Origin: Sipunculus nudus
Taxonomy: Eukaryota; Annelida; Sipuncula; Golfingiida; Sipunculidae
Length of the DNA: 64,000 bases
NCBI GenBank assembly: GCA_026874595.1
Contig: CM049308.1
Span: 49,588,124 to 49,652,123, forward strand
Reading direction: 5' to 3'
A program made the translations under genes and the position numbers. Below, in pieces: positions 1 through 64,000 of this stretch. The first letter of the stretch is position 1. Every line of letters starts with the position of its first letter. A model generated the notes under the pieces. That model ran no database searches. It was not told the origin of the DNA and saw only the letters and a list, made by a program, of their open reading frames with translations.

Positions 1-1270
1 TCTGCCAAAGCTATAAATAGATCCAGGCTGAACTTTGGTGGAAAATTTGATGCAGTGAGCAGTCTGCCAAAGCTATAAATAGAATGCAGCTACTGCACTG
101 AGTGAACTCATGACCTATACCTGGCTGCATTTCTTCCAATCCTGGCACTGTGCCAAAACTTTTTATAGAGCTGACATCATCTTGGCAAATGGCCAACATC
201 AAGGCACTGGCAATCTGCCAATGTTAAACAAAGTGCTGCCATCTGTACACAAAAGTGGTCCCTCCTTGAAATAATTTTAAAATTAATTTTTCCAATACAA
301 AAAGCTTTTTCAGCTGACTTTTTATAATACAAGTTTTTTCAAACAGTTTAAAGATATTGATCCAATAGCTCTAATCTGGGAATTCTGCGTCTAGACGATC
401 GTCACGACACATCGTCTAGACGTTTAGACGCTGCGTCTAGACGGCTAGATACATTGTCTAGACGCCAGACAGAGCCAGGTCAGTTGCCATGGTGATGTCT
501 GGACCCCACCTGGTTGTACTGAGTGACCACTTGACTTGGCTGCTGAAAATCAGCATGTTGTCAAATCTGTTTTCAAACACAGAAAGCCTTTTTCAATTGG
601 CTACACTGCTTTTATAAAGCTGCATTTACCCAATCTATTCTTATAAAACTGGCAGAACCCTACCATAGAATAATTCTTGTAAAGTTTAAACCAATCAGCT
701 AAACAGTTTCATCATAAAACAGTGTATAAGTTAGGAGAGTCTAAAATTACATTTTTGCTTGTAAAAACAGACCAATGTAGGTGAAGCCACCAATACCCAA
801 ATTTCAGATATGACTTATGTGACAAACATTGGTATAAAATTTGGTGATGATAGCTCCAGCCGTTTCTGAGATTTCAATTTTAGTGTGCTTTTTTGGACAG
901 ATGACTAAGTTCAACCTCCTGTAACCTCCAGCCAAAAATCTCGGAACTGGAACAATTCAAACAAACTTGAGAAGGATTGTTCCAGGGATCATTTCTATGA
1001 GATTTTGGACAATTTGGCTTGACAGTTTCGGAGAAGAAGATTTTTAAAGGGTTTTAAGCTTTTTTTTCCTATAAGATCTAAGAAAATGCAGTTAGCCAAA
1101 AAATAAGCAAAATCCGATAGAGTTTTTAGATGACTAATTGTTTTGGACGAAAATTTGGTAATGCTAAGTCTTGCCGTTTTCAAGATAGTATGGGTTAACG
1201 TACAGACGACGGCTGACGGACGACGCCACACCATCGCATAAGGTCACAGGTTCCCTAAAAAGTCAGTGGT
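1..1270. other. Non-coding interval with dispersed-repeat remnants
   Basis: No supportable gene. A short phrase containing 'tctgccaaagctataaatag' occurs twice (1 and 62). From about 781 to 1260 the DNA looks like a dispersed repeat ending in a GACGG/GACGACGCC-rich stretch near 1203-1232, similar in style to the GTCC-rich repeat heads elsewhere in the window. The short reading frames here show no domain or codon bias. Confidence 0.5.
388..464. repeat. Cluster of CGTCTAGACG palindromes
   Basis: The 10-bp perfect palindrome CGTCTAGACG occurs at 388-397, 413-422 and 434-443. A one-base variant (TGTCTAGACG) lies at 455-464 and another (CGTTTAGACG) at 421-430. They are irregularly spaced and abut each other within 77 bp. 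No function can be read from sequence; it could be a decayed satellite or a protein-binding cluster. Confidence 0.6.
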
Positions 1271-1274
1271 TTCT

Positions 1275-1966
1275 TGTTAACAAATAACTATAATTTATTC
1301 TTAAAACAACCCTTACATTACAATACACTAAATCAATACAATTACACAGTACAACAACAGTATAACAGAAAATCAACACAAGTATATAAATAAAGTGGAT
1401 ACCACCACTGTCACAGAGATAACAAGTCCTTCATTACGTACAACCCAGATGAACAGCCAACACAAATCTTCTCGATGAATAACAGTCCAATGCTGTTAAA
1501 GCTCTTGTAACAATCCCGAAAGTAAACTGAAAACGAAATAAGATTCGTCACAAATCCAGAAGAAAATCTATAATTGCCGCACTTATCGGAATAGGTTCCG
1601 CAAACTGACTTACATGTTTCTGTGTCCGCTGGAATATTTTCTGACCTCTCTCCCGGCTTTGAAATACAGCCTCTTTATATGACTTTTCACCTCAAGCCGA
1701 GAAATTTCCATTTCTTGAACAATCTGAAGAACCCAAATAAACACGCTCAAAAAACATAGTAGAACAAAGAACACTGTGTATCTACACGCCAGGGTTCAAC
1801 CAATGCGGATTAAACCGAGCCTACAACATCCGGCCAGGCGAGGCCGCTAAAACACGAGCTACGGGTGGCACACGAACCAAATGTCAACAACGCATGGAGC
1901 ACCCCTGCGCACAATAAAAGAAACACATGCAAGACCGCTGCACACATCAAAAGGGCACCTGTAACA
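1275..1966 (-). repeat. 3' LTR of the Gmr1-like element (longer copy)
   Basis: About 692 bp bounded by TGTTAACA and TGTAACA. Its last ~230 bp (from about 1733) match the right LTR closely, as does its first ~40 bp. The middle ~420 bp are missing from the right copy. It is the 3' LTR because the genes run on the minus strand towards it. Confidence 0.8.
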
Positions 1967-1977
1967 CTCCCCCTCCT
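1967..1977 (-). other. Polypurine tract of the Gmr1-like element
   Basis: The + strand reads ctccccctcct immediately inside the left LTR; the minus strand reads AGGAGGGGGAG directly before the 3' LTR. This is the expected position and composition of a plus-strand-priming polypurine tract, and it independently confirms the element's orientation. Confidence 0.7.
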
Positions 1978-2098
1978 GTAAGAAAAAAAAAAGAAAGTTT
2001 TCTCAAAACTTTCTCTTTGCGATCACAATCACTAAATTATTAAAACATTTCAAAACCATCTTATTTACAACATTACATAAACAACCGTTTACAACATT

Positions 2099-2776
2099 TC
2101 ATAAATATCTCGATAAGCAAATAGCAAGTACATTGTCTTTCCCTTTAATGTGTTTGATTTCAAGATTTTAATCCTGTAAAAACAAACTCCATCTCAGCAA
2201 TCTTTGATTTTTACACTTCAACTTGTCCATGAACGTGAGGGGATTGTGATCACTGAAGACAATGATAGGCTTGACTGATGAAGTAACATAAACTTCAAAA
2301 TGCTGCAATGCCAAAATCAAAGCCAAACATTCTTTTTCAATAGTGGAGTAGTTTTTCTGGTCCGCATTAAACTTTCTTAAGAAATAACAAATCGGATGAT
2401 CTATGCCATCATTGCCTTCTTGTAACAACACAGCACCAGCAGCAGTATCACTAGCATCTACAGCTAACCTAAGAGGTACAGAAAAGTCTGGAGCTGCTAA
2501 AACTGGTGAACTTTGCAGAATTGCTTTCAAATTCTGAAACGCATTTTCACACTGAACATTCAATACAAACTTTTGTTTCATCTTCAACAAATTAGTCAAA
2601 GGTTCAGCTACAGCAGAAAAATTTGGACAAAACTTCCTGTAGTATCCAACTATACCAAGAAAACGCATTATTTGCATTTTGTTATCTGGTCTAGGAAATG
2701 CAGAAATAGCACTTATTTTAGCATCAACAGACCCTGCCCTACTACATGACCCAAAAATGTTACTTGTGCATGACAA
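2099..2776 (-). pseudogene. RNase H domain of Ty3/gypsy pol (C-terminal end of pol)
   Basis: RNase H cleaves the RNA strand of the RNA-DNA hybrid in reverse transcription. The frame contains an RT connection segment (FLGIVGYYRKFCPNFS), then RNase H motifs LAVDASDTAAGAVL (first catalytic Asp), YSTIEKECLAL (catalytic Glu) and VFSDHNPL (Asp). It ends with a HIKGKDNV tail just before the stop at about 2099. The polypurine tract and LTR follow within ~130 bp, so RNase H is the last pol domain here. A frame change separates it from the upstream RT. Confidence 0.85.
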
Positions 2777-3660
2777 AACTCAGGTTTAACTAAGCTGATG
2801 GTCAGACGTGCTTCACTGAGTCTTTCGAAGAGGTCGCGAAGAATTTGCAGATGTTTCTCCCAGGTGTCGCTGTACACGATAAGGTCATCATTATATGCGT
2901 CGCAGCCCTGAATGTCCTTGACAACCATATGGATGAGGCGCTTGAACGTGGCTGACGAGTTCTTCATGCCAAACGGCATAACTTTATACTGGTACAGTCC
3001 TTGCGGCGTCACAAATGCGGACACTTCTTTTGCTCGTTCTGTCAGCGGAACTTGCCAGAATCCTTTTAGAGGTCGCGAAGAATTTGCAGATGTTTCTCCC
3101 AGATGTCGCTGTACACGATAAGGTCATCATTATATGCGTCGCAGCCCTGAATGTCCTTGACAACCATATGGATGAGGCGCTTGAACGTGGCTGGCGAGTT
3201 CTTCATGCCAAACGGCATAACTTTATACTGGTACAGTCCTTGCGGCGTCACAAATGCGTACACTTCTTTTGCTCGTTCTGTCAGCGGAACTTGCCAGAAT
3301 CCTTTTAGCAAGTCAAACTTGGAGACATATCTGGAGCTACAGACTATATCAATACAATCATCGATCCTCGGAATCGGGAACGTTTCAGTCTTGGTGACAG
3401 AGTTCAGTTTTCGATAATCTGTGCACATACGGTAACTTCCATCAGGTTTTGGCACAAGAATACATGGTGAACTCTAGTTATTGTCACTAGGTTCAATAAA
3501 ATCATTGTCCAGCAAAAATTGAATCTCATCCTGTAGATACTTTTGCTTTTCTGGATTCAGTCTATAAGGATGGTGTTTGACTGCGCTTGCCTCGCCAACA
3601 TCGACGTCATGGCACAATATGTTAGTTTGCGTTGGAATGTCACTAAACAAATGTTCTTAA
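2713..3660 (-). pseudogene. Reverse transcriptase domain of Ty3/gypsy pol, internally duplicated
   Basis: Reverse transcriptase of the LTR element. On the minus strand the domain opens near 3600 with a gypsy-type N-terminal stretch. It continues with MPKPDGSYRMCTDYRKLNS, FDLLKGFWQVPL, VTPQGLYQYKVMPFGMKNSP and the catalytic box AYNDDLIVYSD (a YxDD variant). The second half, from VTPQGLY through the YNDD box, appears twice because of a 239-bp tandem duplication, which shifts the frame. A stop near 3475 also interrupts the N-terminal part. No intact polymerase is encoded. Confidence 0.85.
2829..3306 (-). repeat. 239-bp tandem duplication inside the RT gene
   Basis: 2829-3067 and 3068-3306 are near-identical, differing at only a few positions (for example an Asn-Ser-Ser versus Asn-Ser-Pro codon after FGMK). 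Both junctions carry a short ttttag/agaggtcg context. Because 239 is not a multiple of three, the duplication breaks the pol frame. Low divergence shows it is much younger than the other lesions or has been homogenised. Confidence 0.85.
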
Positions 3661-3664
3661 TTCC

Positions 3665-4990
3665 TCAGCAGGTTCTTAAGGTCCTGTTGTTGTTGTACGG
3701 TAAGGTGTGACAGTTTGGCATCCAGGTTGTTAAGCACGTTGAGTTTTTCAGTGGTACTGTACCACACTGAATGTCTACATCACACTTACAATCAGCATCT
3801 ACTTTAACTGGGTCAGGGTCAGTTTTAACACAATTAACAGCAGTAACATTTTGCACAACATCTGATGTGCTATTTCTGTCATGATATGGTTTCAACATGT
3901 TAACATGGCACAGTTGTTTCTTCTTACGCCTATCTGGTGTCAACAGTATGTAATTTAAATCACTGACTTTCTTGTCAACAATGTAAGGACCAAAATACCT
4001 AGCTTGCAGAGGTCTGCCAGGGATGGGAAGTATGGCAAGGACCTTATCACCAGGTTCAAACGTCCTACTTACAGTGTGCTTGTAATAATTTGTTTTCATT
4101 TTACTTTGTGCTGATTTTAGATTTGACTTTGCAGTCTCACAAGCATTGTGTAGTTTAGTGCGACAGTCTGAGACATACTGCAACAAACTAAGAGAATCAG
4201 AATTTTCACACAAGAGTTTTTTAAGCAGTTTCAGTTGACCGCGAACTGAGTGTCCAAAAACAAGTTCAAAGGGACTGAAACCCACAGCAATAGTTGGATT
4301 CCTTCATCCCAGTCTTTCTGTGTGTCATAGCAATAGGTCCTAATCATGTTTTACAATGTCTGATGAAAACGCTTGGCGGCGCCCTGACTTTCAGGATGGT
4401 ATGGCGAAGAGCTGTACTGTTTTATACCTAGTTCCAGCATAACTTGCTGGAATAAGCCAGACATCAAATTAGACCCTTGGTCAGACTGGACGGATTTTGG
4501 TAATCCAAAAGTTGTAAAAAAAACTTGGTCAGAGCTTTGACAACACTTTTGGCATTAATTTAGCGCAATGGTATTGTCTCAGCGAACCTGGTAGATGCGC
4601 ACATAATTGTCAGCAAGTACTCATGTCCAGATTTTGTTTTGGGCAGTGGTCCAACACAATCAACAATAATCCTACTAAAAGGATCCTCGAAAGCAGGAAT
4701 AGGCCTAGTGGGGCCTTAGAAGGATTATGATCGGGCTTGCCTACCATCTGGCATGTAAGGCATGATTTACAATATTGTACAACATCTTTCCGGAGGTTAG
4801 GCCAATAGAAGTGTGTGTTAACTTTCTGATAAGTAATATTTTTACCTAAATGGCCAGACAAGAAGCCTCATGTGCCATTCTTGGAATTTCATTGCGAAAG
4901 TTTGTGGGCATTACCATTTGATGTTTGATGCCCCACTGTATCAGCACATACATCAGGTGGTCGCCATTTACGCATAAGCACTCCATTTTA
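3665..4990 (-). pseudogene. Integrase of the Gmr1-like element
   Basis: Integrase joins retrotransposon cDNA to host DNA. From 5' to 3' on the minus strand there is an H2C2 zinc finger (GHLGKN..., THFYWP, CKSCLTCQ, about 4860-4740), then a core whose first Asp lies in IIVDCVGPLP (~4665) and second in SDQGSN (4468-4485). The Glu lies in PESQGA (~4378-4395). A 206-codon open C-terminal section (3665-4285) includes a GPY/F-type module (GPYIV). Several frameshifts separate these blocks. The whole gene precedes RT, the key oddity of this element. Confidence 0.8.
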
Positions 4991-5279
4991 ACATAGAAAC
5001 AAACTGGGTTCTGTGACAGTTCATCTTAGAAACTGCTCTGGGAAACAAACATGAAATATCAGGGTCCTTATGCTGTTCCGCTATAAGTTCTGACCTTGAA
5101 AATGTTGTATCCTGTACGGGCGAGTCGTTAGATGAGTCACTAGTGAATTACAGAGTGTTATTATCTGGACCATTATCCTCATGTGTGTTTTTCTTGGCCA
5201 TAGATCTAGTTACAGCACATGAAGGATACAAATCAGGAATTTCCTGACTTTCAGGATCAGTGTCCTGATCAAGTGACCG

Positions 5280-5702
5280 CTATTCTGTCACTATTGGTAT
5301 AGGCTGTACTTTGTCACCTGCAACATCATTGCCTAGTAGCAACTGAATTCCCTTAAAGGGTAAAGTAGTTCTAATGCCCACAGTAATATTCCCAGAAATA
5401 AAATTTGACTTTAAATGGATACTGTGAAGCGGAACTGAAGTGTGCTTATCTGAAAACACATCATTAACAAGTACATGTGCACCAGTGAAAGACCTAATAG
5501 AAAATGGCAAAGTGTTTGCTAACATGAGAGCATGGCCTGAACCAGTGTCCCTGAAAATTCTAATATGGGTAGAGTCTGAAAAATCACTTGAAAGTGATAC
5601 AAAACCATCATGTATGAATGGCTCAAATAACTCCGTTTCAGATTCAGGAGAGGAATCTACTACCTCAGTTTCATCAAACACAGAACTGACATTGTATGTC
5701 AT
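5280..5702 (-). pseudogene. Retropepsin-like aspartic protease of the Gmr1-like element
   Basis: A 140-codon open frame contains RDTGSGHAL, the D-T-G active-site triad, and about 70 residues later IQLLLGNDVAG, matching the conserved hydrophobic-Gly-x-Asp flap-side motif of retroviral-type proteases. It would release gag and pol proteins from the polyprotein. It lies between the gag zinc knuckle and the integrase. The acidic, Ser-rich stretch before the domain looks like a linker. Confidence 0.75.
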
Positions 5703-5753
5703 AAACTCTTTTTCAGAGTCCTTAAATGAATCTACATCCTTTTTACAATCAAA

Positions 5754-6200
5754 CTACTCATGGGAGTCAACAGAGGAGGAATTTTTCTCAGCAGAAACAA
5801 ACTTCTGTTTGTCATAAGGGGACCTGGCCTCATTTGAAATACCCTCGCAAGAGTCATAAAAGGACTTAGCCTTATTTAAAGAATACTCCTCGCAAGTGTC
5901 TTGAAAGGACCTAGCCTTATTAAATTCCTCGCAGGAATCAACTGAGGTTTTTACCCCGAAAGCTACGGATTCTTCTTTGGAGTCAGACGGCACGTTGGCC
6001 TCCGTAGCATCAAACTCTTTTTTAGAGTCAATAAAGGAGTTGTGCCCCTTATTTACACGAAAAGAGCCTAACTTTTGTACTATGCTATGCATAGATTTTG
6101 AAACAAAACCAGAAGGTTTGCTATTAGGGTTTATTCGCAAGTTTCTAGCAGTCAGATATTAGATGACCTTCCTTCTTGCAGTAATTACAGATTTTCTTCG
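5754..6200 (-). pseudogene. Gag nucleocapsid zinc knuckle and Ser-rich linker
   Basis: At about 6195-6150 the minus strand encodes CNYCKKEGHLISDC, a perfect C-x2-C-x4-H-x4-C knuckle typical of gag nucleocapsid. A stop follows at once, and the downstream 128-codon frame (5754-6140, Ser/Glu-rich, DSKEE- and CEE-like repeats) is in another frame, indicating a small indel. The rest of gag, expected between ~6200 and the 5' LTR at 6703, is not recognisable and is probably deleted. Confidence 0.65.
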
Positions 6201-6702
6201 AAAATGACTGGTCTTTGTTGGACTTAGACACAGTGGACGTTGACTGAGGTGTAGCAATGGACTTTGTTGAACTATCAGGACTACTTGTACTGGTTGACTG
6301 CGTTTTAAACTTCTTTTGACCATACTGATTTACATTCCTGCTTGTGAATAGCTAGTTCGATTTGCTAGTAAAGGACATTTTATGTGTTAATGAATAATTA
6401 TCAGGTAATTGAGCAGCAATGTCAAGATTTTTTCTAATTAAGAAAAGTTTTAACAGTTTTTAACATCTGCGTAAATGCAGCGCTTGAATTCTTCAAGCAA
6501 AATCAACTAGCGCAAATTGACTTAATCTTTCATTACATTTTTAGAACAACACCAACGATCAAACAAGTGCTTTTTTGTCCTATCAATTTCGACGTAGGTC
6601 TGTTCTTTTCGCTTTTCCCGATTTCTGAATTTCTGGCGGTAAGCCTCCGGAACTAACTCATAACCTTTTAGGATTGAATGAATAAAAAGGTCAATGTTTT
6701 TT

Positions 6703-6975
6703 TGTTAACAAATATCTATAATTTATTCTTAAACAACCCTAAATTTTCCATTTCTCAAAGAACATACTAGAACAAAGAACACTGTGTATCTACACGCTAG
6801 GGTTAAACCAATGCGGATTAAACCGAGCCTGCACCATCCGGCCAGGCGAGGCCGCTACAACACGAGCTACGCGTGGCACACGAACCAAATGTCAGCAACG
6901 CATGGAGCACATCTGCGTACAATAAAAGAAACACATGCAAGACCGCTTCACACAATATAAAGGGCACCTGTAACA
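6703..6975 (-). repeat. 5' LTR of the Gmr1-like element (internally deleted copy)
   Basis: 273 bp bounded by TGTTAACA and TGTAACA, matching both ends of the 692-bp left LTR but lacking its middle ~420 bp. The shared 3' segment (from about 6768) aligns with few mismatches. No standard tRNA primer-binding site is evident just inside it, so the adjacent leader has probably been lost. Confidence 0.8.
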
Positions 6976-8846
6976 CACTTTAGTCCAGAGGCTAAACTAC
7001 CGGCAGGGAAAATTAACTTTGCCAGCAGTCTATCCTACAAGCTAAACTGCCGTAAAATGAATGTACATGCTCTAATTTCAGTATGATACACAGTTATTTC
7101 CATTATTTTTTACAATAAGCCTTTCACAGGACTTAGAAATTCATGAACTCCATGCTTGCTGCAGTAAAGGTGATTTTATCATAGACTTGCAGACTTTACT
7201 GCTTGTATTATTTAAGTACATTTTCTAGCATAAGCTGATCGGTGCTGATCAGCTGAACAAAGTTACAGTCCTTTAAGTCTTGAAGTTTATCTTCAAGATC
7301 CTGCATGGAAGGAGGTGAAGGGTTTAGCCAACAGAGAACTCTGACATGATCCATGAATCAAATCTTCGTTGTAATGATGTTTGTGACTATAGATAGCCTA
7401 CGTACTGTAGGAGTTGAACTGAAGATGACAGGCATATCAGCTGCTTACAATGGGTAATGTGTGAAGGCACAAACAACTCATGAGGTGTCATAGCAAAGGA
7501 TATGCAGATTCTTCGATTAAAGTTAATTAAGTGTGGAGCATGACAACTGTATTACTAGTGTACTTATGTGCAAACAAATAACTGGTGTGTGAATAAAAAC
7601 AACTCGGAAGATGTCAAATAAATGGTCAAAGGATCAGCATATTACTTGATTAAAGGTAATCAAACAATCTTACACCACACCGATTTAAGGTAAGTTCCTC
7701 TTGCCTGTAGACTAACTGCCGGCACAGTTTAGTCACTTCCAACAAATATTTCCATTCACAAAAAGTTTCCCAGTGACTGCAATGTTTTATACTATAATCT
7801 TATATACTGCACAAAATGTATGAATGGTTTTATTATTATAAGGACTATATATGCATGTCCGACAGATTTGATATGTGTATATACATATGAGAGAATATAT
7901 TTTTATATATGTATATACATGTACACACATGTGAACATAAAATTCCCTGGATGATATCTGTAGAAAGACCAACCACATGCAATAGGCCTAACCAACGGGA
8001 TCACACAAAAATAACGGAGTTCGGATCTAGGTTATGCAGACCTTTATTCACCCACTATGAACTCAGGCAATTAAACATAAGATGACACAAACGTAGGCCT
8101 AATTAACAAATGAACTGAAATAATTTTTAAATTTGTATAGGTATAAACAAACATTAACTCACACACAATATATAGGTAAAACTTTGTCTTTAAACTTTTC
8201 AAATATCTTCATGAACTTGTAACCGAATATTAACCCTACTCTAGCCTGACCCTACTCAGCTTGCCTCTACTTTTAACGGATTCTTAACGTTAGGCCTACT
8301 CCTAACCCCCACAAGTGCTTTAAGCCGACATTAACACTGTCTGGTTTTTGGTTGATCATGAATTAGTTATTAAATCTGTTAGGAGTGGTATCTTATATAA
8401 TTCCCAGACAGCTGGCATCAGAAGCCAATGCAGAACTACTTTCAGCACAGCTTTTATAAGTTAGCCCCCCCCCCCCCCCCCCCCCGCCAGCAGGGGGTCA
8501 CCCATCCTGTAACTTGATCCTTGATCCTATATTATGATAAAAGATTATCATCCACTTACCTATATTTTGTTATATGATATCCCTGCCCCCTGTACATGCC
8601 TGGGTCACTTCAGACAAAGCAGTGGACAGCGGACTGGGACTCTGGTATTATTAAGATCATCCGATATGCCCCGGATTATATATATTGCATCTTGCAGGGC
8701 AAACAGTGTATTGTGATCCACAAAATATATGCACCCACATATAAGTATCATATCATCTTATTACACATGCATTTATATATATTACTGAAAGAGTTTGGTT
8801 GCCATTGCAGGATCAAAGTGCTCGATATATAAAAGTGTAGCTGCAA
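6976..8846. other. Non-coding interval, AT-rich, with a poly-C run
   Basis: No gene supported. 7855-7930 is rich in TATATA/TACATA dinucleotide steps. A 21-base C homopolymer lies at 8465-8485 (G-run on the other strand). The short frames at 7787-7978 and 8534-8832 lack recognisable domains. Confidence 0.5.
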
Positions 8847-9015
8847 TAAGTTCATAAAATACATCAATGCATTATTGTCACTACCATCAGGTTTCGGGCT
8901 CATTTCATGGCACTCATCAGGTGACTGAGTTGTGTTGGTTTGTGCTTGCTCATGTTTGGGTGCGTGTGTGGGGTTATTTACGTTTAGCTGGTTTTCACTG
9001 TATGGTGCCTGCATG
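8847..9015 (-). repeat. Hammerhead-bearing dispersed repeat, minus-strand copy
   Basis: About 169 bp whose reverse complement matches 19030-19207. Both begin with a GCAGGCACCATACAGTG phrase and end with GATGTATTTTATGAACTTA. Similarity stops at these edges, so this is a discrete mobile unit. Each copy holds a hammerhead motif. Such short units occur as Penelope-like element terminal repeats and as retrozymes; the family here is not proven. Confidence 0.75.
8877..8925 (-). ncRNA. Type I hammerhead ribozyme motif (copy 1)
   Basis: Read on the minus strand: stem I GTCAC (8925-8921), core CTGATGA, a stem II with one mismatch (GTGC / GCCC), GAA, stem III ACC-loop TGAT-GGT, then A (complement of 8882) as the cleavage-site base, followed by GTGAC (8881-8877) closing stem I. 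All conserved catalytic-core bases are present. The predicted cleavage follows GTA. The very short stem III is typical of metazoan mobile-element hammerheads. The U-C mismatch in stem II could weaken activity. Confidence 0.8.
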
Positions 9016-10489
9016 TGTTAAGATATTCACAGCGGTTTATTAAGGATTGGCCTTTTTTTGTACGTCATGCTTTGTAGCTTCACCTGTTCACATAGAGTAC
9101 AACCAGAGTTGTTCAAAGGCAGATATGTAAACAAACAACAGGACTGTTTATACATCGAAAATACAGGAAACGCTTTTAAAAGCCGCTATATGCAAACCAC
9201 AAGAAATCCTTTAAATACGAACAACATGAAAAAGAAACAGAACTATCGAAATATATATGGAAACACAAGGCACCTCACACAGTACTACATGGTCCATTCT
9301 CGCTAAACCATCTATGACAACAATGGGTAACAGATGTATTCTATGTGAACAGAAGCTACAAATCATGACGTACAAAAGAACGCCACTCCTTAATAAACGT
9401 TGTGAATACATTAAAAGGAAAGCCACAAATTTGTCAAAATAAAATAAGTCAGATTCATAATGAATAGTGATAACAGATTACACATTGGTTCTCAGAAATT
9501 AAAAAGAATAGGATGGCTAAATGTAGGAAACAGAATAGCTCAATTGAAATTAATTCATATGTAGAAGATTGTGCATAATGAAGCTCCAATTAATGTACAT
9601 ACAACAGAAATTTAATGAATATGAAAGGATCCATTTTCATTTCACAGCAAAAAGTAAATACGCCTACACATTACCGAGAGTTAGTGCAGCGGTTAACGGC
9701 AAAATACAGAAGAATTGCTCAGATTGTGATAAAAGTACCACATTTGGTGGAGATGAAGTTTAGATAATACATTTTCATTTTTTTATTAGTTCCACCAAAT
9801 CTTCTAAGTGTAACGGGGGCGGAACCTATGTTAAATTTCGGTTACTTAAATTTATATGAAAAATACACGGAAGATCATCATAGTTACATTACATCTTATA
9901 CATTCCTTTATATATATAGGGTAAAATTTTGGAATATTTGGTTCTATTTAATTAACATCATCATGACAAATGTAAAATTACCTTAGTGATCTCATTAATG
10001 TTAACATTTGTAATTAAAAGATGACTATTTGCCATTCAACGTCATGTAGTTAACTGAAGTTTATTTATTGTTAAATATGACATAAATCCTCCTTTTTAAA
10101 ATAAGGTATAATCACTATTCTCAATTCATATCTCGTCGATGTCTCCTTTGATGAATATAGGAGACCGGCGGGAGAGGGCAATTGGGGGGGGGGGGGGGTA
10201 CTACTTACGTAGTATTGGTTCACTGTATAAACATAACATATTTCATCATACAATGTGTATGTCGCTTCGCGCTTAAAAATCATGTACAGATTTATTGTTC
10301 TTAGTGCAAAATATCTGTTGTTTGTATTAATGAGCTTTTGGACATTTCCATATGAGCACTGAAATAAACCCCTGAATTTCCAGGGGCGGATCATATTTAA
10401 TTATCAGGGAAGATTCTTTTAAATGTTATCGTGAATGTACAACTAAACAGCCTTTTAAAAATTTATTTCTACAAACAAATCTTGAAAAC
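9016..10489. other. Non-coding interval with a possible LINE fragment
   Basis: No intact gene. At about 9453-9700 on the + strand, broken frames read like a LINE C-terminal region (a W-x-N-V-G-N-R-I-A-Q-L-K-L-I pattern followed by stops); this is weak. A poly-G run lies near 10182-10198. The 107-codon minus frame at 10071-10394 crosses that run and shows no domain. Confidence 0.35.
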
Positions 10490-10491
10490 TA

Positions 10492-11562
10492 TTAAACTCT
10501 ATCCATTTGCGTATACCTTCCCTTTTCAATCATCAAATCATGACATGAACATCTCAATCTGGCTAGCGCTTGTTTATGTTTGGTATTAGTCACACACAGT
10601 AAATATTTCTCTATATTAATTGAGAGCATGGATTTAAAAGTACCATATAAATTTAATTTAGTATAAACTTCCACATCACAAGACCAGTTTTGTTCTGCCA
10701 TATCCATAATTCTTTATTTTAGCCCAAAATATTCTAATGTTTCCTACTTCTTGATTCATCCACACATATCCAAAACCTGCGCTGCATCTTTTGCTTTTTA
10801 TATGAGTAACACATGTTTGTGTTCCATTTATATCTAGATTAAACAGCATGTTATATATACACTTTGGATATCTATTATTACCATAATGTACTAGTTTTGT
10901 CCAGTATTTTACACATGCATCTTAATAACTGACCGGCATACATTGGATGCCTTCCAAACTCTACCAATGATACTGCGTTCGGAGCTGAAGAGCCAATTTT
11001 TAGAATGTACTTGCAAAATTTATATTGCACCTTTTCAATTATTTCACATCTTTCATAGCCCCACAGTTCTGAACCATGTAATAATACCATACAATTAAAT
11101 AGATAAAATAGCTGGCTCACTAATAAACAACTATATTTCCTATAAAAGTTTTTTATGAGAGTCACTGATCTTTCAGCCTGCATTGCCTGCGCTTTCTTTG
11201 TTTTATTCCATGACAATGTACATGTAAATATTACCCCTAAGTATCTATAGTCATTTACCATTATTTTTGATAGTGCCATTTCTCTATTCTTTTTAATGAA
11301 CACTGGTGTCTAAAAACCATAACTTTTGTCTTTCCTAAATTAACTTTTAAGCATAATTGACAGAAGAAACTTGCAACTGGTTTACTTGTTCTTAGAGACG
11401 TCCTATCGTTTCGCTGAAGCATAATAAATCATCAGCGTATATTAATGTCATTACGTTTGGCAAATATTCATCAATATTTATACCATGACAATCTGTTTCA
11501 TTAATTTGTTCATAAAATTCATCTACATGAATAAAGAAAACAGAAGGGGACTCACTATGCAC
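10492..11562 (-). pseudogene. LINE reverse transcriptase 3' half and C-terminal region
   Basis: The minus strand carries LIYADDLLCFS, the catalytic YxDD box of LINE RT, at 11428-11439. A 141-codon frame (10878-11303) follows, with YLGVIFTCTLSWN (a common post-RT motif) and a VEFGRHPMYAGQLL segment. Then comes a 71-codon frame (10492-10707) ending with ALARLRCSCHDLMIEKGRY, a typical LINE C-terminal block. These frames do not join without correction, and the expected terminal CCHC is not visible. Confidence 0.75.
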
Positions 11563-13720
11563 GCTTGTCAACAGTGTCCACTTTGAAAATTTAAAACTTA
11601 AAATGAATTAAAATAATTTTTTTTAATTGGATATATCTCAAAATTGGCATAGGGTATGTGTGTGGAAATAGTATCATTTGAAACTACATACAAATATCTC
11701 CAGGCGTTTTTTTGGTTATATGTTTAAAGTCTTTTTTTCATAATTAAATTTAAATTTTTAAAAAATGTGTGATGTTTACAATACTTATTTTGTTTAAATA
11801 ACGTATTTCTACTATACTAAAAACGAAAAAGGAAAAAGAAAAAATCGTATTTTAGAATACTTGTTGATTTACCTATATTCAAAATTTGAAGACTCTATAT
11901 TTGATGGTTTTTGAGAAATATCGCTCTGAAGACCGTACAGTCTCCTGAAATACTGTTTTGAGAAAAAGGCCAAAAACTGTTTGGGAAGAGAAATTTCGTT
12001 TTGAGTGGAAAACAGGGATATAAGCGCAAGTGACAGTTGTATTTTTTCACTAAATGTTCCGATGAGAATAGGTTTCAATATATAATTTATAAAATTTAAT
12101 GGTTTATCAATGTTAAAAAAGGGATTTTGTTAGGCATGATGACAACTGGAGAACTGTCAAACTAAAGTAGGCGGAGCTTACTGGTCCGAGGGGCCGGTCA
12201 TCGGTAATCAGGTCATTGGCTACCGCGCCGGGGCACGCGTCAGGTGTGAAGTGACTGATAAGAACGATCACTCTGTTTACTCTGCGCTCTCATTTAAACT
12301 ACCATGCATATGCCCTAATCCAATTAACATCTTGTCTCTCCCTCTCACAATTATATATGAGACACTACATAGCTAGCAGCAACACATATCTCTCTCTCAT
12401 TAGATTTATATACACCATTCATATATACCACATATATACCACACACAAATGCAACCCCCGATACCGTGCAGTCAGCCGAGTCGTCTTGTCCCCTCAATGA
12501 TCGTCCTACCTCCGATAGATGTTTGTCGCACACTTCAGTTGTCACTTCAGAGAGTACCTTGGAATGTTGTAACCAGCTGTTTGATAAAACGGGAGGAGGA
12601 ATGTTCATAAACGCGCTAAATCGTGCTGCGGCCGCTCTTCCTTTACCGATCGCTCTCATAGCTAAGACTCCGGCGCGGTTCACTTCGCAAAATTTGTTAG
12701 CAGGCGACGTGGTGGTGTAACTTGGTGCCGCGTTCCTTTCACAAAATTCATTCGTGCAACGCAGTCCCATATTGCTGCACCACCCTCGGCGTTTATCTAC
12801 ATCCTCCACTAACGATAAATTTCCTTCATGCCATATGACACACACTGTTGCGGTAGCCAACAACATAGCAAGTTGGCCGCACTGCCACAGACAGTATAGG
12901 TGACTGATTCTGGAACTCCCGGTTGTACTGATTCCATGTCTTCGTCACTTGACGACTCAGAATCGTCATCTCTGTTTAGTTTCGTTACGGACACAGGAAC
13001 CTTGTGATCAGCTGTATGTGACTGTCTCTCGTTCAATTAGCGAATTTTATCTTCGCTCATTCTGCTCTTTTTTTCTTCGACCCATGACGTTCAGTTTGAG
13101 GATAGTGTATATTATATAAGAAGGAACGATGTATTCGGTAATTGTTTTGGCGATGTAATGATGGACCCTGGGAGAAAATGTTATATTGTATAGCAGGATC
13201 AATATTACAGAAATAACAATCGGTAAATTTATATTTCTGGGTATATTCTTGGTGCCAGGACCATTATTGGGTGACACTAACATATTTTACGGTAGTGACA
13301 AAGACATTATTCGGCGACTGGAGGAGTACGATGTAGAGTTTATTTCTGGGTTAGGCGTATAGGGGGACGTGTTTGTATTAATTAGTGTCAATTAGTAAGT
13401 GCCGGTAATAAAGATTAGCTCTTTCTTGGCTGACTGACCGCGGCTTCCCCACGCCTGTCAATCAACCATTTGCCGAACGCCACGACCGCATGGTTAACCA
13501 ATAAGCAACTGACACGCTGCTAACTCTCGCCGATCTGACAGTTGGTCCTGTTTGCACCCCACGTGGGGTTGACATCTGAAATAAAATACTTATTTTTCTA
13601 ACTGATACAATATAACCCCAGGAACGTGTTTTTGTGAAAAGATAGATATAGCAATCATCTATAATACCAGATGTTTTTCAGAAAAATGTAATTTTCATGA
13701 TTTTTGACGATGATTAGACC
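11563..13720 (-). mobile_element. DNA-transposon insertion inside the LINE (Mutator-like remnant)
   Basis: This ~2.15-kb block interrupts the LINE between RT motif A, whose minus-strand reading ends near 13725 (FEC), and the segment leading to YADD, which resumes near 11562. It contains a transposase-like N-terminal coding segment on the minus strand (12440-13085) and non-coding flanks that are AT-rich outside and GC-rich inside (12170-12260 and 13430-13560). Those GC-rich blocks look loosely inverted relative to each other. Exact ends and target duplication were not resolved. Confidence 0.6.
12440..13085 (-). pseudogene. Truncated Mutator-like transposase N-terminal fragment
   Basis: The minus strand begins with MGRRKKEQNERR (ending near 13047) and then an acidic DDSESSSDEDME stretch. 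A conserved-looking segment follows: MGLRCTNEFCERN, then NRAGVLAMRAIGKGR, then FSAFMNIPPP. The pattern NR-x3-AMR-x-IGKG ... MN-x-PPP resembles the Mutator-like transposase domain of invertebrate proteins; this is from memory of the family. Frameshifts separate the pieces, and the coding sequence ends before any catalytic DDE core, so it is a non-autonomous remnant. Confidence 0.5.
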
Positions 13721-14505
13721 TTAATACATTCAAAATAATCTGTTAATTCTTCCTCTGTAAGAAGACATGATTTCATTTGACTATATATTGACTGAAGTGT
13801 CTGTAAGAGTTTCCCTTTTAATCCAGATTTAACTGAAACATACCACAATATATCATGTTGTACACTATCAAAAGCAGTTGAAAAATCAATATGTGTAATA
13901 AAACTTTTTCTTTTTTGTAAAATATATCTGCAGACACCCTGTTAAAGAAAATATATGGTCTACTGTTGAATAACCTTTCCTATAGCCAGCTTGTGCTTCA
14001 CATAATAATCCAGCTTGATCAACATAATTTTGAATTCTGTTTGCAAATATTTTTTGTAAATAGTTTACCCACGGTATTAATTAATGAAATACCTCTATAA
14101 TTTTTAGGATCTATGGTGGAAGCCTTTTTGTGAATTGGAACAATAAATGCTTTGCTCCAAGAGGCTTGGAAATCATTTCTTAATACACTATTAAATAATT
14201 GTAATTTATGAGACGATATGTGACTATATGTATCTTTCAATATATCTACCGTTATCCCGTCAGGCCCAATGGGCCTTTCCTCTTTTCATTTTCTTTAAGG
14301 CTTTCTGTACTTCACATGGTGTTATGAGTCCATCAAGCTCTGTATCATTTTCAATTTCTAATACATTTTTTAAATATTCCAGAGTATGATTCTTAAACTC
14401 TTGATTAATTTCATGTATTGATGAATCCAAAAGTTCCTTAAAATGTTTGTACCAACGTATCGGTTCTACTGTTGTAACAATTATCTTTTTATTTAAAAAT
14501 CTCAT
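13721..14505 (-). pseudogene. LINE reverse transcriptase 5' half
   Basis: 14260-14505 (minus) reads as the pre-RT region (WYKHFKELLDSS ... ITPCEVQKALKKMKRGKA). 14019-14240 gives RT motifs 0-1: FIVPIHKKAST and NYRGISLINTVGKLF. Around 13890-13730 broken frames give STAFDSVQHDILWY (motif A) and an SIYSQ segment. The reading stops at the insertion boundary near 13725. Confidence 0.75.
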
Positions 14506-14959
14506 GTTTTTCCAAATGGAATCAGTGTCTTATGCACCTATCACCTTTTGCACCTCTGAGGCTTGGATGATTGCCTTCTTTTCTTCACATAATTTTTTAA
14601 ACCTCTGTTTTTTGTTTGTTAATAATTAAGTCGCCATCTGATATTGTACATCTATACTTATTCAAAGCTATATATTTATCATTTTTCCAAAATTCACATT
14701 CTTTGTCCCACCATTTTGGTTGCTTTAGTTTCATGTTGTCTCGGAAGTTTTGTTTATTTCTGTAGGATATATTTCGATAAATACTAACCGATCCCTCACT
14801 TGCTTTGTCCGTATATGTTTCTAAGGTTTCATTAAATGTGTTGAAAAGTAACGCACATACTATTTGTTCTGATGATTTTGAAATATTTATTTTATCTTCA
14901 TCAGTCTGATAAAATTTTACCCATTTTGTCAGTTCGCATATGTGTTCATTCGAAAGCTT

Positions 14960-15190
14960 TCCTTGTTCTGATAATATTAAGTGAACAGCTTAAAGGAAAG
15001 TGATCGGACGGATCATCTGATAATACACAGGATCCATCTACCTTATGAAGTAAGAACTAAGACCCCTCCTCTCCCTGTACTCTTCCAGACTATTCCATAA
15101 CCATAGTACCCGTGGAATGCATCAGAAAATTCATCATCCGTGGTTGCCCATGTCTCAGTGATACATACAATACTGTGATTATTTATCAAT
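14960..15190 (-). pseudogene. LINE APE-type endonuclease fragment
   Basis: On the minus strand 15190-15060 encodes VCITETWATTDDEF, the conserved E-T/S-W block of APE endonucleases, followed by a GYGIVWK stretch. Near 15010-14996 is SDHFPL, the SDH catalytic motif. The endonuclease nicks target DNA for target-primed reverse transcription. Frames are broken and the N-terminus is missing upstream of ~15290. Confidence 0.65.
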
Positions 15191-15317
15191 TCTTACTTAA
15201 ACTTATACTGATTTAAATTTGTTCTTAAGTCCATGTGCATACCATGTTGCTATTTCTGCATTAGCATTTCTGCTAGTGCTGGACTAGTTTACATATGGGT
15301 GAAAAATTAAGTTAAAG

Positions 15318-16074
15318 TTGAAAAATATGACAAACAGGAACAGGATTGCGATTTTCGAGAAAAAATTCTTTAAGAAACTGCTCAGAATGAACAAAAATAC
15401 AACTAACTGCATGGAATATGGGGAAATAGGCAGAACACCTATAACTAGTGTAGTTGAAAGAAGAATGATTCATTTCTGGATCAGGTTATTAGAGGGCAGG
15501 CAAAGCAAACTCTCTAGTATTATGTTCAAACTCCAGAAAAGTATGTTTGACAAAAGCACTACTGGATAAATGTGGTTACTCTAATATGTGGGATGAGGGA
15601 CATATTGTCAACAAAAAATGGCTGAGAAAGAGCATTGAACTTAGGCTACATGACATAAGTCAGCAAAATTTGCAAAATGAAATAGAAGAACTCAAATCCA
15701 GTTGCAGTAACAGGATTTTCAAAAAGAATCTCGGGTTTGAAAAATATCTGAACATATTAAATTTTGGTGACAGAATAGCCCTCACTAAATTTCGCTGTGC
15801 AAATCATAAACTGCCAGCATCCAACAGCAACCCTGACCATTTAACTGGCTCTAAGGCATGTACCCTATGCAACATGAATGAGCAGGGTGATGAATTCCAC
15901 TACCTTTTTATATGCCCTGAATTTAGACAAGAAAGACTGAACTATATAAACCAGTACTATAGAACCAGACCAAAGCCACTAAAAATGCATGAATTATTCA
16001 GTGTCACAGACCAACTTCAGCTGTCAAACCTAGCCAAGTTTGCTAAAATGATTATATCCACAATTAGTTAAAGA
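15318..16074 (+). pseudogene. LINE ORF2 C-terminal region with terminal zinc motif
   Basis: Two overlapping frames (15318-15569 and 15547-16071) join only through a frameshift near 15550. The first has EYGEIGRTPITSVVERRMI, matching the E-x-GR-x-P pattern of post-RT regions. The second has FGDRIALTKFRCANHKLP and a C-x2-C-x9-H-x4-C motif (CTLCNMNEQGDEFHYLFIC), the usual C-terminal zinc motif of many LINE ORF2 proteins, and stops at 16072-16074. Apart from the frameshift this is the best-preserved LINE coding piece in the window. Confidence 0.75.
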
Positions 16075-17235
16075 ATACTCTGTACAGAATATTTACAATG
16101 TCCATATATGATCATCTTTATATTTGTTCCACCAGGTTTATCCTCATATGTATGAAATGCTCATTCATTTCTTGTAAAGTATGGAGCAAGCTTGTTATTC
16201 TTAAGCAGCATCAACAACACAACTGCAATACCTGTCGTGTTTATTGATCTCATAACGACACTGTGATACTAGAACTTGTAAGAAATCTTGACTGTACCCA
16301 GATTGTGTTTGTTTGTTTGTTTTGCAACTAGTCACTGTCTATCTGATTGTTAACCCACCAGACTGAATTTATGTGCATATATATTTATATTCTTAGGTAT
16401 TAAAAATGCATTGTCTAATATAGGAATCATGCCTATATCATAGAAATACAATTGCACAAGTCAATGCATGTAAACTAGCTGCTTTATATTTTTCTATGCA
16501 CTTAATTATTTCCATTTAGTATTTATGTGATATATGTATTATTTTCTCTATCATTATACAATTTTGTACCTGCAGTGACATGACATACAAATGCTTTCCT
16601 ATTTATACCCTCATAAAGTAAAACACATGCGTGTATGTATATATATATATATGTTTATATGTTTATTTCTCATTTATGTAACAAAATGTGCTTGACATGC
16701 ATATATAAGGCATCTCTACCTCTACCGTATAAGTGATTGATCTCATTATACATTAAATGTACAAAAAACTTAGAAGTAAATCATAGACAAGGTGCCTTAT
16801 AATATACACTATTATCACTTTAGGAAACTTTCTTAGGCCAAATTATATAGCCAGCAACATATTTTATACCAAAGCATACAAGTTTAAATGCATATTTACT
16901 TGAAGTAAATGTTACTGCACTTAATACCTGTGATATGACTCTATAGTATATGTAGTACTGTTTGTACCTACACTTTTATACAAATTTGAATGTTTACAAG
17001 CAAGTAAGTGATAGTTCACTTGCACTAGAAGATGAAGATTGTATGTACACTTATATACACTAACACACCCAATGTATGTTTTCAAACAAATAAGAGCTGT
17101 GTTCATTGTGTAAGTATTACCAGTGATATAGTTATTATATGTAGTTACATGTAGTCACAGTACATCCTGTATATACACTGTAATATAGTTTTGCATGACT
17201 CTGTATACCTCGAAAGGGGTCACTTGAGTTGAATA

Positions 17236-17268
17236 AATTATTATTATTATTATATTATTATTATTATA
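17236..17268 (+). repeat. (TTA)n tail of the + strand LINE
   Basis: A run of TTA triplets with one irregular unit, right after 'gttgaataaa'. Short simple-repeat tails of this type terminate many non-LTR elements. Confidence 0.7.
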
Positions 17269-17272
17269 TCTG

Positions 17273-19029
17273 GTGGCCATATTCGAATTCCGACATGTCT
17301 GTAATTCAATAGGTCTGAAGCCCTCGTATTTACCAATCATCCCTGTGAATATAAGAAAGCTGAAGTATGTTGTTGTTGTTGAGTTATCATGTGCGAAAGA
17401 AAATCATCGATTGGGCTGTGGTGGCCATATTAATTCTGACAGGTCTGTAATTCAAAAGGTCTAGAGCCCTCATATGAACAGGAAATGTAGACAGGCAGAG
17501 TTCTGAAACATTTTTACTGAATAATTAACCTGCTCTTTAGTAGGCTGATTGACAAACATAAATAGTTATTATTATATCCATGTAATAATTCATGCTCTCA
17601 CCATACCCTTTATTTAGGTAATTATTCAATTAATGGTAAGCCTACGTTTGTTAAAATTTACATGGAACATGTTTGCGATATATACTTGTTAACAAAATTA
17701 AAAAGGCGTGCTAAATCGCGTTAGTTCTGCAAGATACTTTAAAAATAAATACATCCTGCTCCATTATAATTATTGCAGATCGCTTGTTAAACTGAATTAA
17801 CTTCACTTGAAAGTAAAGTTTGAGCATCAGCAGACTTCTGTATTTCATGTGCTGCAAAATAAAGGCCTTGATCGAACACTTTTAGAATAGACATTATTTA
17901 TCAATTATTTAATTTATTCATCGGTACCCCCAAAGTAATTGCAGGATCCACCCCTGAAATACCATGAATATTTCGTGGAACTATTTCTTAAATGAAAGCC
18001 AGTGTACAATACTACAACTGCACCAAAATTGGTACTTTTATCACAATTTGAACAATTTTTCCATTAGCCGCCGCACTAAGTAGGTTCAGTTGCATGGTAC
18101 TAGATCATTCCTGTGGACAGGGATGAAATTATGAAATAATTTACCAATGAATATTCACACTAGTAACTCATACAGTAATTTCAGATAGTTGTTAAAACTA
18201 CATCTTACGGAAAGTACATAGAAACATGGAGAGAATAATAACATTTATTATTAAATACAGGATATTGAGTTCTTAATTTTTATGAGTTTATAGATGTATG
18301 GATCTTAAAATAATGCACTCATTACCTGTAGTGTTTTATATAAAAAATTGTGATAAGACCATTTCTAGTCGTATAGTATGTAAAATTGTATATAGACTGT
18401 CACCTATACAGATGTGATCACATAATTTCTAGTCATATATTAGTGTTTAAGTACTGCCACCTCTGTATATGTGATTGCACAGTTTCTAGTCATATATTCC
18501 CTGTTGAATGTACTTCTGTGATAACGAATACTTTTTTAGTCACATGTTTTGTAAATGAATTCTGAGATCAATCTGTGATATAATGATTTCTAGTCATATA
18601 TTATGTTAATAATCTGCCAATTTGATCTGTGATTACACAATTTCTCGTCATATACCCTGTTCAATGTACTTAGAAAAATCTGTGATCAATCTGTGATATA
18701 ATGATTTCTAGTCATATCTTATGTTAATAATCTGCCAATTTTATCTGGATTGTGTATACAAAATATCTGCTATTTTCAGTAAAACTACTATCTGGTAATT
18801 ATATGTATTTTGTCAACTTTTACTAAGAAAAACATATTTATATATCCTGTTATTTATATTTTTTTAATGGTACAGAGACTTTGCCTGCTCTATCTTGATC
18901 AACAGGACCACTATGAAAATAATTTTAAAAAATTTTTAGTGTTATTCTTGGTGTATGTCAGGATATCGTGTTTTATTGTATATGCATGTAACTGATTGCC
19001 AGTATAAAATCAATAAATCAATTAATCAA
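17273..19029. other. Non-coding interval with a degenerate tandem repeat
   Basis: No gene supported. Between about 18350 and 18740 the phrase 'atttctagtcatata' recurs about seven times at irregular spacing, together with 'gtgat.aca' and 'taataatctgccaattt', a decayed tandem array. The phrase 'ggtggccatatt.gaattc' occurs near 17272 and 17421, suggesting a short older duplication. Confidence 0.5.
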
Positions 19030-19203
19030 GCATATGCAGGCACCATACAGTGAAAATCAGCCAACCGTTGCCTAAATAATCCCACATACGCACCCAAATA
19101 TGAGCAAACACAAACCAACGTGTACAACTCAGTCACCTGATGAGTGTCATGAAGTAAGCACGAAACCTGCGGGTAGTGACAATGCATTGATGTATTTTAT
19201 GAA

Positions 19204-19207
<4 letters not shown>
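19030..19207 (+). repeat. Hammerhead-bearing dispersed repeat, plus-strand copy
   Basis: Inverted relative to 8847-9015 and similar over its whole length. The right edge runs directly into a long (TA)n tract, as if insertion or 3' end formation used an AT-rich tail. It shares no coding potential. Confidence 0.75.
19132..19180 (+). ncRNA. Type I hammerhead ribozyme motif (copy 2, best formed)
   Basis: 49 nt. Stem I is GTCAC 19132-19136 with GTGAC 19176-19180, perfect. Core CTGATGA is 19137-19143. Stem II is GTGT 19144-19147 with GCAC 19158-19161 (one G-U pair), loop of 10. GAA is 19162-19164. Stem III is ACC 19165-19167 with GGT 19172-19174, loop TGCG. A19175 is the cleavage base. Every invariant hammerhead position is satisfied. 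A self-cleaving RNA of this kind processes multimeric or read-through element transcripts into unit-length RNAs. The short stem III is the form seen in animal mobile elements. Confidence 0.88.
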
Positions 19208-19281
<74 letters not shown>

Positions 19282-19290
19282 CATATATAT
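19206..19290. repeat. (TA)n microsatellite
   Basis: An almost pure TA dinucleotide tract of about 65 bp followed by TATATATACATATATATA variants. Short frames with poly(Tyr-Ile) here are translations of the repeat. Confidence 0.9.
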
Positions 19291-19315
19291 AAATAATTTT
19301 CAAAGGGCCTGGTAG

Positions 19316-20040
19316 ACTCGAAAAAACAGAATGAATTCTGAATAAGTTACCCTGTATAAATTTATTGAAAGTATATAATAACATTTATAATAAAAAAAAA
19401 TAATAATAATAATATTTATAATAATAATAATAATAATAATAATATCATTAATGTAATAATTAATAAAATTATAATCATAATAATTCATAAAATAAAAACA
19501 TGCAAGGCCCTCATGACCTAAGCCCATTTAAATCCGACAGATATACTCCTATATATGTTTATAAAATAGGCCCTATTTTTATTTTTACGTTACCGGTACT
19601 TTATCTTTTTCTATGGTTTTATCATCTGTTTGTTGTTTAAATTATGTTGGTCACGGGCAATGCTAGTGTTTCAGTAGCCGTGTTCTGAAGTAAATTAAAT
19701 CAACCCTGTCAGGTGGGACACGTACAGGGTCTTAGAAAGGTGGTATCAAAACGCCTTCCGTTTGAAGCCAGACGGTGGCAACATTCACTACCGATTCGGG
19801 CTTAAATTTTAACTGCAGATTCATTGTCGTTCATCGGGTCAAAATTGGGAACACTGGTTACTTGGAACTGCACTCCCACAATCAGGAGAGCACGTGAACG
19901 CCTCGGTGACAAGAAACTGTCAAACACGGTCAAAATACCTCACGACCCTGACTAAAGCAGAGGTAAGGCACTGTTCAACACATATCTATCAACACGTGTT
20001 CAAGAAAAATTTCAAGCTAAATTTTGACAAGCATTATTAT
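19316..20040. other. Non-coding interval with (TAA)n
   Basis: AT-rich with an interrupted TAA/ATT-type microsatellite at about 19390-19450. The rest (19500-20040) has no domain-bearing frame. Confidence 0.5.
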
Positions 20041-22915
20041 CAGCTCAGCTGACTGTTAGTCATATGAGCTATAGGCTAGCGATCACTCATTGTCCGTCGT
20101 CCGTCTGGCTTGCCGGCCGTCTGTACGTTAACAAGGCACAAATCGCAACCACTGGACCTGGAATCTTCTAACTTTACATCCAGAGAGGTCCATGAAAAAT
20201 CCCCTTGGAAACCTGTAATTAGGTCTCTGTTACCCATATTCTTCAAGCTATGGGGCTCCGAAGTACCCCCCAGAATAATGGAAAATTTGATACAAAAAGC
20301 TAAAAAAACTTGAGCTAAACAACTAATGCATTGATCACCATGATTCTTTGCATGGATATTGAACATGGAGTGTTTCATCAGTTTCTGCAGATTGGTGGCG
20401 GCACCTGTATTTGTTCGATTTTTACTTTTTTATCCCCTCTATTTTTGAGACCTCAAAAGATGCCGTTATCTGTTAACAGGGCACAAATTGTAACCGCTGG
20501 ACCTGATATCTTTTCACTGTACATTCAGAGAGATCCATGAAAAATCTCCTTGGAAACCTTGAAAAAGGTCTCTGTTACCCATATTCTTCAAGCTATGGGG
20601 CTCCGAAGTACCCCCCAGAATAATGAAAATTTGATACTAAATCTCAAATATCTGAACAACTAATGCATTGATCACCATGATGCTTTGCATGGTTATTGAT
20701 CATGGAGTGTTTCATCAGTTTCTGCAGACTGGTGGCACCACCTGTATTTTTTCAATTTTTTACGATTTATTTTCTCTATTTTGAGACCTTAAAAAATGCC
20801 ATCATCTGTTAAAAGGGCACAAATTGTAACCGCTGGACCTGGAATCTTCTAACTTTACATCCAGATAGGTCCATGAAAAGTCTTCTTGAAAACCTAGAAT
20901 TAGGTCTCTGTTACTCATATCCTTCAAGCTATGGGACTCCGAAGTACCCCCGGAATAATGAAAAATTTGATACAAAAGCTCAAATATCTGAACAACTAAT
21001 GCATTGATCACCATCATTCTTTGCATGGTTATTGATCATGGAGTGTTTCATCAGTATCTGCAGACTGGTGGCACCACCTGTATTTTTTCAATTTTTCACG
21101 ATTTTTTTCTCTATTTTTGAGACCTCAAAAGATGCTGTCATCTGTTTACAGGGCACAAATCATAACCGCTGGACCTGGAATCTTCAGTGCAAAGAATCAT
21201 TGTGATCAATGCATTTGTTGTTCAGATACTTGAGCTTTTGTATCAAATTTTCCATATTATTTGGGGGGGGTATTTTGGAGCCCCATAGCATTAAGAATAT
21301 GGGTAATAGAGACCTGATTTCAGGTTTCCAAAGAGAATTTTTATGAACCTCCCAGGTTGTAAAGTGAGAAGATTCCAGGTCCAGCAGTTACAATTTGTGC
21401 CTGGTAAATGGACAGACAGACAGACGGACAAAAGGCGAACAAAGGGTGATGGCTATAGCTCAGATGACTTTCAGACAGCTGACTTAAAAAAGGAAAATAC
21501 CGGTACAGGAGATGACAGCTTACATTCAAGAAAGAATAAAAAATTACAAACCATTTTTATAGGAAAATATTGGGAATATAGGGAGTCATTACAATGGAAG
21601 AACACCTGTTAAATATTTTGTTTTTGTGTCATGTTTGTTTTTGTGTCATCGATTTTTTACGATTTAATTTCTCTATTTTGAGACCTTAAAAAATGACGTC
21701 ATCTGTTAACAGGGCACAAATTGTAACCTCTGGACCTGGAATCTTCTTACTGTACATCCAGATAGGTCCATGAAAAGTCTTCTTGAAAACCTAGAATTAG
21801 GTCTCTGTTTCTCATATCCTTCAAGCTATGGGACTCCTAAGTACCCCCGGATTAATGAAAAATTTGATACAAAAGCTCAAATATCTGAACAACTAATGCA
21901 TTGATCACCATCATTCTTTGCATGGTTATTGATCATGGAGTGTTTCATCAGTTTCTGCAGACTGGTGGCACCACCTGTGTTTCATCAGTTTCTGCAGACT
22001 GGTGGCACCACCTGTATTTTTTTCGATTTTTTTACGATTTATTTTCTCTGTTTTGAGACCTTAAAAAATGCCATCATCTGTTAAAAGGGCACAAATTGTA
22101 ACCGCTGGACCTGGAATCTTCTAACTTTACATCCAGATAAGTCCATGAAAAGTCTTCTTGAAAACCTAGAATTAGGTCTCTGTTACTCATATCCTTCAAG
22201 CTATGGGACTCCGAAGTACCCCCGGAATAATGAAAAAATTGATACAAAAGCTCAAATATCTGAACAACTAATGCATTGATCACCATCATTCTTTGCATGG
22301 TTATTGATCATGGAGTGTTTCATCAGTATCTGCAGACTGGTGGCACCAACTGTATTTTTTCAATTTTTTACATTTTTTTTCTCTATTTTTGAGACCTAAA
22401 AAGATGCTGTCATCTGTTTACAGGGCACAAATCATAACCGCTGGACCTGGAATCTTCAGTGCAAAGAATCATTGTGATCAATGCATTTATTGTTCAGATA
22501 CTTGAGCTTTTGTATCAAATTTTCCATATTATTTGGGGGGGGGTATTTTGGAGCCCCATAGCATTAAGAATATGGGTAATAGAGACCTGATTTCAGGTTT
22601 CCAAAGAGAATTTTTATAAACCTCGCAGGTTGTAAAGTTAAAAGATTCCAGGTCCAGCAGTTACAATTTGTGCCTGGTAAACGGACAGACAGACAGACGG
22701 ACTAAAGCCGAACAAAGGGTGATCGCTATAGCTCAGACTTTCAGACAGCTGACTTAAAAAAGGAAAATACCGGTACAGGAGATGACAGCTTACATGCAAG
22801 AAAGAATCAGAAATTACAAACCATTTTTATAGGAAAATATAGGGAATATAGGGAGTCGTTACCATGGAAGAACACCTGTTTATTATTTTGTTTTTGTGTC
22901 ATGTTTGTTACTACA
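20041..22915. repeat. Segmentally duplicated, partly palindromic dispersed repeat block
   Basis: The block opens with 'agctcagctgactgttagtcat' logic and a GTCCGTCG-rich stretch, the same head as at 31436 and 45151. A ~300-bp module (GGGCACAAAT ... CTGGACCTGGAATCTTC ... AAGCTATGGGGCTCCGAAG ... AATGCATTGATCACCAT) recurs at about 20137, 20480, 20815, 21713 and 22087. Inverted copies lie at 21180-21410 and 22440-22680. A higher-order duplication with a 1272-bp offset repeats 20750-21610 at 22022-22885. The shared 74-codon frames (20802 and 22074, minus) are repeat translations. Confidence 0.75.
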
Positions 22916-24065
22916 CTTATCAGTTACTAAAGTGGGAAAAAATCTAGGTGTTTTAGTACTGTTCCCCTGTCGAACTGATTGGTACAAAATGGAAAATGCC
23001 TTTCCATGCTAGTGTCTGTCTGTCTGAGACAGATGGAAAGGTGTTTTTACAACCCCTGATATATATAAATTATCCATTGGACAGTTTTGGCGAAATGGCG
23101 AAACCATCACCGGACATATATATATGGCATCACAGTTTTGCAAAAACCTTATATATAATTTAACAATTTCCCTGAACCGAAACCAGTTTCAAATTTTTGT
23201 GTGGGCCTGAATATGAACCCTCCCCCCCCCCCTCCCAGCTAGGCCCCTTGCAGGAAAACAGTTTACCTGGACCCCTCCTGTGTGTATTTAGGAATAACAT
23301 TTAATGTGACACCCTAGGCCCCCCTGCCATGTTTCTGGTGTCCACTATTACAAAAATTTTATGTAGGTTTAGACGAACAAAGACAATTAGCCACAGGCTA
23401 TTATGACCTACCACACCCTAATCAAACATAAATTAATATTAGTTACTTTAAGATATCAAAAATAATAAGAAGAATACATTAACATATGTGAAAATAAGTA
23501 TCACACTGAGGTCTGATCAATTTTAAGGATCAAGTTAAGCATGAAGCTGTATTATGTGAATAACATTTGATTTAGAGTTTATATAAATTACAGTGACCAA
23601 TACATATTGAAAAAAATCACAATAAGGCATACAGTGACAAAATAATTTGAAAAAGGCATACAGCCAAAGAAGGATGTCAATTCTGACCAAGTGATATTAA
23701 GTATTACACAGATTACAACTGCAGGATGCCCCTTTCCAGTACAATAACTTTATTTTGAAGGCTCTAAGGGACTCTGCATTTTTACAGTCTATCCGAGAGA
23801 TTCCGTAGCATAGTACCAAGATAATTTAGTGGGTACCATAAGTAACACTCTTTGTTACCGGCACTGCCAGTCCATAGCTAGCTAGTCTGGTGGCATGGCC
23901 AGTAACAGGTGTAGTGAAGTACTGTTTAAGATACACTGGACTTAGATTATGAATTATTTTGAAGACTGCAATTAATATTTGATTTTGTCTATCTGTTTTG
24001 AGAGAAATAATTAAGATAAGCTGCTTTCAGGAGCTGATCATAGTCGTTAAAAGCATTGTTGTAAA
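22916..24065. other. Non-coding interval
   Basis: No gene supported. A C-rich stretch at about 23220-23236 (11 Cs, then tccc) stands out. The remainder is AT-rich unique-looking sequence. Confidence 0.5.
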
Positions 24066-24225
24066 CAAGTTTAAGGGCTCTTTTGGGGCTGGACTATATA
24101 CCGAAGTACACTGAAAAACACTGAAATACACCAAAAAACACTGAAATACACTGAAATAACATAGAAATCCACTGAAATAACAGTCACTACCACCAGTATA
24201 TGTGTTCAATACACATATATTTATT

Positions 24226-24282
<57 letters not shown>

Positions 24283-25077
24283 TATATAATTAATTATATA
24301 TATATATTTATTGTACACCTATACACGTGGTAATGACAGTTATTTCATTGTATTTTGGTGTTATTTCAGTGTATTTTGGTGTTTTATGGTTTATTTTGGT
24401 GTTATATTTTGAATTAATTAAATATTTACTAACCCTGTGCATATAAATGCCTGTACATCTTGTACATTTGCTGTCAAACCGCACCAAAAATACACCGGAA
24501 GTAATCAAATGTATATCTTAATAGCACAAACACATGGTATGTAGATGTAGTAGATATTTATGATAATGATCATTATCAAGAAAAACAAGAGAGAGAGAGA
24601 GAGAGAGAAGAGAACATGTTTATCCAAAATAGCACGGAAGAAATAACAGAATGTTGGTTAATAGAACAGACAAAGGAAAAGCACTTTGATGTATCACTAA
24701 AAACCATACATCCAACTAAGTCAAGAACACAAAAATATACACAAGTTGCTAAGACTAATCTTTAAGCACAAAGAGAGAGATGATCACTAAATTTGTCAAA
24801 CTGATTTCACTTTCCAGCATTTGTACTGTGAAAACAGATCTATTTGTGGAGTTTATCATTGAAGATTGTAGAACCAGTGAAGCAGTGACCATGCATATCA
24901 ACAGGTCTACCAACAAGACAAGTCTTATTTCAGTCAATGTAGTAGCTTTGATGCATGTGATGCATAAGAAGACACTGCAGTATCTCTCAAGTACAAGTCT
25001 CCTTCTCTTAAGTGTACAAGTCCTCTCTGACTGTACCCGTTTTCTTTGACCATTTTTTTACCACTTCAGGGAGCAAC

Positions 25078-25134
<57 letters not shown>

Positions 25135-25255
25135 ATATTGAACATATATTCTGGTGGCATTGACTGTTATTTCAGTATTATTTGAGTTTATTTCGGTGCT
25201 ATTTCAGTGTATTTTGGTGTTATTTCAGTGTATTTCGGTATTTAGTCCCCTCTTT
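24066..25255. repeat. Foldback element with (TA)n centre, nested second half-copy
   Basis: The left arm (~24075-24185) is built from CACTGAAATACA-type 12-mers. The complementary arm (TGTATTTTGGTGTTATTTCAG type) lies at 24340-24405 across a (TA)n tract at 24230-24275. A second (TA)n tract (25080-25128) and right arm (25160-25245) follow. The outer edges mirror each other: 'ggctggactatataccgaag' on the left, and on the right the complement of 'ggactaaataccgaaatac'. A (GA)n tract lies at 24588-24608. The 89-codon frame between (24780-25049) shows no known domain. Confidence 0.65.
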
Positions 25256-25830
25256 TTGGGATACTCTCTAGCAACAGCCTGCCACCCGAAACATGGATTT
25301 TTGATGAACTGAAGATGATAGGCCTGTCACGGCGTCAGTTTATTTCATAAGCCTGAGTGTCATGTTTAAATGCCAGATGACAGAATACCTAAAGTGAGAT
25401 AATATAAGATTTTTAACCAGAAGCTGAGGACATGTATAGAATCCGGTCTACATGGACGAGGTCATGGGCGTATACGGACGGACGAAGGAATCATGTACCG
25501 GTACAGTAACAAGAGCAGTAAGAGGCATGTCATGTCATATCATCAGGCATGTCATGGTTTATGCTGATGACCACTTATGATGAGACGGTGCAGTCAGTTT
25601 AGATCGACCCATCTTGGAAATGAATACCGGATTCTATACTCTGGCCGCTGAGATTTCACTCATAACAAGTGACCCGTGGGTCATGAAGCTAAGGTGACTG
25701 ACATGTTGATAATATGTCCTTGCACAGACAACCATTAAGTTAGGTGGCATCATTGTTCATGCATATAAGCTTAGTTCATCTAGACCCATAAGCACAACAA
25801 ATCTGATGACAATCCAACCAGCCTTTCATG
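25256..25830. other. Non-coding interval with a 14-bp inverted repeat
   Basis: 'gtatagaatccggt' near 25435 and its complement 'accggattctatac' near 25627 form a perfect inverted pair about 180 bp apart. A GTGACCCGTGGGTCA palindromic phrase (25669-25683) recurs near 35998 and, altered, near 47784. No coding content is supported. Confidence 0.5.
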
Positions 25831-26600
25831 AGGAATCTGGCAATTTGTGTGTATTTTGCATTATTTCAGGGGTGCTCAAACATACCCCAAAACTTTGAGA
25901 ATATAGGTCACTGTGACCCAATTTCAGGTTTCTGGGGAGAACTTTTGAGGAACTCTCAGGATGTCAAGTTAGAAGATTCTTGGCCCCATGGTTATGATTT
26001 GTACCCTACTTTGGTATCAAATTTTTAATTATTTTGGGGGTACTTCTTAGCTTGGAAAGTAGGTCTCTGTTTCCTATATCTTCCAAGCTACGGGGCACAG
26101 AAGTACCCCTAGAATAATTGAAAGCTTGACACAAAAGCTCCAGTATCTGAACAACTAATGCATTGATCACCAAGAATCTTTGCATGCATAAAGATCAAGG
26201 AGTCTTTCATCGGTTTCTGCAGACTGGTGGTGCCACCTCAAAGTAATTATTTTATTTTTTTTACACAGTTTTTTTTCTTTCTGTTTGAGACCTTTTATGA
26301 TGCGGTCATTTGTGAAAGTGCACAAATCGTAACCATTGGTCCTAGAATCTTCTATCTTGACATGCAGTAAGGTCCATGAAAAATCTTCTTGGAACCCTGA
26401 AATAAGGTTTCTGTGAACCAAATTATCCAAGTCATGGGGCTTATAATCACCCCCTGGAATAATGGAAAATTTGATACCAAAGCAGGGCACAAATCATAAT
26501 CATTGGACCTAGAATCATCTATTTTGACATCCCAGGAGGTCCAGGAAAAGTCTTCTTGGAAACCTTAAATTAGGTCACTGTGACCTATATTATCTGAGTT
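25831..26600. repeat. Further diverged copies of the 20-23 kb dispersed repeat
   Basis: Shares the phrases 'aactaatgcattgatcacca', 'agactggtgg', 'ggacctagaatc' and 'cttcttggaaacct' with the 20041-22915 block, in more diverged form and at least two orientations. The 107-codon minus frame (26167-26490) and 66-codon plus frame (25828-26028) are translations of this repeat and resemble those of the earlier block. Confidence 0.65.
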
Positions 26601-28203
26601 ACAGGCCATGTTTGAGCAACCCAGGAAGAATGCAAAATACACAAAAATTGCCAGATTCCTCAAGAAAGGCTGGATTGATTGTCATGAAATTTGGTGTGTT
26701 AGGGTCTTGATGAACTTGTTTTCCTTCACTGCACATTTGTGTTTCGTATATAACACTGTTACTATGGAAAAGATGCAGTTCTTTTTGCATGCAATTATCC
26801 ATGTAGGATGGGATGTAAAATGAACGATGTACACTGACTGAAGTGTGAATGAAAGTTTGAAATGATAGTCCTAATAATTGTATCTTAAGCAGAAAGGCAT
26901 TTTTGTTTTCTGCGGAAAGGCAAACCTGTATTAATGCCTTTCCCCTGCAACAGGTGAAAACTTCAGAGTATTAAGATCCCTGTATATACTGGCATGCTTG
27001 TGGCTTTGGGCCAAAGTAGTGCAATTTTGTTGATCATTTTATGTTGATGGCTGTTAGAGTTAAATAAGCAATGATTAAAGTATAAACAGTCTTTCAAAAG
27101 TGTCTTGAATTCATTATTCCTAACTTTAGCCTTGAAGAGCTAAATTAAGATGAGATTTAAAACATAGGTCTCTAACTGCCCAGGCATTGATCTCTAACTT
27201 TTGATAATTAACAATAATTCATTTAATTTATAATTGTTAAAAAATTTATGATGTTACCATAATATTACTATATAAACTGAAACTATATAAACTATATTAC
27301 TATATAAACTAATATAAATACATTTAATAGGTGAAACCAAATTTCACCAGTTTTCCTGAAACAAAACTGGTACTATATTTTCGAGTGGGGTCTTATATTT
27401 ATTTAAAATAACTAAAATAGTATCCTATTTACTCAGTAGATGGTGCTTTGGAACTAGACATAAAGAAACCTAAATCACCTGGTTTGGTATTACATCTTCT
27501 GGTAAGGATAGTAGGATTGTAGAAAGGTAGGCCTGTAGGATTCCTCCTAATGAGATTGTGGGTTTGATTCCATACAGTGCTGACTTCAGACATTCATTAG
27601 GAAATGTTAGGAAGGCAGAGACATCTGGTGGACCCTTCTGCAAGTGGTTGTTTCGTCTAGACACTAACCTCTTCCTGGTGGGCTCTGTGGGACAGTCAGG
27701 ACTTCTTATCACAAATGTCAAACTTTAAAATCAAAATTTGTTAGATTTCAAGGAAACACATGTTTACATTCACATGAGTAATTGCTTGCAGAATATTACT
27801 CATTCCATGTAGTTGTTATTCATGTGATTTGCCTTGAAACAATTCTGATCTTATTTGACTGGACTGCTTCACCCTCTTCACTACATTGATACCTCCATTG
27901 TATTTAGAAGCTGTGGTGCATTGTGGGGTCAGATAGTGATGTCCACAATTCCTAAACAGCAGTGATTTTCTTGTGAGTCTGATTCTGCACAGTATGACAA
28001 GTGACATCTAGTGAAGTACACAGGAAATAAATAGAAAGAAATAAGCATCAGATCAAAGACTAAAATGAAATTTAGAATGCTCATTTATCTTTGAGAACTT
28101 AAACAGTTGCTGAAGACTGGTGGCAACACCTGCAATTTTCTATTTTTTTTGTATTTGCTATATTTTTTAGGTTGATACATGTATACTGGTTCTGACGTCA
28201 ACA
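26601..28203. other. Interval upstream of the DHRS7-like gene
   Basis: No coding gene supported. The gene's promoter and 5' untranslated exon should lie in or before this interval, because the first coding exon begins right after a splice-acceptor-like AG, but no core promoter can be called from sequence alone. A partial copy of the dispersed repeat (tgctgaagactggtggcaacacctgcaattt) lies at about 28108-28138. Confidence 0.45.
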
Positions 28204-28683
28204 GGACAAAAATCATATCAATAGTAGGCCACAAATCATATCAATAGTAGGCCACAAATCATATCAATAGTAGGCCCCCAATCATATCAATACTAGGCCA
28301 CAAATCATATCAATAGTAGGCCACCAATCATATCAATACTAGGCCACAAATCATATCAATACTAGGCCACAAATCATATCAATATTAGGCCACCAATCAT
28401 ATCAATACTAGGCCACAAATCATATCAATACTAGGCCACAAATCATATCAATACTAGGCCACCAATCATATCAATACTAGGCCACCAATCATATCAATAC
28501 TAGGCCAAAAATCATATCAATACTAGGCCAAAAATCATATCAATAGTAGGCCACCAATCATATCAATACTAGGCCACAAATCATATCAATACTAGGCCAC
28601 AAATCTTATCAATACTAGGCCACCAATCATATCAATACTAGGCCACAAATCATATCAATACTAGGCCACAAATCATATCAATC
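28204..28683. repeat. 23-bp minisatellite upstream of the first coding exon
   Basis: About 21 tandem copies of CCACAAATCATATCAATACTAGG with 'agtagg', 'attagg', 'aaaaatc' and 'accaatc' variants. The 3' edge is ~220 bp before the first coding exon. Units are head to tail without spacers, so this is not a CRISPR array. Confidence 0.92.
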
Positions 28684-28901
28684 AGTCAGAAACAAACATT
28701 TAAGTAATGAATATATATCAGAATTCTTGTATACATATCTGTTGAAAATACATGAGGTTTGGGAAATTATAAAATCTGTTTGTAGTATATATTTATATAA
28801 AACATTTTATATCTGTTTTCTCATCTGATTTCAGACCTTTCTCAGTTTTCTCAGCTTTGGAAGGATTATACTCTTGGTTTAATTTATGATTTCTCTACCA
28901 G

Positions 28902-29031
28902 ATGGATCTATGCTGGACATCTGTCGGCTGCTGGGCTGTTGGTGCCTACTGTGTGATACAGCTGGTACGTTTTGCTCTTGGAGATGCAGATCTCAGTCTA
29001 TTATACTATGAGATGTTTGGAAAGCCTGTCT
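28902..29031 (+). CDS. DHRS7: DHRS7 coding exon 1
   Basis: ATG at 28902 begins directly after a good acceptor (tttctctaccag), implying an untranslated upstream exon. It encodes the membrane anchor ([12 protein letters not shown]) and the family signature [15 protein letters not shown]. The length before the cofactor loop matches human DHRS7, supporting this ATG. The donor is t|GTGAGT at 29032; phase 1. Confidence 0.88.
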
Positions 29032-32000
29032 GTGAGTATTCTAGTTGTAGATACATTTGTATTTTTTTTTACAGATGGACAAGACCTGTACAAATGCAAA
29101 AGATGTGATGTAAATATCAAACACCTCATACAGACGGCAGACAAAATCCACAAGAATGACAGACACGTATATAACCCATTCTTAAAGAACATGACACATA
29201 ATTCATGTATATGGCTCACTCTTTAAGAAAATGACAGACAATTCATGTATGTGACCCATTCTTAATGAACATGACAAACACTTCATGTATATGACCCATA
29301 CCTCATAAACATGACAGACACTTCATGCATATGACCCATACCTAATGAACTTGTCAGACACTGCATGCATATGATCCATACTTAATGAATATGACAGACA
29401 GTTCATGTATATGACCGATACTTAATGAACATGACTAACACTTCATGTCAATGATCCACACATAATGAACATGGCAGACACTTCCTGTATATGATCCATA
29501 CTTAATGAACATGACAGACACTTCCTGTATATGATCCATATTTAATGAACATGGCAGACACTTCATTCATATAACCAGTACTTTATTGACATGACAGACA
29601 ATTCATGTATATGACCCATACTTAATGAACATGACAGACACTTCATGTATATGACCTTTTCTAAATGAACATGACAGATACTTCATGCATATGTTCCATT
29701 CTTAATGAACATGACAGACAATTCATGCATATGACCCATTCTTCATGAACATGACAGACACTTCATGCATATGACCCATACTTAATTAACATGAAAGACA
29801 CTTCATGTATATGACCTTTTCTAAATGAACATGACAGACACTTCATGCATATGTTCCATTCTTTATGAACATGACAGACAATTCATGCATATGACCCATT
29901 CTTCATGAACATGACAGACACTTCATGCATATGACCCATACTTAATTAACATGACAGACACTTCATGTATATGAAACATAATTAATGAACATGTCAGACA
30001 ATTCAAGCATACGACCCATTCTTCATGAACATGACAGACACTTCATGCATATGAACCTTTCTTAATGAACATGACAGACACTTCATGTAAATGATCCATA
30101 TTTAATGAACATGGCAGACACTTCATTCATATAACCAGTACTTTATTGACATGACAGACAATTCATGTATATGACCCATACTTAATTAACATGACAGACA
30201 CTTCATGCATATGACCCATTCTTAATGAACATGTCAGACAATTCAAGCATATGACCCATTCTTCATGAACATGACAGACACTTCATGCATATGACCCATT
30301 CTTAATGAACATGACAGACACTTCATGTATATGATCCATGTTTAATGAACATGACAGACACTTCATGTATATGATCCATATTTAATGAACATTGCAGATA
30401 CTTCATTCATATGACCAGTACTTTATTGACATGACAGACAATTCATGTATATGACCCATACTTAATGAACACGACGGACACTTCATGTATATGACCTTAT
30501 CTCAATGAACATGACAGACACTTCATGCATATGTTCCATTCTTAATGAACATGACAGACACTTCATGCATATGACCCATACTTGATGAATATGACAGACA
30601 CTTCATGTATATGACCAATACTTCATTAACATGACAGACAATTCATGCATATGACCCATATTTAATGAAAATGACAGACACTTCATGTATATGAGCCATA
30701 CTTAATAAACTTGACAGACACTTCCTGTACATGTATGTGACCCATATTTATTTAAAATGACAGACACCTCATGCATATGGCCCATACTTAGTGCACAAGG
30801 CTGACATTTCATGTGGATGATAGATTTATCATATCATTTTTAGTGGAGTGATAATTTTGTCTAGGCCTTCCCCCCCCCCCCCCCCCCCCCACCTAAGGAA
30901 GATATGTTGTTTTGAGTGCCATTGTCTGTTGTCGTCTGCCTGGTTAGTCATCTGTAGGATATCTCATGAGCGTGATAACTTTTGAAGGGCTGCATATTTT
31001 ATCCCAAAATTCAAAACACAAATTTTTTCTACCAAAGTCTCAGAGATGTTCAAGATGACCTTGACCATCTTCAAGGCTAAATATGCCAAAACGTCAAATT
31101 TTTTTAATTTCGAAACTTCTTAAATATTTCACATTTTGTCCTCCAATTTGGTAAGCGACTTGTTTCAAAAAAGTTCTTAGATGGTTTTGCAAACCTGTGA
31201 CCTTGACCAGGTTCTTCAAGGTCAAATAAGCCTAAGTACAGTTATTGTCTTTTGAACACACTAACTTATGAAGTATTGAGTATTATTCCTTCAGATTTGA
31301 CACACATCTTGTTTTCACTGAGTTCTCAGAATAGTATGGTTACTGGTGACCTTGACCTTAATCTTCAGGGTCAATTTTGCACAAATCTAGGATTATTGTG
31401 ACCCCCATAACAATGGAAGTACTGAATATTTTTAGCTCAGCTGACTTTCAGTCATGCTGGGCTATAGCGATGGGTTTTTGTCCGGCGTCCTTCCGTCTGT
31501 CCGTCCGGCTGTCCGTCCATTAGCAGGGTACAAATCGTAACCGTAGGGGCTAGGGCCATGAACCCCTTATGCAGTCTTAGAGGTTCTAAAAAGATCTCCT
31601 TGCAAACCTGCAATTAGGTCACTGCGACCTATATTCTCGAAGTTATGGGTTGTGTTTGCACCCCCCAGAAATAATTCTTTTAGCCAAAATTTTCATCCCA
31701 AACCTTCCATCTTTCACATACAGCTCACCTACCAACAGGGGAAGAACCATAATTATTTTGAGGTCAAAGGTCAAGGTCACAGAACCAACTTCTTTGAAAA
31801 GCCTCAGGATGCATTTTAAGCCAAACCTTTCATCCCAATTCATTGATCTTTCACATATAGCTCACCTACTAAGTGGGAGAAGAATCCTATAGATGTTGAG
31901 GTCACAAGGTCAAAGGTCAGGGTCACAGGATCCACTTCTTTGAAAAGGTTGTGGACACATTTCAAGCTAGACCTTTCATTCCAAACCTTTCAGCACTGAT

Positions 32001-35000
32001 ATCGCTTCTCTGCCAACAGGGGAAAAGACCTGTTGATTTTGAGGTCAAAGGTCAAGTTCACAGCACCCTCTTCTTGCGTGGAGTCATTTTAAGGCAAACT
32101 TTTCAATCTATACTTTCCATCTGTCATATATGGCTTGCCTACCAATAGGAGAAGAAGCCTATTGATGTTGAGTTCAAAAGATCAAAGGTCAAGGTCACAA
32201 TATTGTTCTAAATGCTTGTGAACATATTTCAAGTGAAACTGTTCAACCCAAACCTTCAGTCTTTCACATATGCCACATCTATGCATCACTGAATTTGATT
32301 CAAACTTCATATTTATGGGTCTTTTTGCATGAAGAAATAACTAATTGATTTTGAGGTCAGCTGGTCAGGAGGTTAAAGGTTGCAGGTCTAAGTTATTCAC
32401 TCATTGGTTGCCAAGTAATTACACCCGGCCAGATGTAAGTGGTAAGTAGTTACCCATCATTTAGAAAGAATCCAGTTGATATGTGGGCAAAAAGCCAAGG
32501 TCATAGGTCAGGGATGTTCACAATAACTCATTTTGTAGACCATCTCTATTTTTCTTGTTTTCTTGTATATATAACCATGGCACTCACAACTGGTACATCT
32601 CACTATGTGCCCATAATTGTCAGTGACACTTGTGATATATGACTCCCTTTTGTATCAGCTCATGGAGTGATAAGGATATATCATTAGTGCATAACAAAAA
32701 CACTGTTGCCGGAATGCTCTGGCCAGGCATTAAGACTATGAGAGTTAAGTGTTAAGGTTTAGCTACTGATTTATAAAATGATGGGAACATTTTGCAGTTT
32801 ATATCATGGAATCATAGCGGTAAACTTAGTTTTCTAGATATCTAAATATTATTATGAAAATCATCAGATATACCAGCAAGTGTTTGTTCTGATAATATGG
32901 TGGTCTTTACCTGGATTTAGGATGGCTTTATTTGATTACAAGACTCTTAGTGATGCTTTCTGCATTTCTTTTCTTTTAGATTTTGCAGTTTACCTACCCT
33001 GCTGACCCCATTGAATAGCAAGCTGATAATTAAAACAAATTGGACTTGCACTTTTTACATTTGCATGTTCATAAATCTGATATGAGAGCTCTCCAACCTG
33101 ATCATGCCTTTTGAATTGTTTTGGACATTCATAACTGTTACATTCTTTGAAGCAATTGCTATAAGTTTAGTGTCTTATTGGAGGATGTGTGATATCAAAT
33201 GTCAGACTTGTCAGAAAACCATTATGTCTGCCAGGTAGCCATTTTAGAAATCCTTTTGCCAGGGCAGTTTCTGTGATTTTTTTATGATGTTTGGTCCCTT
33301 TTAGAGGATGTTTGTTGTTCAATTTCCGACCTGTCAGAAATCCAATATGGCCACCAGGAAGCCATCTTTAAATTCCTGTAGAACATATTATCTCAAGAAC
33401 TATTAAAGTGAATGCAGTGGGATGTATATTAATGTTATCTTGCATTGGGTCAAAGATTTCTTAATAAATGTGACCATCATTTATGAAAGCTCAGTACAGT
33501 TGGCTTGTATTGAATAAAAATTAATAAGGAAGCACCCGTTTCACAATAATTCTTACATGGATTTCCTTGATCTTTTGCTATATTTTGATCTTAAATGTGG
33601 CCTGTGTGGTATTCCTTTTGAGACTGACAGGTATTGAGCAAGCTGTGGGATTAGTTCCTGATAGCTTAACAACCATACATTTTGCCTCAGACCGTCATTG
33701 TATCCCCAGACAAAGTCGGGATACAATGGTTTCACGACGGTCCTGCCGCCGCGGCAGAAAAACCTTGTGAGTGGGATAACTCAAAAAATATTTCACTGAT
33801 TTTTTTCACACTTTACATTTGTATAGATATAGGTAAGGGGACGAAGCCTATTTAAAATGGGGTCATGACCTATGCTAGGAGAATGACCTTGATCTTGAAT
33901 AGGTCCATTATTGCTGAAAATAACACAATTTCTTAAATATCTCAAGTAAGCTTGCATGTACTGGTCTAAAAAATTAAGGTGACCGAAGATCTTGGATAAC
34001 CTTGTGATATACCTATTATTCTTTTCTTGTTTTTACGCCTTTTAATACCCCCATAATTGCCACTTGACAGTACTGTAAGCATTATAAGTCAAAAACTAAT
34101 GGACAGATTTCTTTCATATTATGCACATGTAGAGAGATGGGCTATGGGATGAGGTCTGTTTACATTTGGGTAATGACCTTTACCATGAGAGTGGCCTTGA
34201 CCTTTAATGTGTCCATATTTGGTGAAAATCACACACCTCTTATGATATCTCCAGTGTTGATAGCCATATGGATTTCAAACGTGACTTATGTATGGCCCAC
34301 TACTAAAGTAAGAACCCTATAGGTTCTAGGGTCATGAGGTCTAAGGTCAAGGTCACTGGACTTGCATCTTACAAGATACTGTGGATGCATTTTAAGCCAA
34401 ACTTTCAAGGTCTTCCATCTTGAATATATCGCTCACTTGCCAATAGTGGATGATCCATATCAATTTTGGGGTCACAAGAACAAAGGTCAAGGCCACAGGA
34501 GCTATATGTCAAAAAATTAGTTTCTGGTTGATAATTCCTGCTTTTATTGATGTATTGATTTCAAACTTGACTTATATATGTCCCATTGAAAAAGCAAGAC
34601 TCCAATTGATTTTGGAGTCATGAGGTCAAAGGTCAAGGTCACAGGACACATCTTTAAAAAGATTGTGGATGCATTTTCAGCCAAACATTTCATCTCAGAC
34701 CTTTTATCTTGCACATATAGTTCATCTGCCAATAAAGGAAGACCCCTATCAATTTTGAGGTCACAAGGTCAAAGGTGAAGGTCACAGGAGCCATCTGTCC
34801 AAAAAATAGTTTCTGGATGGTAATTCCTGCTTTTATTGATGTATGGATTTCAAACTTGATTTGTATATGACCCATTGCAAAAGCAAGACCCAAAATGATT
34901 TTGGCATCATGAGGTCAAAGGTCAAGGTCACAACACATCTTTAAAAAGATTGTGGATGCATTTTCAGCCAAACAATTCATCTCAGATCTTTCATCTTGCA

Positions 35001-38000
35001 CATATAGATCACCTGCCAAGAGTGGAAGACCCCTATCATTTTTGAGGTCACGAGGTCAAAGGTGAAGGTCACAGGAGCCATCTGTCCAAAAATTAGTTTC
35101 TGGATGATAATGCCTGCTTTTATTGATGTATGGATTTCAAACTTGACTTGTATATGTCCCATTGGAAAAGCAAGCCCCGAATTGATTTTGGGATTATGAG
35201 GTCAAAGGTCAAGGTCACAGGACACATCTTCAAAAAGATGTGGATGCATTTTCAGCCAAACATTTCATCTCAGACATTTCATCTTGCACATACAGTTCCC
35301 CTGCCAATAGAGGAAGACGCCTGTCAATTGTGAGGTCACAAGGTCAAAGGTGAAAGTCACAGGAGCCATCTGTCCAAAAATTAGTTCCTGAGATGATAAT
35401 TCAAGCTTGGATTAATATATGGATTTCAAACCTGACTTATATATGGCCCATCAATAAATCTAGACCTCTATTGATTTATATATAAAAGTGGATGATCAAT
35501 ATCAATTTTGGGGTCACAAGGTCAAAGGTCAAGGCCACAGGAGCCATCTGTCCAAAAATTAGTTTCTGGATGATAATTCCTGCTTTTATTGATGTATAGA
35601 TTTCAAACTTGACTTATATATGTCCCATTGAAAAAGCAAGACCCCAATTGATTTTTGGGTCATGAGGTCAAAGGTCAAGGTCACAGGACCAACATCTTCA
35701 AAAAGATTGTGGATTGATAGATGGAAGAAAAAATAATTGCTTGCCAAGTGTCAGTATATACTGCTAAAAATGGGGGCTTATTCTTAAAGGGGGGGGCCTA
35801 CTATGTCTGGGGATACTCTGGCACCTGCGGTGCCAAGAAATATCTAGTTCACTATGTTTTAACCAGACATATATGATAAGAATTTATGGCAATGTAGAAA
35901 GTTTAAACACAATTGGCATATAGGTTCTGCAACAATTTTACTAGTTGTGAATCGCAGCCCATGATGTCGCAGGTCATGCTTGGCAGCTGATCGTCATGAC
36001 CCACGGGTCACTTGCTTCTATAAATTGACACACCAGTGACCTTAACCTTCATCTGCAAGGGCAAATTTGCTGAAATCTTGAATCATTGTTTTAAAAGAGT
36101 GCATATTTTCCCCCTAATGTATTGGGATTGTCCAAGCAGGGGGAGGGAGGAGACATCTGTTTTTTGCTGAAAAAACAGAGCAACTCTAGTTATTTAATTG
36201 AATAAAATCTTGACAGTTGAGTACGCGTGCATGTGAGTATTGCAATATTAAGTGATACATGTATTTTATGCAGTTGAATATCATTTGGATGTTTGTTGGT
36301 GCCTTTTTTTCAAATTGACTTTGTTTGTTGTGTCAGCTTGCTTGGCAGGTAAAGTGGTATGGATCACAGGGGCATCAAGTGGTATTGGAGAGCATCTGGC
36401 CTACGAGCTGGCTGCAGCCAGGTGTAAACTGGTCCTCTCTGCCAGGAGACAGCCAGAGCTAGAGAGAGTCAAAAAACAGTGTCTGGGTAGGTTGTCTTAG
36501 TTAAATCTCCTTAGACTAAGCTGAATAAAGCCAAGAAACAGTGTCTGGGTAAGTTGTCTTTGTTAAATCTCCATAGACTAAGCTGAATAAAGTCAAGAAA
36601 CAGTGTCTGGGTAGGTTGTCTTTGATAAATCTCCATAGACTAAGCTGAATAAAGTCAAGAAACAGTGTCTGGGTAGGTTGTCTTTGTTAAATCTCCATAG
36701 ACTAAGCTGAATAAAGTTAAGAAACAGTGTCTGGGTAGGTTGTCTTTGTTAAATCTCCATAGACTAAGCTGAATAAAGTCAAGAAACAGTGCCTGGGTAG
36801 GTTGCCTTTGTTAAATCTCCATAGACTAAGCTGAATAAAGTCAAGAAACAGTGTCTGGGCAGGTTGCCTTTGTTAAATCTCCATAGACTAAGCTGAATAA
36901 AGTCAAGAAACAGTGTCTGGGTAGGTTGCCTTTGTTAAATCTCCATAGACTAAGCTGAATAAAGTCAAGAAACAGTGTCTGGGCAGGTTGCCTTTGTTAA
37001 ATCTCCATAGACGAAGCTGAATAAAGTCAAGAAACAGTGTCTGGGTAGGTTGCCTTTGTTAAATCTCCATAGACTAAGCTGAATAAAGTCAAGAAACAGT
37101 GTCTGGGTAGGTTGTCTTTGTTAAATCTCCATAGACCAAGCTGAATAAAGTCAAGAAACAGTGCCTGGGTAGGTTGCCTTTGTTAAATCTCCATAGACTA
37201 AGCTGAATAAAGTCAAGAAACAGTGTCTGGGCAGGTTGCCTTTGTTAAATCTCCATAGACTAAGCTGAATAAAGTCAAGAAACAGTGTCTGGGTAGGTTG
37301 TCTTTGTTAAATCTCCATAGACTAAGCTGAATAAAGTCAAGAAACATTGCCTGGGTAGGTTGCCTTTGTTAAATCTCCATAGACTAAGCTGAATAAAGTC
37401 AAGAAACAGTGTCTGGGCAGGTTGCCTTTGTTAAATCTCCATTGACTAAGCTGAATAAAGTCAAGAAACAGTGTCTGGGTAGGTTGCCTTTGTTAAATCT
37501 CCATAGACTAAGCTGAATTAAGTCAAGAAACGGTGTCTGGGTAGGTTGCATTTGTTAAATCTCCTTAGACTAAGCTGAATTAAGTCAAGAAACGGTGTCT
37601 GGGTAGGTTGTCTTTGTTAAATCTCCATAGACTAAGCTGAATTAAGCCAAGAAACGGTGTCTGGGTAGGTTTCCTTTGTTAAATCTCCATAGACTAAGCT
37701 GAATAAAGTCAAGAAACAGTGTCTGGGTAGGTTGCCTTTGTTAAATCTCCATAGACTTGGCTGAATAAAGTCGAGAAAGAGTGTCTGGGTAGGTTGCCTT
37801 TGTTAAATCTCCATAGACTAAGCTGAATAAAGTTAAGAAACAGTGTCTGGGTAGGTTGCCTTTGTTAAATCTCCATAGACTAAGCTGAATAAAGTCAAGA
37901 AACAGTGTCTGGGTAGGTTGTCTTTGTTAAATCTCCATAGACTCAGCTGAATAAAGTCAAGAAACAGTGTCTGGGTAGGTTGTCTTTGTTAAATCTCTAT

Positions 38001-41000
38001 AGACTAAGCTGAATAAAGTCAAGAAACAGTGTCTGGGTAGGTTGCCTTTGTTAAATCTCCATAGACTAAGCTGAATAAAGTCAAGAAACGGTGTCTGGGT
38101 AGGTTGTCTTAGTTAAATCTCCTTAGACTAAGCTGAATAAAGTCAAGAAAAGGTGTCTGTGTAGGTTGTCTTAGTTAAATCTCCTTAGACTAAGCTGGAT
38201 AAAGCCAAGAAACAGTGTCTGGGTAAGTTGTCTTTGTTAAATCTCCATAGACTAAGCTGAATAAAGTCAAGAAAAAGTTTCTGGGTAAGTTGTCTGTATT
38301 AAATCTCCATAGATAAGTGCTGGAGAAAGTCCAGAAACAGTATCTGGGTAAGTTGACTGTATTAAATCTCCATAGACAAGTGCTGGAGAAACAGTGTCTT
38401 GGTCAGTTGTCTTTATTAAATCCCCATAGACAAGTCCTGGGGAAGCTATGTCTCGGTAAGTTGTCTTTATCAAATATACATAGACAAGTGCTGAAGAAAT
38501 TCAGAAAACGCTTCTTCTACAAATTCTTTTCATGACCAGTAAATCTTGCTAGACAAGACCAGACTAAGTCAAGAAACAGTGTTTGTAAAGGTTATTTTTC
38601 ATTTCCCACCAGACAAGTTTGTATAAACAAATAAGTAAATATGTCTCCCCTCCCAAAGGGGGAAGACATATTGTGTTTAGTCTGTCTTCTGTCATCTGTG
38701 TCAAACCTTGTGAACGCAATAACTTATGAACAGCTCAACAGTTTTTCAGGGAATTTTATATTTAAATTGTTTCTACCAATATCTCGGACAAGTTCTATAA
38801 CTGGTGACCTTGACCGTCAACATCATCGTCAAATAGGCCGAAACAGAATAATTTGTGAACCCCATTACTTCAGAAGTAGCACATATTTTTTCCTCAAATT
38901 TGGAACACTTGTTTTTATTAAGTCCCTTGAGGAGTTCGAAAAACTGGTGACCTTTACCTGGATATTCAAGGTCAAATCAGCCAAATTAGAAATTATATTT
39001 GAATGCTATTACTTTTGAACCACTTGATATATTTTCATAAAATTCAACTTGTGAAATGTCTCTACCAAAATCTAGGACAAGTTAAAAATCTGGTTGGGTT
39101 GAATAAAAATTTGTTGTGAACCCTATAATTGTATCCGCCAAAACAAAGTTTTGTGGATACTATGTTTTTGAACGGGTTCCTCCGCCGCCACATTCATTTC
39201 CGGAGAACTCCACTGAGACTACTGGATGGATTTTTCCGAAACTTACACCAATTATCCGGTCACATGTGAACTGGTGCTTAACCAATTGGCCTTGACCTCT
39301 GACCTTTCCTCTCTGCCCAGCGTCCATTTGTGCATCTGTTTCCACACATAAACCCACATATCTCGGGAACTGTTTGACCGATCGAGAAAAAATTTTGTAC
39401 AAATGTAGCCCTTGGATAGCTTTATAACATACATAAAAAATGGTGGCGCCACCTGCAACCATGTTTGCACAGTGTCCATTGTTTCAATAGTTTAATTGTT
39501 CACAAAACTTACATACTATGTGTGAGCAAAGCATGTAACATGTGCCACAAAGTCAATAACGCCACCTGGTGTTCACTTTCAGCATTAATATCAATCAGTC
39601 CTGCATATTGCCACATCCTTGTCCCTTTTCAGATGATCAGGATTAAATAATAATTACTTATGCTGTAATAAACTCTTCAGCATTACTTATAATTATAAAA
39701 AAAATTACTTTTGCTTAAATGAACTGTTCATCACTATTTTGTCACTTACTGTGAAATATGATCACTTTTAATTTACACAAAGTCTCTAAAATGACTTGGT
39801 GTTCACAGTCCCTATTTTCTCCCAGGGCCTTGTTGGCAGTTCATGTGGCATTAATGGTTCTCTGGGGTTGCCTGTCTCATATGTCCTACAGGCCTCACAT
39901 TTCTGTATGTAGTTCTTTATGTCACTGTTCATACCTGGCCAGTATAGGCATTCTCTAGCTCTCCGCAGACATTTTTCTATACCTAAATGTGCCTGATGTA
40001 CTCTATCTTTCATTTCATCTCTTAGACTTCTGGGATTGACCGCACGTTCACCCCTAAGAATAATCCCATCATGGACAGAATGTTCATCACGCATACTGTG
40101 ATATGGCAACACTTGCAGTGGGAGGTTATGTTTCTCCTCTGGCCATCCTGTTTGAATCACTGACTTCAGTATCTGTAAATCATCGTCACTGTCTGTGTGT
40201 GCTTTAATTTTCTGTAGTCGTTCAGGTCTAACTGGCAAGAACTGAACCATGTTGATCTGCTCAAATTCACTGATTTTACCATCATGGGGCAAATACGAAC
40301 GTGACAACATATCAGAAGAAACAAACATATTCTGTCCCTTTCTGTACTTTATTTCAACATTGTAGCCATGTATCCGTAGGAGCATTCCTTGCAATCTCCT
40401 TGGCGCTGCATGCATGGGCTTCTTTGTGATTGATTCTAATGGTTTGTGATCAGAGTACACAATGGTCTTAAGCGCAAATACATACTGATGGAATTTCTCT
40501 AGCAAGTATACAATGGCTAACATCTCTTTCTCGATTTGCGCGTATCTTGTCTCTGTTGGCGTCATAGCACGACTTGCATATGCGATGGGACGGCCACACT
40601 GCATAAGTACTGAGCCTATACCACTCTGGCTTGCATCACACTCAATAGTCAGTTCTTTAGATGGATCATAGTAAGCCAGTATTGGGGCCTGAGTGACAAG
40701 AGTTTTTATTTCTTGCATAGCCCATTCCTGTATTTCTGTCCAGCACCACACGCTGTCTTGTCTTGCTAGCGCTCTCAAGGGTTCCATTGTATCTGACAGT
40801 TTTGGTAAGAATCGCGCCAAGTAATTGACTGTTCCTTGTAGCCTCTGCACCTCTTGTGCATTGGATGGGTTTTGCATCTCTAGGATGGCTTTGATTTTCT
40901 CACTGTCTGGTTTAAGCCCTTCACTTGAAATACAGTGTCCAAGAAAGGAGATTTCACCTGTACAAAACTGGCATTTACTTTTGTTCAAACGTATACCCTT

Positions 41001-44000
41001 CTCCTTGCATCTTTGTAATAGGGCTCTCAGTTTCTGGTCATGATCCTTGTTAGCTTGTTCAACATCATCTCCAGCTCCAAAGATGATGATGTCATCTGCG
41101 ACACAAATTACTCCATTTAGACCCTCCAGGGCCATATTTAGCCTTTTTTGAAGGATTTCAGAGCTAATGTTCAGTCCGAAGGGTAGACGGAGCCACCTGA
41201 ATCTACCGAAGGGGTCACAAAAGTTGTAAGCCGGCTACTTTCATCATCCAACAGACAGTGCCAGTAACCATTCTGTAAATCTACTTTTGTGAACACTTTT
41301 GCCTTGGCAAGTTGTGGCAACACATCATCTATTACAGGTAAGGGATAAATTTCTCTTTTGAGAGCTTTGTTCAATGCTTGCGGGTCCAAGCAGATCCGGA
41401 GGTCATTGTTCCTTTTCACACTTATAGTCATCTGGGAAACCCAGTCTGTGGGTTCGTCAATGGGTGAAATGACCCCTGAGGCAACCATGTCATCAAGTTT
41501 CTGTTTTAATTTGACTTCTAAGCCAATTGGTACACATTTTGGCTTAACTGAGCTAGGAGTTGCCTCTGAATTTAGAGTAAAGTGCACTTTACCAGGAAGG
41601 ATTCCTAGTGTTTTTGGGTCTCCTGTTATGACATCATCATATTCTGTTATGATGTCATGTCCTGTTACACTGTGCAGCAAGTGAAAGTTATCATAGTTCA
41701 CTGTGATCAGCTTCATGGCTCCAACTGCCTTTCTGCTTATAAGGGGAGTCAGATCTTCGAGTACTACTTGGAATTCAACATTGTACTTTTTCTTGTTTTT
41801 TTGGATTTCTCACTGTGAGCCTCTTTTTGCCCAAGGGCTTTGAAGTACCCTTATTCCACATCTGCAATGTTACATTTGTTTCCTCCAGTTCCTCATCTAA
41901 AACATACTTTCTGGGAATGATATTGACTTCAGCACCACAGTCAACTTGAAATTTCACATGTTTATTGTTCTTCACAATGATCATGTCTGCATATATGGGA
42001 CCATCACAGCTTGTGGTTTTATCTTTAGCCACTCTGGATATGTCAGTGACTACATCAATTGTATATTCTGGACCGGATGAGTCAGTATCACCTTCATCTT
42101 CAACTCTATGCACCTTTCTGTTAGTTTAAGTTGGACAGCAGACTGCAAAGTGGTTTTTTTCTCTGCACTTGTTAAAAGACTTTCCCCATGCAGGGCACAT
42201 TTCCTTTTTTCTTTGATGACTCCTGCCACAAAACTTACACCTCAGTACTAGGGAGGTTTTGTTGTGAGAGTATTGAGCTTGTTTGGGCTGTTTTGCAACT
42301 GATGTAGCTAGGCTAACATTCATTGACTCTAACCTCTGTTTAGTGGCCTCAGCCCCTTTACATATGTCTATAGCAGTCTTCAAAGTCAACTTTATTGTTT
42401 GTAAGAGCATTTTGCGGGTTGAATTGTCCTGGATCCCAGTGACTAACCGGTCTCTAATCAGTGAATCCCTCAAACAGTCACAAAAGTTACACACACTTGC
42501 CAGTTCTCTGAGGGCTGATACATAGGATTCTATACTTTCATCTTCATTCTGTTCCCTCTTATTAAATTTATACCTTTCATAGGTCTCATTTGTTTCACCT
42601 ATTATGTGTTCATCAAACTTTCTAATGATGGTAGCAATATCTTGTTTGTCCTCAACAGGAGGGTTGCCATCTGGTCCTGCGGGTGCAAACACAAGACTGT
42701 TGTATATCTTAATTCCCACGGTCCCAGCACAATTTAGAAACACTGCACATTGGTATTCTTTATCCCTTTTATCCAGTTCAGATATGATCTGATAGTTCTT
42801 AAATAGCTGTTTGAACATTTTCCAGTCCTCTACCATATTGGTACCAAGTTGCAAGGGAGGTGGTGTTTGCACAGACAGGGGTGCATAACATGCTTGACTA
42901 GCCATCATGTTAATGTATCTGCAGTGTCAGTTTACATGCAGAGCACACAGTTGAATCAGTCACTCAGGATCATGGGACAAATCCGGCAGGAACTGGTATT
43001 TCCCCAAGTATTCAAGATCAAATCTGATGTTAAGTCAACAGTCTCTAGCTAACAGGAGCACTGAGTAGAATACAGGCAGGTTCTGTATCTCAAATGACTT
43101 CATATCATCTTTCATGGCGGGCCACAGAGGTGGGCAATAATAGAGGAAGCTACCGCATCAGGAAGAAAAACACATACTCACAGCTTGACAGTCTCTATTC
43201 ACCTGTCCTAGGTGTTTCCTGGCACATTTGGCTTCTGGTTACACTGCTGCCACCATGTTTCAATAGTTTAATTGTTCATAAAACTTACATACTATATATG
43301 TGTGAGCAAAGCATGTAACATGTGCCACAAAGTCACTAACACCACCTGGTGTTCACTTTCAGCATTAATATCAATCAGTCCTGCATATTGCCATATCGAG
43401 TTCGCGTTTTGTCCTGATTGACCTACTTTTGACTGTTTTACGGCTCCTTAACTTAGAAAATTTCATGAAAAATAGAAATTTTCATGACAAATACACATGT
43501 ATGGACTTTTTTTCGCAATGCCTCCAGATATTAGCCTGATTTTTGGTGTGTGGGCAGATATTGACCAGTTACAGATTGAGTTCGCGTTTTGTCCCGGTTG
43601 ACCTACTTTTGACTGTTTTACGGCTCTTGAACATAGAAAATTTCATGAAAAATAGAAATGTTCATGACAAACACACATGTACGGATTTTTTTTTCGCAAT
43701 GCCTGCAGATATTGGCCTGATTTTTTGGTGTGTGGGCAGAAATTGACCAGTTACAGATCAAGTATGCGTTTTGTCCGGATTGACCTACTTTTGACTGTTT
43801 ACAGCTCTTGAATATAGAAAATTTCATGAAAAATATAAATGTTCATGACAAATACACATGTACGGACTTTTTTTCGCAATGCCTGCAGATATTGCCCTGA
43901 TTTTTGGTGTGTGGGCAGATAATGACCAGTTAAGGATGGAGTTTGTGTTTTGTCTCGGTTGACCTACTTTTGACCGTTTACAGCTCCTAAACTTAGAAAA

Positions 44001-47000
44001 TTGTATGAAAAATAGAAATTTTCATGACAAATACAAATGTACAGACTTTTTTTCGCAGTGCCTTCAGATATTGGCCTGATTTTTGGTGTGTGGGCAGATA
44101 ATGACTAGTTACAGATCGAGTTCGCGTTTCATCCCAGTTGACCTATTTTTGACCATATGACAGAGATCCTGAACATAGAAAATTTCATGAAAGAAAGAAA
44201 TTTTTATGAAAAATGCACATGTATGGGCTTTTTTTCACAATGCCTGCAGATACTGGCCTGATTTTTGGTGTGTCGCTTGATAATGACCCGTTACAGATCA
44301 AGTTTGCATTTAGCCCTTGTTGACTTACTTTTGACCATACGACACCTCCAGAACTTAAAAAAATTTTACAAAATTTAACAAATGTTTCTAATTTGCCCCA
44401 GGCGGGGGCATTCGTGTCGTTCCGACTCATTTAGTTTCCTTTATATTTCAGTGAGTGGCCGTTTGACAGAAGAAGACGTCATTTTCCTCTGTGTTTTAGT
44501 GGGTAGGAGTGTGACAGAAGAGAATTGACCTATTTTCACTTTATATTTCAGTGAGTGGCCGTTTGACAGAAGATGACATCATGGTGCTGCCCCTGGATAT
44601 GCTGGATACTGCTGCCCACAAAACTGCCACAGAAAATGTACTCAAACAGTTCGGACATGTAAGCTATAATGATCAGTGAGACTGAATGAAAGTATACCCA
44701 AATGTCTTTATTTCACATTATCAGAGTTAAATAATCACATTAGGCAGTTCAGTTTTATGTGTTACTGAATGTGAATGAATGATAAAACATAATAACTGGG
44801 ATGGATATTGTCTCAGGTCCAGGTATTACATTAATAAGATACATTTTTATAGTACAACTCATTGTAATGGTCACAAAAATAGAACATTTGTAGAAAGGAT
44901 GGGTCTGTTAAGAAACTCTCTGGTAAATTCTGGTTTGACACTCAATCTGCTCTAACCATCATTATAAAGACTTGTCTGAGCATATAACTTATGTAAATTA
45001 ATCCAGATAATTAAATGATAATGCAGTTATTACCACAGTTTATGGAATTTTACAAATCAGGTGCTGAAATATTTTTTGAAAGAGTATTGAATATTTTATG
45101 TAACTGAATTAGATTCATATAAATCCTGTTTTTGTAAACAAATGGTTTTTAGCTCAGCTGACTATAAGTCATCTGAGCTATAGTCGTGGTCCATTGTCCG
45201 TCGTCCGTCCGTCTGTCCGTCCGTCCGTCCGTCCGTCAGTCCGTCCGTCCGTCCGTCCGTAGATGTGGCACGTTTTGAAACCGTAAGACTTAGGAATCCA
45301 AAATTTGGCATAATGTTAGCTGTCCCCAAGATCTCCTACCAAGCCGAAAACTGGGTCTTTGCGACTTTGTTCCTTTGAGAAATTAAGGAAAAACCTCAAT
45401 TTTTTATTAAAAACCTATTTTCACACTTTAGGGCTGCCTAATATCAAAACCACTCATCTGTTTTTCCTCATATTTACCATAAATATTCCTCTATATAGTT
45501 CCTATGTACATGCCTGAAATTATGTCTGTATTATATAATTTAAGAAAGTTATGGGCCAGAACATAATGCATTTTGTAAAAAATCAGGAAAGATATTTGAT
45601 CACTTAACACAAAACTTGTTAAAGCTATGGACTTTTTTTCAAGTAATATAACTTTAATTAATCAAAATTAAATTGTATACCCAAAATTAGATCAAAATCT
45701 TTTAAATTTTTTAAAATATTAGCAAAAACAAAAAATTGGTACCTTAAATTTTGCCTAACTTTGACCATGGCACGTTTTTTTCCTGTAAGTACTGTGGATT
45801 TAATTTTCTCAGCATGTTTTTGTTAGCATTTTGTCTGTTAACACCAAAAATTTGAAACCAGTTGATCAAAAACTGTAGATTTTATTCAAGTTTTCAAGCA
45901 CCATGTAACATATTGTTTACATCAGGCTAGTGTTATGCAGTTTGCAAGAGCTCAGCTCCCCAGCTTAAGCTCTCAGTTCCTAAAATCTGGCATACAATTA
46001 GATGTCTCTAAAATTCCCTACCATGCCAAGAATTTGGTCACTAGGACTTAATACCTTTGAGATATTAATGAAAAACTTCATTTTTCAATTAAAAACCCAT
46101 TATTACATTTCAATACTGCCTAATATCAAAACCACTGATCTGACTTAAATCATATATAATATACATGTTTTTCAATACATTCTCTGTGCACATGCCAGAA
46201 ATGATGTTAGTATTGCGTAATTGTTTTAAGTTATGGGCCCAAACAATATGCACTTTGTAAAAAATCAAGAAATATATTTACTCCCTTAACAAGGGGCTTG
46301 CTGAAGCTAGAGATTTTTTGTCAGTGATGTAAGATTATTTAATCAAGATTCAATTGAATACCCAAAATTAGTTCTGAATTTTTAAAATTTTATAAGTTAT
46401 TAGTATAAATATAAAATTAGTACCTTAAATTTTGCCCAACTTTGACCATTTCACTTTTGTTTAATGTGAGCTCTGTTTATATAATTTTCATATCATGCAC
46501 ACACATAGATTTCAGCTTTTTAGTTTAGAAAGCTGAAAGAAATTGGCCAAAAATTGTAGCTTTTATTAATGTTTTTATGAGACCATGTCAGACCTTGGCT
46601 CTCTCCAGCCACTCTTGAGTCACCTGTATGTTGACCTTGTTGAACTTTCAGCAAATTATGCACGCTTGAGGCGAGGCAGATACCGGGGCAGCAAGGCAGC
46701 TTATGGCCAGCCACAGTTGATCCAGGTGTCCAACCCAACTCATCAAGTAGTTTTAACCAACAACATAACAATAAATTAATCAATTTTTATTGGTTTTTAA
46801 TAACAAATTAAAGAAAAATAGAAAAGGAATTTGTTAGTTTATATTAATAGGGAAATAACTTGCAGTTACTGATGATATAAGAATCTTGTATTGATAGATA
46901 GAATGTCACGTATTCCAAATAACACCATGCAGTCACCTATGGCATTTTTCAGTTCAATTTTAATAATAAAAAAATAAATCATATTATTCATTACTAATCA

Positions 47001-50000
47001 TTAGGGATCATATGAAGGAAATTAATGATAGACAAAGATGCAGTTGATAATATTAATCTAGATTCCTACTGTGTCTAGTGTGTACATTGATGTGAAATTA
47101 GTCCCATATAAATATATCACATTTATTTTTTTTTAATATAAATAAAAGCCATAAAACCAGGTACTTATGATCATTATTTAAATGTGTGAATTTTGTACAT
47201 TCTGGATTCTCAACACCATTGTTTGGTGAAAACTGAATAAATACCAGACATGGTGGGAACACTTTGCAATTGTATTTAAATACGGATATGAATATGTACT
47301 CCATTATAAAATTTCTTGCATAAAGAATGGGAATTCAGGAAAAAATGAAAGTATATGAATACCAGTGCAAATACTTTCCAAATGTATTCATGAATGCATT
47401 CATGAATATATTCTTTAATATTATTTTAATAATCATTTCAGTTATATTTCATTTTAAAAATCATACAATTCTCTTATTATTTTTAATAAAAATTATATCT
47501 GGGACAATATTTGTAATTTTTTTAATAATTGTTAAAGTCTTATATTATATGTTCTGCTTATAAGTTATATGGCCAAGTCAAAATCTGTGTGACAATAGTA
47601 CTCCATTTGTTAATAAAATAAATGAAATCAATTCTCTTCTCTGTCTCCAAAGGTACTATCAAAATCATACATAAGCTTAACAACAACAACTCATAATACA
47701 GCTTATACTTATTACCACACAAAACCAGCATGTGCCTCATTTCTAAATCATATTTTTTTATCATATATAACAGCTGAGCGCCGTGACCCATAGGTCCCTT
47801 GTTATTAAATATGTTTTTGTAGATTGATATATTGGTAAATAATGCTGGGCGGAGCCAGCGTGCCATGGCAGCAGATACAGAGTTTCAAGTAGATAAAGAT
47901 ATGATGGACATAAATTTCTTCAGTGTTGTGTCCCTCACCAAGGCAGTCCTTCCTCATTTCTTAGAGCGAAGGCAGGGACATCTGGTGGTCACAAGCAGCA
48001 TCGCAGGGAAAATGGGTATGTTAATCATGATCCTTAGAGGCAGAAATTCCTCACCTTCACATAACTTGATTTCATCTTCATAATAAATTACAGGTTGTCT
48101 GAACTGATGTATTTGCTACAAGTAGACGAAGGGTTTAACTTTATGTTAAAACACTTTAGTGTTCAACATAACTGTAAAGTCAGGGTGATTGAGCCATCCA
48201 ATCAGTTACAATTTAAGGAAGAAATCACTGATGAAACATCTGTAGATCTGAGTATAGTGGACAACTTTTTTTTAATGCTGAGAGAATATTGCAAGATAAT
48301 CTGTTCATATAAAGCTACGTGTACTTTGCCTATGTGAGTTCAGACTGACACTGTGGCTGTGTGTAATCTTGCAGGTGTGCCAGGATCAGCCACATACTGT
48401 GCTGCCAAGTTTGCCTGTCATGTATGTATGTTTTTTCTATTTTACAAAATGTTTTGAAGAATTCACACACACATACATATTTCTGTGATATCATTTGTAC
48501 ATATGGAAAGTACACAAAAAAAATGATGTAATATAAATAATTGACTAATGTGATCAGTGTAACAGTGATGCTTTTATGTTAAAATATCAGATGGGGATGC
48601 CTGATTATTGCATATATAAATATTAATTTGATAATTTATTTAACATTTTTTTTTTCTTAACTTTTTTTCAAAGTTGTGAACAGGGGAGAATCAGTGACTG
48701 CAGACTCAGTGACTGCAGACTCCTCGACTGCAGACTCAGTGACTGCAGACTCCTCGACTGCAGACGCAGTGACTGCAGTCTCATTGAATGCAGACTCAGT
48801 GACTACAGACTCAGTGACTGCAGACACAGTGAATCCAGACACAGTGACTGCAGATGCATTGAATGCAGACTCAGTGACTGCAGACTCAGTGAATGCAGAC
48901 TCAGTGACTGAAGTCTCACTGAATGCAGACTCAATGACTGCAGACTCGGCGACTTGAGACTCAGTGACTGCAGACTTAGTGAATACAGACTCAGTGAATG
49001 CAGACTCAGTGACTGCAGACTCAGTGAACGCAGACTCCATGAACTCAGACTCCATGAATGCAGACTCAGTGATCGCAGACTCAGTGACTGCAGACTCAGA
49101 GAATACAGACTCAGGGACTGCAGACTCAGGGACTGCTGACTCAGTGAAAGAAGACTCAGAGAATGCAGACTCAGGGACTGCTGACTCAGCGACTGCAGAC
49201 TCGGTGACTGCACACTTAGTGAATACAGACTCAGTGAATGCAGACCCATTGACTGCAGACTCAGAGAATGCAGACTCAGGGACTGCTGACTCAGAGACTG
49301 CTGTCTCAGTGAATGCAGACTCCATGAATGCAGACTCCATGAATGCAGACTCAGTGAATGAAGACTGCAGACGTGACTGATTCTTGTGTTCTTTAAGTTT
49401 TCAGTACCATGGTTTCAACATGAATGTTTCAGTTTGCATTGAGTTTCCTCAATCATAGCTACCGTAAAATCTCCACTTAAAACCGCGGTTTAATCAAGAA
49501 ATTCAAAATCTTGAAATCAGGTTGATTTCCTGAAAGCACTGTGCGGTTTATACTAGAAGGGTTTCCTGAATATCTTCCTGACAGACGTTGTTTTGGGCCG
49601 GCGCGTGGGCGATAACATTGCAACTTTCGAAGGCTGTTCTTAGCATGCATGGGCGCCGTGTGTAAATGTATTATTTACGATTATTTATTATTTATAAATT
49701 AAATATCGCTGATTAGTTTTCGTGTGATATATAACTTGTTATTAAATCTTGGTAATTGTCACCAAATAATACGTTTACATCAACCCTGCTGTTACACACA
49801 GCGGCCCACTTCGTTGGGAATGGTCAAGCAAAATTGAAATAAAAGCCTATTTTAACCCATTTGCGGCATTATTTAGCAATGATTATTTGTTTAAAACGTA
49901 AAATGAATAAAAAGCTGACATCGTAAAGAGTCACACAATGGCAGACGATCGTTTTAAAATCAAGTTTGAGTGCCGCCATGTGCTGAAACGCCCTGGTATT

Positions 50001-53000
50001 CTGCTAAGAATATTTTGAACAGCTGTACGCGGTGGGTGGTAAATAGAACAGCCATCTATTTCGTCCCAGCGTGCCTTGGGCGAACACTGCCTTGACAAAA
50101 TGGCTCTCCACACGGAAACTTTCTTCAGGTAAAAAACTTGCTCACCCGGACTGGCCACTTTAATTTTACCTTAAAATCACTCGTTTTCAAGCTACTTTCC
50201 TATACGTGCGTATCTCGACAAGGTAACTTCAGTTACTTTGATATTTAGTTGACCAGCGATGTTTTCAAACGCACCAGCATATTGTGACATGGAGCGATGT
50301 CAACGTACGATGTGACGATGATAATACCGAAGTAACCGGTATGAAAATGAGTTGAATCTTCCGAGTAATTCCAGAAAATGGAATTTTCATCAAAAATTAA
50401 GATTTCAAAATAATACTTTTAGAATTAAAATATACCGTGACTTGAAATGGATCAGCAGAATATTTTTTTCAATAATATATTGACAAATCAGTAGCAAACA
50501 AGAATACGGCACGGAATATAAAATCTGTATAACCAGGCAGAGGTTCACCGGCCCTTACGTCTTCCCAAACTTCATGCTTGAGTGACCCTGCAAAAAAGTG
50601 TTATCATTTGTTTAAATAAAATGCCCAAGGAATTTTTAAAGTGGACAGGAATGGCCGAGTCGCAACCTACGCGTGTTCATTTCTAGATGATAGCTTGATT
50701 GTGTCTTTTGTGAAATCATTCCGTAGCGAAAGTTGGTGCGGTTTAAAAGGGGGGTTCTTAGTATTTGAGCCCCTCGCGGTGTCTTGCCTGGAATTCTGGC
50801 GAAGTCTGGGTGCGGTTTTAATCGGAAGTGCGGTTTTAAGTGGAGATTTTACGGTACTATCTACAAACTGGACTTGACACATTTTGTGTTGGATTCCCTT
50901 TATCAGATTGGTTTGACTCCCTACAAACTGAACTTTGTAACATTTTGTGTCGTGATTTGGTTTCCTCAATCATGGCTACTCTCGACAAACTGGGCTTGTC
51001 ACATTTTGTGTTGGATTCCCATATAGGATTGGTTTGACTCCCTACAAACTGGACTTTGTAACATTTCGTGTTGGATTTTCTTAAATATGATTGGTTTAAC
51101 ACTCTACAAACTGGACTTGTCACATTTTGTGTTGTTTTCCTTTAAGGAATGGGTTGATTCCCAAAAAACTAGACTTTTCACTTTTTTTTGGTTGTATTTC
51201 CTTATAGGATTAGTTTAAACTACCTTCACACTAGGATTGTCACATTAGTGTTGGGTTTCTTTCTAGGGCTGATTTAACTACCTTCACACTGGGATTGTCA
51301 CATTAGCGTTGGGTTTCTTTATAGGGCTGATTTAACTACCTTCACACTGGGATTGTCACATTAGCGTTGGGTTTCTTTATAGGGCTGATTTAACTACCTT
51401 CACACTGGGATTGTCACATTAGCGTTGGGTTTCTTTATAGGGCTGATTTAACTACCTTCACACTGGGATTGTCACATTAGCGTTGGGTTTCTTTATAGGG
51501 CTGATTTAACTACCTTCACACTGGGATCGTCACATTAGCATTGGGTTTCTTTATAGGGCTGATTTAACTACCTTCACACTGGGATCGTCACATTAGCGTT
51601 GGGTTTCTTTATAGGGCTGATTTAACTACCTTCACACTGGGATCGTCACATAAGCGTTGGGTTTCTTTATAGGGCTGATTTAACTACCTTCACACTGGGA
51701 TCGTCATATAAGCGTTGGGTTTCTTTATAGGGCTGATTTAACTACCTTCACACTGGGATTGTCACATTAGCGTTGGGTTTCTTTATAGGGCTGATTTAAC
51801 TACCTTCACACTGGGATTGTCACATTAGCGTTGGGTTTCTTTATAGGGCTGATTTAACTACCTTCACACTGGGATTGTCACAATAGCGTTGGGTTTCTTT
51901 ATAGGGCTGATTTAACTACCTTCACACTGGGATTGTCACATTAGCGTTGGGTTTCTTTATAGGGCTGATTTAACTACCTTCACCCTGGGATTGTCACATT
52001 AGCGTTGGGTTTCTTTATAGGGCTGATTTAACTACCTTCACCCTGGGATTGTCACATTAGCGTTGGGTTTCTTTATAGGGCTGATTTAACTACCTTCACA
52101 CTGGGATTGTCACATTAGCGTTGGGTTTCTTTATAGGGCTGATTTAACTACCTTCACACTGGGATTGTCACATTAGCGTTGGGTTTCTTTATAGGGCTGA
52201 TTTAACTACCTTCACACTGGGATTGTCACATTAGCGTTGGGTTTCTTTATAGGGCTGATTTTACTTCCTTCACACTGGGATTGTCACATTAGCGTTGGGT
52301 TTCTTTATAGGGCTGATTTTACTTCCTTCACACTGGGATTGTCACATTAGCGTTGGGTTTCTTTATAGGGCTGATTTAACTACCTTCACACTGGGATTGT
52401 CACATTAGCGTTGGGTTTCTTTATAGGGCTGATTTAACTACCTTCACACTGGGATTGTCACATTAACGTTGGGTTTTCTTTATAGGGCTGATTAAACTAC
52501 CTTCACACTGGGATTGTCACATTAACGTTGGGTTTCTGTATAGGGCTGATTTAACTACCTTCTCACTGGGATCGTCACATTAGCGTTGGGTTTTCTTTAT
52601 AGGGCTGATTTAACTACCTTCACACTGGGATCGTCACATTAGCGTTCGGTTTTCTTTATAGGGCTGATTTAACTACCTTCACACTGGGATCGTCACATTA
52701 GCGTTGGGTTTCTTTATAGGGCTGATTTAACTACCTTCACACTGGGATCGTCACATTAGCGTTGGGTTTCTTTATAGGGCTGATTTAACTACCTTCACAC
52801 TGGGATCGTCACATTAGCGTTGGGTTTCTTTTTGGGGCTGATTTAACTACCTTCACACTTGGATTGTCACATTAGCGTTGGGTTTCTTTATAGGGCTGAT
52901 TTAACTACCTTCACACTGGGATTGTCACATTAGCGTTGGGTTTCTTTATAGGGCTGATTTAACTACCTTCACACTGGGATTGTCACATTAGGGTTGGGTT

Positions 53001-56000
53001 TCTTTATAGGGCTGATTTAACTTCCTTCACACTGGGATTGTCACATTAGCGTTAGGTTTCTTTATAGGGCTGATTTAACTACCTTCACACTGGGATTGTC
53101 ACATAAGCGTTGGGTTTCTTTATAGGGCTGATTTAACTACCTTCACACAATGATTGTCACATTAGCGTTGGGTTTCTTTATAGGGCTGATTTTACTACCT
53201 TCACACTGGGATTGTCACATTAGCGTTGGGTTTCTTTATAGGGCTGATTTAAATACCTTCACACTGGGATTGTCACATTAGCGTTGGGTTTTCTTTATAG
53301 GGCTGATTTAACTACCTTCACACTGGGATCGTCACATTAGCGTTGGGTTTCTTTATAGGGCTGATTTAACTACCTTCACACTGGGATCGTCACATTAGCG
53401 TTGGTTTTCTTTTTGGGGCTGATTTAACTACCTTCACACTGGGATCGTCACATTAGCGTTGGGTTTCTTTATAGGGCTGATTTAACTACCTTCACACTGG
53501 GATTGTCACATTAGCGTTGGGTTTCTTTATAGGGCTGATTTAACTACCTTCACACTGGGATTGTCACATTAGGGTTGGGTTTCTTTATAGGGTTGATTTA
53601 ACTTCCTTCACACTGGGATTGTCACATTAGGGTTGGGTTTCTTTATAGGGCTGATTTAACTTCCTTCACACTGGGATTGTCACATTAGCGTTGGGTTTCT
53701 TTATAGGGCTGATTTAACTACCTTCACACTGGGATTGTCACATAAGCGTTGGGTTTCTTTATAGGGCTGATTTAACTACCTTCACACTATGATTGTCACA
53801 TTAGCGTTGGGTTTCTTTATAGGGCTGATTTAACTACCTTCACACTGGGATTGTCACATTAGCGTTGGGTTTCTTTATAGGGCTGATTTAACTACCTTCA
53901 CCCTGGGATTGTCACATTAGCATTGGGTTTCTTTATAGGGCTCATTTAATTGCCTTAACACTTAGATTGTCACATTAGCGTTGGGTTTCTTTACAAGGCT
54001 GATTTAACTACCTTCACACTGGGATTGTCACATTAATGTTTGGTTCCTTTATAGGGCTGGTTTGATGCCCTGCGAGCGGAGCTGGTTCAGGAGAACATTG
54101 ATGTGACCATGGTTTGCCCTGGTCCTGTCTTCTCAGAAATTACCCAGCATGCATTCACAGAGAAATCAGGTCAGGTGAGTGTGGTAATTGGTGTCTGTGT
54201 CACTTAGTTTTGGCAAGATACTCATAATTAATGTTTGTTGGTAAAATAAGGTATCAGATTACTTTGTATAGACTCATGAAAGACTGGCACTCCTGTTGAA
54301 CTTCTTCTGCAAGAACTATATTAGAGAATTACCAGAAACAGAAAGAAGATACAAATCTGTTCACAGATTTGATGCTGGTAAGCCAGGGATCTATTAGATT
54401 TGAGAAAGCTTGTTTATGTGAATTAAATTGAGACATAATTTGTGTCAACTACCTTAAGATTAGTGACCATACAAGGACCATACAATAGTTGTTAAAACTG
54501 GCATCTTTTTACAAAGGATTGACACCAAACTGAGCTTGGAGCCAAAAATATCTTCTTGGTAAAGGCAAACAATAAATATACGAGCTATCCTCACCTGCCA
54601 GCAGGATATATACAGAGACTGCATTACCTTTTATTTAACCTAGAAATGTTGGTCAGTAGGTGGAAATTATATTTATATATCCTGTATATGAATCTTAGAA
54701 TGGTTTTAAAGCGAAAAAATTGTTTGTGTGTACACAAATTACATAAAACATAATTTGATGCCATGAAATACAAGGACATGTTGTTAAATTGTATTTAACT
54801 GAAATAAGATGTTGTGGTAGTTTACCCTGCTGTATTATCACTGAGACTCTGTCACCATGGTGATATGAGTTGATACCTGACCAGATTCAGAGAGAGTTGT
54901 TCACGTTTCTCCAGATACATGGTATAGCTGCCAAGCCAGGCGAGCGACGCATGGCCACTTCCAGGTGTGCCACTTTGATGGCTGTTGCTATGGCGAATCG
55001 TCTGGAAGAGGTGTGGGTGACCCTCCAGCCGATCCTCTTGTTCTCATACATCTACCAGTACATGCCTTCTTTGGGCAGATGGTAAGTGTGTTTCATAAAT
55101 GAGTTACAGTGGAGTGTTGTTTATCCGAACACTGTTTATTAAAAAAAATTGTTCATCCAAAAATTGAAAACTGAGAACTGAAATTGTGACTGTATATCTG
55201 AAACCCAAACAATACAAATTATGAAAAAATTGTACAATAGATTATCTAATTTCAAGCAAAGGTACAAGGATTACCAGAGATAAGTAATGCAGGTTAATTA
55301 GTGCACTCTTTTGAAGGCAGTGGCTGTAAAAACAAAATCCTGCTGGTCTACTGTCTGTTTCATGTATGTTGACTGCTGGTCTATTATAATAAAATTATTA
55401 TACAGCCGAGGCGGGAGGAATGGTCCAGATCAAACAAAAACAAATGTTACACAAGAAAATTACAGAAATAGTAATTCGTGATAGAACTGATGCCTTGATC
55501 ATGACTGGGCATAGAGTTCGACCACTAGCAGATTTTGTGTTTATGTGTGACTCAGAACTTCAATTGGCCAGGTTATTTCTGCTAAAAATTAGGGAATTTC
55601 AATTGTTTAGAATTGCAATGAAGTAATGCTCATCCTGATTTTACTCTGTTTCATTGCTGCTTATTATAACTGACCAAGTCAGTCACATAAATGCAAGTGC
55701 AAATTCTTTATGGCAATCTGACAATCTTTTGACATTGAGTGGGTCTCAGCGGAAGACTGGCAACCATGTGGAATAATTTATCTGAACAATCGTTTATCCA
55801 GACAAGCATCCTGTCCCCTTGTCCTTCAGATAAAGACAGTCTACTGTATCTTATGTTTGCATGGCTACTAACATTCTATCAGCCTAAGATTCCATTTGTA
55901 TGGTATAACCTGTTCAACCTGGCTCCACCTATTGCATGGACTTAATTTGTAACATAGAAACAAAAAACCTACATTCCAAAAAATTTAAGAAATCAAATTA

Positions 56001-59000
56001 ATTAAATGTTTCAACTCAACTTTTGGTAGTCATTGTCATAGGTCACATGCAACAAGACATAAAATTAGCTCTGAAAAACAGAAGCAGCAAAACCAAAGAC
56101 AGCCACTTAAGCAGGGATCTGTCAGATAGTTGGTTCCCCAGTAGGCATATAAAGGTCAAGTAAAAAGGGTACATTGAACACAGAAAGTGATATTTATCAT
56201 AGATGCAATTATTTCATGTTTTTATATGCCCTTCTTTGACGGGACATATTATGGTATACCCAACAGTCAGTTTGTCCCTCTGTCCATCCGCTTTTAGTGT
56301 CGTTGTGATAACTAACCAGGGCTTCAGTGGATTTTCACAAAACTAATAATCACTACTTACCAATAGATTATCTCTCTTGAGTTATGGGCATGGGCAAAAT
56401 CCATGCATATTTAATGAGGTCAAGAGATCACCAGGCTACTATATTGTGTTGTTGCAAAAAGTTACCAGGAACACAATGCAGTTGGGTGTTACTCAAGAGA
56501 AATATTAACAAATACAATATCTCACCGAAGTTTAATTCTTGGCAAAATCCATGCATATTTGATGAGGCCAGAGATCACTAGATTTTTGTTGGGTTGTCAT
56601 ATATAATAAAAAATCCAATGGATTTCCATGGTTTTTTATTTAATTTTATTATATAAATATTTACCAATAGGGTTTCTCACCTGAATTAAGTTCTTGGTAA
56701 AACACACATATGTTTAATAAGTTCATAGGTCAAAAGACATACAGTGGGTGTATTATGCACCATTTGCATGCTCTTTTTGTAAGTAACTAACAATTGAAAT
56801 ATTTAGATTATATAACTTTCTGGCTGCTAGCTTGTATGTCTTAAAATTAAATAAAGGATTCACTTAAGTCTGTGGCTTGTCACTGTGCACTGGATAAGTC
56901 TGAATAATTTTGGAAAAATATTCCTGACTTGTATTCAGTAAGCTTCAGAGCTATTAATAAAAAAAAATTTGTTTACATTAAGTTAAAGAAATAAGTACAA
57001 ACTGCAGCGCTTGAGATAAGATTGTTGTACTTTGTTCTTCACCCTGCTTTGTGTTAACCAATCCTGCTGTTAACCTAGCCAACTAACTCATGTTCATCTA
57101 GCCCACTTACTCACGTTCAACTAGCCCACTAACTCATGTTCATCTAGCCCAATAACTAATGTTCATCTGACCCACTAACTCATGTTCATCTAGCCCATTA
57201 ACTCGTGTTCATCTAGCCCACTAACTCACATTCATCTAGCCCACTAACTCACATTCATCTAGCCCAGTCACTCATGTTCATCTAGCCCACTTTCTCATGT
57301 TTACCTAGCCCACTTACTCATGTTCATCTAGCCCACTAACTCACGTTCACCTAGCCCACTTACTCATGTTCATCTAGCCCACTAACTCAAATTCATCTAG
57401 CCCAGTCACTCATGTTCATCTAGCCCACTAACTCATGTTCATCTAGCCCACTAATTCATATTCATCTAGCCCGCTAAATCACATTCATCTAGCCCACTAA
57501 CTTACATTCATTTAGCCCACTTATTCATGTTCATCTAGCCCATTAACTCGTGTTCATCTAGCCCACTAACTCACATTCATCTAGCCCACTAACTCACATT
57601 CATCTAGCCCAGTCACTCATGTTCATCTAGCCCACTTTCTCATGTTTACCTAGCCCACTTACTCATGTTCATCTAGCCCACTAACTCATGTTCACCTAGC
57701 CCACTTACTCATGTTCATCTAGCCCACTAACTCAAATTAATCTAGCCCAGTCACTCATGTTCATCTAGCCCACTTTCTCATGTTCATCTAGCCCACTAAC
57801 TCATGTTCATCTAGCCCACTAATTCATATTCATCTAGCCCACTAAATCACATTCATCTAGCCCACTAACTTACATTCATTTAGCCCACTTATTCATGTTC
57901 ATCTAGCCCATTAACTAGCATTCATCTAGCCCAGTAACCCACATTCATCTAGCCCTGTTCACTAGCGTTCATTTAGCTATCTAACTCACATTCATCTAGC
58001 CCACTAACTCTTGTTCATCCAGCCCACTAACTTGTGTTCATCTTGCCCACTAACTCGCATTCATCTAGCCCACTAACTCATGTTGATCTAGCCCACCAAC
58101 TCATGTTGATCTAGCCCACTAACTTGTGTTCATCTAGCCCACTAACTTGTGTTCATCTAGCCCACTAACTCATGTTTATCATGCCTACTAACATGGTGTT
58201 CATATTGCCCACTAATTCGCGTTAATCTAGCCCACTAACTCATGTTCATTTAGCCCACTTAGCTCATGTTCATCTAGCCCACTAACATTATATCTGCCCT
58301 TACTTACATTTAGCATGTGTTTCCCTGCTTGTTGCATGTTTTCTTTTATTGTCTTTTATAGGCTTGGGAGGAAGATTGGTGTAAAAATAGTCAAGGCAAT
58401 GCGTGATGGAAAATTGTAGAAAGTCTCCCAGAATTCTAGTAGAACACATATGAATGTGGACTGATTTCATTAGACCCATGTAATCTTTCACCAAGGCAAA
58501 GCAAGATGTAAAAACATCTTCCATGTGTTGTTCCATTTTTTATGTAAATTTATAAAACCTTAATGAAAGAAAATATAAATGTATATGAGCAATCAGCATG
58601 ACAAGAAAGTGATAACTTGTACTTCAGCTGTTTTATTAAGAATTCACTTGGTACTCATAGAAAGAAACATAAACTCAGGTAGTCTGGTAAATGATGATAA
58701 TGATCATTTTAATCAGCTTACCAGATTTGTTGAAATGTGCCCAACCTGTCGAGATTACAGGGATTCAATCTTTGAAATGGTCTCAGAGGAGCGAATTTGG
58801 AGTCACAAATGTTCAAAAAGTTACAAATCTCTTATTGGTTGATTGAGATTAAAAGCCATCCGGGGATGCTTTTTAGTGTCTGCATAACACCTGCCCATGG
58901 AGGTCACATCAATCCAGTGATAAATTAAGCTGCTAACATTAATGTGACATCAAACTCTCAGCTGTACCCATAGTCTGATTTTCAACCGACTGCAGGAAAA

Positions 59001-59804
59001 ATTGTCATTTATTTTATTAAGATTTTCTTTAAGTTAGGAAACTTTATAGTACCATCATCACCAACAGGAAGTGGAAATTGAACCCAGGCTTCTCTGATTG
59101 TGTTCTATGTTTATGAAATTACAATTGATGAAATACAAAAAAAAAAGAAAATTTCAATAAAAATAAGGTAAGATAGTTCATTACCTCTACATAATACAAG
59201 GAAGGTGTGGTTATAGTTCTGGTTGTAAAACATGTAGTTCCCTGCATTAAATGTCTTGAATTATACTAACATTTGATAATTACTGAGCAGATTGGCAGTT
59301 AACTATATTTGTAGTATATTACTAATTGTTATGTCTGGTGTCTGTCTTTGTAGTATTGTTTCTTTGATGTGGCTTATCTTTTATTAATGCACCACATTGC
59401 CCACCATCCATAAGACATGTTAATTTTATGACTTCACAATGATCACAATATACAATTTATGTTATAATCTACCTCTACACTGGTCATGTTTTTGCTTCTA
59501 AAGGTTTAATTGATATGAGAAATAAAATTAGGTTACCATGACCTATTAAAATAGGAGTCAAAGGAGTTATATACAGGAACTTCTTCATCAGTAAATTATC
59601 TAAATGCTCAATCAATTCAGACACAGTCTGTAGCACATTCATTGCAAAAGATCTGGTTACTTGTGACTAATGTAAAATTGTGCATATTAGTGAATGGTGC
59701 TGTGTAGCGTTTATGATTCAAATATATAAGCATCATGTCTTTACAGGTTGGGCAAGAAGATGGGATTAAAAACCATATCTACATTAAGAGAGGGGAAAGC
59801 ATAA
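28902..59804 (+). CDS. DHRS7: DHRS7-like short-chain dehydrogenase/reductase (whole gene, spliced)
   Basis: Joined exons: 28902-29031, 36337-36486, 44552-44658, 47823-48015, 48375-48421, 54055-54174, 54915-55081, and either 58362-58419 or 59747-59804. They sum to 972 nt with the stop, about 323 residues, against 339 for human DHRS7 as recalled. All introns are GT-AG and all phases agree. Residues ~4-23 form a hydrophobic anchor, fitting endoplasmic-reticulum membrane attachment. TGASSGIG (54-61) binds NAD(P)H, NNAG is 135-138, and catalytic Ser188, Tyr201 and Lys205 have classical S-x12-Y-x3-K spacing. PGPV is 231-234. The family reduces carbonyl substrates such as steroids, retinoids and quinones; the substrate here is unknown. 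The conserved RF-x3-D-x-DLSLL N-terminus separates DHRS7 from other SDRs. Introns hold most of the window's repeats. Confidence 0.93.
29180..30815. repeat. 40-bp minisatellite in intron 1
   Basis: About 40 head-to-tail copies of a 40-bp unit built from CTTAATGAACATGACAGACA and CTTCATGTATATGACCCATA. The units fall into higher-order blocks: the run around 29640-29760 is echoed at 29800-29920, and blocks with 'cattcatataaccagtac' near 29562 recur at 30122 and, varied, 30402. It begins ~150 bp after exon 1. Confidence 0.92.
30816..34220. repeat. Intron 1: dispersed repeats with GGTCA-rich segments
   Basis: No exon is seen. A ~20-base C run at 30869-30890 precedes a repeat head (gaagatatgttgttttgagtgcc). 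A second head at 31436 (AGCTCAGCTGACTTTCAGTCA then GTCC-rich) matches those at 20041 and 45151. 31550-32400 contains ~150-bp modules, each ending in a GGTCAAAGGTCAAGG-type phrase (31761, 31898, 32042, 32187). 32400-34220 is unique-looking with scattered 'gaccttgacc' phrases. Confidence 0.6.
34224..35720. repeat. ~288-bp tandem array carrying DR1-like nuclear-receptor motifs
   Basis: About five copies of a ~288-bp unit, spacing 289 and 287 bp between identical landmarks at 34623, 34912 and 35199. Each unit holds one or two GGTCA clusters. The exact 19-mer AGGTCAAAGGTCAAGGTCA (three half-sites: DR1 then DR0) is present at 34623, 34912, 35199 and 35665, and also outside the array at 31761. The phrase also embeds TCAAGGTCA, the extended half-site of NR5A/ERR-type receptors. 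Confidence 0.8.
35721..36336. other. End of intron 1
   Basis: Contains a GTGACCCGTGGGTCA-related palindrome on the + strand near 35997-36011 (gacccacgggtcac) and a G-rich dispersed-repeat end near 36138-36155 (gggggagggaggag). The final 60 bases are pyrimidine-rich (ttggtgccttttttt, tttgtttgttgtgtcag) and form the exon 2 acceptor. Confidence 0.55.
36337..36486 (+). CDS. DHRS7: DHRS7 coding exon 2 (cofactor-binding loop)
   Basis: Acceptor tgtcag|; 150 nt; enters and leaves in phase 1. It encodes [20 protein letters not shown], the beta1-alpha1 Rossmann turn with the TG-x3-GIG loop, then LVLSARR, where an Arg pair after the second strand fits NADP(H) preference, and [10 protein letters not shown]. 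The donor is tctgg|GTAGGT. The last ~19 exon bases and this donor are the seed of the downstream 62-bp array. Confidence 0.93.
36479..38600 (+). repeat. 62-bp array amplifying the exon 2 splice donor
   Basis: About 30 copies of a 62-bp unit, plus shorter degenerate units to ~38600. Each begins with the end of exon 2 (CAAGAAACAGTGTCTGG) followed by GTAGGT or GTAAGT, then an intronic portion ending TTAAATCTCCATAG. The real exon end (36479) is exactly 62 bp from the first copy. Each unit thus carries a donor-like site and an acceptor-like AG flanking a 34-nt pseudo-exon. In the transcript's phase this pseudo-exon reads GAC TAA, an immediate stop. Confidence 0.93.
38641..39119. repeat. Intron 2: dispersed repeat ('gaagacatattgtg' head)
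   Basis: Begins atgtctcccctcccaaaggg-like and carries 'ggtgaccttgacc' and 'ttcaaggtcaaat' phrases, resembling the 30.9-31.4 kb repeat. The 125-codon frame at 38641-39018 is a repeat translation without a known domain. Confidence 0.55.
39120..39479. repeat. Truncated copy of the 'tatccgccaaaac' dispersed repeat
   Basis: Starts with 'attgtatccgccaaaacaaa' and matches 62195-62550, including the GGTGGCGCCACC palindrome (39442-39453) and the 'gtttgcacagtgtccat' phrase. It ends abruptly at the LTR boundary (39480), so the downstream half was removed or displaced around the time of the LTR-element insertion. Confidence 0.75.
39480..39613 (-). repeat. 3' LTR of the intronic gypsy element
   Basis: Begins TGTTTCAATAG and ends near ATATTGCCA. 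Nearly identical to 43256-43393, apart from a few substitutions and a 4-base 'tata' difference. The purine-rich minus-strand sequence just inside (GAAAAGGGACAAGG) is a candidate polypurine tract. Confidence 0.85.
39786..41135 (-). pseudogene. Pol: RT C-terminal half, RNase H and integrase zinc finger
   Basis: A single 449-codon open frame. It opens just before the RT catalytic box ([11 protein letters not shown]), followed by the FLGH and thumb segments. RNase H motifs are [22 protein letters not shown] and VYSDHKPL. A tail with [14 protein letters not shown] precedes the integrase H2C2 finger ([24 protein letters not shown]). It ends soon after PTRPWEKIG, exactly where the catalytic core should start. 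Long openness indicates a fairly young copy. Confidence 0.88.
41171..41716 (-). pseudogene. Pol: RT N-terminal half
   Basis: A 181-codon frame with [43 protein letters not shown] and [17 protein letters not shown] (RT motif A, catalytic Asp). The frame breaks near 41208, where one base appears to be missing; the RT motif B region continues in the next frame and leads into 41135. Confidence 0.85.
41775..42113 (-). pseudogene. Aspartic protease of the intronic gypsy element
   Basis: A 112-codon frame with [15 protein letters not shown], the D-[S/T/C]-G-A active-site pattern; here Cys replaces the usual Ser/Thr, as in many animal gypsy elements. It follows gag directly and precedes RT, separated by a small frame break. 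Confidence 0.75.
42126..42908 (-). CDS. Gag-like protein of the intronic gypsy element
   Basis: 260 codons, open from ATG to stop. The N-terminal ~170 residues have the layout of gypsy gag capsids ([55 protein letters not shown]). Two zinc-knuckle-like motifs near the end are [15 protein letters not shown] and [11 protein letters not shown]. It packages element RNA. It is the most intact gene of the element and is antisense to DHRS7. Confidence 0.8.
   Translation of the reverse strand: MMASQACYAPLSVQTPPPLQLGTNMVEDWKMFKQLFKNYQIISELDKRDKEYQCAVFLNCAGTVGIKIYNSLVFAPAGPDGNPPVEDKQDIATIIRKFDEHIIGETNETYERYKFNKREQNEDESIESYVSALRELASVCNFCDCLRDSLIRDRLVTGIQDNSTRKMLLQTIKLTLKTAIDICKGAEATKQRLESMNVSLATSVAKQPKQAQYSHNKTSLVLRCKFCGRSHQRKKEMCPAWGKSFNKCREKNHFAVCCPT
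43237..43255 (-). other. tRNA primer-binding site of the intronic gypsy element
   Basis: Immediately after the 5' LTR the minus strand reads TGGTGGCAGCAGTGTAACC. A TGG start complementary to the CCA end of a tRNA, exactly at the LTR edge, is the expected primer-binding site. The tRNA species was not determined. Confidence 0.7.
43256..43393 (-). repeat. 5' LTR of the intronic gypsy element
   Basis: Pairs with 39480-39613. It contains the extra 'tata' around 43294-43297. Close similarity of the two LTRs suggests a relatively recent insertion. Confidence 0.85.
43394..44390. repeat. ~180-bp tandem repeat in intron 2
   Basis: About 5.5 copies. The landmark 'gagttcgcgttttgtcc' and variants fall near 43399, 43579, 43760, 43939, 44118 and 44299. 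Each unit includes 'gacctacttttgac', 'aaatttcatgaaaaatagaaa' like text, and 'cctgatttttggtgtgtgggc'. Divergence increases towards the 3' end. Confidence 0.88.
44441..44551 (+). repeat. Duplicated exon 3 acceptor and exon start (pseudo-exons)
   Basis: 44441-44477 (ttatatttcag then tgagtggccgtttgacagaaga) is repeated exactly at 44541-44574, the true exon 3 acceptor. A degenerate middle copy (gtgttttag, tgggtaggagtgtgacagaag) lies at 44491-44520. The three ~50-bp units each carry an acceptor-like AG. Reading from the first copy in the correct phase stays open only until a stop at about 44525. Confidence 0.88.
44552..44658 (+). CDS. DHRS7: DHRS7 coding exon 3
   Basis: Acceptor tttcag|, 107 nt, enters phase 1 and exits phase 0 at cat|GTAAGC. 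It encodes [19 protein letters not shown], aligning with the ILVLPLDLTDT block of vertebrate DHRS7, where the Asp contacts the cofactor adenine region, and ends ENVLKQFGH. Confidence 0.93.
44659..47822. repeat. Intron 3 with GTCC-headed dispersed repeat
   Basis: At 45151 AGCTCAGCTGACTATAAGTCA is followed by a (GTCC)n tract (45197-45260), the same head as at 20041 and 31436. The body to ~46500 contains an internal duplication ('cctaatatcaaaaccactcatctg' type text near 45430 and 46121; 'aattttgcc.aactttgacca' near 45747 and 46427). 46500-47822 is AT-rich with no exon. A 'gtgacccataggtcccttgttatt' repeat end lies at 47783. Confidence 0.65.
47823..48015 (+). CDS. DHRS7: DHRS7 coding exon 4 (NNAG and catalytic Ser)
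   Basis: Acceptor tttgtag|, 193 nt, phase 0 to 1, donor atgg|GTATGT. It encodes [15 protein letters not shown] (NNAG motif), [18 protein letters not shown] (the Asn-containing alpha4 helix) and [13 protein letters not shown], which supplies the catalytic Ser (residue ~188). Confidence 0.94.
48375..48421 (+). CDS. DHRS7: DHRS7 coding exon 5 (Tyr-x3-Lys)
   Basis: A 47-nt micro-exon: acceptor cttgcag|, donor tcat|GTATGT, phase 1 to 0. It encodes [16 protein letters not shown], containing catalytic Tyr201 and Lys205 thirteen and seventeen residues after Ser188, the classical SDR spacing. Skipping it would remove the active site and shift the frame. Confidence 0.93.
48422..48675. other. Start of intron 5
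   Basis: AT-rich; nothing recognisable. Confidence 0.5.
48676..49376. repeat. 15-bp minisatellite (GACTCAGTGACTGCA type) in intron 5
   Basis: About 46 copies of a 15-bp unit with mostly single-base variants (gaatgca, gaataca, gactgct). Because 15 is a multiple of three, long open frames appear on both strands (for example 227 codons minus, 138 codons plus) with Ser/Glu/Ala- or Asp/Ser/Val-repeat products. They are consequences of the repeat and have no independent support as genes. Confidence 0.92.
49377..50859. other. Intron 5, middle, with dispersed repeat pieces
   Basis: Two short similar phrases (tctccacttaaaaccgcggttt near 49471 and its complement ggttttaagtggagattttacgg near 50831) bracket ~1.35 kb as an inverted pair, like the ends of an inserted element. 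The interior (49570-50830) has higher GC than its surroundings. No domain-bearing frame was recognised. Confidence 0.5.
50860..54054 (+). repeat. 58-bp array amplifying the exon 6 splice acceptor
   Basis: From ~51226 about 49 near-identical 58-bp units each include TTTCTTTATAG followed by GGCTGATTT. This matches the true acceptor and start of exon 6 (CCTTTATAG then GGCTGGTTT). 50860-51225 holds older, ~60-bp diverged units (CTACAAACTGGACTT, CACATTTTGTGTTGGATT). Units are most uniform in the centre and diverge again in the last two before the exon. Using a decoy acceptor in phase gives GGC TGA, an immediate stop. Confidence 0.94.
54055..54174 (+). CDS. DHRS7: DHRS7 coding exon 6
   Basis: Acceptor tttatag|, 120 nt, phase 0 to 0, donor tcag|GTGAGT. 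It encodes [20 protein letters not shown] then [18 protein letters not shown] is the conserved SDR loop after the sixth strand that positions the nicotinamide. It lies directly after the long acceptor-bearing array. Confidence 0.93.
54175..54914. other. Intron 6
   Basis: 740 bp, AT-rich, no repeat array. A branch-point/polypyrimidine stretch (gttgttcacgtttctccag) forms the exon 7 acceptor. Confidence 0.55.
54915..55081 (+). CDS. DHRS7: DHRS7 coding exon 7
   Basis: 167 nt, phase 0 to 2, donor gatg|GTAAGT. It encodes [20 protein letters not shown], matching the MTTSRC block of human DHRS7, then [16 protein letters not shown] and [16 protein letters not shown], the hydrophobic C-terminal helix with YQYMP conserved in the family. 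Confidence 0.92.
55082..57056. other. Intron 7, first part
   Basis: No exon seen. 56222-56760 has a dispersed-repeat head ('tttgacgggacatattatgg') and an internal duplication ('gcaaaatccatgcatattt.atgaggc' at about 56394 and 56542). The 68-codon frame at 55420-55626 shows no domain. Confidence 0.5.
57057..58295. repeat. 23-bp minisatellite in intron 7
   Basis: About 53 copies of CTAACTCATGTTCATCTAGCCCA with higher-order structure: the stretch ~57181-57480 recurs nearly exactly at ~57538-57850. Each unit contains CTAAC, a good branch-point consensus, and a CTAG downstream. The array ends ~65 bp before the last-exon-A acceptor. Confidence 0.92.
58362..58419 (+). CDS. DHRS7: DHRS7 last exon, variant A
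   Basis: Acceptor tcttttatag|, phase 2. Encodes (W)[18 protein letters not shown] then TAG at 58417-58419. The basic C-terminal tail aligns with MGKKRIENFKSG in human DHRS7. Coding length (58 nt) equals variant B, so the two are alternatives, not consecutive. Confidence 0.85.
58420..59746. other. 3' UTR of variant A / intron before variant B
   Basis: No other coding exon seen. AATAAA occurs at 59521-59526 and would serve as a polyadenylation signal for transcripts ending after exon A. The 87-codon frame at 58579-58842 has no recognised domain and lies in this untranslated region. Confidence 0.5.
59747..59804 (+). CDS. DHRS7: DHRS7 last exon, variant B
   Basis: Acceptor gtctttacag|, phase 2. 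Encodes (W)[18 protein letters not shown] then TAA at 59802-59804. It is similar to variant A residue by residue (LG[RK]K[IM]G[VL]K ... R[DE]GK) but with many nucleotide differences, so this is an old exon duplication kept under protein-level constraint. GKKM matches vertebrate DHRS7 slightly better than variant A. Confidence 0.87.
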
Positions 59805-62019
59805 CCCCTCTGTCATGTTATTCTCAGACATGGCAGATCACACTTCTGGATGAAGGTCTAACATGTTTGGTTGATTCAGATATGCCTTGTTATGTTTGAT
59901 GAAACAATTTTAAATAAGATATGGAGAGGAATCTGAGCATTGCTTGAGCCATTGCAACAAAGTCTTGTCTCAGCTATTTCTAAATAATTTCAGAAGAATA
60001 CTTCCCCATATTATGATTATACTCTAGCATTCAGGTTGTAGGAGAGATACAGTAATTCCTCCATTAATGAGTCTGTGCGGTCATCTGAAATTGGCTTGAG
60101 GATGCATTGGACCACAGACCAAAACCTTTCATCACTCACATAAAGCTCATCCACCCATTGATGAAGAACCCTATCAATTTTGAGGTCAGGGGGTCAATGT
60201 CAAGGACACAGGGCCCGCTTCTTGAAAAAACTTGTGGATGCATTTAAAACAGTTATTATCCCAAACTTTCAACCTTTCACACATGGCTTACCTTCTTATG
60301 TGTCAGACAGGTATACTTGTAGAGGGGATGATCCGCGCTGCAGTGCCCATGATTTAAGGGGATTTCATTCTAGGATATTCTTCCTTTTAATATATGGTAT
60401 TTCTTTTTTTGCCCTTTTGTGAAAAGATTATATATTATGATAAATGAAAAATGTTTTAGAAACAATTAGCGTTTAGATTTATTATGTTCAGTGAAAAAAA
60501 GTTAATGAAAGGATGTTTAAGAAAGGCTGATATATTATGTTCAAAATAAAAAGGCTTATGAAAGGAAGATTTATCTTATGCACTTATATTTAAATTACCT
60601 GTCATTCATGTAGATGATTGACCAGACTTAGTGATATATAGAATCGGGCAACTGTAATCATATCATCACACAAACTACCTGGTAAGATTAAGGTCACCAT
60701 AGGGACAATAAGTGTGCAGTGCGTCAAATGTTACAGGAAAAAAATGATTTATTTTTTCAGAGAGAATAATCTAATCCTGCCATTTATTTACAGTTATTTT
60801 GTTTATTAGTTACACAGGGAGTTTTAACATGTTCACTTTAACATACATACAATATAAACTAATCAAGCCATTTATTATTAATAAATTTGTTTACTAGATG
60901 CATAGCTACAGAGTTTTTTTAACATATATAATCCAGCCATTTATTTACATTTATTGTGTTTATCACTTCTACAGCTACAAAGTCTTTTATCATATTTATT
61001 GTTCATGTGATAGGGTGTGAATTTTGGTTAAAACCAAATGCAGTAAAAAGTGGGTTGAATGTTTTAGTAACATGGACATTGATAAATCTTGTGACCAGAA
61101 GAAGATGATAGCCATGCAGTCTAGTTGAACTAGTAATGAATAAATAATTGTTTTACACATTTCATAAATAGTCTACAGATGACTGTACTCTCTATAAGGA
61201 GTTGCATGCATGATGTGTAGCCAGTCTGACAAGAACCATACATTAAACAACACTGACACAGAAGCAAACAAACATGAATTTGGATGACTGGAATTAAGGG
61301 GATGATTCGCAGGACAAAAAAAGCTGTGTTATTCTTACCATAATGCATCTCATATTTCACTACATCTTATTTCTTTATGACAACACATTACTTATTGTGA
61401 TTGTAAGCTGTGTGTGGTATTTTAAACAAAGGACCAAGTAGAACCAATTATATGACCAAAGTTTATGAAATATCCACCTTTTTGCCATTTATGTCTCATT
61501 CATAGTTTTCCAGGTCAGTTTTTTTTTCACTTGAGGATTTACACTAACATACAGATCTCAACTTACACTAATATACAAATCGCCATGTGACCATTCTTTG
61601 TTTCTTGTTGGTGCATTATATAACATATTTGAGCTTCATATATTAAGGTAGCATCCCTAACAAGAACCTGTATCTCTAAAATCAATCATTTCAGTTCATA
61701 TTAAACCCCATAAAGTAAACATTATATTAAACCATGTACAGTGTTCTTTATGGTGATATACATAGTTTTGACATTTTCAATAATTTTCATATTGATTCAT
61801 TAAAAAATCTTGAATTTCATTTTTTTAAAAGAGGCACACATGTGGGGGGGGGGGGGGGGGGAGGTTGTTTTTCAGATAATACAGTGAAGTTTAATTTTAG
61901 CTGAATTAAAAGTGACTTGCTGATACTGGGTGCTTAAGATAGTGTACTATTCAAATTTTGTTAAATGTTAAAATGTCATATGAAAGTGAATTAAAATTTC
62001 AAAATGTTTTATACCACTT
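59805..62019. other. 3' UTR and downstream non-coding interval
   Basis: No gene supported. A GGTCA-type repeat module lies at 60062-60330 (gaggtcagggggtcaatgtc). A G homopolymer run of about 18 is at 61843-61861. AATAAA-like sequences near 60544 are candidates for the poly(A) signal of variant B. Confidence 0.45.
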
Positions 62020-63719
62020 GCACAAACTCTATCAGGTTAAGAATGATATATAATGTATTGGTCTTATAATAATTGTTAAAGAGTTTTGGTTATATTTTAA
62101 TGGGGGTGATTATCCTAGTGATGCTACCTTAATACTTAATAATGCACAAACTCTATCAGGTTAAGAATGATATATAATGTATTGGTCTTATAATAATTGT
62201 ATCCGCCAAAACAGAGTTTTGCGGATACTATGTTTTCAGCTGCACGCCGCCGCCGCCGCCGCGTAGGTTTCCGGAGAACTCCTCCGTAACCGCTGGGCGG
62301 AATTTTACGAAACCCGGGATTATGTTCGGGTCACATGTGAACTGCTGCGCCCCGATTTTGTTTTGACCTCTGACCTTTCCTCTGCGCTCTGCGTCCGTTT
62401 GTGCGTCTGTTTCCACACATAAACCCACATATCTCGGGAACCGTTTGACGGATCAGGAAATTTTTTTGCACAAATGTAGCCCTTGGAGAGCTTTATAACA
62501 TACACAAAAAATGGTGGCGCCACCTGCAACCATGTTTGCACAGTGTCCATCTGTTCGTCTGCCTTGGGTAAAAATCACTCATATCTCTGCAGTGACTTGA
62601 CTAATTCACCTGAAATTTGGCATGCGTATACATCCTGGATAGCTTTTCTGATTTTGTGACAGGTGGCGCCACCTACATTCACGTTTACGCTGCAGACATC
62701 CAAGCTCATATCTCGGGAACCGTTTGACCGATCAGGAAAATTTTTTTGCACAAATGTAGCCCTTGGAGAGCTTTATCACATACACAAAAAATGGTGGCGC
62801 CACCTGCAACCATGTTTGCACAGTGTCCATCTGTTTGTCTGCCTTGGGTTAAAATCACTCATATCTCTGCAGTGACTTGACTAATTCACCTGAAATTCGG
62901 CATGCGTATACATCCTGGATAGCTCTTCTGATTTTATGACAGGTGGCGCCACCTACATTCATGTTTACGATGCAGACATCCAAGCTCATATCTCGGGAAC
63001 TGTTTGACCGATCAGGAAAATTTTTTTGCACAAATGTAGCCCTTGGAGAGCTTTATAACATACGCAAAACTGGTGGCGCCACCTGCAGCCATTTTTGCAC
63101 AGCTCCTGTCTGTTTGTCTGCCATGTGATAAAATCACTCATATCTCGGCAGTGGTTTGACATATCTGCCTAAAATTTTGCAGGTTTATACATCCCCGACA
63201 GCTCTGTTGATTTTATGACAGGTGGAGCCACCTGCATTCTAGTTTATGCAGCAGACATCCAAGCTCATATCTTGGGAACCGTTTGACCGATTGGGCCAAA
63301 ATTTTGCATGTTTATAGTTCTCACATAGCTCTTTATCATACGCAAAACTAGTGCCGTCAACTGCAACCATTTTTGCTCAGCGTCCATCTGATTGTCTGCC
63401 ACGGGCTAAAATCACTCATATACATGTAGTGGTTTGACTTATCTGCCTTAAATTTTGCATATGTATACAACTGGGACGGCTTTCTGGATTTTGTGGTAGG
63501 GGGGCAACCTTCATACACAATTTGGCTGCAGACATCCATGCTAATATGCAACACTTCACTCTATTTCCCCTTGCCACTTAATCCATGCCTCACTTCACCC
63601 GTTCCATTCTGATTTAGGCGGATACACGTAGTCGCTTGTCGACTACCCGTATTCTAGTTGTTAAAGGGTTTTGGTTATATTTTTTAATTGGGGTGATTAT
63701 CCTAGTGATGCTACCTTGA
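62020..63719. repeat. Dispersed repeat inserted within a tandem duplication
   Basis: 'cacaaactctatcaggttaag'-type text occurs at 62020 and 62142, and 'ttaaagagttttggttata' to 'gatgctacctt' occurs at 62075-62130 and 63661-63719. The second duplicate is split by ~1.46 kb starting 'tatccgccaaaacagag' (62199) and ending near 'ggcggatacacg' (63618-63629) and 'gtattctag'. The interior repeats with a ~280-bp period. The GGTGGCGCCACC palindrome occurs at 62513, 62662, 62793, 62942 and 63072, alternately 149 and ~131 bp apart. Confidence 0.75.
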
Positions 63720-64000
63720 TTCTGCAGGTGTTACTACTGAATAGGTTACAGTTCATGTGAACAACAACACAAGTACCACTATAAAAGAGATGTTTTTCAT
63801 TAAATGATTTTACAGCACATGTAACAGTGATTAATTATCAGATTTGGAGACTGCAGGGCCTTTCTTCTTATTGAGTTCTGTTAAAATATATTAGTTACTA
63901 GATAAAAGTGCCAAGTAATAAAATATTAGATAATTTATTATTCTGCAGGTGTTGTCTTTGCCAAAGAGGCGTTAAGTAGATCACTTTTTAAATATTTCAG
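63720..64000. other. Non-coding right edge
   Basis: No gene supported. Two 'ttctgcaggtgtt' phrases (63720 and 63943) look like splice acceptors, but the sequence after each lacks similarity to the DHRS7 tail. Confidence 0.4.

Follow-up and report, generated by a model that had tools for sequence, protein, structure and literature searches.

A probably functionless minisatellite derived from the exon 6 acceptor junction of an SDR gene in Sipunculus nudus

In the annelid Sipunculus nudus, intron 5 of an SDR gene ends in about fifty tandem copies of its own junction with exon 6. We consider it highly likely that this array is a tolerated splice-junction minisatellite of the mirage type, most likely without function, rather than a regulatory array of decoys. 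It lies in the window, that is, the whole stretch of 64,000 nucleotides that was analysed (GenBank assembly GCA_026874595.1, contig CM049308.1, positions 49,588,124 to 49,652,123 of the forward strand). The gene, which we take to be DHRS7-like, has a complete frame of 323 aa that matches the adh_short profile (E 7.4e-52), and its exon limits were inferred from the reading frame and the splice consensus (Table 1).

Table 1. Exons of the SDR gene, its junction repeats and the nested transposon (positions in the window).
Feature	Position	Strand	Remarks
Exon 1 (counted from the frame's first ATG)	28902..29031	+	
Exon 2	36337-36486	+	end (36465..36486) is the seed of the donor array
Exon 2 donor array	36487..38499	+	true donor GTAGGT at 36487, then 32 decoy donors
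Tandem repeat (two copies) of the acceptor junction of exon 3	44435..44551	+	~25 nt intron and ~35 nt exon each
Exon 3 (true)	44552..44658	+	
Exon 4	47823..48015	+	
Exon 5	48375..48421	+	phase 0 at end; donor GTATGT
Left remnant of the older array, beyond the transposon	49443..49459, at least	+	joined flanks align with sibling unit
TIR DNA transposon inside the older array	49460-50856	+	TA target; terminal inverted repeats of 27 bp, perfect
Older divergent units of the exon 6 array	50857..51207	+	58-62 bp where walked; partly 121-bp dimer
Young homogenised exon 6 array, 58-bp units	51208..54054	+	first unit (51208-51266) transitional
Last two units	53939..54054	+	8 and 4 differences from consensus; intervening decoy acceptor TTTACAA/GG
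True exon 6 acceptor region, CACATTAATGTTTGGTTCCTTTATAG	54029..54054	+	contains TTAAT, a YTNAY match with its A near -19
Exon 6 (true)	54055..54174	+	120 nt, phase 0, donor GTGAGT
Exon 7	54915..55081	+	
Exon 8, including stop codon	58362..58419	+	

Walking back from the true exon, 52 units of ~58 bp were found at 51027-54054, while TRF gives 49.0 copies of period 58 with a 96% match at 51218-54063, and a degenerate row of copies starts at 50861. Although these counts agree with the ~50 copies that an earlier note on this DNA had placed at 50860..54060, the array is longer and older than claimed there, because the older units at ~50857-51207 and the remnant past the transposon belong to it. The start of the true exon, GGCTGGTTT, directly follows the final unit, and the exon is indeed the last member of the array, as had been proposed. 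Each young unit consists of ~36 nt derived from exon 6 and ~22 nt derived from the intron end. The centre of the array is homogenised and its edges are diverged, as in mirage clusters: 14 of the 52 units are identical to the consensus, and the first four have at least 20 ungapped differences each. The older divergent units are nearer to exon 6 in coding sequence than the young ones. In the exon part, older units and true exon have five states in common against the young unit, and true exon and young unit three, which is a weak difference. With respect to the transposon, 34 other full-length copies (95-98%) were found among the matches listed, and its left flank scores 33 against an array unit, a value matched by none of 1000 random windows.

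The claim of similarity to the exon rests on an AG-anchored test, in which a unit is compared with the start of exon 6 against 6890 AG-anchored control sites, and which took over from unanchored local alignment. In this test, a consensus of the older units, written by hand, is identical to exon 6 at 21/36 nt and reaches a BLOSUM62 score of 33 in frame; none of the 6890 controls reaches either value. A real unit, old1, also has 21/36 nt (1/6890 controls) and a BLOSUM62 score of 29 (0/6890), the values of weaker older units are reached by up to 47 of the 6890 (old3, 36 nt), and that of the young unit alone, beyond its first 9 nt, by 149. The exon 6 part of the unit is ~36 nt, not merely 9. By unanchored local alignment, the similarity of single units to exon 6 was not significant (shuffles equalled the score 78 to 1515 times in 2000), and many blocks of the window scored as high as units. 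In a separate comparison of the gene's arrays with junctions, one random window scored 30 against the exon-6 unit, compared with 29 for the true junction; the older part of the array was among these windows, and the score likely comes from it. In the earlier note, the unit was described as a copy of the acceptor and the exon start. This description stands for ~12 in-frame exon codons, which are similar, but its exact core, TTTCTTTATAG, is found at only 43 of the 52 sites.

Other origins of the unit were also considered. In DNA searches of the whole genome (1.43 Gb), in which only the best candidates were scored and very common words skipped, all listed matches to the units fell at this locus, and an origin from a dispersed repeat was rejected. 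The proposal that the exon 6 junction seeded the units is borne out by the in-frame similarity. A paralogue was rejected as well: among 100 matches listed (124/194 candidates scored), only the gene's own exons exceeded 51% identity. Nor are these tandem or mutually exclusive exon duplicates, as the unit has ~36 of the 120 nt of exon 6 and no GTRAG donor occurs in the 3198 nt of the array.

As the similarity shows, a segment made up of the final ~22 nt of intron 5 and the ~36 nt with which exon 6 begins was tandemly duplicated. The duplicates would have decayed into the older array, and slippage or unequal exchange would later have amplified one derived unit and homogenised it to ~48 copies. 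Such a later amplification of one unit is suggested by the gradient of divergence and by the divergence of the edge units. The array could persist because splicing would still pick the last junction, which alone adjoins a real donor (exon definition) and probably retains, within a stretch free of AG, a motif resembling a branch point. The amplified unit would have been disarmed, mostly having TTAG for TTAAT and an in-frame stop, and lacking a GTRAG donor. Since most units carry such a stop, an occasional mis-splice would yield a transcript subject to nonsense-mediated decay. As TTAG and TGA are common to the units by descent, each counts as one event and is no proof of selection.

We regard it as very unlikely that the acceptors are instead regulatory decoys, which would bind the splicing machinery and slow the removal of intron 5, or divert transcripts to stops and decay, thereby tuning expression. 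The AG is kept in register in 48 of the 52 decoys, their pyrimidine tracts are near that of the true site (9/12 in 45/52, range 7-10, against 10/12), and in 48/52 the second codon, read in the true phase, is a stop, all of which would suit such a role. This last feature had been attributed to every decoy, but the remaining four stop at codons 9, 19, 24 and 64. By contrast, a second AG lies 11-18 nt upstream in 46/52 decoys (43/48 of those with the AG kept), whereas the true acceptor is without another AG for 56 nt; TTAAC is kept in place of the true site's TTAAT in only 2/52, with mostly TTAG there, an argument that uses the YTNAY motif and not a measured branch point; and no decoy exon has a GTRAG donor. 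Most candidate decoys, judged by these motifs, look disarmed. Additionally, the mirage minisatellites of lancelets, described in Adh3 and in the globins BflGb6 and BflGb9, with a similar case in PGBD5, are reported in the available text of PMC3087553 and PMC3902484 not to disturb regular splicing.

The SDR gene has junction repeats on both types of boundary, at the donor of exon 2 and at the acceptors of exons 3 and 6. The exon 2 and exon 6 arrays bear out the view that, within one gene, a donor and an acceptor were amplified separately. The 62-bp unit of the exon 2 array contains ~22 nt of exon and ~40 nt of intron, and its 33 sites read GTAGGT (23), GTAAGT (5), GCAGGT (4) and GTCAGT (1), so that the decoy donors have GT in 28/32 and GC in 4/32. 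The third repeat, at exon 3, is smaller and absent from the earlier note; its second copy is more diverged, and blastn detects one of the two. These repeats might be raw material for intron gain or a shift of the exon boundary, some units becoming an exon or a moved junction. Such a model has been proposed for the mirage units of lancelet globins (available text of PMC3087553), and TCTCCATAG occurs 25 times in the exon 2 array, each unit ending in a donor-like sequence ~34 nt further on (spacing by eye). We find this even less likely than a regulatory role, as each of the 52 exon 6 decoys meets an in-phase stop and all lack a GTRAG donor.

As suggested in the earlier note, other genes of the genome were surveyed for junction-spanning repeats, which were found in two myosin genes: an acceptor with five decoys (L075) and a donor with two copies (L072). 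A muscle-myosin exon of this genome ranks eight scallop and squid entries (178-180 bits) slightly ahead of those from vertebrates (at most 174 bits); no lancelet myosin is known from the PDB. Left out before this count of two were L060, in which two whole exons alike across the acceptor edge represent an exon duplication, L061, L068 and L070, whose copies end in the intron on one or the other side of the exon hit, and L065, a TA run. Nineteen intronless genes on small contigs from an SDR family search, taken as bacterial, were likewise excluded. Large open-frame values had suggested open arrays, but no such frames were seen in the four regions inspected. The survey found junction copies at 2/190 exon edges, which random placement could explain, compared with 3/14 in the SDR gene (Fisher p 0.0024), an excess that is biased because this gene was chosen for its arrays. 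A junction hot spot was consequently rejected.

That the assembly inflated or collapsed the number of repeats seems scarcely probable: although with 96% identity between units the number of copies can never be certain and a single assembly is the basis, the divergence gradient, the diverged edges, the nested transposon and the separate cases in other genes argue against an artefact. Least credible of all is that an ordinary intronic minisatellite ran up against exon 6, with the exon-like GGCTGATTT as a coincidence, for although intronic arrays away from junctions are common in the region of the SDR gene, where four further arrays in or beside it have a junction similarity not above that of the best random window, a purely intronic minisatellite is disfavoured by the in-frame similarity reaching ~36 nt into exon 6 in the anchored test and by placement trials, in which at least two of five randomly placed intron arrays abutted an exon in ~0.4% of cases.

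The minisatellite of the human gene IFI6 (6-16) reportedly has a 12-bp unit. According to the available text of PMC4526556 and PMC2572611, citing Turri et al. 1995, it gives multiple splice donors, of which those in two repeat units further downstream are reported to be used in real mRNAs. On this account, the exon 2 array is alike in being a minisatellite with repeated (putative) donor sites, but its donors are predicted only, and at exon 6 it is an acceptor that is repeated. Human segmental-duplication genes have also been described as carrying internal tandem repeats where exons and introns meet (available text of PMC2812944); these are similar as minisatellite expansions at such boundaries, although in that account they lengthen exons or introns or create introns, whereas exon 6 appears unchanged. 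The arrays share with lancelet mirages the tandem units across a real exon-intron boundary, the occurrence at 5′ as well as 3′ boundaries and the AG or GT signals kept in many, not all, units. They differ in that three junctions of one gene are involved and that most exon 6 decoys have a stop and an AG replacing the branch-point-like motif; moreover, there are 52 units at exon 6, whereas one BflGb6 haplotype has 6 and the other 3. This kind of minisatellite is thus already known from the lancelet mirages as described there, while the size of the array, the host and the recurrence in one gene are new within the literature searched.

A more general proposal, which we offer as speculation and think rather unlikely, is that splice junctions were amplified repeatedly in this lineage (five junctions in three genes) and that large expansions follow a rule of "disarm, then amplify", whereby only a unit already without a branch point and with an in-frame stop could reach dozens of copies harmlessly. 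In any case, reading the exon 6 array as a tolerated minisatellite extends a phenomenon known from lancelets to another host, and the array shows that intron ends are able to grow without transposons. With about fifty near-identical acceptors in one intron, it also lends itself to testing, in a natural setting, how 3′ splice sites are chosen, and the sequence suggests the features by which the spliceosome may single out the last acceptor: the branch point, the nearby AG and the adjacent donor.

The array upstream of exon 6 (the true exon lies at 54055-54174) was described in the earlier note as about 50 copies of the exon's acceptor, and both counts agree with that size: TRF reports 49 copies of 58 bp at 51218-54063, and a backward walk from exon 6 yields 52 units, reaching 51027. 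An AG is kept in register in 48 of the 52 decoy acceptors (that is, the acceptor copies within the units), and 43 of the 52 read exactly TTTCTTTATAG. It had also been claimed that every decoy, read in the true phase, meets a stop at codon 2; this holds for 48, the remaining four stopping at codons 9, 19, 24 and 64. The observation is real, and its first description correct in the main lines. The unit measures 58 bp (58 mod 3 = 1), and 14 of the 52 equal the consensus exactly. Inner units mostly show 0-3 ungapped differences from it (7-8 in four 59-bp units, where one inserted base inflates the count), and the counts rise at the edges, to at least 20 in each of the first four units and to 8 and 4 in the final two, the pattern expected from exchange that homogenises the centre of an array. 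By eye, a rare variant in which TTTTTGG replaces the acceptor was seen at 52836 and 53417, and TTAGGG and ACTTCC variants at 53010-53067 and 53591-53648, each pair about ten units apart; as rare variants recur at that spacing, the array may contain an internal duplication of some ten units.

The host is a short-chain dehydrogenase (SDR) gene, which we take to be DHRS7-like; the contig that bears it is 97.9 Mb long and the genome 1.43 Gb. Its exon limits were set by reading frame and splice consensus. The product carries adh_short, the short-chain dehydrogenase domain (7.4e-52), and its solved-structure matches are various SDR enzymes. A genome search with the protein gave no close paralogue among the matches listed (124 of 194 candidates scored). 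The last coding exon occurs in two versions 1.4 kb apart (58362-58419 and 59747-59804), each preceded by an acceptor-like AG and possibly alternative. Retrotransposon-like frames were noted by eye on the minus strand of intron 2 (39786-42926; two of them pol-like, with 482 and 212 aa, and one gag-like, with 266 aa), and similar pol-like frames near 2168-4303.

Features located in the window and in the surveyed genome (G000; C, contig; L, fetched locus)
Feature	Position	Strand	Description
SDR gene	28902-58419	+	eight coding exons, seven GT-AG introns, 323 aa
TIR DNA transposon	49460-50856		1.4 kb, 27-bp perfect inverted ends, TA target; splits older array
L075 myosin acceptor array	local 3127-3680 (G000 C9:5930300-5934200)		~82-bp unit, five decoys before true exon
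L072 myosin donor junction	local 1710-1811 (G000 C4:13957300-13959300)		two-copy duplication, GAAAAGTCCAG/GT; different myosin gene from L075

The origin of the unit was examined with units anchored at their AG, the first 36 nt being compared with exon 6 and with 6890 control AG sites from both strands of the window, array excluded. A hand-written consensus of the older, divergent units (50857-51207) is identical to exon 6 at 21 of 36 nt, which no control equals. Identities (controls reaching them) are 21 (1), 19 (3) and 17 (47) for the individual older units old1, old2 and old3, and 19 (3) for the homogenised young unit (51208-54054). At the protein level (12 letters each), the consensus scores 33, reached by none of the 6890, followed by old1 with 29 (0), old2 with 27 (0), old3 with 17 (3) and the young unit with 14 (2). 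Unanchored alignment of the units to exon 6 did not reach significance. Judged from its sequence, the seed of the unit is the exon 6 splice junction, in line with the proposal that the unit copies the true acceptor and exon start. A dispersed repeat, the alternative source, finds no support: when the genome was searched with either kind of unit, young or older, this locus alone appeared among the best candidates, the only ones scored, with very common words skipped. Since older units and true exon have five exon-part states in common that differ from the young unit (among them TGG where the young unit has TGA), compared with three common to true exon and young unit, the likely, if weakly supported, polarity would be from older to younger units.

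The older array is split by a transposon whose flanks, once joined, align contiguously to a sibling unit. The genome has at least 34 further copies of full length, 95-98% identical, as well as several partial copies (40 of 1344 candidates scored). Because the flanks rejoin and the copies are so alike, the array must predate a fairly recent transposition.

Splicing might tolerate the array in several ways. There is no GTRAG donor in its 3198 nt (the true exon 6 donor is GTGAGT), which makes exon definition improbable for any unit. The true acceptor has TTAAT near -19 and 56 nt without any other AG, whereas 46 of the 52 decoys (43 of the 48 keeping AG) have a second AG 11-18 nt upstream; it lies within TTAG in 41 of the 52, and TTAAC occupies this place in just two decoys, at 52486 and 52544. 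In the scanning model (PMC1431707), the first AG past the branch point is used and AGs closer than ~12-15 nt are bypassed, so the TATAG decoy sites should make poor acceptors. The decoy adjoining the true site, at 53997, reads TTTACAA/GG. In-frame stops mark faulty transcripts for decay, and the decoy stops would flag splicing errors in this way. TTAG and TGA count as single events because units share them by descent. Judged from the sequence, a decoy function of the array is unlikely.

The same gene shows junction copies elsewhere, and amplification of a donor and an acceptor in one gene, as had been claimed, is supported by the 52 units at exon 6 and by 32 decoy donors (28 GT, 4 GC) after the true donor of exon 2. 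Two copies of the exon 3 acceptor junction lie upstream of that exon. Within the exon 2 array (36487-38499), TCTCCATAG appears 25 times, ~34 nt ahead of the next donor-like site, a spacing that would in principle let many units pass for a tiny exon. Junction similarity in the other long arrays within or next to the gene (28203, 29169, 48687 and 57068) does not exceed the best random window. The one in intron 5 (48687-49366; 15 bp, 45 copies) has long open stretches on both strands. At least two of five intron arrays abut an exon in ~0.4% of random-placement trials.

Other genes of this genome were surveyed with tyrosine-kinase and Myosin_head models, giving 58 kinase and 37 myosin exon hits, 95 in all (batches of 49, 26 and 20), and 190 edges, which are profile edges and thus inexact as exon edges. 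The loci are part of the matches listed (152 kinase, 75 myosin), some picked because their exons lie close together or the frames reported for them are large; L042 and L056, both kinase loci on small contigs, may be bacterial. Junction-spanning copies, which the earlier note had suggested seeking in other genes, were found at two edges, both myosin. At L075, the true junction is MKDERNYHIFYCML and one decoy MKDQRNHHILLCIL, the decoys having TACAG/AT. None of the 58 kinase hits has such copies, leaving out a pair at L060 (local 4254-4538 and 4896-5182) that covers the same profile part, is 80% alike across the acceptor edge and consists of two whole duplicated exons; it would be a tandem exon duplication, possibly mutually exclusive. 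With exact edges, the same blastn procedure flagged three of 16 edges in the window gene, namely its three known junctions. On small contigs (e.g., C61-C90, C137), SDR and kinase genes lack introns, and several score identically on different contigs; they probably stem from bacterial DNA in the assembly, of a symbiont or a contaminant. As for the animal itself, the top eight matches of a muscle-myosin exon (L093) are scallop and squid entries at 178-180 bits, narrowly above vertebrate ones at 174, which would make it probably a mollusc; by its genome size a lancelet is unlikely.

The closest likeness is to lancelet mirages, minisatellites whose units span an exon-intron boundary (PMC3087553, PMC3902484). 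Four sequence features of mirages are all found at the window gene: units spanning a real boundary, presence at 5′ and 3′ boundaries, retention of many but not all AG/GT, and a homogenised centre with diverged edges. The literature searched, mostly titles and abstract beginnings with some passages and few subscription papers, gave no mirages outside lancelets; nearest came the donor minisatellite of human IFI6 and repeats at human exon-intron boundaries. Intron minisatellites of an abalone (PMC6905558) and of earthworm metallothionein genes (PMC12783039) are not stated there to span junctions. In C. elegans, intronic minisatellites are tied to alternative splicing (PMC4039745), a separate matter. 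The exon 6 array is thus a large, fresh example of the already known mirage phenomenon.
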